From contig NZ_CP063400.1 of assembly GCF_021729865.1 (NCBI RefSeq), forward strand, positions 1,674,001-1,738,000: a stretch of DNA of 64,000 nt. Reading direction: 5' to 3'. This document shows, in pieces, positions 1 through 64,000 of this stretch. The translations under genes and the position numbers were made by a program. Below the pieces are notes generated by a model. The model was given only the letters and a program-made list of their open reading frames with translations. It had not been told where the DNA came from and made no database searches. Each line of letters begins with the position of its first letter. The first letter of the stretch is position 1. The stretch is from Hydrogenophaga sp. SL48. GTDB taxonomy: Bacteria; Pseudomonadota; Gammaproteobacteria; Burkholderiales; Burkholderiaceae_C.

Positions 1-286
1 CGAACACGCTCAGGTTGCCAAAGGGCTGCGGCACCTGGAAGGCGCGCGCCACGCCCAGGCGCGCGCGCTGGTGGGCGGGCAGCCCCGACAGGGCCTTGCC
101 GTCGAGCGCGATGTGGCCCGCGTCGGCCGCCACGGTGCCGGTGAGCAGGTGGAACAGCGAGCTCTTGCCGGCCCCGTTGGGACCGATCACGCCCAGGCAC
201 TGACCGACCGGCAGATCGATGTCGATGCGGTCGGCCACCACCACCTGGCCGTAGGCCTTGCACAGGCCCCTGACTTCCAGACTCAT
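1..286 (-). CDS. ABC transporter ATP-binding protein, branched-chain amino acid type (partial, 3' end outside window)
   Basis: This is the N-terminal 95 residues of an ATPase that powers a branched-chain-amino-acid-type (LivG-like) importer at the inner membrane. The Walker A motif GPNGAGKSS is visible at about residues 40-48, and the LivG-typical stretch ARAFQVPQPFGNLSV, which contains the Q-loop, closes the visible part. The ATG at 286 lies 10 bases after the stop of the periplasmic binding protein gene, so the two are probably co-transcribed. The permeases are not seen and presumably lie further left. The substrate is unknown, and the neighbours suggest an amide-like compound. Family assignment is firm; LivG rather than another ATPase of the same class is an inference. 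Confidence 0.88.
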   Translation of the reverse strand, partial: MSLEVRGLCKAYGQVVVADRIDIDLPVGQCLGVIGPNGAGKSSLFHLLTGTVAADAGHIALDGKALSGLPAHQRARLGVARAFQVPQPFGNLSVF

Positions 287-296
287 GGGGTGGGCC

Positions 297-1583
297 TCAC
301 TTGATCTGCGAGAGCAGTTCGAGCTTGCCGCCCAGCGGAATGGCCGGCGCCAGCGCGTTGTTCACCACCACCAGCTCGTAGGGGTGTTTCGACCCTGCGG
401 CCGTGCGCTTCCATTGCCCACCCGCCAGCGCCGTCCTGGCCACGCTCTTGATCGGGCTGTTCTTGAAGTCCACCTTGCCGACCACCGTGTCCAGGGTCAT
501 GTTCTGGATCGCGTCGCGCACCGCCTTGCGGTCGAACGGATCGCCCGCGGTCTTGAGCGCGTGCAGGCCCACCTCCCACATCGCGTGCACATAGCCCAGC
601 GGCTGCGTCCACTGGTTGCCGGTGGACTTCTCCCACTCGGCGGCCAGCTCGGCGGCGCTCTGCTGGGTCAGCGAAGAGCGGTAGGGGAAGGCCGGTGTCC
701 ACCAGACCTCGGTGGACATGCCGTTGCCCGCCGCGCCCAGGCCTTTGAGTGCGCTGGGGAACAGGAAGGCCGCGGCCACGGTGCAGACCTCGGGCTTGTA
801 GCCCTGCTGCTGCGCCTGCTTCCAGAAGGTGGCGAAGTGGCTCTCGTACATGAAGCCCGAGACGATGTCGGCGTTGGCCTTCTTGAAGCTCGCGATGGGG
901 TTGCTGAAATCGTCGGTGGCGACCTTGAAGAAGCCGCCGGTGGACTCTGTGTAGCCGGCCTTGCGCAGCGCGGGCGGCATGCCCGCCAGCGGGTCGGCGA
1001 AGGCGGCGCCGGGCGGGTTGTCGATGTAGAGCGTGCCGACCGACTTGCCGGTCTTGACGCTGTCCCAGAGCGCGGTGAAGGTTTTCACCACGTCGTCCGC
1101 ACCCCAGAAGAAATGGAACGAGAACGGGAAGCCCTTGCTGATCTTGCCGTTGCGCGCGAACAGGAAGGCCTGCCAGGGCGACATGGTGCTGATCATGGGC
1201 ACGCCGTGCACGTCGCAGAGCTGGCCGGCGGGTGTGGAGGCATCGCCGTCTTCCACCAGCATCAGGTCGACCTTCTCGCGCAGCACCAGCTCGCTGGCCA
1301 CCTGCACCGAGCGGTTGGGGTCGGACTGGTTGTCGCGCAGCACGATCTCCACCGGCACGCGCTGGCCACCCACCTCCAGGCCGTTCTTGAGCAGCTCGCG
1401 CACCTTGGCCAGGTGCCACTGGTCGGCCACGCCGAACGGCGCCCTGGGTCCAGAGAGGGCGGTGATGTAGCCGATGCGCAGCGTCTTCTGCTGCGCGATG
1501 GCAAAGCCGGGCAGGGCGCCAGCGGCGGTGAGCGCGACCGAGGTCTTCAGGAAGTCGCGGCGCGGGGCGGGGTGGTGGTTCAT
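297..1583 (-). CDS. Branched-chain-amino-acid-type ABC transporter substrate-binding protein
   Basis: This is a 428-residue periplasmic solute-binding protein of the Leu/Ile/Val-binding (type 1 periplasmic binding fold) family. The N-terminus carries RRDFLKTS followed by a short hydrophobic stretch ending GFAIAQQ, a twin-arginine-like signal peptide. The mature start resembles the family (LRIGYITALSGPRAPFG). It lies between a CobW GTPase gene (38-base gap upstream) and the LivG-like ATPase gene (10-base gap downstream), all on the minus strand. With the amidohydrolase upstream, the likely ligand is an amide, urea-like or ring compound rather than leucine. That substrate call is inference. Confidence 0.9.
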   Translation of the reverse strand: MNHHPAPRRDFLKTSVALTAAGALPGFAIAQQKTLRIGYITALSGPRAPFGVADQWHLAKVRELLKNGLEVGGQRVPVEIVLRDNQSDPNRSVQVASELVLREKVDLMLVEDGDASTPAGQLCDVHGVPMISTMSPWQAFLFARNGKISKGFPFSFHFFWGADDVVKTFTALWDSVKTGKSVGTLYIDNPPGAAFADPLAGMPPALRKAGYTESTGGFFKVATDDFSNPIASFKKANADIVSGFMYESHFATFWKQAQQQGYKPEVCTVAAAFLFPSALKGLGAAGNGMSTEVWWTPAFPYRSSLTQQSAAELAAEWEKSTGNQWTQPLGYVHAMWEVGLHALKTAGDPFDRKAVRDAIQNMTLDTVVGKVDFKNSPIKSVARTALAGGQWKRTAAGSKHPYELVVVNNALAPAIPLGGKLELLSQIK

Positions 1584-1621
1584 GGTGCTTGCTCCGGGAA
1601 AAGGAATCGAAACGGGGACGG

Positions 1622-2686
1622 TCAGGTCGGTGAGGGCACGGCGCGGGCGCCGGTGAACTTGTGCAGCGTGTTTTCAATCACCTGCTGCTCCATGCCTTGG
1701 GTGATGAACACCAGCCGCGAGCGGCGGTCGGCGTCGGGCCAGGCCGCAAGGGACACCGGGGGATGGACCAGGTGCTGCGCGGCATGCACCACGAGCGGTC
1801 GCACGGGGCTTTCGGCGATGTGGATCAGGCCTTTGAAGCGCAGCAGGCGCTCGCCGCGCATGGCCGTCAGCAGGCCGAGCCAGTGCCGGAAGGCCTCGTC
1901 TTCGAAGGGTTCGTCCACGGTCAGGCAGAGGGTCTGGATGTCGCTGGCATGGGGAGGGTGCGCCCGCTGGAACAGCGAGCTGGTGATGGCCTTGGTCGCG
2001 CTGAACAGCCAGGTGGCTGCGCCCGCCGCGGGGGTGTTTGTCAGGTGCTGAGCGAGAAAGGGGTTGTCGAGGTTTTCCAGGTAGAGCAGGTGCTCGGAGC
2101 GCAGCGCGCCGTGGTCCACCCGGTGCAGGGGTGCGCTGGGGTTGATGCGCCCCAGGCGCTGCTCCAGCTGTTCCCGTGCCACCGCTTGCACCAGGTCGCA
2201 CTTGCTCAGCAGCAGCGCGTCGGCCACGGCCACCTGACGCCGGGCCTCCTCGTGCTGGTCGAGGGTGGCAAAGCCGTTGAAGGTATCGACCACCGTGACC
2301 ACGCCCGCCAGCCGGAAGTCGCGGGCGAGCGCCGGATGGGTCGTCAGCGTGTGCATCACCGGCAGGGGGTCGGCCAGCCCGGTGGTCTCCACCACCACTC
2401 GCTCGAAGCTCAGTTCCTTGCGTTGCCGGCGAGACAGCAGGTCTGTCAGGGTCAGCGTCAGGTCCTCGCGCACCGAACAGCACAGGCAGCCGCTCTTGAG
2501 CAGGCGCACATGGGGCGCGACGTGCTGCACCAGCAGGTGGTCCAGCCCGGTCTCGCCCAGCTCGTTGATGATCACGGCGGTGTGGCGCCACTCGTCGCGC
2601 TGCATCAATTGCTGCAGCAGCGTGGTCTTGCCGCTGCCCAGAAAACCGGTGATGACCGTCACCGGCGTGCGCGGGTCGGTGGTCAT
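1622..2686 (-). CDS. CobW/G3E-family GTPase (putative metallochaperone)
   Basis: This is a 354-residue P-loop GTPase of the COG0523/CobW family, which delivers metal ions, often zinc or cobalt, to target metalloenzymes. The P-loop GFLGSGKT is at residues 14-21 and the family metal-binding CxCC motif (CLCC) at residues 67-70. It is followed by the switch/Walker B stretch VVVETTGLADP and an SKCD guanine-specificity motif in place of NKxD. A typical CobW C-terminal domain completes the protein. The ATG overlaps the amidohydrolase stop by 4 bases (ATGA), so translation is probably coupled. The overlap suggests it metallates that amidohydrolase, which is inference from context. Confidence 0.9.
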   Translation of the reverse strand: MTTDPRTPVTVITGFLGSGKTTLLQQLMQRDEWRHTAVIINELGETGLDHLLVQHVAPHVRLLKSGCLCCSVREDLTLTLTDLLSRRQRKELSFERVVVETTGLADPLPVMHTLTTHPALARDFRLAGVVTVVDTFNGFATLDQHEEARRQVAVADALLLSKCDLVQAVAREQLEQRLGRINPSAPLHRVDHGALRSEHLLYLENLDNPFLAQHLTNTPAAGAATWLFSATKAITSSLFQRAHPPHASDIQTLCLTVDEPFEDEAFRHWLGLLTAMRGERLLRFKGLIHIAESPVRPLVVHAAQHLVHPPVSLAAWPDADRRSRLVFITQGMEQQVIENTLHKFTGARAVPSPT

Positions 2687-4326
2687 GCGCCAGTCTCGTG
2701 TACGCAGCGGCCTTCGAACCACGTCTGGAGCACCCGTGTCTGGCCGAGCTCGGCAGGGTCGATGTCGAAGACCCGGCGGTCCAGCACCGCCAGGTCGGCG
2801 GATTTCCCGGCCTGGATGGAGCCAGCCCGGTCCGCCAGGCCGGTGGCCTGGGCGGCGTTGATGGTGTAAGCGCGCAGCGCGTCCTGCACGCCGATGGCCT
2901 GCTCGGGCACCAGTGCGCCCTCCAGTCGGCCCGACGGGTCGCGCCGCGTGACCATGCCCTGCATCGCCGGCCAGGGATTGGGGTCGGGCACCACAGGCCA
3001 GTCCGAGCCGCCGGCGATGAGCGCGCCCGCGTCGAGCAGCGAGCGGATCGGCGCCATGCGGTCGACGACGGGCTGCGCCACCGTGGTGCGGATCGCCTCG
3101 ATGATCACGCTCGGGAACCACAGCGGGGGCGAGAGGTCGGCCACGACGTTGAGCTCGGCAAAGCGCGGGATCTCGGCCGGGTCGATGAAGGTCGCGTGCG
3201 CGATGTGGTGTTGCAGCCCAGGGCCGTTGAAGCTGCGCAGCACATCGATGGCGTCCAGCGCCGCGCGCGTGGAGGCGTCGCCGGTGCAGTGGATCTTGAC
3301 CCGGATGTTCTTCTGCTCGCAGTCGGACAGCACGCGGGCCAGCTGCGGCACGGTCAGTGTGGTCCCGCCCCGGAAGCAGCAGCCGTGCACCGCATCGGCC
3401 AGGTAGGGCTCCAGCATGGCGGCGGTGCGCGAGGTGGGCACGCCGTCGAGGAAGATCTTGCCCGCGTCGGGCAGGAAGTGCCGGGTCCGAAAATCGTCGC
3501 GCAGGGCTTGCAGTTCGTCCGGCATTTCGCCGGGCGCCAGCGGGGCTTCCGTCATGGGCAGGGACCCCATGACCCAGGCGCTCAGGCGGCCTTCGTCGTC
3601 CAGGGTCTTGAGGGCGCGCATCACCGCGCGTGTCGTCAGGGCCTCCTGCATGCCGGTGACGCCGACGGCGTTCAGGCGTTTGACGGCGTGCGCTGCGGCC
3701 TCGACGTCCAGTTGTGGCGCCGCGTCGAGCGCGCGCGCCACCGCGATCTCCACCAGGCTGCAGGCGGCCTCCAGCAACAGGCCGGTGGCCTCCCCGGTGG
3801 CCGGATCGCGCACGATGCTGCCGTTGGTGGGGTTCGGGGTGTCGCCGTCGATGCCTGCGGCAGCCAGGGCCGCGCTGCTCACGAAGCGGTTGTGGTGGGA
3901 GTCGTCCCGCAGCATCACCGGGCGTCCGCCCGCGGCCTCGTCCAGGCGCAGCCGGGCGTTGCGATCGATCTGGCCGATCAGCGCCGAACCCCAGATGCCG
4001 CCCACGATCCATTCGCCAGGCGCCTTGCCAGCGGCGGTCTCGCGAACCGCGTCCAGCACCTGATCCAGGCTGAAGACGGGTGGCACGAACATCTCATAGA
4101 GTTCCGCGCGGCCGGCCCAGACAAAGTGGTTGTGCACGTCCAGAAGACCCGGGGTGACCATCTCTCCGGGCAGGCGCACGAGTGGCGCGTCCGGCAGGGC
4201 CTGGCGGGCGTCCTCCATGGAACCCACCGCCACGATGCGCCCGTCTCGGACCGCAATGGCCTCGGCCCACGGGCGGTTTTCGTCCATGGTGCAAATCAGG
4301 GGGTGGTGCAGGATGATGTCTGGCAT
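2683..4326 (-). CDS. Amidohydrolase family protein (YtcJ / N-substituted formamide deformylase-like)
   Basis: This is a metal-dependent hydrolase of the Amidohydro_3 (YtcJ) family, 547 residues from the chosen start. It shows the beta-strand 1 metal-binding HxH-type motif (LDVHNHF), a mid-protein HCTGD segment and the late catalytic-aspartate motif GGSDWP. There is no signal peptide, so it should be cytoplasmic. I chose the ATG at 4326 because the homologous region begins there (PDIILHHPLICTMDE). An in-frame ATG at 4368 with an upstream AAGGGTGG would add 14 residues. It is the first gene of a minus-strand operon with the CobW chaperone and ABC importer genes, and is divergent from a LuxR regulator 95 bases away. 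The exact amide substrate is unknown. Confidence 0.88.
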   Translation of the reverse strand: MPDIILHHPLICTMDENRPWAEAIAVRDGRIVAVGSMEDARQALPDAPLVRLPGEMVTPGLLDVHNHFVWAGRAELYEMFVPPVFSLDQVLDAVRETAAGKAPGEWIVGGIWGSALIGQIDRNARLRLDEAAGGRPVMLRDDSHHNRFVSSAALAAAGIDGDTPNPTNGSIVRDPATGEATGLLLEAACSLVEIAVARALDAAPQLDVEAAAHAVKRLNAVGVTGMQEALTTRAVMRALKTLDDEGRLSAWVMGSLPMTEAPLAPGEMPDELQALRDDFRTRHFLPDAGKIFLDGVPTSRTAAMLEPYLADAVHGCCFRGGTTLTVPQLARVLSDCEQKNIRVKIHCTGDASTRAALDAIDVLRSFNGPGLQHHIAHATFIDPAEIPRFAELNVVADLSPPLWFPSVIIEAIRTTVAQPVVDRMAPIRSLLDAGALIAGGSDWPVVPDPNPWPAMQGMVTRRDPSGRLEGALVPEQAIGVQDALRAYTINAAQATGLADRAGSIQAGKSADLAVLDRRVFDIDPAELGQTRVLQTWFEGRCVHETGA

Positions 4327-4421
4327 GGCGATTGCTGAGAGGTTCGGGTTGATAAAAATGAAGCGCATGGCAGGGAATCCACCCTTGCAGTGCGTCGGTT
4401 GCTCGTTAATCTCTGCGCACC

Positions 4422-5555
4422 ATGTCGATCACCCCACCCGCCTTCTTGAGAAAACCCGACGAGCTGATGCTGGATGTGTACGCCGGTGCCGCGCAGCCGG
4501 CGCGCTGGGTGCGGTCGATGGACGGTCTGTGCAGCCTCACCGGTGCGCATTCGGCCGTGGTGCAGGCCTTCCGTTTCGAGGGAGGACAGGCGCAGGTGCT
4601 GTGGTCCGCGCAGGACTCGCGGACTCGGGCGGTCACCTCGGTGCAGTCGCCCGAACTCAACACCGGTGACAACCCGCGCCTGGAGCAGCGCCGCGTGCTG
4701 CGCGGGCTGGACCGCGTGGCCTGCGACGAGCTGCTGTTCGACCCCGACGACGAGGCCCGCCCCCGGCTGCAGCAGCGGCTGGCCACGCTGGGCCTGGGCC
4801 GTTTCATCGGCACCCTGCAGGACGTGGGCCGGGGCGTGTACCTGGGCCTGGCCCTGCACCGCGCGGTGCATGACAACAGCGACTTTTCTGCCGAGCACAT
4901 CAACCGGCTGGCCGACCTGGCACCGCACATCGGGCAGGCATTTCTGCTGACCGATCAGCTGCGGGCGTCCATGGAGCGTGACGAGCGCCTGCGCGACCTG
5001 CTGGACACCCTGTGTTTCGGCGTCGTGCTGTGCAGCGAAAACGGCCGCGTGCAGTGGGTGAACCGGCAGGCCACGGCCCTGCTGACGCCCGGCGCGGCCC
5101 TGTGCCTGCAGGGAGACCATCTGTATGGACGCATCGCCCAGGACACCCAGTCGTTGCTGGCGGCACTGTCGGCGGCCATGCGCGCGGGACCGCAGCGGGT
5201 GGGCTATCTGCGGCTGGGCCAAGGCGCACAGGCCTTGCATGTGGCCATCCGGCCCGGCGACGACCCGGCCTCGCTGATGCTGGTGCTGTCTTCCGCTGCG
5301 GTGGCGCTGGAAATGCCCGCCGGCGCCCTGGAGAACCTCTTCGGACTCACCCCCACGGAGGCTCGCCTGCTGGGTGCGATCGCGACCGGCAGCACCGTGG
5401 AAGCGTACGCACAACAGCGTGGCGTCTCGGTGGGCACCGCCAGGGTGCAGCTCAAGCAGATCCAGTCCAAGACAGGACAACACCGCCAGTCCGACCTGGT
5501 GAGGCTGGTGCTGTCGTCTGCAGCGGCCCATCTGACGGTCCCTCGCCAGGTCTGA
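4422..5555 (+). CDS. LuxR-type helix-turn-helix transcriptional regulator
   Basis: This is a 377-residue regulator. The C-terminal 65 or so residues form a LuxR/GerE helix-turn-helix (LTPTEARLLGAIATG, then AYAQQRGVSVGTARVQLKQI and SKTGQHRQSDLVRL). The N-terminal 300 residues have no motif I can name and probably sense a ligand (GAF/PAS-like, unproven). It is transcribed divergently from the amidohydrolase operon across a 95-base gap, so it is the natural candidate for that operon's regulator. It ends two bases from the convergent outer-membrane protein gene. Confidence 0.85.
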   Translation: MSITPPAFLRKPDELMLDVYAGAAQPARWVRSMDGLCSLTGAHSAVVQAFRFEGGQAQVLWSAQDSRTRAVTSVQSPELNTGDNPRLEQRRVLRGLDRVACDELLFDPDDEARPRLQQRLATLGLGRFIGTLQDVGRGVYLGLALHRAVHDNSDFSAEHINRLADLAPHIGQAFLLTDQLRASMERDERLRDLLDTLCFGVVLCSENGRVQWVNRQATALLTPGAALCLQGDHLYGRIAQDTQSLLAALSAAMRAGPQRVGYLRLGQGAQALHVAIRPGDDPASLMLVLSSAAVALEMPAGALENLFGLTPTEARLLGAIATGSTVEAYAQQRGVSVGTARVQLKQIQSKTGQHRQSDLVRLVLSSAAAHLTVPRQV

Positions 5556-5557
5556 GA

Positions 5558-6499
5558 TCAGAACGACCACCCGGCGCGCACGGCGACCTGAGTGCCCTGG
5601 GTGCGGTTGCGGGCGCCGAACTCCTTGTAGACGTGTGCCCAGAACACCGGCCAGTCTGAACCGAGGTCGAAGAAGCTGATGGCCGGGCCCAGCGCCATCA
5701 CGCGGGAGCGGTTGCCGTCCTGGAAGCGGGCACCATTGACCTTGTCGTCGCTGAGCTGCTGGTTCAGGTAGCCACCGACGCCGAGGGTCCAGGGACCCAC
5801 GTGCTGACCGACGGCGAACTCGTGCTGGTACTCGACGCCCGAACGGTACTGCGTGTCCTTGTTCTTGCCGTGGACGTTCAACTGGATGTTGGACGACACT
5901 TCCAGCCCGGTGGGGCCGATCCAGGTGAAGGACACGGCGGGTGATGCGGTCCAGTGGTTGGAGCCCGAATTGATCAGGCGGTCGGCCTTGTACGAGCCGG
6001 TGGGCAGCTGCAGTTCAAGCCGGCCGTTGACGAACAGGCCGGGCGAGGGCGTCCACTTCACCACCACCGGGGCGACGGTGATGTCGCCCACGGCGGCGTT
6101 GGTGCCCTTCAGGGGCAGCGGCCCGACCGGTGTGGGAATCGTGAGCCGGTTGCTCATGTCCAGGTAGGGCACCACGGCCATGAAGCCGTAGGTTCCACCG
6201 AGCAGCGGAACGTCGGTGGTCTTGACGATGGCCAGCGATGCGCTTTGGACCTTGAGCTTGATGCCGACCGGGGACCGGCCCCCCCGGGTGTCGCGAAGTT
6301 GGCTGGCGCTGTAGCTGGCGCCGCGCAGGCCGACGGTGGCGGCGAGCGACGACGGGGGCAGGGTGCCCGCGCCGAATTCAAAGATGCCGATGGGCGTGAT
6401 GGGGGCGCCGTTTTCGACGCTGTGGGCGGTGGAGGCCACGCACGCAAGGGCGATGGCCATCAGGGGATGGGTGAGGTGGATGGCGGGTTTGCGGTGCAT
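5558..6499 (-). CDS. Outer-membrane protein of the phenol-degradation MetA family (Phenol_MetA_deg)
   Basis: This is a 313-residue protein with an N-terminal signal peptide (MHRKPAIHLTHP, a hydrophobic segment, then AHSVENG) and alternating beta-strand pattern through to a C-terminal aromatic residue (VAVRAGWSF), as expected of an outer-membrane beta-barrel. The sequence resembles the 'MetA-pathway of phenol degradation' protein family, often annotated as a transporter. These are thought to pass hydrophobic or aromatic substrates, but most are uncharacterised. It converges with the LuxR gene with no room for a separate terminator. Confidence 0.8.
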   Translation of the reverse strand: MHRKPAIHLTHPLMAIALACVASTAHSVENGAPITPIGIFEFGAGTLPPSSLAATVGLRGASYSASQLRDTRGGRSPVGIKLKVQSASLAIVKTTDVPLLGGTYGFMAVVPYLDMSNRLTIPTPVGPLPLKGTNAAVGDITVAPVVVKWTPSPGLFVNGRLELQLPTGSYKADRLINSGSNHWTASPAVSFTWIGPTGLEVSSNIQLNVHGKNKDTQYRSGVEYQHEFAVGQHVGPWTLGVGGYLNQQLSDDKVNGARFQDGNRSRVMALGPAISFFDLGSDWPVFWAHVYKEFGARNRTQGTQVAVRAGWSF

Positions 6500-6579
6500 G
6501 GGCTGGCCTCTGGGTGGTCTGTGTGGGGCGGACTGGAATCCGCAGACCAGAGGTTAGGCAGCGCAGGGGCACGGGGCAC

Positions 6580-6825
6580 CTACCAAACGGGATAGGTGGC
6601 GACTGGGGTTTGTATGGGGTCGACGAAGCTGCGGCGGGACCCGCCTTGCAATTCAGGGGAGGACTTTGCTTGAGCGTTCCTGAACAGCGCCTCGGATTCA
6701 GCCAAGGCGGGCGCCTGCTGGCCCATGGAAGCCGCCACCGCGGCCGACTGTTCAACCCGCGCAGCGTTGTGTTGGGTGGTCCGGTCCAGTTGGGTGACCG
6801 AAGTACCCACGCCGTTGATGCTGTT
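6580..6825 (-). pseudogene. Remnant of a methyl-accepting chemotaxis protein (C-terminal tail only)
   Basis: The minus-strand frame contains INGVGTSVTQLDRTTQHNAA followed by VEQSAAVAASMGQQAPALAES and ALFR. This is the very C-terminal end of the signalling domain of methyl-accepting chemotaxis receptors common in Comamonadaceae. Immediately upstream (about 6826-6900) the similarity dissolves, although short receptor-like words occur in another frame, suggesting a frameshift. The rest of the receptor is absent and the NMO-like gene follows directly. I therefore call it a decayed fragment, not a functional gene. Confidence 0.6.
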
Positions 6826-6900
6826 GCAACTGGCTGGCTTGGTTTTCCGCGCAGGGGGAAGGTCTTGATGGCCTTGCGCGATCTGGTGTGCTGAGTTTGA

Positions 6901-7842
6901 TCAACCTGCAGCCACAAACTCCGCCCGCAAGGTCTCGACCAACGCTGCAACCGAAGGAATCGACGTCACGCCAGACACCGCGTGGCCCGCGCTCCACAGG
7001 TCTTGCCAGCGCTGGATGACCGCGGTATCGGCGCCACCCCCGAACTTGGTCCTCGCCTCGGCCACCGTCACGGTCTCGTCCAGCTCGGCCGGATTCAGGC
7101 CCACGCGCTCGATCGAGGGCTTCAGGAAGTTGGCCGGCAAGCCGGTGAAAGCGCGGGTGACCAAGATGTCGTCGAGCGAGGTCTCCGTGAGCATCTGTTT
7201 GTAGGCCTGTGCACCCAGGCTCTCGCCCGTGGCCACAAAGCGCGTGCCGAAGGAGCCCAGGTCGCAGCCCAGCACCGTGGCGGCCTTCAGTGCCACGCCA
7301 TCCGACATGCCGCCAGCCAAAACAATGGGACCATCGAAGATCGCCCGCACCGCGCGCACGAAAGCAAACGGATTGGCCCACCCGGTGTGACCTCCCGCGC
7401 CCGCCGTCAGCAACACCAGGCCGTCGGCGCCGGCTTCGATGGCGCGTTCGGCATGGTGCACCGAAGCCACGTCGGCCAACACCAGGCAACCGCCATCGTG
7501 CAAGGCCGGGATCACGGCGGCGGGGGAACCCACGCTGGTGATGACGACTTCGGTGCGGTGCTGAACGATCAGCTTCGCTTCTGCCATCACACGCACCGGA
7601 TCGCGCCGCATGATGAGATTGGGGCAGAAAGGCGCACGCCGGGGGTTGTCGGAAGCGGCACGACTCAGGCGCCCCAGCCAGTCACCGAACTCGTCCAGCG
7701 ACGCGCAGTTGGCGGTCGGAAAGGCGCCCACCACACCGGCTTCGCAGGCGGCGGACACGAGTTCGTAGCCCGACACGCGCAGCATGGGTGCGGCAATGGC
7801 GGGAATGGTGAGGCGGTCCAGAAAAGGCAGTTTGTTCATCAT
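6901..7842 (-). CDS. NAD(P)H-dependent flavin oxidoreductase / nitronate monooxygenase family
   Basis: This is a 313-residue TIM-barrel flavoprotein of the nitronate monooxygenase (2-nitropropane dioxygenase) family. Visible hallmarks are the start PAIAAPMLRVSGYELVSAACEAG, the FMN-binding region GADGLVLLTAGAGGHTG, the glycine-rich segment VLAGGMSDG, and GTRFVATGES. These enzymes oxidise alkyl nitronates or act as enoyl-reductase-like flavoenzymes; the substrate here is unknown. It lies 5 bases downstream of the truncated second family member on the same strand, implying the two were once an operon. Confidence 0.88.
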   Translation of the reverse strand: MMNKLPFLDRLTIPAIAAPMLRVSGYELVSAACEAGVVGAFPTANCASLDEFGDWLGRLSRAASDNPRRAPFCPNLIMRRDPVRVMAEAKLIVQHRTEVVITSVGSPAAVIPALHDGGCLVLADVASVHHAERAIEAGADGLVLLTAGAGGHTGWANPFAFVRAVRAIFDGPIVLAGGMSDGVALKAATVLGCDLGSFGTRFVATGESLGAQAYKQMLTETSLDDILVTRAFTGLPANFLKPSIERVGLNPAELDETVTVAEARTKFGGGADTAVIQRWQDLWSAGHAVSGVTSIPSVAALVETLRAEFVAAG

Positions 7843-7847
7843 TGATT

Positions 7848-8408
7848 TCAGCTTGCGTGTGCTTGAAAGGCGTTTCGTGCCTCTTCGATCAGGTTCGAGA
7901 CAATGGTCGACATCGGCTCGATGCGCTTTGCAAAAGCAATGGCGGGCCCGAGCGACAACATGCCCTGGTTCCAGTCGCCGGTGGCGTAGCAGCCATCGCG
8001 CACCGTGGTGCCTTTGATGAGGTCACCGAAGGCGGCGTGGTCCAGCACTCCCGAGCGTTCGAGCGCTTCGATCTTGTGTGCGGTGTCGTTGCGCAGCACG
8101 CGCCAGGTTTTGCCGAGCGACTGCAACACCCGCACCGTGGCGTGTTCATCGCAGGTCAGCAGATGCGCCTTGTAGTCGTGGTGCGCACCGATCTCTTCGC
8201 ACACCAGAAGGCGCGAACCCATCAGCACACCGTCCAGCCCCTGAACCAGCGCGGCGGCGATTTGCCGACCGTGGCCGATGCCGCCGCCGAGCACCAGCGG
8301 AACGCGGAACTGGCCCACGGCCAACGCCCCCATCAACATGGATGGCAGTTCGTTGACGCCGGGGTGACCCCCTTCCTCCATGCCGATCAATGCGACGGAT
8401 TCGAGCCC
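7848..8408 (-). pseudogene. Second nitronate monooxygenase-like gene, 5'-truncated at the IS5-family element
   Basis: The minus-strand frame encodes the C-terminal half of a nitronate-monooxygenase-like flavoprotein. It reads GLESVALIGMEEGGHPG at its truncated edge, then LGGGIGHGRQIAAALVQGLDGVLMGSR in sequence, and ends EARNAFQAHAS. Homology stops at about 8400-8408, where the transposase reading frame of the IS begins on the opposite strand. The frame stays open further upstream only as antisense of the transposase. The N-terminal 150 or so residues with the start are missing, and do not reappear beyond the IS, where an integrase lies instead. This is gene loss by rearrangement, not simple insertion. 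Confidence 0.75.
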
Positions 8409-9453
8409 TACCGCAAGCCGACCAAGCGCGATGTGTTCCTGGCGACGATGGAACAGATCGTGCCCTGGCAGGCGCTGTGCTCTGTCATCGAACCTCACTA
8501 CCCCAAAGCCGGCAACGGGCGCCCACCGATCGGGCTCGAACGCATGCTGCGGATGTACTTCGTTCAGCACTGGTTCAACCTGGCCGATGAGGCCTGCGAA
8601 GAGGCCCTGCTCGACAGCACGGCGCTGCGGCGCTTTGTGGGCATCGATCTTGGGCGGGAGCGCGTGCCTGACGGGACCACCCTGCTGAAGTTTCGCCGCC
8701 TGCTGGAGCAGCACAAACTGGGCGAGGCCCTGTTTGCCAAAGTGGGGGAGGTGCTGCAGGCGCGAGGCTTGAAGGTGGGCACCGGCACCATCGTGGACGC
8801 CACCATCATCGGCGCGCCCAGTTCGACCAAGAACGCCGACAAGCAGCGCGACCCCGAGATGCACCAAACCCGCAAAGGCCAGCAGTGGTATTTCGGGATG
8901 AAGATGCACATTGGCGTGGACAGCCGCACCGGGCTGGCGCACAGCGCTGTGGTGACAGCAGCCAACGTACACGACAAACACCCGCTGCCCGATCTGCTGC
9001 ACGGCAACGAGCAGCGTGTGTATGGCGACAGTGCCTACGCCAGCCAGAAAGCGTTGATCGGATCGAAGGCCCCCAAGGCCAAGGACTTCACCAACCAGCG
9101 CGTGCGCAGGGGTGGCGATATCGACGAGGCCGAGCGCTCCAGAAACCACAACAAGTCCAAGGTCCGCGCCCGGGTCGAACACGTCTTCGCTGTGGTCAAA
9201 CGGCTCTGGGGCTTTGCCAAGGTGCGCTACCGGGGCCTGGCCAAGAACGCCACGCGCTCGTTCGTTGTGCTGGGTCTGGCCAATATCTATTTGGCGCGTC
9301 AGCGCCTCATGGCATGAGTGCGTCCGTTGCGCACGACGGGTGCGCGAGCACGGCTGGTATGTCCAGGGAACGCGGTCGAATCGCGCCGCTTGCCCGCGTC
9401 GGCAACCCTTTGCGTAGCGGGCCACTCAATTCGGCTACTTGTTCAGCGCAGCC
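8397..9453 (+). mobile_element. IS5-family insertion sequence, left end truncated
   Basis: The segment holds an IS5-like transposase followed by about 135 bases of non-coding right end finishing CTACTTGTTCAGCGCAGCC. The next four bases, CTAA at 9454-9457, fit the YTAR-type target of IS5 elements. No matching left inverted repeat or start region is visible near 8390; the transposase frame merges there with NMO-like sequence. The element therefore looks truncated on the left by a deletion or recombination. The right boundary is proposed from the target-like tetranucleotide only. Confidence 0.65.
8448..9317 (+). CDS. IS5-family transposase (N-terminus probably missing)
   Basis: This is a DDE transposase of the IS5 family. 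The catalytic positions are visible as VDATIIGAP (first D), VYGDSAYAS (second D) and RARVEHVFAVVKRLWG (E). The N-terminal family stretch begins upstream of the first in-frame ATG as FEPYRKPTKRDVFLATM (from about 8396). Normal family members start roughly 10-15 residues before that, but here the sequence upstream is NMO gene. The ATG at 8448 is the first in-frame ATG within the homologous region; a GTG at 8433 is also possible. The catalytic domain is intact, but expression is doubtful because its own promoter and start are gone. Confidence 0.75.
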   Translation: MEQIVPWQALCSVIEPHYPKAGNGRPPIGLERMLRMYFVQHWFNLADEACEEALLDSTALRRFVGIDLGRERVPDGTTLLKFRRLLEQHKLGEALFAKVGEVLQARGLKVGTGTIVDATIIGAPSSTKNADKQRDPEMHQTRKGQQWYFGMKMHIGVDSRTGLAHSAVVTAANVHDKHPLPDLLHGNEQRVYGDSAYASQKALIGSKAPKAKDFTNQRVRRGGDIDEAERSRNHNKSKVRARVEHVFAVVKRLWGFAKVRYRGLAKNATRSFVVLGLANIYLARQRLMA

Positions 9454-10668
9454 CTAAGCCCGTTTCCCCCTGAATGGCACCACATTGCCAGCCACGCAGC
9501 CATCCAGATAGTTGCTCCAGGCCTGCATCATCTGGGCTCGCGGCTGCAGGTACATCGCGTGGTTGTATGAAGCACTGACCTGATTGCGCTCCTGATGCGC
9601 CAACTGCAGTTCGATGTGCTCGTGCGGCCAGCCCTGTTCGTGCAGCAGGGTGGAGGCGATGCCACGGAAGCCGTGGCCGGTCATGCGCCCCGCGTAGCCC
9701 ATGCGATCCAGCGCGCCCAGTATGGTGTTGTTGCTCATCGACTTTTGATGGTCGCGCTCACCGGGGAAGAGCAGGGGGCTGTGACCGGTCAGGGTGTGCA
9801 GGCTCCGAAGCAGGGTCACCGCCTGGGTGGAGAGGGGCACCACGTGCGGCGTCTTCATCTTCATGCGCGAAGCGGGAATGTCCCAGCGTCCGCCGTCGAG
9901 GTCAAATTCTTCCCAGCGCGCGCCAATCAGCTCACTGGTGCGCACGAAGGCCATGGCCATGAGCTTGATGGCCACGCGGGTGACGGTACTGCCGTTGTAG
10001 ACCTCGATCTTGCGCAGCAACTCGGGCAGTTCCTTGCTGTCCACCCTGGCGTAATTCTCCTTTTTGCGCGAGGCGAGCACGTCGCTCGGGCGAATCTCCA
10101 CGGCCGGGTTGCGTTTTGCCAGCCCGTGGGCGATGGCGTAGCGAAAGATCTGAGAACAGGTCTGCAGGGCGCGTTTGGCGATGTCGAGGGCGCCACGCTT
10201 TTCGATCGTTTTCATCATGGCAACCAGTTGTGGTGCCTCGATTTCCGCGTCTGGCCTCTTTCCAATGGCTGGAAAAACGTCAGCTTCCAGCCAGCGCCAC
10301 ACGTAGACGGTGTGGCTGTCGCTGCGTGCCGCCTTCCAGCTTTCCCACCATTTCGTGGCCACAGCTGCGAACGTGTCTTCGACGGCCAGGCGGCGGGCAA
10401 TCTTGTCGGACTTTCGGGCGGCCATCGGGTCGACACCCGTAGCCAGCAGCTTTCTGGCCAAGTCCGCTTTGTCCCGCGCCTGCGCGAGGGAAACATCAGG
10501 GTAGACGCCCAAGGCCATGAGCTTTTGTTTGCCCTCATGGCGATAGGCCCAGCGCCATAACCGGGAGCCTTGAGGCGTGATGTGCAGTTGGAGGCCGCGT
10601 CCGTCAGACAGCTTGAAAGCCGACTCCCGTGGCTTGCTGGAGTTGATGGCGATGTTGGTCAGGGCCAT
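9454..10668 (-). CDS. Tyrosine-type site-specific integrase (P4-like phage/island integrase)
   Basis: This is a 404-residue tyrosine recombinase with an N-terminal DUF4102 arm-binding domain (ALTNIAINSSKPRESAFKLSDGRGL), a SAM-like core-binding domain, and the catalytic domain. Catalytic residues visible: R in FVRTSELIGARWEE, HGFR in TGHGFRGIAST, H in LQLAHQER, and the late tyrosine (SASYNHA). I chose the ATG at 10668 because family homology begins there; an upstream start would add 28 unrelated residues. It lies about 190 bases from the 3' end of tRNA-Ser, the usual attachment target of this family. Its stop codon (cta at 9454-9456) coincides with the proposed IS right junction. Confidence 0.92.
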   Translation of the reverse strand: MALTNIAINSSKPRESAFKLSDGRGLQLHITPQGSRLWRWAYRHEGKQKLMALGVYPDVSLAQARDKADLARKLLATGVDPMAARKSDKIARRLAVEDTFAAVATKWWESWKAARSDSHTVYVWRWLEADVFPAIGKRPDAEIEAPQLVAMMKTIEKRGALDIAKRALQTCSQIFRYAIAHGLAKRNPAVEIRPSDVLASRKKENYARVDSKELPELLRKIEVYNGSTVTRVAIKLMAMAFVRTSELIGARWEEFDLDGGRWDIPASRMKMKTPHVVPLSTQAVTLLRSLHTLTGHSPLLFPGERDHQKSMSNNTILGALDRMGYAGRMTGHGFRGIASTLLHEQGWPHEHIELQLAHQERNQVSASYNHAMYLQPRAQMMQAWSNYLDGCVAGNVVPFRGKRA

Positions 10669-10678
10669 GTTCACCCCC

Positions 10679-10734
10679 GTTGGTAACAGAAATACCAACA
10701 CGGCACCTCCTGTGTACCACCAAAAATACCAACA
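10679..10734. repeat. TACCAAC repeats upstream of integrase (possible arm-type binding sites)
   Basis: The ten-base word AATACCAACA occurs twice in direct orientation, at 10691-10700 and 10725-10734, spaced 34 bases apart. An inverted partial copy, GTTGGTA, lies at 10679-10685. They sit immediately upstream of the integrase start, between it and the tRNA attachment site, where integrase arm-type or excisionase sites are expected. The repeat is seen directly; the binding role is inference. Confidence 0.5.
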
Positions 10735-10777
10735 GAAGCCGTTGGATGGCAAGAACCGTTACGGGACGTCCAGAAAC

Positions 10778-10814
10778 AAAAAAGCCCCGGAACACTTGGG
10801 TATTCCGGGGCTTT
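10778..10814 (-). terminator. Intrinsic terminator after tRNA-Ser
   Basis: Read on the minus strand, a 12-bp perfect stem (AAAGCCCCGGAA / TTCCGGGGCTTT at 10781-10792 and 10803-10814) with a 10-base loop runs straight into a T6 tract. It lies 46 bases past the tRNA 3' end, so it ends the tRNA transcript before the integrase gene. Confidence 0.85.
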
Positions 10815-10858
10815 CAGGGTGTCTTGCGAGACGTCTTGGGACGCTCTGGGACGCATTT

Positions 10859-10949
<91 letters not shown>

Positions 10950-10961
10950 GCGAAGCCCTCG

Positions 10962-10967
10962 ATTGTA
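10962..10967 (-). promoter_or_regulatory. -10 element of tRNA-Ser
   Basis: The minus strand shows TACAAT 12 bases before the tRNA 5' end, at the right distance for transcription starting a few bases upstream of the mature end. No good -35 box is evident (TGACGA is 19 bases further upstream), and this region overlaps the 3' edge of the QmcA-like gene neighbourhood. Confidence 0.45.
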
Positions 10968-10989
10968 GCAGGCTGCAGCACCCATTTCG

Positions 10990-11907
10990 TCAGTCGCCCG
11001 TTTTGATGGTGCCGACCATCTTCATCGCCGAACCGATCAACGCCGAGACCTCGCTCATGTTGCCGGGGATGATGAGGGTGGTGGTGGCGTCGGCCGCCAC
11101 CTTGCCATAGGCGTCCACCGCGCGCTCGGCCACCTTCAGCTGCACGGCCTGTTCGCCACCCGGTTGGCGGATCGCGATGGCGATGCGTTCGATGGCCTGC
11201 GCGGTGGCGTCGGCCACCGCAGTGATGGCGGCCGCTTCACCCTGGGCACTGTTGATGGCGGCCTGCTTTTCACCCTCCGAGCGCGCAATGAAGGCTTCAC
11301 GCTCGCCGGTGGCGATGTTGATCTGCTCCTGGCGGCGCCCTTCGGACGCGGCGATCAGGGCGCGTTTTTCGCGCTCGGCCGTGATCTGGGCCTGCATCGC
11401 GTGAAGAATCTCTTTCGGTGGCGTCAGGTCCTTGATTTCGTAGCGCAGCACTTTCACGCCCCAGTTGAGCGCCGCCTCGTCGATGGCCTGCACGATCTGC
11501 GCATTGATGATGTCGCGCTCTTCAAAAGTCTTGTCCAGCTCCAGCTTGCCGATCACCGAGCGCAACGAGGTCTGTGCCAGCTGGGTCACCGCCACGATGT
11601 AGTTGGACGAGCCGTAGCTGGCGCGCATCGGGTCGGTCACCTGAAAGTACAGGATGCCATCCACCTGCAACTGCGTGTTGTCACGGGTGATGCAGACCTG
11701 ACTGGGCACATCCAGCGGTATTTCTTTCAGACTGTGTTTGTAGGCGACCTTGTCAATGAACGGCACGAGAAAGTTCAGACCCGGGGCCAGCGTGGCGTGG
11801 TACTTGCCCAGGCGCTCGACCACCCAGGCGTTTTGCTGGGGAACCACCTTGATGGCACGAACAATGAAGATGGCCGCGATGATGAAAAGAAAGAGTGCGA
11901 TTTCCAT
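10990..11907 (-). CDS. qmcA: SPFH/band 7 membrane protein (QmcA-like, stomatin/prohibitin family)
   Basis: This is a 305-residue protein with one N-terminal membrane segment (residues 2-18, IALFLFIIAAIFIVRAI). A band 7/SPFH domain follows (VVPQQNAWVVERLGKYHATLAPGLNFLVPFID). An alanine/glutamate-rich coiled coil (about 180-235) and a C-terminal oligomerisation region complete it. It matches the E. coli QmcA layout. Such proteins form large rings around membrane proteases such as FtsH. The NfeD-like gene 77 bases upstream on the same strand is its usual partner, so they are probably one operon. Confidence 0.88.
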   Translation of the reverse strand: MEIALFLFIIAAIFIVRAIKVVPQQNAWVVERLGKYHATLAPGLNFLVPFIDKVAYKHSLKEIPLDVPSQVCITRDNTQLQVDGILYFQVTDPMRASYGSSNYIVAVTQLAQTSLRSVIGKLELDKTFEERDIINAQIVQAIDEAALNWGVKVLRYEIKDLTPPKEILHAMQAQITAEREKRALIAASEGRRQEQINIATGEREAFIARSEGEKQAAINSAQGEAAAITAVADATAQAIERIAIAIRQPGGEQAVQLKVAERAVDAYGKVAADATTTLIIPGNMSEVSALIGSAMKMVGTIKTGD

Positions 11908-11984
11908 GGAGGGTTTCCCTGTTGGCTTGTTCGTTGATGGGGTTGTCGGGCGGGGTACCCGGCATCAAAAAATGAATGGGCGCT

Positions 11985-12410
11985 TCAGGCCTTGGCGACC
12001 ATCAGGCGATTGCCGATCAGTTCGCTCACCTTGTACAGGCCCGGTTCGGGCGGCGTGCCGGGAGCCCGGACCACGGTCCATTGTGCGCCACGGTATTTGA
12101 CGCTGGCGGTACCGTCTGGCTGCCAAACGTCCACCTGGATGGTTTCACCCACATCGAGGTTGACGCTGCGCAGCGACCGGGCCGACGGGTCGCCGGGCCG
12201 CCGGCGCTTGTTGAGGTAAAGACCGACCACGGCGGCCGAGCCGATCACCGCCGCTGCCACCAGCTGGGCCGAAGGGCTCCAGCCCAGGTGGGCCGCCAAT
12301 GCCCCAGCGGTGGCGCCGAGCGCCAGCATCAGCAGGTAAAAGCTGCCGGTGAACAGCTCCAGCGCGACCAGCGCGCCGCCGAGCAACCACCACAGTGTGG
12401 ATTCCGCCAT
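11985..12410 (-). CDS. NfeD-family membrane protein
   Basis: This is a 141-residue protein with two or three membrane segments in the first 65 residues (LWWLLGGALVALELFTGSFYLLMLALGATAGALAAHLG and LVAAAVIGSAAVVGLYL). A C-terminal OB-fold-like NfeD domain follows (VGETIQVDVWQPDGTASVKYRGAQWTV). The start at 12410 is preceded by GGAGGAG at ideal spacing; the frame is open further upstream but without homology. Short NfeD proteins pair with SPFH proteins, as here. Confidence 0.87.
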   Translation of the reverse strand: MAESTLWWLLGGALVALELFTGSFYLLMLALGATAGALAAHLGWSPSAQLVAAAVIGSAAVVGLYLNKRRRPGDPSARSLRSVNLDVGETIQVDVWQPDGTASVKYRGAQWTVVRAPGTPPEPGLYKVSELIGNRLMVAKA

Positions 12411-12573
12411 TCGATCTCCTCCGTTGACTGAAGCCCAGCGGGTGTCTGGGTTGCGCCACATTCTGCGACAAAAGCCGGACCTGTAAATACAGCGTCGATC
12501 GATTTCCGTACACTTCCCCGCTTCCTTGACCCACCAACGCCGCCGGGGCGTTCCCTCTGGCTGGAGATACCCG

Positions 12574-14868
12574 ATGAAATTCCGCTTTCCCATCGTCATC
12601 ATTGACGAAGACTTTCGCTCGGACAACTCGTCCGGCCTGGGTATCCGTGCCTTGGCACAGGCGATCGAGGCGGAGGGATTTGAAGTGGTCGGCGTGACCA
12701 GCTATGGCGACCTCTCGCAGTTCGCACAGCAGCAGTCGCGTGCCAGCGCCTTCATTCTCTCGATCGACGACGAAGAGTTCAGCGTCGGCCCCGATCTCGA
12801 CCCGGTGGTGCTGAACCTGCGAAAGTTCATCCAGGAGGTGCGTCGCAAGAATGCCGACGTGCCGATCTACATCCACGGCGAAACCAAGACCAGCCGCCAC
12901 CTGCCCAACGATGTGCTGCGCGAACTGCATGGCTTCATCCACATGTTCGAGGACACGCCGGAGTTCGTGGCGCGCCACATCATCCGCGAAGCCAAAAGCT
13001 ATCTTGAAGGTATCCAGCCACCGTTCTTCAAGGCGCTGCTGGACTACGCCGAAGACGGCTCCTATTCCTGGCATTGCCCAGGCCATTCGGGTGGCGTCGC
13101 CTTCCTGAAGAGCCCGGTGGGCCAGATGTTCCATCAGTTCTTTGGTGAAAACATGCTGCGCGCCGACGTGTGCAACGCGGTGGAAGAGCTGGGCCAGCTG
13201 CTGGACCACAACGGCGCCATCGGTGCGAGCGAGCGCAACGCGGCGCGCATCTTCAATGCCGACCACTGCTTCTTTGTCACCAACGGCACCAGCACCAGCA
13301 ACAAGATGGTGTGGCACCACACGGTGGCGCCGGGTGACGTGGTGGTCGTGGACCGCAACTGCCACAAGTCCATCCTGCACAGCATCATCATGACGGGCGC
13401 CATCCCCGTCTTTCTGAAGCCCACGCGCAACCACTACGGCATCATCGGCCCGATCCCGCAGAGCGAGTTCGAGATCGACGCCATCAAGGCCAAGATCCGC
13501 GCCAACCCGCTGCTGGCCGGCGTGGACGCCGATGCGGTCAAGCCTCGCGTGCTGACGCTGACCCAGTCCACCTACGACGGCGTGCTCTACAACACCGAAG
13601 CCATCAAGGAGATGCTCGACGGCTACGTGGCCAACCTGCACTTTGACGAGGCCTGGCTGCCGCACGCCGCCTTCCATCCCTTCTATGGCAACTTCCACGC
13701 CATGGGCAAGAAGCGCGCGCGCCCGAAGGAGTCGGTGGTGTACGCCACGCAGTCCATCCACAAACTGCTGGCCGGCATCAGCCAAGCCAGCCATGTGCTG
13801 GTGCAGGACTCGCAGAACATCAAACTCGACCGCCACCTCTTCAACGAAGCCTACCTGATGCACACCAGCACCAGCCCGCAGTACGCGATCATCGCCAGCT
13901 GCGACGTGGCTGCGGCGATGATGGAGCCTCCCGGCGGCCGCGCGCTGGTGGAAGAAAGCATCTTCGAAGCGCTGGACTTCCGCCGCGCCATGCGCCAGAT
14001 CGACGCCGAGTTCGGCGACGACGACTGGTGGTTCCAGGTCTGGGGCCCCGATGAGCTGGCCGAAGAGGGCATGGGCGAGGCCGGGGACTGGGTGCTCAAC
14101 CGCGAGCGGCCCGACAGCACCGGTGAACGACCGACCCAGCGCGACTGGCACGGCTTCGGTGACATGGCGCCGGGTTTCAACATGCTCGACCCCATCAAGG
14201 CCACCATCGTGACCCCGGGCCTGAATATGGACGGGCGCTTTGAAGAATCCGGTATTCCGGCGTCCATCGTCACCAAGTTCCTGGCCGAGCACGGCGTGGT
14301 GGTGGAGAAGACCGGCCTCTACAGCTTCTTCATCATGTTCACCATCGGCATCACCAAGGGCCGCTGGAACACGCTGCTGACGGCGCTGCAGCAGTTCAAG
14401 GACGACTACGCCAAGAACCAGCCGATGTGGCGCATCCTGCCCGAGTTCTGCCAGAAGCATCCGCGCTACGAGCAGATGGGCCTGCGCGATCTGTGTCAGC
14501 ACGTGCACCAGCTGTACGCCCGCTACGACATCGCACGCCTGACCACCGAGATGTACCTGAGCGACCTCACGCCGGCCATGAAGCCGAGCGACGCCTTTGC
14601 ACACATCGCCCAGCGCACCACCGAGCGTGTGCCGATCGACGACCTGATCGGACGCATCACCACCAGCCTGGTCACGCCTTACCCGCCGGGCATTCCGCTG
14701 CTGATCCCGGGCGAGGTGTTCAACAAGAAGATCGTGGATTACCTCAAGTTCGCGCGCGAGTTCAATGCGCTGTGCCCTGGTTTCGAGACCGACATCCACG
14801 GCCTGGTCGAGCAGCAGGACGCGGACGGCAAGAAACACTACTTTGCCGATTGCGTGAAGGCGGCGTAA
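12574..14868 (+). CDS. PLP-dependent arginine/lysine/ornithine decarboxylase
   Basis: This is a 764-residue fold-type I basic amino-acid decarboxylase. Order: N-terminal wing domain (response-regulator-like, about 1-130), the PLP domain with family words SWHCPGHSGGVAFLKSPVG, FVTNGTSTSNK and LHFDEAW, the PLP-binding lysine in SIHKLLAGIS (Lys397), and the C-terminal domain (YPPGIPLLIPGEVF). The ATG at 12574 follows GGAG at 12563. Length and motifs fit inducible or constitutive arginine or lysine decarboxylases; I cannot decide the substrate by eye. No matching antiporter gene lies nearby, so a role in polyamine or cadaverine synthesis is as likely as acid resistance. Confidence 0.9.
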   Translation: MKFRFPIVIIDEDFRSDNSSGLGIRALAQAIEAEGFEVVGVTSYGDLSQFAQQQSRASAFILSIDDEEFSVGPDLDPVVLNLRKFIQEVRRKNADVPIYIHGETKTSRHLPNDVLRELHGFIHMFEDTPEFVARHIIREAKSYLEGIQPPFFKALLDYAEDGSYSWHCPGHSGGVAFLKSPVGQMFHQFFGENMLRADVCNAVEELGQLLDHNGAIGASERNAARIFNADHCFFVTNGTSTSNKMVWHHTVAPGDVVVVDRNCHKSILHSIIMTGAIPVFLKPTRNHYGIIGPIPQSEFEIDAIKAKIRANPLLAGVDADAVKPRVLTLTQSTYDGVLYNTEAIKEMLDGYVANLHFDEAWLPHAAFHPFYGNFHAMGKKRARPKESVVYATQSIHKLLAGISQASHVLVQDSQNIKLDRHLFNEAYLMHTSTSPQYAIIASCDVAAAMMEPPGGRALVEESIFEALDFRRAMRQIDAEFGDDDWWFQVWGPDELAEEGMGEAGDWVLNRERPDSTGERPTQRDWHGFGDMAPGFNMLDPIKATIVTPGLNMDGRFEESGIPASIVTKFLAEHGVVVEKTGLYSFFIMFTIGITKGRWNTLLTALQQFKDDYAKNQPMWRILPEFCQKHPRYEQMGLRDLCQHVHQLYARYDIARLTTEMYLSDLTPAMKPSDAFAHIAQRTTERVPIDDLIGRITTSLVTPYPPGIPLLIPGEVFNKKIVDYLKFAREFNALCPGFETDIHGLVEQQDADGKKHYFADCVKAA

Positions 14869-14896
14869 GCTGGCGCTCCACATCCAAGGAGCGCCC

Positions 14897-15112
14897 ATGT
14901 TTCCAGAGTACCGCGACCTGATCACCCGCCTCAAGGGCCACGACCACCATTTCACCCGCCTGTTCGACAAGCACAACGAGCTGGATCAGACGATCAAGAA
15001 CATGGAGGCGCACATCCAGCCCGCGACGGTGACCGAGATCGAGCAGCTCAAGAAGGAAAAGCTGGCGCTCAAGGACCAGATTTACGCCTTGCTTCGTCAG
15101 GCAGCCGCCTGA
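14897..15112 (+). CDS. YdcH family protein (DUF465)
   Basis: This is a small 71-residue, highly charged, largely helical protein of the DUF465/YdcH family. It has the typical pattern LITRLKGHDHHFTRLFDKHNELDQTIKNME and IEQLKKEKLALKDQI, predicted to form a helical hairpin or coiled coil. It has a strong Shine-Dalgarno sequence (AAGGAG) and lies 28 bases after the decarboxylase gene on the same strand. Function unknown. Confidence 0.87.
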   Translation: MFPEYRDLITRLKGHDHHFTRLFDKHNELDQTIKNMEAHIQPATVTEIEQLKKEKLALKDQIYALLRQAAA

Positions 15113-15131
15113 TCGGAGCACCTGCCTGCGG

Positions 15132-16010
15132 TCAGGGCTGTGGCCCTGAGGCCGCTGGCTGAAAATCCGGGCGCTCGCGCACAAACGTGGCGAAGCGTGG
15201 CAGGCCACTGTCGTTGAGTCCCCGATAGCGGTAGGTGACCCACACGCCCTCGGCAGGAGGTTGCTCGCGCTGGGCATCGGTGAACCCTGTGCCGAGCCGG
15301 AAGCGCCGACCTTCTGGTGTTTCCACCAGCAGCGCACCCAGCCGGCCGCTGTGGCGCCCTTTGCCGGGCAGATGGCCCACGACCCTGGCCTCCGCGTCGT
15401 CGTGCGTCTTGAGTTTGATCAGGTCGTCGCTGCGAATGCCCCGGTACGGGGAGTCGCCCCGGTGCAGCATCAAGCCTTCGCCACCCGCACGCACCATCTG
15501 TTGCAGCCGGGCACCCAGCTCGGCATGGGTGGTGACCTTCTCCTGCGGCACTGCCACGACCCACGGCCGGTTCAAGCGGCGCACCAGATCCTGGTAGGCT
15601 GTCAGGCGTTCGTCGAAGACCCCGGGGTGTGTGGGCAGATCGAACACCATGAAGCGGATGCGGCGCCAGGCGGCGTCGTTCGGAACCTGCTGGCGCACGG
15701 TGGACGTGGCTTCTCCGAACCGACCACGTCCGGCCCAGAGCTCGCCATCCATGGGCACGGCCGGCCAGCCCTCGGTGAACCAGGCGGGCGGGCTCAGCAC
15801 TTCGCCACCTCGGCTCAGCAGGCGCTGGCCGTCCCAGTAGCCCCGCAATCCGTCGAATTTTTCACTGACCCAGTAGGCGCCGAGATCGAGACCCGGGTGG
15901 TACTTCTCCGCCAGCATGAGGGCCGGCGCGGCACCCGCCGCTCGAAGCGTGGGCGTGAGCAGCAGACCGGCGACAGCCAGCAGCCAGCCACGCCTGCGCA
16001 GAACGGGCAT
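15132..16010 (-). CDS. ATP-dependent DNA ligase with signal peptide (LigE-type)
   Basis: This is a 292-residue minimal ATP-dependent DNA ligase. The adenylation motif I is KFDG (in WVSEKFDGLRGYWDG; catalytic Lys near residue 50). Later nucleotidyltransferase motifs are MDGELWAG, GEGLMLHRGDSPY and LIKLKTHDDAEARV, followed by a small OB domain. The first 28 residues form a signal peptide (MPVLRRRGWLLAVAGLLLTPTLRAAGA), as in the periplasmic LigE/Lig E-type enzymes of proteobacteria. Such enzymes are thought to act on extracellular or imported DNA. It converges on the ydcH-like gene and is oriented like fabI, 30 bases from it. Confidence 0.87.
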   Translation of the reverse strand: MPVLRRRGWLLAVAGLLLTPTLRAAGAAPALMLAEKYHPGLDLGAYWVSEKFDGLRGYWDGQRLLSRGGEVLSPPAWFTEGWPAVPMDGELWAGRGRFGEATSTVRQQVPNDAAWRRIRFMVFDLPTHPGVFDERLTAYQDLVRRLNRPWVVAVPQEKVTTHAELGARLQQMVRAGGEGLMLHRGDSPYRGIRSDDLIKLKTHDDAEARVVGHLPGKGRHSGRLGALLVETPEGRRFRLGTGFTDAQREQPPAEGVWVTYRYRGLNDSGLPRFATFVRERPDFQPAASGPQP

Positions 16011-16040
16011 GTGTGTTGACCGGTCCGTTCTGCTGGTGGA

Positions 16041-16838
16041 TCAGGCCACCGATTCGCTGTCGCGGCTGATGCCGGCGGTCTGGCTGAAGCCCCCGTCCAC
16101 ATAGGTGATCTCGGAGGTCACGCCCGAGGCCAGGTCCGACAGCAGGAAGGCGGCCACGTTGCCGACGTCGTCAATGGTCACGTTGCGGCGCAGGGGAGAA
16201 GCCGCGGCCACCATGCCCAGCAGCTTGCCGAAGTCCTTGATGCCGCTGGCGGCCAGGGTCTTGATCGGGCCGGCGCTGATGCCGTTGACGCGCATGCCAC
16301 GCGGTCCGAGCGATTCGGCCAGGTAGCGCACGCTGGCTTCCAGGCTGGCCTTGGCCAGACCCATGGTGTTGTAGTTGGGAATGGTGCGCAGGGCACCGAG
16401 GTAACTCAGCGTGAGCAGCGAGGCCTTGGGCGCCAGGAAGGGCAGGGCGGCCTTGGCCATGGCGGGAAAGCTGTAGGCGCTGATGTCGTGCGCGATGCGG
16501 AAGTTCTCGCGCGTGAGGCCGTCGAGAAAATCACCGGCAATGGCTTCGCGTGGAGCAAAACCGATGCTGTGCACAAAACCGTCGAACTGGGGCCAGACCT
16601 GGGACAGGTCGGCAAACAGCTTGTCGATCTGCGCGTCGTCGCCGACATCGCAGTCGAAGATGAGTGTCGAATTGAAATCGGCGGCGAACTCGGTGATGCG
16701 GTCCTTGAACCGTTCGCCCACATAGCTGAAAGCCAGCTCCGCGCCTTGCGCGTGGCAGGCCTTGGCGATGCCATAGGCGATGGACCTGTTGGACAGCACG
16801 CCCGTGATCAGCAATTTTTTGCCGGCAAGAAAACCCAT
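16041..16838 (-). CDS. fabI: Enoyl-[acyl-carrier-protein] reductase (NADH)
   Basis: This is a 265-residue short-chain dehydrogenase/reductase of the FabI type. It catalyses the last step of each fatty-acid elongation cycle, reducing enoyl-ACP with NADH. The N-terminal cofactor motif is [15 protein letters not shown] and the catalytic YxxxxxxK is within [30 protein letters not shown] and ITYVDGGFS are also family words. Length is as usual (about 262). It is divergent from yejA with only 38 bases between the starts, so promoters overlap or share that gap. Confidence 0.96.
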
Positions 16839-16876
16839 TGTTCTGACTCCAAAGAAAATTCCAGCAGAATTGTCGC

Positions 16877-18721
16877 ATGCATGCCCGCCCCCCCCGACTC
16901 CGCCGCGCTCTTGCGATGTTGCTGCTCTCGGCGATGGGGATCCCCAGCTGGGCTGCCCATGGCTACGCCTTGTGGGGCGAGCTTCGGTACCCGCCGGACT
17001 TCCCGCACTTCGCCTACGTCAACCCCGGTGCCCCCAAGGGCGGCGAGTTGCGTCTGGTCAGCAACCTGCGCGTCTCCACCTTCGACAAGTACAACCCCTT
17101 CACCCAACGGGGCAATGCACCGGCGTACCTGTCGACATTGATGTTCGACTCTTTGCTGACCAGTGCACTCGATGAAACCGGGGCGGCCTATGGCTTGCTG
17201 GCGGAAGACGTGGCCCTGGCGCCCGACCGCTTGTCCGTCACGTTCCGCCTGCGGCGCCAAGCCCGGTTCCACAACGGCGCGCCTGTGCTGGCGGCCGACG
17301 TCAAGCACAGCTTCGACACCCTGATCGGGCCGCACACCTCGCCGGCGTACAAGACCATCCTGGACGACGTGGCCGGACTTGACGTCATCGACGAGCGCAC
17401 CGTGCGCTACCGCTTCAAAAAGGTCAACCGCGAGTTGCCGCTCACGGTGGGGGGCCTGCCGGTGTTCAGTCGCGCCTGGGGCAACGAGAAAGACCCGAAG
17501 ACCGGTCAGCGCAAAGGCTTTGACCAGGTGGTGATGGATGTGCCCATCGGCAGCGGTCCCTACAAGATCGGGCCTGTGCGCTTCGGCAAGGACATCACCT
17601 ATGTCCGGGACGCCAACTATTGGGCGCGGGATTTGCCGGTGAGGCGGGGCACGGCGAACTTTGACCGCATCACGGTCAAGATCTACAAAGACAACACCGC
17701 CAGGCTGGAGGCGCTCAAAGCGGGCGAGTTCGACCTGATGCGGTTCTTTTCGGCGGGCGACTGGGCGCGCCGGGTGAACGGCAAACGCTTCGACAGCGGC
17801 GAACTGGTGAAGGCCGAGTTCACACACCGCCTGCCCACCGGTTTTCAGAGTTACGTGCTCAACACCCGCCGTCCGCCGCTGGACGACATTCGCGTGCGCC
17901 AGGCGCTGGGTCTGGCCATCGATTACGAGTGGATGAACCGGCAGATGTTTTACGGTGCCTACCAGCGGGTGCAGGGGCTGTTCGGCAACACCGATTGCGC
18001 GGCCGAGGGCGCACCCGGTCCTGCAGAGCTGAAGCTGTTGCAACCCTGGCGCGCCCAACTGCCGGCCACCGTGTTCGGCCCGGCCTACCTCTCGCCGCGC
18101 ACCGATGGCGAGCACTCGTTGCGCGCCAACTTGCGCCAGGCGCAGGCGCTGTTGCGCGAAGCGGGGTGGGAGGTCAAGGACGGCGCATTGCGCAACGCCC
18201 AAGGGGCTTCTTTCAACATCGAGTACCTAGACAGCGCGGAAACGGGCGCACGTGTAGTGGCGCCTTGGGTCCGCAACCTCGAAAAACTGGGCATCGAGCT
18301 GAAGTTTCGCCCGGTGGACTTCGCGCTGTACCAGGAGCGCCTCCGAACTTTCAATTTCGATATCACATCGATTGCCTATGGCGGTACGCACAACCCAGGG
18401 CCTGAGTACGCCGACCTGTTCGGCAGCAAGGCGGCTGACACGGAGGACTCCAGCAACCTCATCGGTGTCAAGAGCCCGGCCGTGGATGCTTTGATCGCCC
18501 GCATGGTCGATGCCGAGACACGGCCGGACTTCCTGGCCGCCTGCCGCTCGCTGGAGCGAGTGATCACGCATGGTCACTACCTGGTGCCGCAATGGTCGTC
18601 CAGCACGCACCGCATGGTCTACAACGCAAAGCGCTTGTCACGCCCCGAAAAAATGCCGCCGTACGCCGCTGGTGAAGACTGGGCCATCGACACCTGGTGG
18701 TCCCGGACAGGAGCCCCATGA
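16877..18721 (+). CDS. yejA: Extracellular solute-binding protein, family 5 (YejA-like)
   Basis: This is a 614-residue periplasmic peptide-binding protein of SBP family 5. It has a signal peptide ([29 protein letters not shown]). Then comes the YejA-typical opening [33 protein letters not shown] and the family word AYGLLAEDV. YejABEF importers take up oligopeptides, including microcin C and defensin-like peptides in enterobacteria; the natural substrate here is not known. Its stop overlaps the permease start by 4 bases (ATGA). It is the first gene of a four-gene operon. Confidence 0.9.
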
Positions 18722-19749
18722 TCATGTGGGTCTACATCCTCAAACGCCTCTTGCTCATGATCCCGACGCTGTTCGGGGTCTTGCTGCTGACCTTCGTGGT
18801 CATCCAGTTCGTGCCCGGCGGCCCGGTGGAACAGTACCTGGCCGAGGCGCGCACGGCGGGCGGCAGCAGCGCGGAAGGTGGGTCGGTGTACCGCGGTGCG
18901 CAGGGGGTGGACCCACAGCGGCTGGAGCAGATCAAGGCCTTGTACGGTTTCGACAAGCCTGCGCACGAGCGCTTCGTCCAGATGCTCGGTCAGTTCGCCC
19001 GCTTTGACCTGGGCACCAGCTTTTTCCAGAACAAGGCGGTGTCGACGCTGATCATCGAGAAGCTTCCGGTCTCGGTCAGCCTGGGCCTCTGGACGTTTTT
19101 CATCAGCTACCTGGTCGCCGTCCCGCTGGGCGTGGCCAAGGCAGTGAGGGCCGGTTCGAGGTTCGATCTGGTGACGACGCTGCTGGTGCTGATCGGCTAC
19201 GCCATTCCCGGCTTTGTGCTGGGTGTGGCGCTGCTGGTGGTGTTTGGTGGTCAGTTGCAGTGGTTCCCGCTGCGCGGCCTGACCTCGTCCAACTGGGAGG
19301 AGCTGAGCTGGGGAGCGCGCATCACCGACTACCTCTGGCACATCACCTTGCCGGTGACCGCCATGGTGCTGGGCAGCTTTGCCGTGACAGCGATGCTGAC
19401 CAAAAACGCCTTCCTCGAAGAAATCCGCAAACAGTACGTGATGACGGCCCGCGCGAAGGGGCTGTCGGAACGGCAGGTGCTCTGGAAACACGTGTTCCGC
19501 AACGCGCTGATTCCCATCGTGACCGGTTTCCCCGCCGCGTTCATCGGCGCGTTCTTCACCGGCGCACTGCTGATTGAAACCCAGTTCTCGTTGGACGGCC
19601 TGGGCCTGCTGGGCTACGAGAGCGTGATCCGGCGCGACTACCCTGTGGTGATGGGCACGCTGTTTCTGTTCACCCTGATCGGTTTGGTGACCAAGCTGAT
19701 TTCCGACCTGTGTTACGTGTGGGTCGACCCCCGCGTGAAGTTCGATTGA
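18718..19749 (+). CDS. yejB: Peptide ABC transporter permease (YejB-like)
   Basis: This is a 343-residue inner-membrane permease. An N-terminal membrane segment (YILKRLLLMIPTLFGVLLLTFVVIQFVPGGP) is followed by a periplasmic loop carrying FDKPAHERFVQML and then five further segments. The EAA-type loop is MTARAKGLSERQVLWKHVFRNALIPIVTG. It starts with an ATG overlapping the yejA stop. It pairs with the YejE-like permease 5 bases downstream to form the channel. Confidence 0.9.
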   Translation: MIMWVYILKRLLLMIPTLFGVLLLTFVVIQFVPGGPVEQYLAEARTAGGSSAEGGSVYRGAQGVDPQRLEQIKALYGFDKPAHERFVQMLGQFARFDLGTSFFQNKAVSTLIIEKLPVSVSLGLWTFFISYLVAVPLGVAKAVRAGSRFDLVTTLLVLIGYAIPGFVLGVALLVVFGGQLQWFPLRGLTSSNWEELSWGARITDYLWHITLPVTAMVLGSFAVTAMLTKNAFLEEIRKQYVMTARAKGLSERQVLWKHVFRNALIPIVTGFPAAFIGAFFTGALLIETQFSLDGLGLLGYESVIRRDYPVVMGTLFLFTLIGLVTKLISDLCYVWVDPRVKFD

Positions 19750-19754
19750 TCGCC

Positions 19755-20783
19755 ATGGCCTCGATGTCCCCTTCGCGCCGCGCCTGGCAACGCTTCAAGC
19801 GCAACCGCCTGGGCTACTGGAGCCTGGTGGCGTTCTGCACGCTGGTGGTGCTCAGCCTGTTTGCCGAGCTGCTGTCGAACGACAAGCCGCTGATCGTTCG
19901 CTACGAGGGCCAGACCTACTTCCCCATGTTGCGGGACCACCCCGAAACCACGTTCGGCGGTGACTTCGAATCGACCACCGACTACCTGGACCCGTTCGTT
20001 CACGAGCAGATCACGAAGGGCGACAACTGGGCGCTGTACGCGCCCAATCCCTACGGACCGAAGACCCTGAATTACTTCGCGAAAGAGCCCAACCCGTCTC
20101 CACCCACCCGGGACAACTGGATGGGCACCGACGACCGGGGGCGCGATTTGCTGGCGCAACTGATTTACGGCTTTCGCGTGAGCGTGCTGTTTGCGCTGGC
20201 GCTGACGTGCGTCGGCACCGTGCTCGGGGTGCTCACCGGTGCCATTCAGGGTTTTCTGGGGGGGCGGACCGATCTGGTGTTTCAGCGTTTCCTCGAGATC
20301 TGGTCGTCCATGCCGGAGCTGTACCTGCTGATCATCTTCTCGGCCGTGCTGTCGCCCAGCATCGGTCTGTTGCTGGTGCTGCTCAGCCTGTTTGGCTGGA
20401 TGGGCCTGTCGGACTACGTGCGCGCCGAGTTCCTGCGCAACCGCCAGCTGGACTATGTGCGCGCCGCGCGGGCGATGGGGCTGTCCAACCTGCAGATCGT
20501 CTGGCGCCATGTGCTGCCCAACAGCCTGACACCGGTGGTGACCTTCCTGCCGTTTCGCATGAGCGCGGCCATCCTGGCGCTGACCTCATTGGATTTCCTG
20601 GGTCTCGGCGTGCCACCCGGCACACCGTCGCTCGGCGAGCTGCTCAGCCAGGGCAAGAACAACATCGACGCCTGGTGGATTTCGCTCTCCACCTTCGCGG
20701 TGCTCGTGATCACGCTGTTGCTGCTCACCTTCATGGGCGACGCCTTGCGCGATGCGCTCGACCCGAGAAAGGCCGAGCGATGA
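19755..20783 (+). CDS. yejE: Peptide ABC transporter permease (YejE-like)
   Basis: This is a 342-residue permease. It shows the OppC-type N-terminus (RRAWQRFKRNRLGYWSLVAFCTLVVLSLFAELL), a large periplasmic region typical of YejE (SNDKPLIVRYEGQTYFP, PPTRDNWMGTDDRGRDLLAQLIYGFRVS), and the EAA loop YVRAARAMGLSNLQIVWRHVLPNSL. I chose the ATG at 19755, where similarity begins. Its stop overlaps the ATPase start (ATGA at 20780-20783). Confidence 0.9.
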   Translation: MASMSPSRRAWQRFKRNRLGYWSLVAFCTLVVLSLFAELLSNDKPLIVRYEGQTYFPMLRDHPETTFGGDFESTTDYLDPFVHEQITKGDNWALYAPNPYGPKTLNYFAKEPNPSPPTRDNWMGTDDRGRDLLAQLIYGFRVSVLFALALTCVGTVLGVLTGAIQGFLGGRTDLVFQRFLEIWSSMPELYLLIIFSAVLSPSIGLLLVLLSLFGWMGLSDYVRAEFLRNRQLDYVRAARAMGLSNLQIVWRHVLPNSLTPVVTFLPFRMSAAILALTSLDFLGLGVPPGTPSLGELLSQGKNNIDAWWISLSTFAVLVITLLLLTFMGDALRDALDPRKAER

Positions 20784-22378
20784 GTGCCTTGCTGGAGGTC
20801 AGGAACCTGCGCGTGTCTTTCAGCGGGCAGGAGGTCGTGCACGGCATCGACTTCTCGGTGGCGGCGGGTGAGAAGCTGGCTCTGGTGGGAGAGTCCGGCT
20901 CGGGCAAGACCGTTTCGGCCTTGTCCTTGCTGCGGCTGATGCAAGGTGCGCAAGTCTCGGGCTCGGCGAGCCTGAACGGGCGGGATCTGCTGACGCTGAG
21001 CGAACACCAGCTGCGGGCCGTGCGGGGCGACCAGGTGGCCGTGATCTTCCAGGAGCCCATGACATCGCTCAACCCGCTCTACAGCGTGGGCGAACAGATC
21101 GCCGAGGTGCTGCAGCTCAAGAAGGGCCTGACCGCGACGCAGGCCAGGGCGTCCACGGTGGAGTTGCTGGCCTCGACCGGCATCCCCGAGCCGGCCCGCC
21201 GGGCGGGCGCTTTTCCGCATCAGCTGAGCGGTGGGCAACGGCAGCGGGCGATGATCGCCATGGCGCTGGCGAGCGCCCCCCAACTGCTGCTGGCCGATGA
21301 ACCGACCACCGCGCTGGATGTGACGGTTCGGGCCCAGATCCTGGACCTGTTGTCCGACCTGCAGCAACAACATGGCATGGCGGTGCTGCTGATCACCCAC
21401 GACCTGAACCTGGTGCGCCGGTTCGCCGACCGTGTGGCGGTGATGGAGCAGGGCCATCTGGTGGAGCAGGGTGTGGTGTCGCAGGTGTACGCCTCGCCGC
21501 AACACGCCTACACCCAGCGCCTCCTGGCCAGTGAAGCGCGGCGCGACGTGGTCGACGCCGTGGCCTCGGACGCAGCGCCGGTGCTGCAAGCCAGCGGTTT
21601 GCGTGTCAGCTACCCGGTGCCGCTGCCCGGCTTCAGGGGCTGGTTCCGGCAAGGCGCCTTTGTTGCACTGCAAGGTGCCGACTTCGCCATCGCGCCCGGG
21701 ACCACGCTGGGCGTGGTGGGTGAGTCGGGCTCGGGCAAGTCGACCCTGGCGCTGGCCGCGCTGGGCCTGCTGCCGCATGAAGGCAGTCTTCGCGTGATCG
21801 GCTCCGGCTGGACCGAGGCCCAGGCCGCAGGGAAAACAAGAGCCCTGCGACAGCGCGTGCAGGTGGTGTTCCAGGACCCCTTTTCCTCGCTGTCGCCCCG
21901 GTTGACGGTGGAGCAGATCGTGGGGGAGGGGCTGACCGTTCACGAGCCGTCGCTGGGAACATCGCAGCGCCGAGCGCGCGTGCAGGCGGCACTGGCCGAC
22001 GTCGGTCTGGTGCAAGACCCGGCGCAGGCGGGCGACTGGCTGCAACGCTATCCCCACGAGTTCTCCGGCGGGCAGCGCCAGCGGCTGGCGATCGCCCGTG
22101 CCCTGATTGTTCAGCCAAGCCTGCTGGTGCTGGACGAACCGACCAGCGCGCTCGATGTCACGGTGCAGCAGCAGGTGTTGGCACTGCTGCAACGCTTGCA
22201 GCGGGAACGCGGGTTGAGCTACCTGCTGATCACCCACGACGTGGCCGTGATCCGCGCCATGGCCCATGAGGTCCTGGTGCTCAAGGACGGACAGGTCCTG
22301 GAGCATGGCAGCGTTGAACAGGTCTTGAACCATCCCCGTCACGCGTACACGCAGGCGCTCGTGAAAGCGGCTGCCTGA
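20780..22378 (+). CDS. yejF: Dual-domain peptide ABC transporter ATP-binding protein (YejF-like)
   Basis: This is a 532-residue ATPase with two fused nucleotide-binding domains. The first has Walker A GESGSGKTVSA, signature LSGGQRQRAMIAMALA and Walker B LLLADEPTTALD. The second has GESGSGKSTLA, FSGGQRQRLAIARAL and [12 protein letters not shown]. Tandem domains in one chain are the YejF layout. It drives the YejBE channel and completes the operon with overlapping genes. Confidence 0.92.
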   Translation: MSALLEVRNLRVSFSGQEVVHGIDFSVAAGEKLALVGESGSGKTVSALSLLRLMQGAQVSGSASLNGRDLLTLSEHQLRAVRGDQVAVIFQEPMTSLNPLYSVGEQIAEVLQLKKGLTATQARASTVELLASTGIPEPARRAGAFPHQLSGGQRQRAMIAMALASAPQLLLADEPTTALDVTVRAQILDLLSDLQQQHGMAVLLITHDLNLVRRFADRVAVMEQGHLVEQGVVSQVYASPQHAYTQRLLASEARRDVVDAVASDAAPVLQASGLRVSYPVPLPGFRGWFRQGAFVALQGADFAIAPGTTLGVVGESGSGKSTLALAALGLLPHEGSLRVIGSGWTEAQAAGKTRALRQRVQVVFQDPFSSLSPRLTVEQIVGEGLTVHEPSLGTSQRRARVQAALADVGLVQDPAQAGDWLQRYPHEFSGGQRQRLAIARALIVQPSLLVLDEPTSALDVTVQQQVLALLQRLQRERGLSYLLITHDVAVIRAMAHEVLVLKDGQVLEHGSVEQVLNHPRHAYTQALVKAAA

Positions 22379-22454
22379 GCTTGCACTACGATCGGCGCCG
22401 ACGCTTCAGCAGGCGTGCCCGGTTCACACCAACACGCAACCCAGATCCACTCCC

Positions 22455-23240
22455 ATGAAACACACCACCCTTCCCGTGGCGTCCCGACCCATCCCCGTGG
22501 ACATGATGTCGCCGACCCGGTGGATCGAACTCGGCTGGGAAGACCTGCGGGCGAACCCGCTGCCCGGCCTGATCCATGGTCTGGCCCTGGCGGTCATCGG
22601 CTGGATTCTGTTGTGGGCAGCCCGGGACCGGTTCTGGCTGCTCGCGGGTGCGTTTTCCGGCTTTCTCATCGTGGCGCCGGTGCTGGCCACGGGTCTGTAC
22701 CACGTCAGCCGAGAACGCGCCGCTGGCCGGCTCGCCGACCTGGGCGATGTGGTGGCGCTCTGGCGTTCGTTTGACGGCAGGCTGGTGCGTTTCGGCCTTC
22801 TGCTGGGGCTGGCGGGCACCGGCTGGGTGCTCACGTCGGCCGGCTTGATCACCTTGTGGTCACCAGTCCCGATCCACAAGCCGGCCGACTTTCTCCGCCA
22901 TGTGGTGCTGGTCCGGGACGTGGGCCTTTTCGAGGCCTGGCTGGTTCTGGGTGCCCTGCTGGCAGCGCCGGTGTTCGCGTCCAGTGTCGTCGCCATCCCG
23001 ATGCTGGTGGACAAAAGCGTGCCAGTGAGCATGGCCGTCTCCGCCAGCTGGCGCTCCGTGGCCGACCACCCGGGGCCGCTGGTGTGGTGGGCGGTGCTGA
23101 TCGCAATGCTGGTGGGACTGGGCATGATGACCGCCTTGCTGGGGCTGATCGTGGTCATCCCTCTGATCGCACACGCCAGCTGGCACGCCTACCGCGACCT
23201 CACCGCACCAAAGTCCCCTGTGCCGGTGTCGGCTCATTGA
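22455..23240 (+). CDS. DUF2189 family membrane protein
   Basis: This is a 261-residue integral membrane protein with about six hydrophobic segments (GLIHGLALAVIGWILLWAA, FWLLAGAFSGFLIVAPVLATGLYHVSR, LLGLAGTGWVLTSAGLI and others). The pattern, with the opening TRWIELGWEDLRANPLPGLIHG, matches the DUF2189 family. Function is unknown. It lies 76 bases after yejF and 18 bases before a second small membrane protein gene. Confidence 0.82.
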   Translation: MKHTTLPVASRPIPVDMMSPTRWIELGWEDLRANPLPGLIHGLALAVIGWILLWAARDRFWLLAGAFSGFLIVAPVLATGLYHVSRERAAGRLADLGDVVALWRSFDGRLVRFGLLLGLAGTGWVLTSAGLITLWSPVPIHKPADFLRHVVLVRDVGLFEAWLVLGALLAAPVFASSVVAIPMLVDKSVPVSMAVSASWRSVADHPGPLVWWAVLIAMLVGLGMMTALLGLIVVIPLIAHASWHAYRDLTAPKSPVPVSAH

Positions 23241-23258
23241 GCCCACCGGGTCCCTGTC

Positions 23259-23480
23259 ATGGAAAACACGATTTTTGGCCTGACCGAAGGGCAGATTGCC
23301 CAATTTGGTCTCACCTTCGGTGTCGGCGCCTTCATTCTTTACATGCTGTTCATCGTCCTCAACTTGGCGCTGGAAGCCAAGGCTGGCAAGTTCGGCACCT
23401 TCATTCTGTTTCTGGTTTTGTCCTTTGGCATGCTGGGTTTTGTGGCCAAAAGCGTCATCCAATGGGTGCTGGGCATCTGA
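23259..23480 (+). CDS. DUF2788 family small membrane protein
   Basis: This is a 73-residue protein with two membrane segments (about residues 14-36 and 44-68). Its opening, FGLTEGQIAQFGLTFGVGAFILYMLFIVLNLA, and ending, GFVAKSVIQWVLG, fit the DUF2788 family. Function unknown. It probably forms a short operon with the DUF2189 gene and precedes the promoter of the rimP operon. Confidence 0.8.
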   Translation: MENTIFGLTEGQIAQFGLTFGVGAFILYMLFIVLNLALEAKAGKFGTFILFLVLSFGMLGFVAKSVIQWVLGI

Positions 23481-23505
23481 ACAGTGCGAATCCCTGGCCC
23501 CAATC

Positions 23506-23535
23506 TTGCAAAGGCGCTTCTAAACGGGTTACAAT
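23506..23535 (+). promoter_or_regulatory. Sigma-70-type promoter of the rimP-nusA-infB operon
   Basis: TTGCAA at 23506-23511 and TACAAT at 23530-23535 are separated by 18 bases. Transcription would begin near 23542, about 125 bases upstream of rimP and just before an intrinsic terminator-like hairpin. Confidence 0.65.
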
Positions 23536-23550
23536 GTGAGCTTCACGACC

Positions 23551-23583
23551 AAATGGGCGGGTAACTACCGGCCCATTTTTTTT
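23551..23583 (+). terminator. Intrinsic terminator/attenuator in the rimP leader
   Basis: An 8-bp stem AAATGGGC / GCCCATTT (23551-23558 with 23571-23578) leads into a T8 run (23576-23583). It lies only about 10 bases after the predicted transcription start and about 85 bases before rimP. It could end the upstream gene's transcript or attenuate the operon; RNA from the promoter must pass it. Confidence 0.8.
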
Positions 23584-23668
23584 GGCCGAACGTTTTTGAT
23601 CTTTCGCCGGACGCTTTTTGCGTTGGGGTGGTGGTTCACCGAAATTCAACAAGGCAGATACCGTACAG

Positions 23669-24262
23669 ATGGGCTGGCAAGACACCGTAACGCAAACCGT
23701 GACAGGACTGGGTTTTGACCTGGTGGACCTTGAACGTTCCGCCGGTGGCCTGTTACGTGTCACGATCGATTTGCCATGGTCGCCGCCCGAGCCCGGTCAG
23801 CCGGTCCCGCCCGAGCAGTTTGTGACGGTGGAAGACTGCGAGAAGATCACCCGCCAGCTGCACTATTTGCTGGAGGTGGAGGGGCTGGAGTACAGGCGGC
23901 TGGAAGTGGGCTCCCCAGGCATTGATCGGCCGTTGCGTCATGAAATTGACTTCATCCGGTTTGAGGGTCGCGTGGTGGATCTGACGCTCAAGGCGCCGAT
24001 CGGTGTCACCGATTCGACGGTGTCGGCCAGTCGGAAAAAGTTTCGCGGCACGCTGGAGCGTGCTGCTGATGGGGTGATGTGGCAGTTGGTGTGGAGTGAT
24101 GAGCCCGAGCCCAAGCCAGGTCAGCGCGTGAGCAAGAAGCGCGTGCCGGCACCCCTGCAGGCGCTGACGTTTGTGCTGGACGATATCCAGCAGGCGCGTC
24201 TGGCCCCGATTGTGAATTTCAAGGGCCGCCAGTCGGCACCCGTCGGGCCCGGCCCGGTGTGA
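23669..24262 (+). CDS. rimP: Ribosome maturation factor RimP
   Basis: This is a 197-residue 30S subunit maturation factor. Family features are LGFDLVDLERSAGGLLRVTIDLP, VEDCEKITRQLHYLLE, LEVGSPGIDRPLRHEIDFIRFEGR and the C-terminal ARLAPIVNFKG. The start at 23669 is the first ATG with homology. It is first in the conserved operon with nusA and infB. The C-terminal domain has an insertion (KPGQRVSKKRVPAPLQ) relative to short homologues, common in Burkholderiales. Confidence 0.93.
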   Translation: MGWQDTVTQTVTGLGFDLVDLERSAGGLLRVTIDLPWSPPEPGQPVPPEQFVTVEDCEKITRQLHYLLEVEGLEYRRLEVGSPGIDRPLRHEIDFIRFEGRVVDLTLKAPIGVTDSTVSASRKKFRGTLERAADGVMWQLVWSDEPEPKPGQRVSKKRVPAPLQALTFVLDDIQQARLAPIVNFKGRQSAPVGPGPV

Positions 24263-24340
24263 TGTCAGCGCTGTGTGTGTTGTTGTGGCAATGAATGTTT
24301 GTGACTCTGAAAATAGAGCTTCGGAAAGGTGGCGAGTGAT

Positions 24341-25840
24341 ATGAACCGCGAAATGTTGATGCTGATCGATGCCATCTCACGCGAGAAAAACGTCGAGCGT
24401 GACGTCGTGCTGAGTGCTGTTGAGCTGGCACTGGCCTCGGCCACCAAAAAACTCTACAAGGGCGATGTGGACATCCGCGTGGCCATGGACCCGGACAACG
24501 GTTCTTACGAAACCTTCCGTCGCTGGTTGGTCGTGCCCGATGAGGCCGGCCTGCAGAATCCCGATGCTGAAGAGTTGCTCACCGATGCCCGCGACGAAAT
24601 TGCCGACATCGAAGAGGGTGATTTCATCGAGAAGCCGGTGGAAAGCGTGCCGATCGGCCGCATCGGCGCCATGGCAGCCAAGCAGGTCATCCTTCAGAAG
24701 ATCCGCGACGCCGAGCGCGAGATGCTGCTCAACGACTTCATGTCGCGTGGTGACAAGGTGTTTGTCGGTACCGTCAAGCGCATGGACAAAGGCGACCTGA
24801 TCATCGAGAGCGGCCGCGTTGAAGGCCGCCTCAAGCGCGGTGAAATGATCCCGAAGGAAAACTTCCGCACCGGCGACCGCGTTCGCGCCATCATTCTGGA
24901 GGTGGATCTGACGCTGCGTGGCGCGCCCATCATCCTGTCGCGTTCTTCGCCTGCTTTCATGATCGAGCTCTTCCGCCAGGAAGTGCCGGAAATCGAACAA
25001 GGCCTGCTGGAGATCAAGACCTGTGCCCGTGACCCGGGTTCGCGCGCCAAGATCGCCGTGCTGTCGCACGACAAGCGCATCGACCCCATCGGCACCTGTG
25101 TCGGTGTGCGGGGTTCGCGCGTCAACGGCGTGACCAACGAACTCGCTGGCGAGCGCGTGGACATCGTGCTGTGGTCGGAGGACCCCGCTCAGTTCGTGAT
25201 CGGCGCGCTGGCCCCGGCCAATGTGGTGTCCATCGTGGTGGACGAAGAGCGCCATGCGATGGATGTGGTGGTGGACGAGGAAAACCTCGCGATCGCCATT
25301 GGTCGCGGAGGCCAGAACGTGCGCCTGGCCTCCGAGCTGACCGGTTGGCGCATCAACATCATGACGGCCGATGAATCGGCCCAGAAACAGGCGGAAGAAG
25401 CCGATGGCATTCGCAAGCTGTTCATGGCCAAGCTGGACGTGGACCAGGAAATTGCCGACATCCTGATCGAAGAAGGTTTCACCAGCCTCGAAGAAGTGGC
25501 CTATGTGCCGCTGCAGGAAATGCTGGAAATCGAATCTTTCGACGAAGACACCGTCAACGAATTGCGCACGCGCGCCAAGGATGCGCTGTTGACCATGGAG
25601 ATCGCACGCGAGGAAAGCGTCGAAGCGGTTTCGCAGGATCTGCGCGACCTGGAGGGTTTGACCCCCGAACTGATTGCCAAGTTGGCAGACGGTGGCGTGC
25701 ACACCCGGGATGAACTGGCCGATCTGGCCACCGACGAATTGACCGATATGACCGGCCAGACGCCTGAAGAGGCAACGGCACTGATCATGTTGGCCCGCGC
25801 TCACTGGTTCGCCGGTGAGGAAACGCCTGCTTCCCATTGA
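24341..25840 (+). CDS. nusA: Transcription termination/antitermination protein NusA
   Basis: This is a 499-residue RNA-polymerase-associated factor. Domains in order: N-terminal polymerase-binding domain ([23 protein letters not shown]), S1 domain (about 135-200), KH1/KH2 ([25 protein letters not shown] and [18 protein letters not shown]). Two C-terminal acidic repeats follow ([19 protein letters not shown] and [21 protein letters not shown]), as in the proteobacterial long form. The ATG at 24341 is chosen for homology. It lies 78 bases after rimP and 31 bases before infB. Confidence 0.96.
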
Positions 25841-25871
25841 ACCGCGCAGGCCCGAGCGGAGAAAAACACCT

Positions 25872-28733
25872 ATGACCAGTACCACTGTCGCCGAATTGGC
25901 TGCCGAGCTGAACAAGCCCACCCATACCCTGCTGGAGCAACTCTCCGCCGCAGGGGTGCCCAAAACCGAGGGGACCGATCGGGTCACCGAGTCCGACAAG
26001 CAAATGCTGCTGGGCCACCTCAAGGCCAGTCACGGCACGGCCAGTGCCGAGCGCAAGAAAATCACGCTGGTGAAGAAATCCACCACCGAGATCAAGCAAG
26101 CTGACGCCACCGGACGTGCCCGCACGATCCAGGTCGAGGTTCGCAAGAAGCGGACTTTCGTCAAGCGGGACGACGAAGTGGCCACGCCCGAGGCACCGGC
26201 AGAGCCAGCTGAGCCGGCCGTGCCGGTGATCGACGCTGCCGAGCTCGCTCGTCGCGAAGAAGAAGCGCGCCATCAGGCCGAATTGCTGCGCCGCCAGGAA
26301 GAAGATCTGGCCCAGAAGCGCCAGGAGCGCGAGGCTGAAGAGGCTCGCCAGGCCGCCGAGCAGGCTCGCAAAGCCGCTGAGGCTGCGGAAGCTGCTGCAC
26401 GTGCTCAGAAGGAAGCGGCGGCCGCCGCACCTGCGCTGGACGCACCGGGCTCCGCCGTCGCACGCATCGCCGAACAGGCCGAAGCCCATCACGCTGCCCT
26501 TGAGCGAGAGTCGGCTGCCCGTGTGCTGGCGGACAAGAAGGCCGAGGTCAAGAAAGCCGATGACCTGCGCGCGCAAGACCTGCTGGACCGTCGCCGCAAG
26601 GCCGAAGCCGAAGCAGCCAACATCCGCGCGATGATGGCGGCACCCGCGAAGACGATGGTGGCCAAGAAGCCTGAGCCGGTGCCCGATCCGAAGGCCATCA
26701 AAGGAACGCTGCACAAGCCAGCGGGTACGCCGGGCGCCAAACCCGCCGGCACGACCGCTGCTGCGGCGGGTGCCGGTGGCAAGAAGGAAGTCAAGTCCGA
26801 AAACCTGTCGTCGACCTGGAAGGACGACGCGGCCAAGAAAAAAGAAATCAAGACCCGTGGCGACACGAGTGCAGGCCGTTCCAACTGGCGCGGAGGCCCG
26901 AGGGGTGGTGGCCGTCGCAACGATCGCGACAGCCGTGACAACTCGGCCAGCACATTCGTGGCGCCGACCGAGAACAAGGTCATCGAAGTGCACGTGCCGG
27001 AAACCATCACGGTGGCCGAACTGGCACACAAGATGAGCCTGAAATCGTCCGAGGTCATCAAGCAGTTGATGAAGCTGGGGCAGATGGTCACCATCAACCA
27101 GCCGCTGGACCAGGACACCGCCATGATCGTGGTGGAAGAACTTGGCCACACGGCCGTGATTGCCGCGCTGGACGATCCGGAAGCCTTCACCGAAGAGGAA
27201 GGCACTCAGCAAACGGCCGAATCGTTGCCTCGTGCGCCTGTGGTGACCGTCATGGGTCACGTGGACCACGGCAAGACCTCGCTGCTGGACTACATCCGCC
27301 GCGCCAAGGTGGCCGCCGGAGAAGCCGGTGGCATCACGCAGCACATTGGTGCCTACCACGTGGAGACCCCGCGCGGCATGGTGTCCTTCCTCGACACCCC
27401 GGGTCACGAGGCGTTCACCGCCATGCGTGCCCGCGGTGCACAGGCCACCGACATCGTGATTCTGGTGTGCGCGGCCGACGACGGCGTGATGCCCCAGACC
27501 AAGGAAGCCATCAAGCACGCGAAAGCGGCCGGTGTGCCTCTGGTTGTGGCCCTGACCAAGATCGACAAGCCCGGCATCAACCTGGAGCGCGTGCGCTCCG
27601 AGCTGGTCGCCGAAGAGGTCGTTCCCGAAGAGTTTGGTGGCGATGTGCCGTTCGTGGGCGTGTCTGCCAAGACCGGTGAGGGCGTGGACGCTTTGCTGGA
27701 GCAGGTGCTGCTGCAGGCCGAAGTGCTGGAGCTCAAGGCGCCGGTCGACGCCATGGCCAAGGGTCTGGTGATCGAAGCCCGCCTCGACAAGGGCCGCGGT
27801 TCTGTGGCCACGGTGCTGGTGCAGAGCGGCACGCTGAAAACCGGCGACGTGGTGCTGGTGGGCCAGACCTCGGGCCGCGTGCGCGCCATGCTGGACGAGA
27901 ACGGCAAGCCGATCAAGTCGGCCGGCCCGTCGATCCCGGTGGAAATCCAGGGTCTGGCCGAGGTCCCGCAGGCTGGCGACGACTTCATGGTGATGACCGA
28001 CGAGCGCCGCGCGCGCGAGATCGCCACCTACCGCGCCGGCAAGTTCCGCAACACCAAGCTGGCCAAGCAACAAGCCGCCAAGCTGGAGAACATGTTCACC
28101 GACATCTCGGCTGGCGAGGTCAAGGTGTTGCCGATCATCGTCAAGGCCGACGTGCAAGGCTCGCAGGAAGCGCTGGGCGCATCGCTGCTCAAGCTGTCGA
28201 CCGACGAGGTCAAGGTGCAGCTGGTGTTCTCTGGCGTCGGTGGTGTCAGCGAAAGCGACGTCAACCTGGCCATCGCCTCCAAGGCGGTCATCATCGGCTT
28301 CAACGTGCGGGCCGATGTGGGCGCGCGCAAGCTGGCCGAAGGCAACGATGTCGATCTGCGCTACTACAACATCATTTACGACGCCGTCGATGAGTTGAAG
28401 GCCGCCATGTCTGGCATGCTGGCGCCCGAAAAGCGCGAAGAAGTCATCGGCTCGGCCGAGATCCGCACGGTGTTCGTGGCGACCAAGATCGGCACCATCG
28501 CCGGTTGTATGGTCACCTCGGGCATGGTCACCCGAAACGCGCACTTCCGCCTGCTGCGCGAGAACGTCGTGGTCTACACCGGCGAGATCGACACGCTCAA
28601 GCGCCTGAAGGACGACGTGCGCGAAGTCAAGGAAGGCTTCGAGTGCGGTATCAAGCTCAAGAACTACAACGACATCAAAGAAGGTGATCAGCTGGAGTTC
28701 TTCGAGATCAAGGAAGTGGCTCGCACGCTGTAA
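25872..28733 (+). CDS. infB: Translation initiation factor IF-2
   Basis: This is a 953-residue GTPase that places initiator tRNA on the ribosome. Order: IF2N domain ([19 protein letters not shown]), a long alanine/glutamate/lysine-rich helical linker (about 60-300), a glycine-arginine patch ([12 protein letters not shown]), and a second IF2N. The G domain carries G1 GHVDHGKT near residue 460, DTPGH, and the TKID specificity motif. Domains II-IV follow. The length is typical for beta-proteobacteria. Confidence 0.97.
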
Positions 28734-28736
28734 ACC

Positions 28737-29111
28737 ATGGCCCGCAAAGCGTCCTCCGTTCCCAACCGCGGCTTCCGCGTGGCCGACCAGATCCAACGGG
28801 ATCTGGCCGAGTTGATCGCGCGCGAGTTGAAAGACCCGCGCGTGGGCATGGTCACGATCAATGCGGTCGAGGTCACACCCGACTATGCGCACGCCAAGGT
28901 GTTCTTCAGTCTGTTGACGGGTGATCCCGAGGAAACCCTGCAGGGTCTGAACACGGCCGCCGGATTCCTGCGCAGCGGCTTGTTCAAGCGCCTGCACATC
29001 CACACCGTGCCCACGTTGCACTTCGTGTTTGACCGCACCACCGAGCGGGCGGCCGACATGAATGCGCTGATCTCTAAGGCAGTGGCCTCTCGGTCAAAGG
29101 ACGAAAACTGA
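28737..29111 (+). CDS. rbfA: Ribosome-binding factor A
   Basis: This is a 124-residue KH-like cold-shock factor needed for 16S rRNA 5'-end maturation. Family signature stretches are [43 protein letters not shown] and the C-terminal [19 protein letters not shown]. It starts 3 bases after the infB stop and ends 2 bases before truB, so translation is coupled. Confidence 0.95.
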
Positions 29112-29113
29112 CC

Positions 29114-30103
29114 ATGCAGGGCCAACGCACAAGGGTGCCGCGGCGCCCTTTGCACGGGGTGCTGCTGCTGGACAAACCGCTGGGATTCTCCAGCAACCAG
29201 GCTTTGCAAAAGGCCAAGTGGTTGTTGCGCGCGGAGAAAGCGGGCCACACAGGCACGCTCGATCCGCTGGCCACCGGCGTGCTGCCACTGTGTTTTGGCG
29301 CAGCGACCAAGTTCAGCCAGTTGCACCTGGACGCCGACAAGACGTACGAGACCACGGTGCGCCTGGGTGTGAAGACCTCGACCGGCGACGCCGAAGGCGA
29401 TGTGATCGAAACCCGCCCTGTCACCTGCACCCCCGGGCAGGTGGTCGAGGTGCTGGACCGGTTCATGGGGCCGATCACCCAGATCCCGCCGATGCACAGT
29501 GCGTTGAAGAAAGACGGCAAGCCGCTTTATGAATACGCGCGTGACGGAGAGACGGTGGAGCGCGAAGCTCGGCACGTGGTCATCCACGATCTGGAGCTGT
29601 TGGACATGCGTCTTCAGGGCGACGAACCTGAGTTGCGCTTGCGTGTGACCTGCAGCAAAGGCACCTACATCCGAACCCTGGGCGAGGACATTGCCGGGGC
29701 GCTGGGATGCGGTGGGCACCTGGTGGCGCTGCGCCGTGTGGCCACCGGTCCTTTCAGCGAGGCGCAGTGCATCACGATCAACGCACTGGAGGCCGCCAGC
29801 GAGGCCGAGCGGCAAACGCATCTGCTGCCGCTGGAGTGCCTGCTCGACCGTCACACACGACTCACGCTGGGCACGGAAGATGCAAAGCGTTTCCTCAACG
29901 GTCTTCGCCGTCGCGGGGACTGGACCGATCAACCGCAGGTGGCAGTGTACGGGCCGTCCGACGCCGTCTCGCCACACGAACCCATCTCTTCCGTCTTGCT
30001 GGGCAGCGCCCGCACCGAAGGCGGCGAACTGATCCCGGGGCGGCTGCTGAGCCCCATCGAAATACAGCACATCCTGGAAACCTCACCGGAACTCACATCA
30101 TGA
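29114..30103 (+). CDS. truB: tRNA pseudouridine(55) synthase TruB
   Basis: This is a 329-residue pseudouridine synthase that modifies U55 in the T-loop of tRNAs. The catalytic aspartate motif is [16 protein letters not shown]. Also visible are the opening [21 protein letters not shown], the [10 protein letters not shown] stretch and [16 protein letters not shown]. The C-terminal extension corresponds to the PUA-like domain. Its stop overlaps the typA start (ATGA at 30100-30103). Confidence 0.96.
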
Positions 30104-31920
30104 GCAAACAAATCCGCAACATCGCCATCATCGCCCACGTTGACCATGGCAAAACCACCATGGTGGACCAGCTGCTGCGCCAATCGGGCACCTTCGCCGA
30201 GCACGAAAAAGTGGTCGACACGGTGATGGACAACAACGCGATCGAACGCGAGCGCGGCATCACCATCCTGGCCAAGAACTGCGCTGTGAGCTGGGAAGGC
30301 ACGCACATCAACATCGTCGACACCCCCGGCCACGCGGACTTCGGTGGTGAGGTGGAGCGCGCGCTGTCCATGGTCGACGGCGTGGTGCTGCTGATCGACG
30401 CGCAGGAAGGCCCGATGCCGCAGACCCGTTTCGTGACCAAGAAGGCCTTGGCCTTGGGTCTCAAGCCCATTCTGGTGGTCAACAAAGTGGACAAGCCGGG
30501 TGCCCGTCCGCAACACGTGGTGAACGCCGCTTTCGACCTGTTCGACAAGCTGGGTGCGACCGACGAACAGCTCGACTTTCCCGTGGTTTATGCCTCGGGC
30601 ATCAACGGCTGGACCTCGCTGGAAGAGGGCGCTCCAGGCGAACAGTGGGGCCCCGACATGTCGGCCCTGTTCAACACCGTGCTGCAACACGTGCCGGCCC
30701 AGAAGGGTGACCCTGACGCACCGCTGCAGCTGCAGATCTCCGCGCTGGACTTCTCCACCTTCGTGGGCCGCATTGGCGTCGGCCGCATCAGCCAGGGCAC
30801 GATCAAGCCACAGATGGACGTGCTGGTGATGGAAGGTCCCGATGGCAAGTCCATCAAGGGCCGCGTCAACCAGGTGCTGACCTTCCAGGGTCTGGACCGC
30901 GTGCAGGCCTCCGAAGCCGGCCCGGGTGACATCGTGCTGATCAACGGCATTCCCGAGATCGGCATCGGTGTGACCGTGACCGACGTGACCACCCCCGCAC
31001 CGCTGCCCATGCTGAAGGTCGATGAGCCGACCCTGACCATGAACTTCTGCGTGAACACCAGCCCGCTGGCCGGCCGCGAAGGCAAGTTCGTGACCAGCCG
31101 TCAGATCTGGGACCGCCTGCAGAAAGAGCTGCAATCCAACGTGGCGCTGCGCGTGCGGGAAACCGACGAAGACGGCATTTTTGAAGTGATGGGCCGTGGT
31201 GAACTGCACCTGACCATCCTGCTGGAAAACATGCGCCGCGAAGGCTACGAGCTGGCGGTGTCCAAGCCGCGCGTGGTGTTCCGTGACGTCGACGGCGTGC
31301 GCCACGAGCCCATCGAGCTGGTGACGGCCGACATCGAAGAGCAGCACCAAGGCGGCGTGATGCAGGCCCTGGGCGAGCGCAAGGGCGAACTGGCCAACAT
31401 GGAACCGGACGGCCGTGGCCGTGTGCGCCTGGAGTACCGCATCCCGGCCCGTGGCCTGATCGGTTTCACCAACGAATTCCTGAACCTGACCCGTGGCTCG
31501 GGCCTGATCTCCAACATCTTCGACAGCTACGAGCCGCACAAGGGCGACATCGCCAGCCGCAAGAACGGCGTGTTGATCTCCATGGACGACGGTGAAATCT
31601 TCACCTACGCCCTGGGCAAGCTGGACGATCGCGGCCGCATGTTCGTGAAGGCCGGTGACCCGGTGTACGAAGGCATGATCGTCGGCATCCACAGCCGCGA
31701 CAACGACCTGGTGGTCAACGCCACGCGCACCAAGCAGCTGACCAACTTCCGTGTGTCGGGCAAGGAAGACGCGATCAAGATCACGCCGCCGATCGACCTC
31801 AACCTGGAATACGGCGTCGAATTCATCGAGGACGATGAGCTGGTCGAAATCACACCCAAGTCGGTCCGTCTGCGCAAGCGCTTCCTGAAGGAAAGCGACC
31901 GCAAGCGCAACCGCGACTGA
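30100..31920 (+). CDS. typA: Ribosome-associated GTPase TypA/BipA
   Basis: This is a 606-residue translational GTPase. G1 is AHVDHGKT (residues 12-19), followed by [22 protein letters not shown] and the NKVDKPGAR specificity motif. The BipA-specific C-terminal domain includes [18 protein letters not shown] and the end [15 protein letters not shown]. It acts in 50S assembly and stress adaptation. It is the last gene of the rimP operon, translationally coupled to truB. Confidence 0.96.
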
Positions 31921-31930
31921 TGACTCCTTC

Positions 31931-31951
31931 AACACGGCCTCGCGCCGTGTT
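31931..31951 (+). terminator. Hairpin terminator after typA
   Basis: AACACGGC and GCCGTGTT form an 8-bp stem with a 5-base loop, 10 bases after the typA stop. The following tract (GTTGTGT) is only moderately T-rich, so termination may be partial. Confidence 0.5.
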
Positions 31952-31963
31952 GTTGTGTCAGCC

Positions 31964-32980
31964 ATGCCATTTCGCACCCTGAGCCGCCTGAGTCACACCC
32001 AGGCGGTGTTCATGATGATCGCGGTGACCCTCATGTGGTCGATCGCCGGCGTGGTGTCGCGCCAACTCGAATCGGCCGCGCGTTTTGAGGTGACCTTCTG
32101 GCGCAGCGCGTTCACCGCGCTGTCGCTGCTGATCATCCTGCCGGTCTGGCGTGCGGCCGACCGGGCCTCTGGCGTGCTCGACGCGCGCGCAGAGCAGAGC
32201 CGCCTGCAACGCCACTGGGGGGTGTTGGCCGCCTCGCGCGCGTTCTGGGTCTCTGGCGTCTGCTGGAGCGTGATGTTCACCGCTTTCATGCTGGCGCTGA
32301 CCTTCACCAGCGTGGCCAACGTGTTGATCATCATGTCGGTCGGCCCCCTGTTCACCGCCTTGTTGGCGCGCTTCGCCATCGGTCAGCAACTGCCGCTGAG
32401 AACCTGGACGGCCATCGTGGCGGCCGGTGCAGGCATTGCTTACATGTACGGCAGCCAGATGCTTGAGGCCTTCGCAGAACCCAGCGCCAATTCGTCGGGT
32501 CTGTTGATCGGCTCCGTCGCTTCGCTGTGTGTGCCCGTCGCGGGCGCGATCAATTGGACCGTCGTGCAACGCAGCCAGTCGCACGGGCAGCAGATCGACC
32601 TTGTGCCTTCGGTCTTGCTCGGCGCACTCATTTCTTCCCTGGTGACCTTGCCGCTGGCTGCGCCCTTTGCCGCCACGGCCAACGACGTGGCCTGGCTGGC
32701 CATGCTGGGTCTGGTGCAACTCGCCATTCCCTGCGCGCTCGCGGTCGTCTGCGCGCGTTCGCTCAAGGCCCCCGAGGTCTCGCTGCTGGCCTTGCTGGAG
32801 GTGATCTTCGGCATCGTCTGGGCCTGGCTCTGGGCCCATGAAACACCCGGGCGCGAAGTGCTGCTCGGTGGTAGTGTGGTGATCATGGCGCTGCTGCTCA
32901 ACGAGTTGCTGGCCTGGCGCGATCGCAACGCCAACCCGATGCCGACCCAACCCGACGAAAGCGGCGCCACGCCGCATTGA
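31964..32980 (+). CDS. EamA/DMT-family transporter
   Basis: This is a 338-residue inner-membrane protein with about ten membrane segments in two EamA repeats (AVFMMIAVTLMWSIAGVVSRQ opens the first; LIGSVASLCVPVAGAINWTVVQ the second). The usual late segment is SLLALLEVIFGIVWAWLWAHETPGREVLLGG. Drug/metabolite transporters of this kind export amino acids or metabolites; the substrate is unknown. The ATG at 31964 is preferred to a GTG nine bases earlier. Confidence 0.87.
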   Translation: MPFRTLSRLSHTQAVFMMIAVTLMWSIAGVVSRQLESAARFEVTFWRSAFTALSLLIILPVWRAADRASGVLDARAEQSRLQRHWGVLAASRAFWVSGVCWSVMFTAFMLALTFTSVANVLIIMSVGPLFTALLARFAIGQQLPLRTWTAIVAAGAGIAYMYGSQMLEAFAEPSANSSGLLIGSVASLCVPVAGAINWTVVQRSQSHGQQIDLVPSVLLGALISSLVTLPLAAPFAATANDVAWLAMLGLVQLAIPCALAVVCARSLKAPEVSLLALLEVIFGIVWAWLWAHETPGREVLLGGSVVIMALLLNELLAWRDRNANPMPTQPDESGATPH

Positions 32981-33000
32981 TCTCTCCAGGAAACACCGCC

Positions 33001-34101
33001 ATGAGCCCGACGCCCGTTGAACAGCACGTCATCACCGAAGTCCGTGGCCGTGTCGGCTGCATCACCCTGAACCGGCCCAAGGCGCTCAACGCGCTCTCGC
33101 TGGGCATGATCCGTGACATCGCCGCAGCACTGATCGCCTGGCGCGACGACCCCCAGGTGCTGGCGGTGGTGGTTCGCGGCATGGGCCGGGAAGGCCCGTT
33201 CGGTGCCTTTTGTGCCGGCGGTGACATCCGCTTTTTCCATCAGGCGGCGCTGGCGGGCAACCCCGAACTGGACGATTTTTTCACCGAAGAGTACGCGCTC
33301 AACCACCTGGTGCACACCTATGCCAAGCCCTACATCGCCTTGATGGATGGCATCTGCATGGGCGGTGGCATGGGAATCAGCCAGGGCGCTAGTCTGCGCA
33401 TCGTCACCGAACGCAGTCAGCTGGCCATGCCCGAAACCGGCATCGGGCTGTTCCCCGACGTCGGTGGGGGCTACTTTCTGAGCCGGTGCCCGGGTCGGGT
33501 CGGTGAATACCTGGCACTCACGGGGCTGGTGCTCAAGGGCACGCAGGCCATCGGTGTGGGGCTGGCCGACGCCCAGGTGGACAGTGGCCGTTTGCAGAGC
33601 CTGTGGGACAGTCTGGGGCAGACCCCCTACGAGACCGGTGAGGCTGTGCAACGCTGGTGCCAGAACCATGTGCAGAAACACGTGGAGCCCAGTGGCTTGC
33701 CTCTGGCTGAGATCGACCGGGTGTTCGCACTGGACAGTGTGGGCGCCATACTGAGTGCTCTGGAACTGGGCGACAGCGACTGGTCACAACAGACCGCCGC
33801 GGTGCTGCGCAAGCGTTCGCCGTTGATGTTGCACGTGGTGCTGGAACAGATCCGTCGCGCACGGCACATGGGGCTGACCGACAGCCTGCGCATGGAGCGC
33901 GACATGGTGCGTCGCTGCTTTCACCTGCGGCCCGGTACCGCCAGCGAAACCGTGGAAGGCATTCGGGCGCTGGCCATCGACAAGGACCACGCACCGAAAT
34001 GGAATCCTGTGAGGTCAGAAGATGTGACGCCCGCCATGGTCGCTCCGTTCTTCGACAGCCCCTGGCCGGCCCACGCCCATCCGCTCCGGGCACTGGGCTG
34101 A
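33001..34101 (+). CDS. Enoyl-CoA hydratase/isomerase family, 3-hydroxyisobutyryl-CoA hydrolase type
   Basis: This is a 366-residue crotonase-fold protein. The longer ECH_2-type layout fits 3-hydroxyisobutyryl-CoA hydrolase, an enzyme of valine degradation. Visible words are LNRPKALNALSLGMIRDI, the oxyanion-hole segment GAFCAGGDIRFF and DGICMGGGMGIS. The catalytic-acid region is PETGIGLFPDVGGGYFLSR, with the C-terminal SLRMERDMVRRCF. Length (340-390) distinguishes it from ordinary hydratases of about 260 residues. The ATG at 33001 follows AGGA. Confidence 0.87.
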   Translation: MSPTPVEQHVITEVRGRVGCITLNRPKALNALSLGMIRDIAAALIAWRDDPQVLAVVVRGMGREGPFGAFCAGGDIRFFHQAALAGNPELDDFFTEEYALNHLVHTYAKPYIALMDGICMGGGMGISQGASLRIVTERSQLAMPETGIGLFPDVGGGYFLSRCPGRVGEYLALTGLVLKGTQAIGVGLADAQVDSGRLQSLWDSLGQTPYETGEAVQRWCQNHVQKHVEPSGLPLAEIDRVFALDSVGAILSALELGDSDWSQQTAAVLRKRSPLMLHVVLEQIRRARHMGLTDSLRMERDMVRRCFHLRPGTASETVEGIRALAIDKDHAPKWNPVRSEDVTPAMVAPFFDSPWPAHAHPLRALG

Positions 34102-34146
34102 CCGACGAGGCACCTCCGGCTGTCGGCCGGCAGTGCAGGGGTCGTG

Positions 34147-34641
34147 TCAGCGGGTGCGGCTTTTCATCACCCGCTCGACTTCGCGCTTGCCCTCACGCTC
34201 CTTGATGGTGTCGCGCTTGTCGTGTTCGGCCTTGCCTTTGGCCAGCGCCATTTCGCACTTCACCTTGCCGTTTTTCCAGTGCAGGTTCAACGGCACCAGC
34301 GTGTAGCCCTTTTGTTCGATCTTGCCAATGAGGCGGCGAATCTGCTCACTGTGGAGCAGCAGCTTCTTGGTCCGCACCGAATCGGGGCTGACATGGGTGG
34401 ATGCGGTGTTGAGCGGGTTGATCTGGCAGCCGATCAGAAACAGCTCACCTTCTCGGATGACCACATAGCCGTCGGTGAGTTGCACCTTGCCTTCTCGGAG
34501 GGCTTTCACCTCCCAGCCCTCGAGCACCATGCCGGCCTCGAAGCGTTCTTCAATCGCGTAGTTGAAGAGCGCTTTCTTGTTGTCGGCGATGCGGCTGTCA
34601 ACGCCCTTGATGGGCGCGGTTTTGCTGGGTTTGGTGGCCAT
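34147..34641 (-). CDS. smpB: SsrA-binding protein SmpB
   Basis: This is a 164-residue tmRNA-binding protein for trans-translation. Hallmarks: [35 protein letters not shown], the central [15 protein letters not shown]-like [13 protein letters not shown], and a basic C-terminal tail ([23 protein letters not shown]). It is divergent from ratA across a 103-base gap, the standard proteobacterial arrangement. Confidence 0.97.
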
Positions 34642-34744
34642 GAGGTGTCAGTTGCGGCCGTTTCAGGCCAATACAATGGCAGCGAAGTAGCTGCCGGGCG
34701 GCGTGCCGAATGTGGCGTGTTGCCTTGAGAGCTCGCCCGATTGT

Positions 34745-35188
34745 ATGAAAACGATTCAAAAGTCTGTTTTGCTCTGGCACAGCGCGCACGAAATGTTCGC
34801 GCTGGTGACCGATGTACATCACTACCCGCAGTTTTTGCCGTGGTGCGATCACAGCGAGGTGGTCGAAAGCGACGCTGCCGGCATGGTGGCCAAAGTGGGC
34901 ATGTCCATCAGCGGCCTTCGTCAGAGCTTCACCACGCGCAACACCCATGTCGACGACCGCCAGGTGCAGATGGAACTGGTGGATGGGCCCTTTTCCCACC
35001 TCGAAGGGGTTTGGGACTTCACCCCGCTGGGGGATGGCACGCAACGGGCCTGCAAGGTGGAGTTTCGCCTGACCTACGGCTTTTCCAGTCAAGCACTCGC
35101 GACGCTGGTCGGCCCTGTTTTCGATCGCATCGCGGGTAGCCTGGTGGACGCTTTCGTCAAGCGGGCCGACCAGGTGTACGGCGCATGA
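34745..35188 (+). CDS. ratA: RatA/Coq10-like START-domain protein
   Basis: This is a 147-residue SRPBCC/START-fold protein (VLLWHSAHEMFALVTDVHHYPQFLPWCDHSEV, ending GSLVDAFVKRADQVYG). E. coli RatA has been reported to block 70S assembly, and relatives of the Coq10 type bind ubiquinone; which role applies is unknown. The ATG at 34745 is where the family begins. Its stop overlaps the start of the RnfH-family gene. Confidence 0.88.
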   Translation: MKTIQKSVLLWHSAHEMFALVTDVHHYPQFLPWCDHSEVVESDAAGMVAKVGMSISGLRQSFTTRNTHVDDRQVQMELVDGPFSHLEGVWDFTPLGDGTQRACKVEFRLTYGFSSQALATLVGPVFDRIAGSLVDAFVKRADQVYGA

Positions 35189-35517
35189 TGGACGTCGTGC
35201 TGGTGTTCGCTTCCGCAGTGCGCGAGGTGCACGAAACGCATCTGGCGGTGCCAGAGGGCACGACGCTCAAGGACGCCCTACATCTGGCGGGGTGGCTGGA
35301 GCGCTTTCCCGCCATCGAGCAAACGCCGTTGACGGTCGGCATCTGGGGCCGGAAAGCCTCCAGAAGTACCCTGTTGAGACAGGGTGACCGGGTCGAGATC
35401 TACCGGGAACTGCGTGTGGACCCGAAAGTGGCTCGCCGTGAACGCTTTGTGGGCCAAGGCTCCCGGGGAGCGGGCTTGTTTGCCCAGCGCCGCCCAGGGT
35501 CCAAAGCCGGCTATTGA
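35185..35517 (+). CDS. RnfH family protein (ubiquitin-like fold)
   Basis: This is a 110-residue member of the RnfH/UPF0125 (RatB) family with a beta-grasp fold. Its words are VREVHETHLAVPEGTTLKDAL, VGIWGRKASRSTLLRQGDRVEIYREL and the ending DPKVARRERF, a C-terminal signature of the family. It overlaps ratA (ATGA), so the two are co-translated. Function poorly defined. Its last 7 bases overlap the convergent DUF4124 gene. Confidence 0.88.
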   Translation: MMDVVLVFASAVREVHETHLAVPEGTTLKDALHLAGWLERFPAIEQTPLTVGIWGRKASRSTLLRQGDRVEIYRELRVDPKVARRERFVGQGSRGAGLFAQRRPGSKAGY

Positions 35518-36086
35518 ACGGTCGGTTGCTGGCCCGCTGCCTGGGGCATCGGGCCGCAGTCGGAGCGGATGATCTCTTCCAGCCGCTTGGCTTCAGCACC
35601 TCGGGTCTTGTCGTCCATGATTTCGCGCTCGCCCTTGGCGTTGGTGGTCGCGATGCGGACCCCGGAGTCGAACGTGGTCTTGGCACGTTTGGCGCGCTCA
35701 CAGTTCTCTGCACGTGCCTTGGCCAACTTTTCGGTCTCGGCTTTTTTCTTGGCTTGAGCGGCTTCTTCTGCCTGCTTCTCGGCTTGCTTTTTCTTGGCTT
35801 CGAGCTGTTCGTCCCGGCCCGTCACCTTGGGCGCAGGTGCAGCAGCGGGCGCACCGGCTGCCGCGTCTGAGGCGGGTTCCGACGTCTTGACCTCGGTTCG
35901 TGCGCCCGGCCTCTTGAGGATGTTCTTGTCGGGGATGCTGGGAGGAGGCGCCGTGTCACTGAACACTTTGGCACCAGAGCCGTCAATCCATTGCCATTGA
36001 GCATGCGCCCCACCGCTGGACAGGAAGGTCAGCAGGGCAAATGCGGCCGGGCGCCAGAGTGAGAGAGGTGTATGACGATGAGACAT
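35511..36086 (-). CDS. DUF4124 domain-containing exported protein
   Basis: This is a 191-residue protein with a signal peptide (residues 1-29, ending SSGGAHAQ). A short DUF4124 domain follows (WQWIDGSGAKVFSDTAPPPSIPDKNIL), then a lysine/alanine/glutamate-rich helical stretch (about 85-130) and a conserved C-terminus (RAENCERAKRAKTTFDSGVRI). It is probably periplasmic. Function unknown; it is frequently found beside guaB in Burkholderiales, in my recollection. Confidence 0.82.
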   Translation of the reverse strand: MSHRHTPLSLWRPAAFALLTFLSSGGAHAQWQWIDGSGAKVFSDTAPPPSIPDKNILKRPGARTEVKTSEPASDAAAGAPAAAPAPKVTGRDEQLEAKKKQAEKQAEEAAQAKKKAETEKLAKARAENCERAKRAKTTFDSGVRIATTNAKGEREIMDDKTRGAEAKRLEEIIRSDCGPMPQAAGQQPTVQ

Positions 36087-36239
36087 CGGGTCAGTTTACC
36101 CGTTGACCACCTCCAGCGCATCCATGTCGTGCTCCCTGGCGGTGAACAAGTTGTGTTTTGTGCAAATGAAAGCCTCACCCCGACGGGCCCATGAGGCTGG
36201 TTGGCCCCGGGTACAATCGGATTTTTGGAGCTTTACCCC

Positions 36240-37709
36240 ATGCGCCTACTCGGCAAAGCGCTCACCTTCGACGATGTTTTGTTGGTGCCAGCGTACTCCC
36301 AGGTCCTTCCCAAGGACACCTCCCTCGCCACCCAGTTCTCCCGCAACATCAAGCTGAACCTGCCCCTGGTTTCGGCCGCGATGGACACCGTGACCGAAGC
36401 ACGGCTGGCGATCGCCATTGCCCAGGAAGGCGGCATCGGCATCATCCACAAGAACCTCACGGCGCAGGAGCAGGCCGCCCACGTGGCCAAGGTCAAACGC
36501 TACGAATCGGGGGTGTTGCGCGACCCCGTGGTGATCACACCCCAGACCACCATCCGTCAGGTGATGAAGCTGTCCGATGACCTCGGTATCTCCGGCTTCC
36601 CGGTGGTCGAGGCGGGCCGGGTGGTCGGTATCGTCACCGGCCGCGACCTGCGCTTCGAAACCCGCTACGACCTGCCGGTCAGCGAAATCATGACGCCGCG
36701 CGAGCGCCTGATCACCATGCCCGACGGCACCACGCCGGCCGAGGCCAAGACCCTGCTCAACAAGCACAAGCTCGAACGTCTGCTGCTCGTGAACGACGCC
36801 TTTGAACTCAAGGGCCTGATCACGGTGAAGGACATCACCAAACAGCTCAATTTCCCCAATGCTGCGCGCGATGCCGCCGGCCGCTTGCGCGTGGGCGCTG
36901 CGGTGGGGGTGGGTGAGGGTACCGAAGAGCGAGTGGAAGCGCTGGTGAAGGCCGGGGTGGATGCCATCGTGGTGGACACGGCCCACGGCCACAGCAAGGG
37001 CGTGATCGATCGCGTGCGCTGGGTCAAGCAGAACTACCCTCAGGTGGACGTGATCGGCGGCAACATCGCCACCGGCAGCGCCGCCTTGGCGCTGGTCGAG
37101 GCGGGTGCGGACGGCGTGAAGGTTGGCATTGGCCCGGGCTCGATCTGCACCACGCGCATCGTCGCCGGTGTGGGCGTGCCGCAGATCATGGCCATCGACA
37201 ACGTGGCCACCGCGCTGCAGACCACCGGCGTGCCCATGATCGCCGACGGCGGCATCCGCTACAGCGGCGACATCGCCAAGGCGATTGCCGCTGGCGCCAA
37301 CACCGTGATGATGGGCGGCATGTTCGCAGGCACCGAAGAGGCGCCGGGCGAGATCGTGCTGTACCAGGGCCGCAGCTACAAGAGCTATCGCGGTATGGGC
37401 TCCATCGGTGCCATGCAGCAGGGCAGTGCCGACCGCTACTTCCAGGAAAGCAGCACCGGCAACCCCAACGCCGACAAGCTGGTGCCCGAAGGCATCGAAG
37501 GCCGTGTGCCTTACAAGGGTTCGGTCGTGTCGATCATCTTCCAGATGGCCGGCGGCATCCGTGCCTCCATGGGCTACTGCGGTTGCCCGACCATCGAGCA
37601 CATGCGTGCCAAGGCGGAGTTTGTCGAGATCACCTCGGCGGGCATCCGCGAAAGCCATGTGCACGACGTGCAGATCACCAAAGAGGCGCCCAACTACCGG
37701 GCGGAATAA
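36240..37709 (+). CDS. guaB: Inosine-5'-monophosphate dehydrogenase
   Basis: This is a 489-residue IMP dehydrogenase, the committed step to guanine nucleotides (IMP + NAD to XMP). The TIM barrel begins [17 protein letters not shown]. Two CBS domains (about 90-205) are inserted ([31 protein letters not shown]). The catalytic-cysteine loop is [18 protein letters not shown] (Cys303), and the mobile flap lies near [10 protein letters not shown] -10-like TACAAT at 36212-36217 precedes it. It is followed by a strong terminator and then guaA. Confidence 0.97.
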
Positions 37710-37725
37710 GCGCCCATGCGCCAGT

Positions 37726-37750
37726 GGCCGTCCAGATGGACGGCCTTTTT
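37726..37750 (+). terminator. Intrinsic terminator between guaB and guaA
   Basis: GGCCGTCC (37726-37733), a four-base loop, GGACGGCC (37738-37745) and T5 lie 16 bases after the guaB stop. guaA starts 30 bases later, so this hairpin must be at least partly read through or guaA must have its own promoter. Confidence 0.85.
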
Positions 37751-37780
37751 GCTTTCTGAACAGCCCAGCCACACCACGCC

Positions 37781-39397
37781 ATGCAACACCAGAAAATCCT
37801 CATTCTCGATTTCGGTTCCCAGGTCACCCAGCTCATCGCCCGCCGCGTGCGCGAGGCCCATGTGTACTGCGAAGTCCATCCCTGCGACGTGAGCAGTGAC
37901 TGGGTGCGCGAGTTCGCTGCCGACGGCCAGCTCAAGGGTGTGATCCTTTCAGGCAGCCACGCCAGCGTCTACGAGGTGGACGACAAGGCACCCGACGCCG
38001 TGTTCGAGCTGGGCGTGCCCGTGCTGGGCATCTGCTACGGCATGCAGACCATGGCGCAGCAGCTGGGCGGCAAGGTCGAGGCCGGCAAGACGCGCGAATT
38101 TGGTTACGCCGAAGTGCGCGCCCGTGGCCATACGCCCTTGCTCAAGGACATCGCCGACTTCCACACGCCAGAAGGCCACGGCATGCTCAAGGTCTGGATG
38201 AGCCACGGCGACAAGGTCACCGAAATGCCGCCCGGCTTCAAGCTCATGGCCAGCACTGACAGCTGCCCCATCGCCGGCATGGCCGACGAGGCGCGTGGCT
38301 ACTACGCGGTGCAGTTCCACCCTGAGGTGACACACACAGTGCAGGGCAGGGCGCTGCTGGAGCGCTTCGTGCTGGAGATCTGCGGCACGCGGGCCGACTG
38401 GGTGATGCGCGACCACATCGAAGAGGCGGTGCAGAAGATCCGCGACCAAGTGGGCGATGAAGAGGTCATCCTCGGCCTGTCGGGCGGCGTCGATTCGTCG
38501 GTGGCCGCGGCCCTGATCCACCGCGCCATCGGCGATCAGCTCACCTGTGTCTTCGTGGACCACGGCCTGCTGCGCCTGAACGAGGGCGACATGGTGATGG
38601 ACATGTTTGTCGGCAAGCTGCACGCCAAGGTGATCCGTGTCGATGCGGCCGACCAGTTCCTCGGCCACCTCGCCGGTGTGAGCGACCCGGAAGCCAAACG
38701 CAAGATCATCGGGCGTGAATTCGTCGAGGTCTTCAAGGCCGAAGCCGCCAAACTCATTTCAAGTGGTGCATCAACAAAAGGTGCCAAGTGGTTGGCACAA
38801 GGGACTATTTATCCGGACGTGATTGAGTCCGGTGGCGCCAAGAGCAAGAAGGCCGTGACCATCAAGAGCCACCACAACGTGGGCGGCCTGCCGGAGCAAC
38901 TGGGCCTGAAACTGCTGGAGCCGCTGCGCGATCTGTTCAAAGACGAGGTTCGCGAACTCGGCGTGGCGCTCGGCCTGCCGCACGACATGGTGTACCGCCA
39001 TCCGTTCCCGGGCCCGGGCCTGGGTGTGCGCATCCTGGGTGAGGTCAAGAAGGAATACGCCGACCTGCTGCGCCGGGCCGATGCGATCTTCATCGAAGAG
39101 CTGCGCTCCACCATCGACCACCCCAGCGGCAAGAGCTGGTACGACCTGACCAGCCAGGCATTTACCGTGTTCCTGCCGGTGAAGAGCGTGGGCGTGATGG
39201 GCGACGGCCGCACCTACGACTACGTGGTGGCGCTGCGCGCGGTGCAGACCAGCGACTTCATGACCGCCGACTGGGCCGAGCTGCCGTACGCGCTGCTCAA
39301 GAAGGTCAGCAGCCGCATCATCAACGAGGTGCGAGGCATCAATCGCGTGACCTACGACGTGAGCAGCAAGCCGCCAGCGACCATCGAGTGGGAATGA
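37781..39397 (+). CDS. guaA: GMP synthase (glutamine-hydrolysing)
   Basis: This is a 538-residue enzyme converting XMP to GMP. The N-terminal class I glutamine amidotransferase has its nucleophile in GICYGMQ (Cys85) and the His/Glu dyad in YAVQFHPEV. The ATP pyrophosphatase domain has [15 protein letters not shown] near residue 234. The dimerisation domain ends PPATIEWE. It contains [24 protein letters not shown], the usual segment. Length is slightly above the E. coli enzyme (525). Confidence 0.97.
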
Positions 39398-39500
39398 GAG
39401 CGCCTGCGCGAAGGACCATATGGCGGTCGTAGCCGCCTCATGGCCTCGAGTTCGTGCTCGGCTTCGCCTGGGGCTGGCCCACTTTGGCGATGCCAGCGCC

Positions 39501-40523
39501 TTATCCAGCCAAGGGCACCCCGAACAGCTGCAGCGCCGAGCCGTGCAGTGATCTGATCAAGTCCAGTGGGTCGACAGCTTCAGCCACCGCGAGCGCGCCA
39601 CTGCGCCGGTACGAGGGCGCCAGCAGGCGCAGAGCGACCTCGGTCACGATGGGTGCTGTGACGGCGTAGATGTCCTGCCCTCGCACGCCCACCGTCTTGG
39701 TCCGGCCGTTCTGCACAAGGCGGACCACCAGCTCGAATCGCTGCGCCGAACGCCCGAGGTCGTCCGTTGCCGTCGGCGGGGGCGTAGAGACATCACGGAT
39801 GTCGGCCAGGGCCGAGCGGTTCAGCAATGAGCGGACCTCTCGGACCTTGAGGTGATGGGCCAGTGTGATGACTTCGCTGAAAGGCATGTCGATCATGGCC
39901 TGCTGGCCCAGTGGCTTGGAGAAGACCCAGTCCGGTAGCTCGGCCGAGGGCTGCAACGGCACCAGGTGCCCATCCTTCACGACCAGCCGCGGCGCCTTGT
40001 TGCGCTCGCCAGTCTTGCGTGTCCCTTCGGTGGGCCACCAACGGTCTAGCGCGATCGCGACCGTGATCTCGTCAATCTCACCCTTGGTGGCCAGTGCGCT
40101 GGCAAGAAGATCGGCAAGACCGCCGTAGAAGGCCGCTGCCGGTATCACCACCCGGCCGGCTTCGCGCGCCGGCGCATCGAGTTCGGCAAAGCTCGCCTGC
40201 GCGCTGGGCTGCTCCGCTGTCACGTCGATGTAGTGACAGCCGGCACGCAGCGCCGCGCGCGCCACCGGAAGCGCTGTGTCCAGAAAAGGGCCCGCGCAGT
40301 TGATGACCACCGCGCAGCCCGCAAAGGCCCGTTCAAGGCTGGCCAGATCGTCGAGCACGGCAACGCGCCGGAGAACGGCTGCCGGCATGGTTTGCCCGAG
40401 CCGGGCGGCGCTTCGCCCGACGGCCACCACCGAGAGCCCGCGGCGCAGCACTTCGTTGACGACAAATTGACCGGTGTGCCCTGTGGCGCCCATCACCGCG
40501 ATGACAGTATGGCTGGAAATCAT
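39501..40523 (-). CDS. Saccharopine-dehydrogenase-like NAD(P)-binding protein
   Basis: This is a 340-residue oxidoreductase-like protein. An N-terminal Rossmann fold (TVIAVMGATGHTGQFVVNEVLRRG, nucleotide-binding GATGHTG) continues with VINCAGPFLDTALPVARAALRAGCHYIDVTAEQ. That stretch is characteristic of the saccharopine dehydrogenase/trans-acting enoyl reductase superfamily. No catalytic assignment is possible by eye. It is divergent from a TetR gene across a perfect double operator, so it is probably the gene that regulator controls. The roughly 100 bases between it and guaA hold nothing recognisable. Confidence 0.8.
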   Translation of the reverse strand: MISSHTVIAVMGATGHTGQFVVNEVLRRGLSVVAVGRSAARLGQTMPAAVLRRVAVLDDLASLERAFAGCAVVINCAGPFLDTALPVARAALRAGCHYIDVTAEQPSAQASFAELDAPAREAGRVVIPAAAFYGGLADLLASALATKGEIDEITVAIALDRWWPTEGTRKTGERNKAPRLVVKDGHLVPLQPSAELPDWVFSKPLGQQAMIDMPFSEVITLAHHLKVREVRSLLNRSALADIRDVSTPPPTATDDLGRSAQRFELVVRLVQNGRTKTVGVRGQDIYAVTAPIVTEVALRLLAPSYRRSGALAVAEAVDPLDLIRSLHGSALQLFGVPLAG

Positions 40524-40543
40524 GGATGCTCCTTGGAATAGAT

Positions 40544-40583
40544 ACAGACCTGTCTGTTCTTTTAAGATAACAGACAGGTCTGT
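40544..40583. promoter_or_regulatory. Paired palindromic operator between tetR and its divergent target
   Basis: ACAGACCTGTCTGTT at 40544-40558 and its exact reverse complement at 40569-40583 flank a 10-base AT-rich spacer (CTTTTAAGAT). Each arm is itself a near-palindrome, ACAGAC-NN-GTCTGT. The site ends three bases before the TetR start codon and 20 bases from the divergent start. It would block both genes when two regulator dimers bind. The regulator-site pairing is inference from position. Confidence 0.8.
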
Positions 40584-40586
40584 AGC

Positions 40587-41300
40587 ATGTCAAGAATGCG
40601 CACACCAGTTGTTCCCTCCCCATCGCAAGACACATCGCCTTCGGCCCATTCGGGCAAGACATCGAAACCCCGGGCCAAGCCGCTGCTCCACCCCTTGGGC
40701 GCTGAGCAGGCCGAGCCAGCGCCCGACGTCCGGGCGCGCATCCTTGACACCGCTTCCCGGCTGTTTTATGAGCGAGGCGTGCGCGCGGTCGGCGTCGATC
40801 TGGTGGTGCTGGAGGCCGCGGTGGCCAAAACCAGTCTTTACCGCCATTTCCCCACCAAAGATGACCTCATCGTCGCGTTCCTTGAGCGGGAGGACCTTGA
40901 GTTCTGGGGGCACTGGGACAGCGTGGCCGAGCAGTTTCCCAACGATCCCGCCGGCGAGTTGGACGCCCACATGCGCTGGATCGGTGAACGCCTGGCCCGC
41001 TCGAACTACCGCGGCTGTCCCCAGATCAACGTTGCCGCCGAGTTCGCCGAGCAGGACCACCCCGCTCGCCGGGTGTCGTTGCGACACATGCATGCACTTC
41101 GGGGGCGCCTGCTGAGGATCGCCCAGCGGATGGACGTCGCCCAGCCAGACCAACTTGCCGCACAACTCGCGGTGCTCGTGAACGGCGCCTTTGTCAGCTC
41201 GGGTCTGCTCGGCCCCGACGAAGCCACCGGTGTGCTGAGAGCGGCGGTGAAGGCTTTGCTCGCCGCTGCGCGGACCGGCCAAGGGCCGCTGCCGCCATGA
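40587..41300 (+). CDS. TetR/AcrR family transcriptional regulator
   Basis: This is a 237-residue regulator. A 50-residue disordered, proline/serine-rich N-terminus precedes the helix-turn-helix (RILDTASRLFYERGVRAVGVDLVVLEAAVAKTSLYRHFPTKDDLIVAFL). The C-terminal domain is helical and ligand-binding (YRGCPQINVAAEFAEQDHPARR resembles the YcdC/TetR_C subgroup). It is divergent from the saccharopine-dehydrogenase-like gene with a shared double operator that nearly touches its start, which implies autorepression. The effector is unknown. Confidence 0.87.
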   Translation: MSRMRTPVVPSPSQDTSPSAHSGKTSKPRAKPLLHPLGAEQAEPAPDVRARILDTASRLFYERGVRAVGVDLVVLEAAVAKTSLYRHFPTKDDLIVAFLEREDLEFWGHWDSVAEQFPNDPAGELDAHMRWIGERLARSNYRGCPQINVAAEFAEQDHPARRVSLRHMHALRGRLLRIAQRMDVAQPDQLAAQLAVLVNGAFVSSGLLGPDEATGVLRAAVKALLAAARTGQGPLPP

Positions 41301-41362
41301 GTGGGGTGGGCTGGCAAAGCCCGGCTGTCTAACGAAGGGCGTTGTGCAGACTGATGGCAATA

Positions 41363-41378
41363 CTGTACATAACAACAG
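41363..41378. promoter_or_regulatory. LexA-box-like site upstream of the 2'-5' RNA ligase gene
   Basis: CTGTACATAACAACAG fits the proteobacterial LexA consensus CTGT-N8-ACAG exactly, in an extended context TACTGT...ACAGCA. It lies 49 bases before the start of the RNA ligase gene, in promoter position. It predicts SOS control, but a 16-base consensus with 8 fixed positions can occur by chance. Confidence 0.5.
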
Positions 41379-41426
41379 CATTGATGCAGAATGCCGCCAT
41401 GTAAACGCAACCCAAGGAGGTGCTGC

Positions 41427-43410
<1,984 letters not shown>

Positions 43411-43438
43411 TCCAGCCCATCGCTTTTCAAGTCACTCC

Positions 43439-44380
43439 ATGAGCCACATCTACATTTACTCCCCCTCCAGCGCCGTGCGCGACAAAGCGGCCTTCCGCCG
43501 TGGCGTGGCCCGGCTCAAGACCCTGGGCCATGAGGTGGAGATCGACGAGGCCGCGCTGAGCAGCCACATGCGTTTTGCTGGCGACGACGCCACCCGCCTG
43601 GCTGCCATTACCCGAGCAGCCGCCAGCGGGGCAGACGTGGCGCTGATCTCGCGTGGCGGTTACGGCCTGACACGCATCCTCCCCGGACTGCCCTACAAGA
43701 AAATCGCACAAGCCATCGAGCGCGGTACCCGGTTTGTCGGTCTGAGCGACTTCACCGCCTTGCAGTGCGCGTTGCTGGCCAAGACCGGTGCGGTCACCTG
43801 GGCAGGGCCGGCGCTGGGCGAAGACTTCGGCACTGAAGAGACGCCGGACGACATCATGGAAGCCTGTTTCGACGACCTGGTTTGCGGGCAAGGAGAGGGC
43901 AGTGGCTGGCAACTGCCGAGATCCGATCTTCCGGCGCTGTCAGCCCGGCAGAAGAATCCATCCGCGGAGGGGCCTGAACTGAGGGTGCGCAACGCCACGC
44001 TCTGGGGCGGGAACCTCACGGTGCTCTGTGCATTGGTGGGCACTCCCTGGTTGCCCCAGGTCAAGGGCGGCGTGCTGTTTCTGGAGGACGTCAACGAACA
44101 CCCGTATCGCATCGAGCGGCAACTGACCCAGTTGCTGCTGGCCGGGGTGCTTGATCAGCAGAAGGCCGTGGTGCTGGGCGCTTTCAACCGCTTCAAGCTG
44201 GTGCCTCACGACAAGGGCTTCAAGTTGCAAACGGTGGTGGACTGGCTGCGAACGCAGACCCGAACCCCGGTGCTCACGGGTCTCCCATTTGGCCACGTCG
44301 CCACCAAGGTGGTGTTGCCCGTGGGGCAGAAAGTTGAGCTGATGGTGCAGGGCAGGGATGCCCTCTTGTATTGGGGTTGA
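43439..44380 (+). CDS. LD-carboxypeptidase (peptidase S66 family)
   Basis: This is a 313-residue cytoplasmic serine peptidase. It removes the terminal D-alanine from murein tetrapeptides during cell-wall recycling (LdcA type). The nucleophile region is ALISRGGYGLTRILPGLPY (the family GGYG). Other family words are FVGLSDFTALQ, WGGNLTVLCALVGTPW and GVLFLEDVNEHPYRIERQL (Glu) with GLPFGHV (His). It starts 28 bases after the tadA fusion, so probably same operon. Confidence 0.88.
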   Translation: MSHIYIYSPSSAVRDKAAFRRGVARLKTLGHEVEIDEAALSSHMRFAGDDATRLAAITRAAASGADVALISRGGYGLTRILPGLPYKKIAQAIERGTRFVGLSDFTALQCALLAKTGAVTWAGPALGEDFGTEETPDDIMEACFDDLVCGQGEGSGWQLPRSDLPALSARQKNPSAEGPELRVRNATLWGGNLTVLCALVGTPWLPQVKGGVLFLEDVNEHPYRIERQLTQLLLAGVLDQQKAVVLGAFNRFKLVPHDKGFKLQTVVDWLRTQTRTPVLTGLPFGHVATKVVLPVGQKVELMVQGRDALLYWG

Positions 44381-44384
44381 GGCT

Positions 44385-44717
44385 TCAGCGCCCCATGCGG
44401 TGTGATTCCATCAGGCTTTTGGGAATCAGCCCTTCAAACACAGGCGTCAGTCCCCTCAAAGCGTCCCCCGCTTTGGCTTCGCCGTGCAAGCTGCTGAGCA
44501 CGGCCATCATCTCGGAACGGGCGAACCACAGCGCGTGTGCGTCGTGAACGTACAGCAACCGGTGCTTGAGGCGCGGGTTCATTTCAGCCCCCTCGGTTCC
44601 CAGCGTGGCCAACATGGCCTGCCGAACCGGTTCCAGCGATTCTGGTGAGTGCTTGCGCACCTCCGTGCCCAGCAGAGCGGAGATGCTGTGGCGTAAAGCG
44701 GGCTTGATCCAGCGCAT
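44385..44717 (-). CDS. Conserved hypothetical protein
   Basis: This is a 110-residue soluble, probably all-helical protein that I do not recognise. It is moderately charged with no signal peptide or membrane segment (KMRWIKPALRHSISALLG opens; VRQAMLATLG and MMAVLSSLHGEA follow). I chose the ATG at 44717 because GAGGG stands 7 bases upstream; an ATG at 44750 adds 11 residues. It converges on the LD-carboxypeptidase gene with a 4-base gap. Confidence 0.6.
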   Translation of the reverse strand: MRWIKPALRHSISALLGTEVRKHSPESLEPVRQAMLATLGTEGAEMNPRLKHRLLYVHDAHALWFARSEMMAVLSSLHGEAKAGDALRGLTPVFEGLIPKSLMESHRMGR

Positions 44718-45105
44718 TTTGAAACCCTCAACGACGTTTTGTCTATGCACGCAGAATACGCCCTGACGCGGGCTGCACGCAAGGCGCTGAACCTGGGTAA
44801 AGTCAAGAAAACAACAGGCAAATCAAGCGTTTAACAAGAGTGTTTAAGATAGTGCCTGCAGTGATTGAGTACCTTGGAGATACATTCCGACACGCATGAC
44901 GTGCACCGGGTGGTGGCGGTAAGTCCTTTGAACGTAATGTTTCGACGTGGCTGAATTGACTGTGAAACCACGGGAAATTTCACGCTTTGCTGCTCGAAAG
45001 TGTGTGATAAACCACACAATCGTGTGTCGCGAACGGCAGCCATTTTTGTATCGAATGAGCCTGTTTCACCGCATGTTCCCAACACGGAAGACCTGACTGA
45101 CCCCC
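44718..45105. other. Intergenic region (388 bases) between hypothetical gene and cyclase gene
   Basis: This stretch is notably less GC-rich than its surroundings. It contains a CRP-like dyad (separate entry), a third TGTGTG-like word CGTGTGTCG at 45021-45029, and a possible -35 TTGACT at 44956. A tiny 29-codon frame (44743-44832) is present, which I do not trust. No RNA gene is recognised. Confidence 0.4.
45001..45018. promoter_or_regulatory. CRP/FNR-like dyad upstream of the cyclase-FHA gene
   Basis: TGTGTG and CACACA flank a 6-base centre (ATAAAC), giving TGTG-N8-CACA (45001-45016), the spacing of CRP-family sites. It differs from the CRP consensus at the fifth position of each half. It lies about 90 bases before the start of a nucleotide-cyclase-domain gene. 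Confidence 0.35.
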
Positions 45106-46050
45106 ATGGCCGAACTGACGATTGCCTTTGTGGACCTGACCGGGAGCGTGTCTGTATTTGAAACACTGGGCAACGACCGTGCCGCCAAGGCCGTCACCAA
45201 ACTCACCCAGTGGATCGGTGCCGTGGGTCTTGAGCACAACGGCAAGGTGGTCAAGATGCTGGGCGACGGTGTCTTGCTGTCGTTCACCAACAACCGGCTC
45301 GCGGTGGAGTGCATGAGCCTGATCCAGCAAGAGCATGCGCAGCGGGTGGCGCAGTGGCCGAACCGGCTCAAGCTCATGATGCAGATCGGCATGGCCCGCG
45401 GGCAAGTCGTGCAGGTGGACGGCGACTGTTTCGGCGATGCGGTGAACGTGGCCTCACGTCTCAGCGACCTGGCGGGTCCGGAGCAGATACTGGTCAACGA
45501 AACCGTGATCCGCAAGCTCGGCAAAGGCCCGAACGTTCGCAGCCGCAGCCTGGGGCCCATCCGTATCAAGGGGCGGGTCGAACCGGCGGAGGTGTTCCGC
45601 ATCGAGTGGCAGACCGAAATGCTGTCGGAGTTTCTGACGCTCCCAGCCGACCTGCACGCCTTGCGCAAGACCGCCGAGTCGGTGTTCGGTGGCATTGAAC
45701 TGGGCTGGCTGGACGCCAGCCAGTCGTTCAATCTCACCGACCTCCCGTTGAAAATCGGCCGCGTGCCCGAAGCGAGTTTCGTGGTCAACGACCCCCGCGT
45801 GTCCCGCCTGCACGCGAGCATTGACATCCGGTCTGGCAACTACCTGCTGGAAGACACCAGCAGCTACGGCACCTGGGTGCGCTTCGCTGGCGGCGAGAAC
45901 ACGATCGCTCTTCGCCGGCAGGAATGCCTGCTGCACAGCGACGGCGAGTTCGCCATGGGCGCCCCTTTCACCGACATCAGCGCCCCCACCGTCAGCTTCC
46001 GGCTGGTTGACGGCCAGATGGTGCTGGGCCACGGCCTGCCGCGCTCCTGA
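45106..46050 (+). CDS. Class III adenylate/guanylate cyclase domain protein with FHA domain
   Basis: This is a 314-residue soluble protein. Residues 1-165 form a class III nucleotide cyclase domain: the first metal Asp is in IAFVDLTGSVSVF, the second in KMLGDGVLLSF, and FGDAVNVASRLSDLAGPEQILV is the transition-state region. Residues about 200-310 form an FHA phosphothreonine-binding domain (LKIGRVPEASFVVNDPRVSRLHASIDI, then LEDTSSYGTWVRF). There is no membrane segment. It may make cyclic nucleotide in response to Ser/Thr phosphorylation; this is inference. In the substrate-recognition stretch I cannot decide between ATP and GTP. Confidence 0.88.
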   Translation: MAELTIAFVDLTGSVSVFETLGNDRAAKAVTKLTQWIGAVGLEHNGKVVKMLGDGVLLSFTNNRLAVECMSLIQQEHAQRVAQWPNRLKLMMQIGMARGQVVQVDGDCFGDAVNVASRLSDLAGPEQILVNETVIRKLGKGPNVRSRSLGPIRIKGRVEPAEVFRIEWQTEMLSEFLTLPADLHALRKTAESVFGGIELGWLDASQSFNLTDLPLKIGRVPEASFVVNDPRVSRLHASIDIRSGNYLLEDTSSYGTWVRFAGGENTIALRRQECLLHSDGEFAMGAPFTDISAPTVSFRLVDGQMVLGHGLPRS

Positions 46051-46121
46051 GGGATGTCGTTCGGCGGACACCGCAGCGGCGCTGTGGCATGGCACCATGC
46101 GGGCACGACAAGGAGTCCGAT

Positions 46122-48611
46122 GTGCGCTGGTTGAAACGTTCTGCACGGTGGTTCGCTGGCTTGCTGATGCTCGCCCTGGTGGCATTTGCGCTGTATGTGT
46201 GGCGCAGCCTGCCCCAGGTCGACGGTGAATTGAAGCTGACGGGCCTGCGGGCGGCGGTGAAGGTGCAGCGTGACGCCAGCGACGTCACCCACATTCTCGC
46301 CAGCGATCCTCGCGACGCCTGGATGGGGATGGGCTATGTGCATGCGCAGGAACGCGGCTGGCAACTGGAGTTCAACCGCCGCGTCATGCGCGGCACGCTG
46401 TCTGAGGTGTTTGGCCCCTCAACGCTCGACACCGACATGCTGATGCGCACGCTGGGCATCCGCGAAGCGGCCAAGGCGCAGGTGGCCGGGGCCAGCGACG
46501 AAGCCAGGCAGGCGCTGCAGTCCTACAGCGATGGCGTGAACGCGTTTTTTGCGCACCGGAAACAGGCGTTGTCGCCCGAGTTCCAGATCCTGCGCATCGA
46601 CCCACGCAAGGAGGCTGCCGAGGGACGCTATTGGGATGCCGAAGACAGTGCTGGCTGGGCGCTCATGATGGCACTGGACTTGGGCGGCAACTGGGGCAAC
46701 GAGCTGGCCCGCCTGTCGGCACTGCAGGTGCTGGACACGCAGGCCCTCTGGCAACTCTTTCCCGCCTATCCGGGCGAGACACCAGCGGCCACGGCCGATC
46801 TGAGCCGCTTGTACCGGGAGCTGGGGGTGTTTCGCGCGGCACCGCTCAAGACCTCGGCGGCCAGCGATGCCAGTGCGTCGGGCTGGCACACCCAGCTCGC
46901 CTCGGGTATCCAGGAGTGGACCCGATCGCTGGGCGACATCGAAGGCAAGGGCTCGAACAACTGGGTCGTTTCCGGGGCACGCAGCGCCAGCGGCAAACCC
47001 TTGCTTGCCAACGACCCCCATCTGGGCCTGAGCGCTCCCGCGATCTGGTACTTCGCCCGGCTCCAGGCACCCGATGTGGACGGCATCAAAGGCATGGACG
47101 TCATGGGCGCGACCTTGCCCGGCACGCCTTTCGTGGTGCTCGGCCGCACCAGCGAAGTTGCCTGGGGGTTCACCAACACCGGGCCGGATGTGCAGGACCT
47201 GTACCTGGAACAACTGAACCCCACCGATCCCCAGCGCTACCGCACGCCCGCGCCTCAAGGCCAGGACGCCTGGGCCGATTTCACCCAGCGCACCGAGATC
47301 TTCAAGGTCAAGGGTCAGGCCGACGTGACCCACGTCGTGCGCCGCAGCCGCCACGGTCCGGTGCTCAGCGACATTCCCGGGCGCACGCGCAACCTCATCG
47401 ACACCGATCGCTACGCGGTGGCGCTGCGCTGGACGGCGCTGGAGCCGGACAACCGCAATGTGATGGCGACGCTGGCATCGAACCGGGTGCGTTCGGTCGA
47501 CGAGCTCATCACGGCGTACCGCGACTTCCATTCTCCGATGCAAAACGCCGTGATGGCCGACCGCAGCGGCCGCATCGCCTACAAGGCGGTGGGCCGCGTG
47601 CCCCTGCGCGCGGCAGACAACGACATCCGGGGTGTCGCACCCGCGCCCGGCTGGGACCCGCGTTACGACTGGACGGGCTGGCTGCCATACGAGAGCACGC
47701 CGCAAGACGACGGCAGCAAGGGCTGGATCGCCACCGCCAACCAGCGCATCCACGCACCCGACTACCCCCACTTCCTGACCCAGGACTGGGCAGCACCCTA
47801 CCGGCAGGAGCGCATTGAGTCGCTGTTGAATCAGACGCCGAAACACAGCATCGAGAGTTTCCAGACCCTGCACGGCGATCAGTTGTCGGCGGCCACGGTG
47901 AAGCTGCTGCCGTTCCTGATGAATGCGCCGTCGTCCCATGCCCTGGCCGTCGCAGCCAGGGCGGAACTGGAGGCTTTCAAAGGCGAGATGCTCGCCGAGC
48001 GAGCCGCGCCGCTGATCTACAGCGTGTGGGTGGATGAGTTCGCCCGGGCGGTGATCGGTGGTCGCTTGGGCAAGGACAAGTTCGAGGGCCTCTACGGCAA
48101 AAGGCTGTTTCGCAACGCGGTGGAAGACCTGCTGCTGCGCGACGACAAGGACTGGTGCGGCGTCCAGGGGTGCATGGCGGCCAGTGGTGCGGCACTGGAC
48201 AGGGCGTTGGACCGCCTTCAAGCGCAGCAAGGCAGCGACGTGAAGCGCTGGCGTTGGGGCGAGGCGCATCCCGCCATTTCGATCCACCGCCCGTTCAGCA
48301 ACGTGGCCGTGCTGGCACCCTTGTTTGAGGTGCGGCGCGCCACGGGTGGCGACCCGTTCACTGTCAACGTGGGTCAGTACCACCTGGACAAGGCGGACGC
48401 GCCGCTGGCCAACCGTCACGCGGCCAGCCTGCGAACCATTTACGACCTCAGCGATCTGGAGAATTCACGGTTCATCTACCAGACCGGCCAGAGCGGCAAC
48501 GTCTTTTCGAGCCGCTACCGCGACATGAGCGAGGACTGGGTCGCGGTCAGGTACCGGCCTTTGCAGATGCAACCCCAACGCTGGGCCAGCAGCCTGAGCC
48601 TGCTGCCCTGA
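46122..48611 (+). CDS. Penicillin acylase family protein (Ntn hydrolase)
   Basis: This is an 829-residue precursor of a peptidase S45 family amidase, which autocleaves into alpha and beta chains. An N-terminal membrane or signal segment (WFAGLLMLALVAFALYVW) exports it. The beta-chain nucleophile Ser is in GKGSNNWVVSG (about residue 278). Other family words are YVHAQERGWQLEFNRRVMRGTLSE, LLANDPHLGL and HSPMQNAVMADRSGRIAY. I prefer the GTG at 46122 because AAGGAG sits 6 bases before it; an in-frame ATG at 46089 lacks one. Relatives cleave beta-lactams or N-acyl-homoserine lactones; the substrate is unknown. Confidence 0.88.
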   Translation: MRWLKRSARWFAGLLMLALVAFALYVWRSLPQVDGELKLTGLRAAVKVQRDASDVTHILASDPRDAWMGMGYVHAQERGWQLEFNRRVMRGTLSEVFGPSTLDTDMLMRTLGIREAAKAQVAGASDEARQALQSYSDGVNAFFAHRKQALSPEFQILRIDPRKEAAEGRYWDAEDSAGWALMMALDLGGNWGNELARLSALQVLDTQALWQLFPAYPGETPAATADLSRLYRELGVFRAAPLKTSAASDASASGWHTQLASGIQEWTRSLGDIEGKGSNNWVVSGARSASGKPLLANDPHLGLSAPAIWYFARLQAPDVDGIKGMDVMGATLPGTPFVVLGRTSEVAWGFTNTGPDVQDLYLEQLNPTDPQRYRTPAPQGQDAWADFTQRTEIFKVKGQADVTHVVRRSRHGPVLSDIPGRTRNLIDTDRYAVALRWTALEPDNRNVMATLASNRVRSVDELITAYRDFHSPMQNAVMADRSGRIAYKAVGRVPLRAADNDIRGVAPAPGWDPRYDWTGWLPYESTPQDDGSKGWIATANQRIHAPDYPHFLTQDWAAPYRQERIESLLNQTPKHSIESFQTLHGDQLSAATVKLLPFLMNAPSSHALAVAARAELEAFKGEMLAERAAPLIYSVWVDEFARAVIGGRLGKDKFEGLYGKRLFRNAVEDLLLRDDKDWCGVQGCMAASGAALDRALDRLQAQQGSDVKRWRWGEAHPAISIHRPFSNVAVLAPLFEVRRATGGDPFTVNVGQYHLDKADAPLANRHAASLRTIYDLSDLENSRFIYQTGQSGNVFSSRYRDMSEDWVAVRYRPLQMQPQRWASSLSLLP

Positions 48612-48617
48612 GCGTGC

Positions 48618-49391
48618 TCAGGCCGTGGCGTTGAGGGTGCTGGCGCTGCTACCGCCCAAGCCGGCCAACGCCGTCTCGTTGTAGCGGCGGGTCGCGGCCT
48701 CTGCCTGGGCGCTGATCTGGGCCACGAAAGCGCTCAATTCGGCGCCGGTGATTTCTCCGTCACCATTGGCGTCCACCGAGCTCATCATGGCCTGCAGCTG
48801 ATCGTCGCTCACTGCTGTCTGCGCGACGGCGGTGTGCTCGGCATCGGGGGGGGCTGCGCTGGCAACGGCGGGTGTTGCGGCGGCCACCGCAGTGGCACCC
48901 GCGGTCCCTGCGATCGGTTCGTGGATGGTGCTGACCACCGTGGTGGTCGTGGTGGTGGTCGTGCTCACCATGCTGCCCTGGGAGAGCGCGACCTCGGGGG
49001 TGATGCCAAACTCCGCCATCGAGATGCTGCCATCGGCGTCGACGTCCAGCTCGGCAAAACGCGCTTCATCGCCACGGGAATGGACGAAGGCCTGGGTGTC
49101 CGCCGGTGGGGTGAACAGCTGCTGCAGCAGCTGGCCCACCTCGCTGCCATCGAGCGAGCCGCTGCTGTCCGCGTCGAGGGAGGTGTACAGCTCTTCCGCG
49201 CCTTCACCCGCCTCGACGCCCAGTTTGCCTGCGAGCTTTTCCAGGGCGGCTTTGAATTCGGGCTGGTCAACGCCGCCGCTGCTGTCGGTGTCCATCTTCT
49301 TCAGCATCTTGTCCTGCAAGTGCGTGGACAAGGCCGAGCTGATGGACGACAGGGTCTTGGCCCAGGCGCTGGTGGATTCGACGGTGCTCAT
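48618..49391 (-). CDS. EF-hand calcium-binding domain protein
   Basis: This is a 257-residue protein with four canonical EF-hand loops: DTDSSGGVDQPE (34-45), DADSSGSLDGSE (73-84), DVDADGSISMAE (116-127) and DANGDGEITGAE (207-218). A run of eight threonines at about 144-151 and an alanine-rich linker separate the first three hands from the fourth. No signal peptide is evident. The ATG at 49391 fits the family start better than a longer frame. It ends 6 bases from the convergent acylase gene. The role is unknown; the linker suggests a flexible sensor. Confidence 0.85.
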   Translation of the reverse strand: MSTVESTSAWAKTLSSISSALSTHLQDKMLKKMDTDSSGGVDQPEFKAALEKLAGKLGVEAGEGAEELYTSLDADSSGSLDGSEVGQLLQQLFTPPADTQAFVHSRGDEARFAELDVDADGSISMAEFGITPEVALSQGSMVSTTTTTTTTVVSTIHEPIAGTAGATAVAAATPAVASAAPPDAEHTAVAQTAVSDDQLQAMMSSVDANGDGEITGAELSAFVAQISAQAEAATRRYNETALAGLGGSSASTLNATA

Positions 49392-49443
49392 GGGGGTTCC
49401 TTTCTGGGGACTTGCCGTACAGGTGACGACACAATGGTCCGAT

Positions 49444-49467
49444 AAAAAGAGCCCCCCCAAGCGGGGC
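49444..49467 (-). terminator. Intrinsic terminator after the his-type ABC operon
   Basis: On the minus strand a GCCCC...GGGGC stem is followed by CTCTTTTT, about 55 bases past the end of the ATPase gene. The stem is short and G-rich. Confidence 0.45.
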
Positions 49468-49520
49468 AACAACGGGGTTGGAACCCCGCTGTTCCGGCGA
49501 TTGCCGGTGCGGCCCCCCGG

Positions 49521-50288
49521 CTACTTGAGCTTGCCCGAGAGGAACTGCGCCAGCCGCTCGGACTTCGGGTTCACCAGCACCTCGCGCGGATTGCCCTGTT
49601 CCTCGATGCGGCCCTGGTGCAGGAACAGCAGGTGGTTGCTGACCTCGCGGGCAAAGCCCATTTCGTGGGTCACCACCACCATGGTGCGGCCCTCTTCGGC
49701 CAGGGTGCGCATCACGCGCAGCACCTCGGTCACCAGCTCCGGGTCGAGCGCGCTGGTGGGCTCGTCAAACAGCATCACCTCGGGCTCCATGGCCAGCGCG
49801 CGCGCGATCGCCACGCGCTGCTGCTGGCCGCCGGACATGTGGGCCGGGTACTTGCCTTCGACGTCTCGCAGCCCGACCTTCTCCAGGTACTTGCGGGCCG
49901 TGACCACAGCCTCTTCCTTGCCTTTGCCCAACACGTGCATGGGCGCCTCGATGACGTTCTCCAGCACGGTCAGGTGCGACCAGAGGTTGAAGTGCTGGAA
50001 CACCATGGCCAGCTTGGCGCGGGCGCGCTGCAGTTGCTTGTCGTCGGCGGCCTTGAGCATGCCGTCTTTCGCGGTCACGAGCCGGAGTTCTTCGCCAGCC
50101 ACGATGATGCGGCCTTGCTGCGGGCGCTCCAGCAGGTTCATGCAGCGCAGGAAGGTGGATTTGCCGGAACCCGAGGAGCCGATGATGCTGATCACATCCC
50201 CGGCCTGGGCCGTGAGCGACATGCCCTTGAGCACCTCGTGCGAGCCGTAGCTCTTGCGGATGTCGATGGCTTCGAGTTTGGTGGTCAT
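49521..50288 (-). CDS. hisP: Histidine/lysine-arginine-ornithine-type ABC transporter ATP-binding protein
   Basis: This is a 255-residue ATPase closely resembling enterobacterial HisP over its full length. Features: [16 protein letters not shown], Walker [10 protein letters not shown], the HisP-typical insert ITAKDG-like [35 protein letters not shown], signature [15 protein letters not shown], Walker [13 protein letters not shown] and the H-loop [10 protein letters not shown]. It is the last gene of a five-gene minus-strand operon, separated from the permeases by the aspartoacylase-like gene. It should energise uptake of basic amino acids. Confidence 0.92.
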
Positions 50289-50304
50289 GGCGGTGCTCTG
50301 AAAA

Positions 50305-51426
50305 TCAGGGGCTCAGCAGGTTGCCAGAGCGGATGGGCGTGCGGCCGGCAACGCGGCAGAGTTCCAGGCCGGTGGTGGCCCAGCGCAGGTTGTGGCGCGC
50401 ATACACGACGCCGGCGATCGCCGAGTGGATCGGTGTAGCCTGTCCGGACAGGGGGTCGACGACGCGTGCGAGCAACTGGCCCGCCTGCACCACGTCGCCC
50501 ACGTCAGCGGCGAACACGATCACACCCGCGTGCGGGGCATGCAGGGACTCGGTGCCGGCCAGCGGCGTGGCTTCGCACAGGGGTTCGGGCAGGGCAGGGG
50601 CGGGCCCGGCCAGCACGCCGATGTGGCGCAGGTAGCCCACGATGGCCTGGCTGTCTTGCGCTGCGAGCGCATCGGACACGTCGGTCTGCCCGCGCAGTTC
50701 GACGGTGGTGCTGGCACAGGCCAGCGGCACCGGCGCTTTGTCGGCGAAATGTTCGCGCAGCCGCCACCAGGGGCCCGAGAGCGCTTCATCAAACGAGATC
50801 AATGGCCCGGAGCCCCGGGCCCAGAGCAGGGCGCGGGCCCCGAGCAGGCGCGCGAGAGGCGTCATCTGGTCCACCATGGGCTGCTCCACATACAGGTGCA
50901 TCACCGCTTCGAAATCGCAGTGCAGGTCCAACACCACGTCGGCGTCGCAGGCCAGCGTCATCAGGACGTGGCGCAGGCTCTGCAGTTCGGTGGTCGGCGT
51001 CTGCGCTTTCAGCGCGCGGTGCATCGCGGCGCGGATCACCCGCTTGTTCGCGTCGGCATCAGGCCCCAGCTCGGTGGCGACCTCGTCTTTCACCAGCGCG
51101 AAAAAATCCGGGTAGTTCCGGTTGAAGTTCTCCATGCTGCCCAGTTCGAAGCGCCCCATCTGGTGGTGCATCAGGCTCTGGCTGAGGCCGATGGGGTTGC
51201 TCAACGGCACCAGCACCACTTCGCCCACCACTTCACCGCGTTGCTCCGCTGTTTCCAGCAGCGCGCGCAGGTGGTGGGCGGTCAGCATGCCTGGCAGTTC
51301 GTCGGCATGCAGACTGGCCTGCACATAGGCCTTGGGGCCGGTGCCCGGGGCGCCGAAGTGCAGGCTGGTGACCTGTCGCTGGGTACCGATCGAGGGGGAG
51401 AGAAGAGGGTGGTGAACCTGTTGCAT
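50305..51426 (-). CDS. Succinylglutamate desuccinylase/aspartoacylase family protein (M14-like)
   Basis: This is a 373-residue zinc carboxypeptidase-fold amidohydrolase. The first zinc ligands are in [18 protein letters not shown] (HxxE type), then the NFNRNYPDF region, the third ligand in [17 protein letters not shown], and a late catalytic Glu region near [10 protein letters not shown] biotinyl/lipoyl-like C-terminal domain follows ([30 protein letters not shown]). It sits inside the hisJQMP-type operon, 15 bases after the HisM-like gene. The imported substrate may thus be an N-acylated amino acid hydrolysed inside the cell; that is inference. Confidence 0.87.
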
Positions 51427-51441
51427 CAGGCGAATGGAAGG

Positions 51442-52158
51442 TCAGTGCGTGCGGGGACGCAGGTAGGCGAGGAATCGGCGCTCCAGCAGGCGGAACACGT
51501 ACACCAGCGCGAAAGTGAGAATGAAGTACAGCACCGCGACCACGATGAAGGGCTGGAACGCGAGGTAGTAGGTCTTGTAGATCGCATAGGCCGCGTTGGT
51601 CAGGTCGTACAGGGACGGCACCACGCTGGCCAGCGAAGTGGCGTGCAGCATCATCACCACCTCGTTGGAGTACCCGGGCAGGGTGCGCCGCAGGGCACTG
51701 GGCAGGACCAGCCGGAACATCATGTTCCATTTGCTGTACCCCGCCGCCTGGGCGGCTTCGATCTCGCCGGCGGGGGTCTCCTTGATCGCGCCGGCCAGCA
51801 TCTCGATGGTGTAGGCGCAGGTGTTGAGCGTGAAGGCCAGCACCGCGCAGAAGAAGGGGTCTTTGAACCAGGTGAACGGCCAGTGGGTGTCCCACAAGCC
51901 TTGCACCCATTCGAGTTGGGCGATGCCGTAGTAGATGAAATAGACCTGGATCAGCAGCGGCGTGCCGCGCACGACATAGGTGAACAGCCAGACCGGTCCG
52001 TGGACCCAGCGGTTGCGCGACACGCGCATCAGCGTGAGTGGCAGGGTCAGCAGCCCCCCGGCGATCAGGCTGACCGCCAGCAACTCCATGGTGGCGACAA
52101 AACCGGTCCAGTACAGGGCCAGGTTCTCTGGCTGAAAAATGATGGCGAATTTGTCCAT
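51442..52158 (-). CDS. hisM: Basic amino acid ABC transporter permease (HisM-like)
   Basis: This is a 238-residue permease with about five membrane segments. It closely follows HisM (VWLFTYVVRGTPLLIQVYFIYYG, LAFTLNTCAYTIEMLAGAIKETPAGEIEAAQAAGYSKWNMMFRLVLPSAL). The EAA loop contains EIEAAQAAGYSKW. The start overlaps the HisQ-like stop by one base (TGATG). It forms a heterodimeric channel with HisQ. Confidence 0.92.
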   Translation of the reverse strand: MDKFAIIFQPENLALYWTGFVATMELLAVSLIAGGLLTLPLTLMRVSRNRWVHGPVWLFTYVVRGTPLLIQVYFIYYGIAQLEWVQGLWDTHWPFTWFKDPFFCAVLAFTLNTCAYTIEMLAGAIKETPAGEIEAAQAAGYSKWNMMFRLVLPSALRRTLPGYSNEVVMMLHATSLASVVPSLYDLTNAAYAIYKTYYLAFQPFIVVAVLYFILTFALVYVFRLLERRFLAYLRPRTH

Positions 52159-52859
52159 CAGAAGTCGCCCCGTTTCACGCCCACCGAGTAACGGGCCTCG
52201 GCCTTGCGCAGGAGGAGCAAGCTGATGGAGGAAATCAGGAGATAGAGCACACCGGCAAACGCCATGAACAGGATGGCCGCGCCCGGAATTTCGCCGCGCG
52301 CGGCCGCACCGGCCTGCTTGGCGAGGTTGGTGATGTCGGCCAGCCCGATCACAGACACCAGCGCTGTGGCTTTCAGCAGCACCAGCCAGTTGTTGGTGAA
52401 GCTGGGGAGGGCAAAGCGCACCATTTGCGGGAGCACCATGCGACGGAATGTGTAGAGGCGGCTCATGCCAAACGCCCAGCCGGCCTCCGACTGGCCCTTG
52501 GGCACGCTCATGATGGCGCCGCGAAAGGTCTCGGTCATGTACGCGCCGTACACGAAACCGATGGTCAGTACGCCGGCCACGAAGGGGTTGATCTGCGGCC
52601 CGCTGCGGTAACCCAACAGCTCCGCGATGTCATTGACCAGGATCTGCCCGCCGAAGTAAAGCAGCAGCATCCACACCAGGTCCGGGACGCCCCGGATCAC
52701 GGTGGAATAGATGTCGCCGACCCAGTTGAGCCAGCGGTAGGGAGAGAGTTTGGCCGCCGCCCCGGCCAGGCCAAGAACGGCGGCGAACACCAGCGCGCCG
52801 AGCGCGACACCGAGGGTGACGAACAGGCCTTGAAGGATGTTCAGCAGGTAGGTCGTCAT
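52158..52859 (-). CDS. hisQ: Basic amino acid ABC transporter permease (HisQ-like)
   Basis: This is a 233-residue permease with five or six membrane segments. It strongly resembles HisQ: IRGVPDLVWMLLLYFGGQ, NPFVAGVLTIGFVYGAYMTETFRGAIMSVPKGQSEAGWAFGMSRLYTFRRMVLPQM, and the C-terminal ARYSVGVKRGDF that mirrors the enterobacterial protein. It starts 24 bases after the binding-protein gene. Confidence 0.93.
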   Translation of the reverse strand: MTTYLLNILQGLFVTLGVALGALVFAAVLGLAGAAAKLSPYRWLNWVGDIYSTVIRGVPDLVWMLLLYFGGQILVNDIAELLGYRSGPQINPFVAGVLTIGFVYGAYMTETFRGAIMSVPKGQSEAGWAFGMSRLYTFRRMVLPQMVRFALPSFTNNWLVLLKATALVSVIGLADITNLAKQAGAAARGEIPGAAILFMAFAGVLYLLISSISLLLLRKAEARYSVGVKRGDF

Positions 52860-52883
52860 CGGTGCGCGCGCCGGCTCAGTGGA

Positions 52884-53750
52884 TCAGGAACCCCAGATGT
52901 CCACGCCGGGGACGTGCTTCTCGGACAGCTCTTTCCACTTGCCGTTGTCGCGAATGGCCTTGATGCCGGCGTTCAGCGCGTCGCGCAGGGCCGTGTCTTC
53001 CTTGCGCAGGGCCACACCGGCGCCGGCGCCGAAGTACTTGGCGTCGAATTCCACCGGAATGCGGGTACCGGCGCAGCTGTAGTCCTTGCCATCGGGCGTG
53101 GACAGGAAACCGCCGTTGACCTCGACCACGTCGGCCACGGTGCCGTCCAGGCGACCCGACTTGATGTCGAGGTAGACCTGATCTTGCGCGTCGTAAGGCA
53201 CGATGGTCGCACCGGCGGTCTTCAGTTCACCCATGGCGTACTTTTCCTGGGTGGAGGCTTTCAGGACACCGATCTTCTTGCCTTTGAAGTTGGCCGCTTC
53301 GGCACCCAGATTGAGCGCCGTCTTCACGACCACGCAGGACGGCGTGTTGTAGTACTTGCCCGTGAAGTCCACGGCCTGCTTGCGCTCTTCGGTGATGGAC
53401 ATCGACGAGATGATCACATCGTATTTCTTGGCCTGAAGACCGGGGATCATGCCGTCCCAGGCCTGTTCGACGAACACGCACTTGCTCTTGAGTTCGTCGC
53501 ACAGGGCCTTGGCCACGTCCACGTCGAAGCCGGCAGGCTCGCCCGCGTCGGTCTTGTAGGTGAAGGGCTTGTAGGTCGGGTCGATGGCCACCCGCAGCTC
53601 AGGCCACGGGCTCGCGGGAGCCGGCGCAGCGGCGGGCGCTTCGGCGGTCGGCGCAGGAGCGGCTGGCGCGGGTGCAGGCGTCTCGGTCTTGCCGCAGCCG
53701 ACGAGGGAAGCTGCGCCAATGAGGCTGAGCGAGAGGAACAGGTGTTTCAT
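52884..53750 (-). CDS. Basic amino acid ABC transporter substrate-binding lipoprotein (family 3, HisJ/ArgT-like)
   Basis: This is a 288-residue solute-binding protein family 3 member. The lipoprotein signal has a lipobox SLVGC at residues 15-19, followed by a proline/alanine-rich linker (about 20-47) tethering it to the membrane. The binding domain opens LRVAIDPTYKPFTYKTDAGEPAGFDVDVAKALC. The lysine-arginine-ornithine family words VEQAWDGMIPGLQAKKYDVIISSMSIT and KYFGAGAGVALRKED also occur. It is first in the operon. The ligand is probably a basic or N-acyl amino acid. Confidence 0.92.
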   Translation of the reverse strand: MKHLFLSLSLIGAASLVGCGKTETPAPAPAAPAPTAEAPAAAPAPASPWPELRVAIDPTYKPFTYKTDAGEPAGFDVDVAKALCDELKSKCVFVEQAWDGMIPGLQAKKYDVIISSMSITEERKQAVDFTGKYYNTPSCVVVKTALNLGAEAANFKGKKIGVLKASTQEKYAMGELKTAGATIVPYDAQDQVYLDIKSGRLDGTVADVVEVNGGFLSTPDGKDYSCAGTRIPVEFDAKYFGAGAGVALRKEDTALRDALNAGIKAIRDNGKWKELSEKHVPGVDIWGS

Positions 53751-54135
53751 GTGTGTCCTTGAACAGGTTGAATGAAGGTGGCCGGATTGGACTCCTGCCG
53801 GTGGTCAACATTGTAGGTCTGGGCAGTCCAATTTCCGGATGCACCATGCTGGTGTTTCCCCGGATGCGGGGCAGTGGCCGGGATGCATATGCAACATTCG
53901 GGCCGTCCTTTTGATGTTCTTTTATTAACATAATATACATCGTGGAATATCACGGCAAAAGCGGCACCTTGCTCGGATTCAAATTGACACATTTGTTACC
54001 GCGCTAAACCCGAAGCAACTCAAGCCACGGACTGTTCATGCCGAACAGCTATGCAAGGAGCGCCGTGACGAACTTGGCATGTCGACACAGCTTCCGAGCC
54101 ATTGAATGCTCCGTTTCAACCAGGAAGGTACCGCC
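53751..54135. other. Intergenic region (385 bases), AT-rich, upstream of the his-type operon and a small ORF
   Basis: The sequence around 53905-53950 is markedly AT-rich compared with the flanks and holds the minus-strand promoter listed separately. The rest shows no RNA gene, repeat or riboswitch that I recognise. Plus-strand signals for the small membrane ORF at 54136 are not clear. Confidence 0.45.
53930..53958 (-). promoter_or_regulatory. Sigma-70-type promoter for the his-type ABC operon
   Basis: On the minus strand, TTGCCG (53953-53958) and TATTAT (53930-53935) are spaced 17 bases apart in an AT-rich island. The start of transcription would be near 53923, giving a leader of about 170 bases before the binding-protein gene. 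Confidence 0.5.
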
Positions 54136-54261
54136 ATGATCAACATCTCCAACGGCATCGCCGCTGGTGTCGAGCTCCTGGTCTTCTGGGCCGTTGCACT
54201 GTCGCCTGTCTGGCTGTTCATGCAGCTGCTGATCTGGGCGGCGGGTCATCTGCCCACTTAA
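54136..54261 (+). CDS. Small membrane protein (41 residues)
   Basis: The frame starts ATG after AGGAAGG (54122-54128) at good spacing and stops TAA. Residues 1-12 are polar/small (MINISNGIAAGV), and 13-37 form one or two hydrophobic segments (ELLVFWAVALSPVWLFMQLLIWA), ending GHLPT. It is a single-span small membrane protein candidate. I do not recognise a family. The strong ribosome-binding site and clean hydrophobic pattern support it; isolation between two convergent or unrelated genes gives no functional clue. Confidence 0.5.
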   Translation: MINISNGIAAGVELLVFWAVALSPVWLFMQLLIWAAGHLPT

Positions 54262-54300
54262 AAGCCCAGGGCTTCGCGAACCCGAACAAAGCCGGCCAAG

Positions 54301-55350
54301 CTACGGCAGGTTTTCGCGGAAGATCACCTGGCTTCGAGTCGTCTCCACCCCCCTGGTGGCTTCCCGACCATCCCGCAGGTTGGCAAAAATGCGCACGCAG
54401 TTCATCACGGCGCTCTGCGGGTTCTGGGTGATGACGGCGTCCATGGTGCCGTCGATCAGCATGGCACGCGTGTCGGGCGTGAGTCCGTGGCCGATGAAGA
54501 CCATCCTGCGCTCGCTTCCGGCTTCTTTCAGCGCCCGGCCGATGCCCTCGGATCCGCCGCCGATGTTGTAGATGCCCGCGAGATCGGCGTGTTGCTCGAG
54601 CAGCGCGCGGGCCTGACGGTAGTTCTTCTCGGCGTCGTCCTGACCCTCGCGCACGCCCACCACCTGAACCAGGGGGAACTGCTCTTCGAACAGGTGCAGA
54701 AAGCCCGCTTCGCGCTCCTCGTGGGCACGGTAGCGCAGCGAGCCAGCGATCATCGCGACCCGGGCCTGGCCGCTCTGGGCCAGTGGTCCCATGAAACGGG
54801 CGATCAGGTAGGCGGCGGTGCGGCCCGCAGCCCGGTTGTCCAGCCCCACATAGGCCACCCGGCGCGAGCTGGACAGGTCGGAGATCAGGGTGACGGTGGG
54901 CACGCCCTGCTCTGCCAGCTGGGCCACCGCCTCTCGCACCACGGGGTGCTCCAGCGCCATGAAGGCGATGCCGTCGCAGCGCTTGCCGTGGTGCAGCAGC
55001 GCCTGTGCCAGGGCTTCGGGGTTGAAGCTCTCGATGTAGGCCGCCTGGCAGCGAACGTTGAACGGTGCCCAGTGGTCCTGTGCGTACCCGATGACGTCAC
55101 CCAGCATCTGCAGGAAGCGGTTGCTGCCCTCCGGAATCAGCACCATCAGGCGCAGGGGCTGGGGTTGCAGCGCGGTGTGCAGTTCGGCCTGCGGCAGATA
55201 ACCCAGTCTGCTGGCGGCCTGCAGGACCCGCGAAACGGTGGCCCGGCGCACGCCGGGACGGTGGTTCAGCACGCGGTCCACCGTGGCCGTGGAGACACCG
55301 GCCAACTGCGCGATGTCGGGAATGCGGGGGGTGGTGGGGTGTGAGGACAT
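54301..55350 (-). CDS. LacI family transcriptional regulator
   Basis: This is a 349-residue regulator. The N-terminal LacI helix-turn-helix is RIPDIAQLAGVSTATVDRVLNHRPGVRRATVSRVLQAASRLGYLP, with the less common TVDRVLN in place of VSRVLN. The periplasmic-binding-like ligand domain follows (GLDNRAAGRTAAYLIARFMG, and IYNIGGGSEGIGRALKEAG). These ligand domains usually bind sugars or related compounds. It is divergent from the ABC/RuBisCO-like operon, 231 bases away, with repeated ATCAGA words between, and is the likely regulator of that operon. The ATG at 55350 is preferred to a TTG at 55365. Confidence 0.9.
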   Translation of the reverse strand: MSSHPTTPRIPDIAQLAGVSTATVDRVLNHRPGVRRATVSRVLQAASRLGYLPQAELHTALQPQPLRLMVLIPEGSNRFLQMLGDVIGYAQDHWAPFNVRCQAAYIESFNPEALAQALLHHGKRCDGIAFMALEHPVVREAVAQLAEQGVPTVTLISDLSSSRRVAYVGLDNRAAGRTAAYLIARFMGPLAQSGQARVAMIAGSLRYRAHEEREAGFLHLFEEQFPLVQVVGVREGQDDAEKNYRQARALLEQHADLAGIYNIGGGSEGIGRALKEAGSERRMVFIGHGLTPDTRAMLIDGTMDAVITQNPQSAVMNCVRIFANLRDGREATRGVETTRSQVIFRENLP

Positions 55351-55368
55351 GGGAAATTCAATCAAAAT

Positions 55369-55453
55369 ACATCAGAATATCTGCTGGTATCTGATGTCTT
55401 GTCCGCATACTATCACTCTGCGTTCGATGCCGGAAGGCATCAGATCACATCAG
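55369..55453. promoter_or_regulatory. Repeated ATCAGA motifs, putative LacI-type operators
   Basis: ACATCAGA (55369-55376) and its reverse complement TCTGATGT (55390-55397) form a dyad with a 13-base centre. Two more copies, CATCAGA (55438-55444) and ACATCAG (55447-55453), lie closer to the transporter operon. Four copies in 85 bases between a LacI gene and its divergent operon suggest operators. Confidence 0.5.
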
Positions 55454-55503
55454 TATTAACCCTAGGTTGTGGCGGCCATGACCGACCACACAGGAGACAA
55501 GAC

Positions 55504-55563
55504 ATGCCCCATCACTCCGCCTTTTCTGCCCTCTCCGCCCGTTTCAGGCTTGGCGCGCGCTGA
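55504..55563 (+). CDS. Short leader reading frame (19 codons) ahead of the ABC/RuBisCO-like operon
   Basis: The frame has an ATG 7 bases after AGGAG (55492-55496) and ends with TGA 18 bases before the first permease gene. The peptide is short, arginine- and serine-containing (MPHHSAFSAL opens), and has no recognisable family. It may be a leader peptide coupling translation into the permease gene, or the remnant of a lost gene start. The ribosome-binding site is convincing; function is unknown. Confidence 0.4.
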   Translation: MPHHSAFSALSARFRLGAR

Positions 55564-55581
55564 AACCCCTGCATCGTCCCC

Positions 55582-56274
55582 ATGAGCTACGAGTTCGACT
55601 TCGCCAGCGTGCTGGCCAGCTGGCCCCAGTTCCTCGAAGGGGCTTGGATGACCATCATGCTGTCCTTCCCCGCCACGGTCATCGGGTTTGTCGGCGGCAC
55701 GCTGCTGGCCATCGGTCGCCGCAGCGACCAACGCTGGCTGGCCAAAGCCTGCGGCGCCTACGTGGAGGTGCTGCGCAACACACCGCTGCTGGTGCAGGTG
55801 TTTCTGGTGTTCTTCGGTCTCGCCAGCCTGGGCTGGAAGGTGTCGGCTTTCTCAGCCGCGCTGCTGTCGCTGGTGATCAACGTGGCGGCGTATTCCTGCG
55901 AAATCATGCGGGCCGGCATGGACTCCATCCACAAGGGCCAGATCGAGGCGGCCGAGTGCCTGGGCCTCACGCGCCGGCAGGTGTACTGGCACGTGGTGCT
56001 GCGTCCCGCGATGGAGAAGGTCTACCCCGCGTTGACCAGCCAGTTTGTGCTGCTGATGCTGGCCTCGTCCATCACTTCTCAGATTTCGGTGGAAGAGCTC
56101 ACCGCTGCCGCCGCCCGTGTGCAGTCCGACACCTTTCGCCCGTTCGAGGCCTACATCCTGGTCGCCGTGGCCTACCTGATCCTGTCGCTGCTGATGCGTT
56201 TGGGGCTGTGGCTGTTCGGGCAGATCGTGTTCACACGCAAGCGCAAGCTCGGCGCATCGGGAGGCCTGCGATGA
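55582..56274 (+). CDS. Polar amino acid-type ABC transporter permease (first)
   Basis: This is a 230-residue permease of the His/Glu/Gln type with about five membrane segments (FLEGAWMTIMLSFPATVIGFVGGTLLAIG). The family loop is YVEVLRNTPLLVQVFLVFFGLASLGWKV and the EAA region EIMRAGMDSIHKGQIEAAECLGLTRRQVYWHVVLRPAM. It is the first structural gene of the operon leading to the RuBisCO-like protein. The stop overlaps a 15-codon bridging frame. Confidence 0.9.
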   Translation: MSYEFDFASVLASWPQFLEGAWMTIMLSFPATVIGFVGGTLLAIGRRSDQRWLAKACGAYVEVLRNTPLLVQVFLVFFGLASLGWKVSAFSAALLSLVINVAAYSCEIMRAGMDSIHKGQIEAAECLGLTRRQVYWHVVLRPAMEKVYPALTSQFVLLMLASSITSQISVEELTAAAARVQSDTFRPFEAYILVAVAYLILSLLMRLGLWLFGQIVFTRKRKLGASGGLR

Positions 56275-56318
56275 GCCCGCGCCTGTTCCGCCTCCACCAC
56301 GCGGAGGTGATGCTGTGA
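56271..56318 (+). CDS. 15-codon bridging reading frame between the two permease genes
   Basis: ATG at 56271 overlaps the stop of the upstream permease (ATGA). Its own TGA at 56316-56318 overlaps the GTG start of the next permease (GTGA). It includes the next gene's GGAGG ribosome-binding site. It looks like a translational-coupling relay; whether the peptide itself matters is unknown, and chance is possible. Confidence 0.35.
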   Translation: MSPRLFRLHHAEVML

Positions 56319-56998
56319 TCGAGGGTGGATTCAATGCCTACCACCTGCAGTACCTGCTGCTGGGTGCGCTGTGGACGATCGGCCTGTCGCTGATCTCTTT
56401 TGTTGGCGGTGGCCTGGCCGGTGGTGTGATCGCCCTGTGCCGCGTCAGCCCCAACCGCGCTGTGCGCTGGGCCACCATCGCCTGGATCCAGCTGATCCAG
56501 GGCACGCCGCTGCTGGTGGTGCTGTTCCTGTGTTACTTCGGTCTCTCGATCGCCGGCCTGGAGCTGCCCGGCATCGTCGCCGCCAGCATCGCCATGGTGG
56601 TGTACGTCAGCGCCTACCTGGGTGAAATCTGGCGCGGCTGCATCGAGTCGGTGCCACGCACCCAGTGGGAGGCAGCCGAGTGCCTGGCCCTCTCACGCGC
56701 CCAGCGCATGCGGCTGGTGGTGCTGCCGCAGGCGGTGCGCATCGCCACGCCGCCCACGGTGGGCTTCATGGTGCAGATCGTGAAGAACACCTCGCTGGCG
56801 TCCATCGTGGGGTTCATCGAACTGGTGCGGGCCGGCCAGCTCATCAACAACTCCATCTTCCAGCCCTTTCTGGTCTACCTGCTGATCGCCGTCATGTACT
56901 TCGCCATGTGTTACCCGCTGTCGGTCTGGAGCCGCAAGCTGGAACAGCGCCAGCAGTTCGGCCTCCGTGCAGCAACCCCTTCCGCGACCGCCCTATGA
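56315..56998 (+). CDS. Polar amino acid-type ABC transporter permease (second)
   Basis: This is a 227-residue permease partner of the preceding one. Features: WIQLIQGTPLLVVLFLCYFGLSI, SIAMVVYVSAYLGEIWRGCIESVPRTQWEAAECLALSRAQRMRLVVLPQAV (EAA loop) and the C-terminal PLSVWSRKLEQR. The GTG start at 56315 is chosen because GGAGG precedes it by 8 bases and homology begins there. Its stop overlaps the ATPase start (ATGA). Confidence 0.9.
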   Translation: MIEGGFNAYHLQYLLLGALWTIGLSLISFVGGGLAGGVIALCRVSPNRAVRWATIAWIQLIQGTPLLVVLFLCYFGLSIAGLELPGIVAASIAMVVYVSAYLGEIWRGCIESVPRTQWEAAECLALSRAQRMRLVVLPQAVRIATPPTVGFMVQIVKNTSLASIVGFIELVRAGQLINNSIFQPFLVYLLIAVMYFAMCYPLSVWSRKLEQRQQFGLRAATPSATAL

Positions 56999-57741
56999 AG
57001 CCCGAAGACACCCTGAATCCCGTCGTCGATCTCAAAGACGTGCACAAACGCTTCGGCAGCAACCAGGTGCTCCAAGGCGTGTCCTTCGCCATCCCGAAGG
57101 GCCAGGTCGTGGCCATCATCGGCAAAAGCGGCTCGGGCAAAAGCACCGCGCTGCGCTGCATCGACCGGCTGGAGGTCATCGACAGCGGCACCATCCAGGT
57201 CTGCGGCCACGCGGTGCATTCGCCCGACGTCAACCTGCGCCAGCTGCGCCAGGACGTGGGCATCGTGTTCCAGAGCTACAACCTGTTCCCGCACCTGACG
57301 GTGGAGCAGAACATCACCCTTGCCCCCAAGGCGGTGAAGAACCTGTCCGCAGCCCAGGCGCTCGAGATCGCCGCCCGAACGCTCAAGCAGGTGGGCCTGG
57401 CCGACAAGGCGCAGGCCTACCCCGAGCAGCTGTCGGGCGGCCAGCAGCAGCGTGTGGCGATCGCCCGCTCGCTGGCCATGGAACCCCAGGTGATGCTGTT
57501 CGACGAGGTCACCTCGGCCCTCGACCCGCAGCTCACCGGCGAGGTGCTGCGCGTGATCGAGGCGCTGGCCGAAGGCGGCATGACCATGGTGCTGGTCACC
57601 CACGAGATGGAGTTCGCCGCCCGGGTGGCCGACACCATCATCTACATGCACGAGGGCAAGGTCTGGGAGACCGGCTCGGGCGACATGCTCAAACACCCGC
57701 AGACCGCCGAGCTGCGCGATTTTCTGTCCCACGGACTGTGA
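56995..57741 (+). CDS. Polar amino acid-type ABC transporter ATP-binding protein
   Basis: This is a 248-residue GlnQ/HisP-type ATPase: LKDVHKRFGSNQVLQGVSF, Walker A GKSGSGKST, Q-loop VFQSYNLFPHLTVEQNI, signature [15 protein letters not shown], Walker B VMLFDEVTSALD and H-loop THEMEFA. Walker B has DEV rather than the common DEP, a tolerated change in this group. It overlaps the second permease by 4 bases. 150 bases follow before the binding-protein gene. Confidence 0.92.
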   Translation: MKPEDTLNPVVDLKDVHKRFGSNQVLQGVSFAIPKGQVVAIIGKSGSGKSTALRCIDRLEVIDSGTIQVCGHAVHSPDVNLRQLRQDVGIVFQSYNLFPHLTVEQNITLAPKAVKNLSAAQALEIAARTLKQVGLADKAQAYPEQLSGGQQQRVAIARSLAMEPQVMLFDEVTSALDPQLTGEVLRVIEALAEGGMTMVLVTHEMEFAARVADTIIYMHEGKVWETGSGDMLKHPQTAELRDFLSHGL

Positions 57742-57891
57742 AATGAGTCCACCCCGTTTCTCGTGCACTTCCCCGGAATCGCACCAGCAGTGCGAGAACG
57801 CAAGTCACTCGCATCCCCCTCAAGGGGTGCCCGCGAACGACACATTGAATTTCAGCTTCCCGTTCCATCACCACCCCCAGGAGACAACACC

Positions 57892-58686
<795 letters not shown>

Positions 58687-58733
58687 AGACACCAGCGTCT
58701 CGCCGCCCTGCCCCATCACCAAAGGAATTCCTC

Positions 58734-59276
58734 ATGAGCCGTCATTTCGGCGCCATCCGCCAACTGGGCTACGTGGTCCACGACATCGAAGCTGCCATGG
58801 CGTACTGGAGCCGCACGCTGGGCGTGGGCCCCTGGTTCTACAACCCGCGCGTGCCGATTCAGAACTACCAGTACCGCGGCGAGGCCCACGAGCCGCACAA
58901 CTCGGTGGCGCTGGCCAACTCGGGCTATGTGCAGGTCGAGTTGATCCAGACCCGCAACGACGTGCCGTCCATGTACCGCGACTTCCTGCAGGCCGGGCGC
59001 ACCGGGCTGCAGCACGTGGCCTACTGGACCAGCGACTACGACGCCGACCTCGCGCGGCTGACGGCCGAGGGGTTCAAGACGGTGATGAGTGGCGAGGTCG
59101 GCGAGCGCGGCCGTTTCGTTTACTTCGACACCGAGTTCCACCCCGGCACCGTGATCGAGCTGTCGGAAGTGGCCGGCCCCAAGGGCCGCATGTTCGACCT
59201 GATCCGCGCGGAATCCGAAACCTGGGACGGCCAGACCGACCCGGTGCGCCCCTTCCCCGACCTCTCGAAGATCTGA
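58734..59276 (+). CDS. VOC-fold (glyoxalase/bleomycin-resistance superfamily) protein
   Basis: This is a 180-residue protein with two vicinal-oxygen-chelate modules: IRQLGYVVHDIEAAMAYWSRTLGVGPW and GLQHVAYWTSDYDADLARLTAEGF. Probable metal ligands are Q (in QLGYVV), E (VQVELIQ), H (LQHVAYW) and E (VIELSEV), so one His of the classical set is Gln. VOC enzymes are epimerases, isomerases, dioxygenases or lyases; the reaction is unknown. It lies 47 bases after the binding-protein gene and 69 before the RuBisCO-like gene, presumably acting on the same substrate. Confidence 0.82.
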   Translation: MSRHFGAIRQLGYVVHDIEAAMAYWSRTLGVGPWFYNPRVPIQNYQYRGEAHEPHNSVALANSGYVQVELIQTRNDVPSMYRDFLQAGRTGLQHVAYWTSDYDADLARLTAEGFKTVMSGEVGERGRFVYFDTEFHPGTVIELSEVAGPKGRMFDLIRAESETWDGQTDPVRPFPDLSKI

Positions 59277-59345
59277 TCTTCAAGAAGCCTCGCCTTCCTG
59301 CGCCCGTCCCGAGTGCGCAGGAAGGTGGTCAACCCCACAGCAACC

Positions 59346-60623
59346 ATGTCCCCAGACCGCTTTGAAGCCACCTACCTGATCGAGACCCCGCTGGACCCGG
59401 CCCACGTGGCCGAAGTGCTGGCGGGTGAACAATCGTGTGGCACCTTCACCCGCGTCGAGGGCGAGACCGATGCCTTGCGCGAGCGCGCCCGTGCCACCGT
59501 CGAGTCGGTCGAGCTGCTGGACGTGGCCCCCGCGCCGTCGCTGCCCAACGGCTGGATGCAGCGGCGCGGCATGTTCGACAGTCCCCAGACCTGGCAGCGT
59601 GCCCGCCTGAGGGTGAGCTTCCCCTGCGACAACATCGGGCCCAACCTGCCCACGCTGGCCGCCACCGTGTCGGGCAACCTGTACGACCTGGGCGAAGTCA
59701 CGGGCCTGCGGCTGGAGGCGATGAAGCTGCCGCGCGCCTACCGCGCGCAGTTCGACCTGCCCCGCCACGGCATCGCCGGCACCCGCGCGCTGACCGGTGT
59801 GCAGGGCCGCCCCTTGATCGGCACCATCATCAAACCCAACGTGGGCCTGTCGGCCGAAGAAACCGGTGCGCTCGCGGGCCGCCTCTGCGCGGCCGGGGTG
59901 GACTTCATCAAGGACGACGAGGTCTGCGCCAACCCGGCCCACGCGCCGCTGGCAGAGCGCGTCAAGGCCGTGATGCGCCGCGTGCGCGCCCACCAGGACA
60001 AGACAGGCAAGCTGGTGATGGTCGCTTTCAACATCACCGACGAGACCGACGCCATGCGCCGGCACGCCGACCTGATCGCCGCCGAAGGTGGCAGCTGCGT
60101 GATGGTCAGTTTGAACTGGTGCGGGTACTCCGCCGTGCAGACCCTGCGCCGCCACACCCCGCTGGCGCTCCACGGCCACCGCAACGGCTACGGCGCGCTG
60201 TCGCGCCACCCGCTGCTGGGCTTTTCGTTCAATGCCTGGCAGACGCTGTGGCGGCTGGCGGGGGTGGACCACATGCACGTGCACGGCCTGCAGGGCAAGT
60301 TCTCGCAGACCGACGACGAGGTGATCGCCGACGCGCACGACACGCTGAGCCCGCTGTGTGAAGGCCTGGACGACCGCGTGTTGCCCGCTTTTTCCAATGG
60401 CCAGTGGGCCGGCACCGTGCCCGCCACCTGGGACAGCGTCCGCTCCAGCGACCTGCTCTTCATGTCGGGCGGCGGCATCCTGGCCCACCCGGACGGTCCC
60501 GCCGCCGGGGTCGCCAGCCTGCAGCAGGCCTGGGACGCGGTGCAGAAGGGTGAAACGCTCGCGCAGCGGGCCGTGCACGCCTCCGAACTGCGCCGCGCCA
60601 TTGAATTCTTCGGCCGGAAATGA
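59346..60623 (+). CDS. RuBisCO-like protein (large-subunit family, form IV type)
   Basis: This is a 425-residue member of the RuBisCO large-subunit superfamily. The metal/carbamylation site KDDE is at residues 189-192 (Lys189 equivalent to the carbamylated Lys). The TIKPKLG-type stretch reads TIIKPNVGLS (Lys kept, second Lys lost). A loop-6-type Lys lies at about 318 (HGLQGKF), and the SGGG phosphate-binding motif near 374 (LLFMSGGGILAHPDGP). Ser/His positions differ from true RuBisCO, so it should not fix CO2. Relatives include enolases and 3-oxo-isoapionate-4-phosphate decarboxylases (OiaX). A DUF1537 kinase next door fits an OiaK-OiaX type step, which is inference. Confidence 0.92.
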   Translation: MSPDRFEATYLIETPLDPAHVAEVLAGEQSCGTFTRVEGETDALRERARATVESVELLDVAPAPSLPNGWMQRRGMFDSPQTWQRARLRVSFPCDNIGPNLPTLAATVSGNLYDLGEVTGLRLEAMKLPRAYRAQFDLPRHGIAGTRALTGVQGRPLIGTIIKPNVGLSAEETGALAGRLCAAGVDFIKDDEVCANPAHAPLAERVKAVMRRVRAHQDKTGKLVMVAFNITDETDAMRRHADLIAAEGGSCVMVSLNWCGYSAVQTLRRHTPLALHGHRNGYGALSRHPLLGFSFNAWQTLWRLAGVDHMHVHGLQGKFSQTDDEVIADAHDTLSPLCEGLDDRVLPAFSNGQWAGTVPATWDSVRSSDLLFMSGGGILAHPDGPAAGVASLQQAWDAVQKGETLAQRAVHASELRRAIEFFGRK

Positions 60624-61966
60624 CAGCGCCCTTGTTCGGCTGGTACGGCGACGACTTCACCGGCGCCACCGACACGCTGGCCGTGCTGGCACAGGCCGGC
60701 CTGCGGTCCATGCTGTTCATGGGGGTGCCCGGCCGCGCGGCCCTGACTGCGGCCGGACCCCTGGACGCCGTGGGCATTGCGGGGGCCGCACGCGCCATGG
60801 CGCCCGAGGCCATGCGCGCCGAGCTCACGGCGGTGGGCGGCTTCTTTCGGACGCAGGCGCCGCCCGTGCTGCACTACAAGGTGTGCTCCACCTTCGACAG
60901 CGCCCCGCACGTTGGCAACATCGCCTGCGCGATCCAGACCCTGCATCCGTTTGTCGATCACCGCTGGGTGCCCATCGTGGGCGGGCAGCCCAGCCTGGGC
61001 CGCTACTGCGCCTTCAGCAACCTCTTCGCAGCGGCCGGCACCGGCGGCACCGTGCACCGCATCGACCGCCACCCCACCATGCGCCAGCACCCGGTCACCC
61101 CGATGGGTGAGGCCGACCTGCGTGTGCATCTGGCGGCGCAGGGGCTGGGCAACATCAGCTCGCTGCATGGCCCGGCCTACGAGCAAACCACCGACGCGCT
61201 CGACGCGACGCTGCAAGAACTGCTCGCTACCGACGCCGCCCTGCAGCCCATGCTGCTGGATCTGAGTGAGATCCGCCAGCTCGCTGCGGTGGGCCGGCTG
61301 CTGTGGCAACAGTCCCAACAGGCCCGGCTGCTGGCCGTCGGTTCCAGCGCCGTGGCGCAGGCGCTGGTGGCGCACTGGGCCGGTTCTGCCGCACCCGCGT
61401 CGCGCTCACCATCTCGCGCAATGGCCGCCGCAGAGGGCCCTGTCTTTGCATGGGCCGGCAGCCTGTCGCCCCTGACCGCCGCCCAGGTGCAGGCCGCCAC
61501 GGCCTATCAGCGCATCGCCGTGGACGCTCAGCGCCTCAGCGACGATGCGGCGTACGCCCAGACCACTCAGGACCGCATCTGTGCGGGACTGCAATCCGGA
61601 CAGCACGTCCTGGCCTACACCGCCCCCACCAGCGGTCAGGTGCCCGACACCGCATCGGCGGCCCGTGTCGCCCAGGTCAGCGCCGAGCTGATCGCCCGCG
61701 TGGTGCAAGCCCAGACGGAGCATGGCGCACCGCTTCGGCGTGTGGGCATCGCGGGCGGCGACACCTCCAGTCACGCCGTGCAGGCGCTGCGGCTATGGGG
61801 CCTGTCCTACCTGGCCACCATTTGCCCTGGCGTCACCCTGAGCCGCGCCCACAGCGCCGACCCGGCCCGCGAGGGCCTGGAGTTGATGCTGAAGGGCGGG
61901 CAGATGGGGGGCGTGGATCTGTTTGAGCGCCTGCTGGGTGGCGTCGGGCCTGCTCAGACTTCCTAA
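60620..61966 (+). CDS. Four-carbon acid sugar kinase family protein (DUF1537)
   Basis: This is a 448-residue kinase-family protein with the N-terminal GWYGDDFTGATDTLAVLAQ (family [A/G]DDFTGA substrate-binding motif). Later segments are HHRWVPIVGGQPSLGRY-like (VDHRWVPIVGGQPSLGRYCAFSN). The C-terminal nucleotide-binding domain has RRVGIAGGDTSSHAVQALRLWG and LMLKGGQMGG. Known members phosphorylate erythronate, threonate or 3-oxo-isoapionate. It overlaps the RuBisCO-like gene by 4 bases (ATGA). The pairing resembles apionate/isoapionate catabolic loci (OiaK with OiaX or OiaT), but no other member of that set is visible here. Confidence 0.88.
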   Translation: MTAPLFGWYGDDFTGATDTLAVLAQAGLRSMLFMGVPGRAALTAAGPLDAVGIAGAARAMAPEAMRAELTAVGGFFRTQAPPVLHYKVCSTFDSAPHVGNIACAIQTLHPFVDHRWVPIVGGQPSLGRYCAFSNLFAAAGTGGTVHRIDRHPTMRQHPVTPMGEADLRVHLAAQGLGNISSLHGPAYEQTTDALDATLQELLATDAALQPMLLDLSEIRQLAAVGRLLWQQSQQARLLAVGSSAVAQALVAHWAGSAAPASRSPSRAMAAAEGPVFAWAGSLSPLTAAQVQAATAYQRIAVDAQRLSDDAAYAQTTQDRICAGLQSGQHVLAYTAPTSGQVPDTASAARVAQVSAELIARVVQAQTEHGAPLRRVGIAGGDTSSHAVQALRLWGLSYLATICPGVTLSRAHSADPAREGLELMLKGGQMGGVDLFERLLGGVGPAQTS

Positions 61967-61998
61967 AACGCTCAGGCCCGCTTGGTTTGCAGGGCCTG

Positions 61999-62033
61999 AA
62001 AAAAAAGCCGGCGGGCTTGGCGCTCGCCGGCTT
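61999..62033 (-). terminator. Intrinsic terminator after tctA
   Basis: On the minus strand AAGCCGGCG (62025-62033) pairs with CGCCGGCTT (62005-62013) and continues into a T8 run (61999-62006). It begins 20 bases past the tctA stop. A second inverted repeat, CAGGCCC...GGGCCTG at about 61974-61998, precedes the A-run and may help stop plus-strand transcription from the kinase operon. Confidence 0.85.
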
Positions 62034-62052
62034 GCTCTGGGGCTGAACCCGG

Positions 62053-63564
62053 TCAGTCTTCGACGAAGGCTTCTTCGCGCTTCTTCTTGATCGACGGCAG
62101 CAGCACGACCGTCAGCAGGATCGCGGCAATCGCCAGCAGCGAGGCCGACAGCGGACGGGTCACGAACACCGACCAGTCGCCACGCGAAATCAGCAGCGCA
62201 CGGCGCAGGTACTCTTCCATCATCGGACCCAGGATCAGGCCCAGCAACAGTGGTGCGGGTTCGCAGCCCAGCTTGATGAACAGGTAACCGATGAAACCGA
62301 AGATGGCCACCATCCAGATGTCGAAGCTGTTGTTGTTGGTCGAGTACACACCGATCGCACAGAACAGCAGGATGGCAGGGAACAGCCAGCGGTACGGCAC
62401 GGTCAGCAGCTTGATCCAGATGCCGATCAGCGGCAGGTTCAGGATCACCAGCATCAGGTTGCCGATCCACATCGAGGCGATCAGGCCCCAGAACAGCTCG
62501 GGGTTGCTGGTCATGACCTGCGGACCCGGCTGGATGTTGTGGATGGTCATGGCACCGACCATCAGCGCCATCACGGCGTTGGGCGGAATGCCCAGGGTCA
62601 GCAGCGGGATGAACGAGGTTTGCGAACCGGCGTTGTTGGCCGACTCAGGGGCCGCCACACCGCGGATGTTGCCCTGGCCGAACGGCACTTCACCGGGCTT
62701 CAGCTTGGTCTTCTTCTCGATCGTGTAGGCGGCGAAAGCAGACAGCAGCGCACCGCCACCGGGCAGGATGCCGAGCGCAGAACCCAGCGCCGTGCCACGC
62801 AGAACCGCCGGCACCATGTTCTTGAAATCTTCTTTGGTCGGCATGATGCCTTCGACCTTGCCGGTGAAGACCTCGCGGTGTTCTTCGGGCTGCGACAGGT
62901 TGTTGATGATTTCGCCGTAGCCGAACACGCCCATCGCGATCACGATGAAGCTGATACCGTCGGTGAGCTCGGGGATGTCAAAGCTGAACCGTGCCACGCC
63001 GGAGTTCACGTCGGTGCCCACCAGACCCAGCAGCAGGCCCAGCAGGATCATGGCCAGGGCCTTGATCAGCGAGCCGGAGGCCAGCACCACGGCACCGATC
63101 AGGCCGACAATCATGAGCGAGAAGTACTCGGCAGGGCCGAAGTTCAGCGCCATCTCGGTCAGCGGCGGCGCGAAGGCGGCCACGATCAGCGTGCCCACGC
63201 AGCCGGCGAAGAACGAGCCCAGACCGGCCGCCGCGAGAGCGGGGCCTGCCCTGCCCTTGCGCGCCATCTGGTAACCGTCGATCACCGTCACCACCGAGGA
63301 CGATTCACCGGGCAGGTTCACCAGGATGGCGGTGGTCGAGCCACCGTATTGCGCACCGTAATAGATGCCGGCCAGCATGATGAGCGCGGCCACCGGCGGC
63401 AGGCCGTAGGTGGCTGGCAGCAGCATGGCGATGGTCGCCACCGGGCCAATGCCTGGCAAAACGCCGATCAGCGTGCCCAGCAGGCAGCCGACGAAGGCGT
63501 ACATCAGGTTCTGGAGGGTGAACGCGACGCTGAAACCCAGCGAGAGGTTGTCAATCAATTCCAT
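62053..63564 (-). CDS. tctA: Tripartite tricarboxylate transporter permease TctA
   Basis: This is a 503-residue large membrane subunit of a TTT-family secondary transporter, with about 12 membrane segments. Family words: VGCLLGTLIGVLPGIGPVATIAMLLPATYGL (the conserved GVLPGIGP), IYYGAQYGGSTTAILVNLPGESSSVVTVIDGY, and MALNFGPAEYFSLMIVGL. These systems use a periplasmic TctC-type binding protein for citrate, tricarballylate or other carboxylates; none is in the window. It lies 15 bases after the TctB gene and converges on the kinase operon. Confidence 0.94.
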   Translation of the reverse strand: MELIDNLSLGFSVAFTLQNLMYAFVGCLLGTLIGVLPGIGPVATIAMLLPATYGLPPVAALIMLAGIYYGAQYGGSTTAILVNLPGESSSVVTVIDGYQMARKGRAGPALAAAGLGSFFAGCVGTLIVAAFAPPLTEMALNFGPAEYFSLMIVGLIGAVVLASGSLIKALAMILLGLLLGLVGTDVNSGVARFSFDIPELTDGISFIVIAMGVFGYGEIINNLSQPEEHREVFTGKVEGIMPTKEDFKNMVPAVLRGTALGSALGILPGGGALLSAFAAYTIEKKTKLKPGEVPFGQGNIRGVAAPESANNAGSQTSFIPLLTLGIPPNAVMALMVGAMTIHNIQPGPQVMTSNPELFWGLIASMWIGNLMLVILNLPLIGIWIKLLTVPYRWLFPAILLFCAIGVYSTNNNSFDIWMVAIFGFIGYLFIKLGCEPAPLLLGLILGPMMEEYLRRALLISRGDWSVFVTRPLSASLLAIAAILLTVVLLPSIKKKREEAFVED

Positions 63565-63579
63565 GGTCGGTCCTTGAGA

Positions 63580-64000
63580 TCAGTTCGTCAGGAACGCAGG
63601 CCACACGGGGAACTGCAGGTTCAGCAATTTGACAAAGGCACCGTAGCTGCCGGCCGCCAGGATGGTGGCGAGAACCAGCGTGGCCTTGATCTTCATCCCC
63701 GGCTGCGCCATGCTGGCGATGAACACGAGCGCGTAGATGGCCACGATCAGGCCCATCGCGGGAAAGCCGATCGATGGCAGGCCGACGAGCAGCGCGCCAA
63801 AGGCCAAATTGGCCCCGAGCACGAAGCCCAGCGGGCGCCAGGCAAAGGCGCCGATCTTGTCGCCCCCGGGCCCTCCCTGTGTGAACGACTTGAACGTGAT
63901 GATCACGCCCAGAACCGCCAGGATGATGCCCAGCATGAGCGGGAAATAACCGGGTCCCATGCGGGCGGCGCCCCCCACCTGGTAGCTTTGGGCTCCCCAG
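63580..64000 (-). CDS. tctB: Tripartite tricarboxylate transporter TctB family protein (5' end outside window)
   Basis: This is the C-terminal 139 residues of the small TctB membrane subunit. It opens at the edge with WGAQSYQVGGAARMGPGYFPLMLGIILAVLGVIITFKSF (family G(A/T)AARMGPGYFP word). Three further hydrophobic segments follow, ending VWPAFLTN. The frame is open to the window edge, so the start codon is not seen; a GTG at 63978 inside is not the true start. It is translated just before tctA (15-base gap). Confidence 0.9.
   Translation of the reverse strand, partial: WGAQSYQVGGAARMGPGYFPLMLGIILAVLGVIITFKSFTQGGPGGDKIGAFAWRPLGFVLGANLAFGALLVGLPSIGFPAMGLIVAIYALVFIASMAQPGMKIKATLVLATILAAGSYGAFVKLLNLQFPVWPAFLTN

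Follow-up and report, generated by a model that had tools for sequence, protein, structure and literature searches.

The window analysed here is a 64,000-nucleotide stretch of the Hydrogenophaga sp. SL48 genome. Between positions 54301 and 61966 it carries eight genes, all recovered in the order and on the strands described by the initial annotation: a LacI-family gene on the minus strand, divergent from seven plus-strand genes for an ABC importer, a VOC protein, a RuBisCO-like protein (RLP) and a DUF1537 kinase (Table 1). The ATGA overlaps that had been counted as several are present but number only two, one between permease 2 and the ATPase (56995-56998) and one between the RLP and the kinase (60620-60623). 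The probable ATG start of the LacI gene lies at 55350, and the RLP likely begins at ATG 59346 rather than GTG 59313. For the ATPase, none of the 25 best-scoring models listed reaches its cut-off. A LacI gene is found in 77 of the 80 nearest related loci, the other three being contigs of 5.7-6.2 kb, and CATCA words recur in the intergenic regions of relatives (CATCAAAA in 46 of 72, GCATCAGA in 22 of 72).

Table 1 Genes and candidate operator of the cassette, in positions of the window.
Feature	Coordinates	Strand	Remarks
LacI-family repressor (PF00356 + PF13407)	54301..55365	-	Divergent from operon
Candidate operator, inverted repeat ACATCAGA-13-TCTGATGT	55369..55397	.	LacI-permease intergenic region
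ABC permease 1, amino-acid type (HEQRo_perm_3TM)	55582..56274	+	Profile matches
ABC permease 2, amino-acid type	56315..56998	+	Likely start GTG 56315
ABC ATPase, GlnQ-like	56995..57741	+	ATGA overlap with permease 2
Family-3 solute-binding protein (SBP)	57892..58686	+	Likely start 57892
VOC / Glyoxalase_4 protein, proposed isomerase	58734..59276	+	Putative metal site Q10, E69, H94, E142
RuBisCO-like protein (RLP), form IV	59346..60623	+	15/20 tabulated RuBisCO active-site positions, K177 -> N
DUF1537 sugar-acid kinase (SBD_N + NBD_C)	60620..61966	+	ATGA overlap with RLP

The VOC, RLP and kinase genes form a unit that is conserved beyond chance. The neighbourhood survey that the initial annotation had called for covered the 80 nearest of 416 relatives of the RLP in one genome collection, and all 80 loci have matches to both the VOC protein and the kinase within 1.5 kb of the RLP. 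Across 250 genomes of the family, this VOC subgroup (above 300 bits) and a VOC-clade RLP occur in the same 11 genomes, one of the RLPs being split; the two sets of counts are not independent because the genome sets sampled overlap, several loci coming from the same genomes. In the 80 neighbourhoods listed, gene clusters other than those of the cassette itself occur 11 times at most. The importer, by contrast, varies: 18 of the 80 loci have the same ABC type and 60 have a TRAP transporter. With an importer of amino-acid (family 3) type, the locus might be read as an ordinary amino-acid uptake operon with unrelated trailing enzymes. We consider this very unlikely and reject it, since the enzymes and LacI stay constant while the importer is swapped among loci, and the aspartate expected to hold the alpha-amino group is replaced throughout the binding proteins.

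In SBPs of family 3, we take an arginine to bind the carboxylate of the ligand and an aspartate its alpha-amino group. Arg107 is retained in all 19 SBPs compared (the window's and those of 18 loci), whereas the aspartate, present in 5T0W and 6SVF, is replaced by Thr188 in all 19, so that the protein lacks the Arg and Asp pair of an amino-acid-binding SBP. Because of this substitution, amino acids are, judging from the sequences, unlikely to be the cargo; the window's other SBP offers no clean control, as the alignment is gapped at the Asp site (Asn). The amino-acid-type importer had been singled out as a distinctive partner of the enzymes, a view that does not hold, since most of the 80 nearest loci use TRAP and the SBP has lost the aspartate. 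The locus also suggests that an 'amino-acid' importer is recruitable for sugar acids. For the TRAP SBP of the relatives, the best PDB match in a sequence search is 4OAN, R. palustris RPB_2686; the predicted structure of that SBP is poor (mean pLDDT 50.1) and its matches served only to name 4OAN, whose density we understand to be modelled as acetolactate, a 2-hydroxy-2-methyl-3-oxo acid.

The RLP keeps the KDDE and SGGG motifs and, as noticed earlier, lacks the second TIKPKLG lysine (RuBisCO K177), a position where all 43 VOC-clade rows have Asn. Placement in the superfamily, also proposed at the outset, sets these proteins apart: VOC-clade RLPs are monophyletic with support of 100/100 in a tree that has 43 such rows, includes 21 of the 80 nearest genome loci and leaves out both the window's own genome (L093) and the split RLP (L126). 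The form-I outgroup carries an upstream extension in the tree, and its corrected start was used in the residue table. The RLP is not a carboxylating RuBisCO of forms I-III (rubisco_III 224.6 bits against a cut-off of 497, PRK04208 216 against 438, K177 replaced by Asn). Membership of the RLP superfamily would also suit an MtnW-type enolase of methionine salvage, a reading that we reject as having next to no probability: TIGR03332 gives 114 bits against 514 and PRK09549 gives 147 against 409, the cassette holds no methionine-salvage gene, and no gene cluster outside the cassette's own rises above the ceiling of occurrences given above. An RLP inside a known enzyme group among non-conserved neighbours, the outcome that the initial annotation had named as fatal to its pathway idea, is not what we find; with a conserved VOC-RLP-kinase unit and an RLP that is not MtnW, the results fit the dedicated acid-catabolic unit that it had proposed.

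The best NCBIfam model for the RLP is that of OiaX (NF042437), at 407.9 bits against a cut-off of 700; a plasmid-borne OiaX (L091) scores 740 bits, and OiaX membership of the window's RLP was rejected. The match to this model, and the fact that decarboxylation is the minimal reaction, would favour an RLP that, within the same cassette, is a simple OiaX-like decarboxylase of 3-oxo-acid phosphates, yielding a tetrulose or pentulose phosphate for downstream isomerases encoded elsewhere. This strikes us as unlikely: where the window's clade keeps E60, N123, H327 and S379, the residues in OiaX rows are D, G, Q and G or C, the cassette is without a C4-phosphate isomerase, and no RpiB-family match was found in the window's genome. 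Of the 20 tabulated RuBisCO active-site positions, the RLP keeps 15 and the OiaX rows 11, and E60, N123, K175, K201, D203, E204, H294, H327 and K334 are kept in all 43 VOC-clade rows. The latter set may be required for OiaT-type carboxyl transfer and hydrolysis; VOC-less sister RLP groups also keep it, together with nearly all of the same 15 positions, so that it is not peculiar to the VOC clade. A very close relative, PDB 3NWR (E 1.6e-197), is known as a structure only. Because a close structure is solved and the three-enzyme context is fixed, the function of this clade is directly testable.

The kinase belongs to the DUF1537 family, with SBD_N (157.8 bits) and NBD_C (93.9 bits) above their gathering cut-offs. 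The OiaK model (NF042436) gives 297.4 bits against a cut-off of 700, and OiaK membership was rejected; two kinases adjoining ApnO-like genes also fall under that cut-off, at 575 and 590 bits. Zhang et al. reportedly described in 2016 four-carbon acid sugar pathways with OtnK, OtnC and OtnI, which resemble the cassette in that a DUF1537 kinase follows a 2-oxo/3-oxo isomerase and takes a 3-oxo acid as its substrate. Unlike them, the cassette has an RLP in place of the OtnC decarboxylase and a VOC protein in place of OtnI, and its kinase reaches 170 bits with the OtnK model against a cut-off of 350. Several sugar acids serve as substrates of DUF1537 kinases, and the OtnK match could point to an unbranched or other 3-oxo acid (tetronate or pentonate) rather than isoapionate. 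So could a D-hamamelose-type route with an RLP oxygenase, reported second-hand for Ochrobactrum (Kim et al. 2018, as cited in PMC8914248 and PMC10173188) and, compared by description only, similar to the cassette in using an RLP with RuBisCO-like C-C cleavage in sugar catabolism. We find such a substrate doubtful, in that the kinase scores lower with OtnK than with OiaK, the window's cassette is without a dehydrogenase, and the gene exchange described below for the genome L182 introduced an OiaK-like pair.

D-Apiose and D-apionate catabolism uses the OiaK kinase and RLPs, namely the OiaX decarboxylase and a Xanthobacter transcarboxylase/hydrolase (Carter et al. 2018, as described in PMC6302742). 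A DUF1537 kinase and an RLP are common to this pathway and the window's cassette. The cassette differs in having a VOC protein and LacI, in the TRAP or family-3 ABC importer of its loci, in an RLP and kinase far under the OiaX and OiaK cut-offs, and in the lack of any ApnO-like oxidoisomerase match across the window's genome. This last result, with two genomes as positive controls, extends to the whole genome the absence of an apionate-type isomerase that had been noted for the locus. A literature search with most subscription papers outside its scope returned no relevant paper on 3NWR, no mention of 4OAN and no description of apionate with a RuBisCO-like protein, of a DUF1537 and VOC family pairing, or of a four-carbon acid sugar kinase with a TRAP transporter and ribulose-bisphosphate carboxylase.

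Two loci tie the cassette to apionate-type genes. In L182, a complete one-contig genome and the only one in which this exchange is seen, LacI (63% identity), TRAP (77%/77%) and VOC (79%) are retained, with the RLP and kinase exchanged for an apionate-type pair: the RLP shares 70% identity with one from Microvirga that adjoins a PGDH_C/KARI_N protein (putative ApnO), and the kinase scores 551 bits with the OiaK model, against 297 for the window's. Because a search of the whole L182 genome gives no ApnO-like match, its VOC protein is paired with an OiaK-like kinase in the absence of ApnO. In L190, the cassette adjoins Gfo/Idh, ABC and ApnO-like genes. Together, the L182 pair and the L190 neighbourhood point to a 3-oxo-isoapionate-like intermediate, and the substrate need not be 'unrecognised', as had been supposed. 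An ApnO-like gene is present in three of 16 VOC genomes (that of L190 and two others), so the VOC protein is not simply an ApnO substitute everywhere.

The VOC protein matches PF13669 (Glyoxalase_4) at 96.4 bits, above the cut-off, and its Q10, E69, H94 and E142 are invariant in two alignments of 25 and 24 rows, as befits a Glyoxalase_4 VOC metalloenzyme. We take these four residues, by analogy, to be metal ligands, the first being Gln as in human glyoxalase I. The protein is not a methylmalonyl-CoA epimerase (TIGR03081 27.8 bits against a cut-off of 115), and it differs from that enzyme and from glyoxalase I in being tied genetically to an RLP and a kinase. Around homologues of this VOC protein at 52-61% identity the genes are different, and no RLP match was found in the stretches covered; the VOC fold alone therefore does not fix the reaction. 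The earlier suggestion of an isomerase or epimerase within an acid-catabolic unit agrees with the conserved three-gene unit and the invariant putative metal residues.

Our preferred reading, to which we give about an even chance, is a LacI-controlled catabolic cassette for an isoapionate-type, probably branched, sugar acid, processed by the VOC protein, kinase and RLP; we infer both the substrate and the VOC reaction. Judging from the SBP, the ABC importer (TRAP in most near relatives) would take up a carboxylate that bears no alpha-amino group. The metal-dependent VOC isomerase would convert the 2-oxo acid thus imported, or supplied by an SDR where one is present, to a 2-hydroxy-3-oxo acid. 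The kinase, by homology to OiaK and OtnK, would phosphorylate the terminal hydroxyl of the 3-oxo acid. The RLP would then use enediolate chemistry to decarboxylate and cleave the phosphorylated 3-oxo acid, and would most likely be a transcarboxylase/hydrolase that releases 3-phosphoglycerate and glycolate into central metabolism. Pyruvate kinase or enolase genes are present at some sister loci, and these, like the lack of an RpiB-family match in the genome and of a C4-phosphate isomerase in the cassette, are consistent with 3-phosphoglycerate as a product. Should the RLP cleave in this way, it would be a natural catabolic user of RuBisCO carboxyl transfer and hydrolysis with K177 changed, and of use in studying the evolution of RuBisCO chemistry.

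A more specific version of this cassette reading is speculative, and we think it rather improbable as a whole. Here the VOC protein would be a ketol-acid isomerase that converts a 2-oxo acid, for instance 2-oxo-apionate, to the 3-oxo-iso acid by an alpha-ketol rearrangement in which a hydroxymethyl group migrates, and that thereby stands in for the isomerising half of an ApnO-type oxidoisomerase. The VOC protein would feed a catabolic RLP that performs internal decarboxylation, recarboxylation and hydrolysis in a RuBisCO active site that is for the most part intact, making the three-enzyme route redox-free from import to 3-phosphoglycerate. Such a VOC reaction would, as far as we know, be new to the VOC superfamily.

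The eight genes that the initial annotation described at window positions 54301-61966 were confirmed in order and strand, with ATGA overlaps at two junctions, and constitute a real, widespread catabolic unit of the DUF1537-RLP kind, that is, one pairing a DUF1537 kinase with a RuBisCO-like protein (RLP), of which it is a variant with function unassigned. The host genome, a single contig of 5,433,040 bases, holds two RuBisCO-family matches: the cassette RLP, which keeps 15 of 20 tabulated RuBisCO active-site positions, and a large subunit scoring 467 bits against Pfam RuBisCO_large, with the TIKPKLG and KDDE motifs present.

Genes of the cassette and of a second importer set (window coordinates)
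Feature	Position	Strand	Family
LacI	54301-55365	minus	
Permease	55582-56274	plus	
Permease	56315-56998	plus	
ATPase	56995-57741	plus	
Family-3 solute-binding protein (SBP)	57892-58686	plus	
VOC/Glyoxalase_4	58734-59276	plus	
RLP	59346-60623	plus	
DUF1537 kinase	60620-61966	plus	
Succinylglutamate desuccinylase/aspartoacylase-type gene	50305-51426	minus	PF24827

A scan of 84,980 species genomes yielded 416 confirmed RLP relatives, and the best 80 of these 416 loci, all at least 71% identical, were examined. The VOC and kinase genes are no more than 1.5 kb from the RLP in 80/80, and LacI is present in 77, the three loci without it being contigs of 5.7-6.2 kb. An SBP of the window's ABC type occurs in 18 of the 80 loci, a TRAP transporter with fused small and large permeases in 60, and another or truncated TRAP in two (L019 and L029). 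In six of these VOC loci (cluster 17), and also in Neorhizobium, an SDR gene stands between LacI and TRAP; no close copy of it was found in the window's genome (best 41%; none at E 1e-50). Five Rhodobacterales plasmid records (RLP identity 58-63%) keep the gene order, with LacI first, then TRAP as three separate genes, VOC, RLP and kinase; the same order, with fused TRAP, recurs on Azospirillum, Roseomonas and Neorhizobium plasmids. At 94-96% identity, the closest RLP relatives comprise one metagenome-assembled genome and seven loci that carry the label Acidovorax; the RLP had no match in two other same-genus genomes of the sample, so its distribution is patchy. The sampled genome sets overlap, several loci of different searches being the same genomes, and the counts are thus not independent.

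The association between VOC and RLP was traced further in 79 loci (L083-L161) from plasmids and genomes, a broader sample that includes the own genome once. A match to the cassette VOC lies beside the RLP in 24 of them, where the RLP is at least 58% identical to that of the cassette (61% in L126, where it is split) except in L145 (55%); in the 55 loci without such a match, RLP identity is at most 53%. VOC-associated RLPs form one clade of 43 rows (support 100/100) in a tree of 100 rows, with L145 as the single outlier. Among 250 same-family genomes, the cassette VOC (>300 bits) and a VOC-clade RLP, split in one case, occur in exactly the same 11; a further 16 carry different RLPs and lack the cassette VOC. 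Lower-scoring homologues of the cassette VOC, some beside CMD-family genes, had no RLP match in the stretches fetched, which limits the link to a subgroup rather than the whole VOC family. Such lower-identity homologues adjoin CMD-family and other genes, without an RLP match, in L173, L174, L175, L176 and L199-L207, and their neighbours include, by eye from translations, LysR, SDR and a tripartite-type binding protein.

Among the 55 loci, Labrenzia has an annotated VOC family protein ~7 kb downstream, with no match to the cassette VOC, and the haloarchaeal loci L086 and L135 have a distinct Glyoxalase_4 protein in the vicinity, which may represent a VOC association of independent origin. On these haloarchaeal plasmids (L086, 6614-10704; L135, 5046-9153), the RLP-DUF1537 pairs lie near a shorter Glyoxalase_4 protein (137-141 aa), with an unassigned protein of ~268 aa also close by. 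A Rufibacter plasmid (L087, 7998-12689) carries an RLP, a kinase, an Asp/Glu racemase and a bile-acid:sodium-type symporter, next to genes for pectinesterase and glycoside hydrolase; the pair in Natronosalvus (L086) likewise has a gene of the Asp/Glu racemase family in its vicinity.

In its mode of action, the cassette probably resembles the 3-oxo-isoapionate branch of D-apionate catabolism, to which the kinase OiaK and the RLP decarboxylase OiaX belong. Its kinase and RLP were rejected as OiaK and OiaX themselves, both falling below the respective cut-offs. An exchange of the RLP-kinase pair bears on the role of the VOC protein. In L182, on a single 7.15-Mb contig (genome G722), LacI (63% identity), TRAP SBP (77%), TRAP permease (77%) and VOC (79%) correspond to the cassette genes, and the RLP and kinase are 70% and 61% identical to those of Microvirga (RLP of L134). 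The Microvirga pair adjoins a PGDH_C family protein with a weak KARI_N match, presumably ApnO, the oxidoisomerase acting on D-apionate. Against the OiaK model, whose threshold is 700 bits, the exchanged kinase of L182 reaches 551. Since this kinase is OiaK-like and no ApnO-like match was found in G722, the VOC protein there would take the place held by ApnO in the related system. This exchange is one event, in one genome. ApnO-like matches were not found in 13 of the 16 VOC genomes searched, the window's included, and were found in three (G355, G800 and G880) and in controls G600 and G702.

From sequence we infer substrate and turnover for all cassette enzymes. The imported acid would be a 2-oxo acid already or be made one through oxidation by an SDR; the VOC protein would isomerise it to a 2-hydroxy-3-oxo acid, which the DUF1537 kinase would phosphorylate and the RLP would then cleave. 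Confidence in this pathway derives from the RLP-kinase exchange and the VOC-RLP co-occurrence. The VOC protein may instead act as an epimerase or as a different kind of isomerase, and its reaction is testable and possibly new. Relatives' TRAP SBPs (59 loci) are 56-65% identical to that of R. palustris in PDB entry 4OAN, whose ligand we take to be acetolactate-like; if so, the TRAP transporter would bind a 2-hydroxy-3-oxo acid skeleton. Products entering lower glycolysis directly, such as 3-phosphoglycerate and glycolate, which are products of an RLP transcarboxylase/hydrolase, would fit, because the three-enzyme set comes without a further isomerase, the RpiB family had no match in the window's genome (of 14 control genomes, 7 were positive in the same search), and some sister RLP-kinase pairs have genes for pyruvate kinase or enolase nearby.

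In sister loci that lack VOC, an SDR accompanies a similar TRAP, whose permease is 65-76% identical in L133, L137 and L143 (tblastn) and, compared along its full length, 71-72% identical in L184 and L185. In L190 (genome G355), the cassette adjoins Gfo/Idh, ABC and ApnO-like genes, a set resembling that of Labrenzia beside an RLP-kinase pair without the cassette VOC. The L190 RLP (10003-11469) is split into two frames of 275 and 196 aa, and a further RLP-kinase pair (L111) is located about 13 kb from this cassette.

Downstream in the window, the gap separating the kinase from a convergent TctA gene contains an A8 run flanked by two inverted repeats (61973-62031); the second of these has T8 after it on the minus strand and resembles an intrinsic terminator. 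The TctA gene (PF01970) and its predecessor, which may encode TctB, occupy 62053-63999 on the minus strand, and neither clustered with any gene in the 80 relatives' loci. A second family-3 ABC importer lies at 49521-53750 on the minus strand, with the desuccinylase/aspartoacylase-type gene between its ATPase and permease, and the set may take up and hydrolyse an N-acyl amino acid or a comparable compound.
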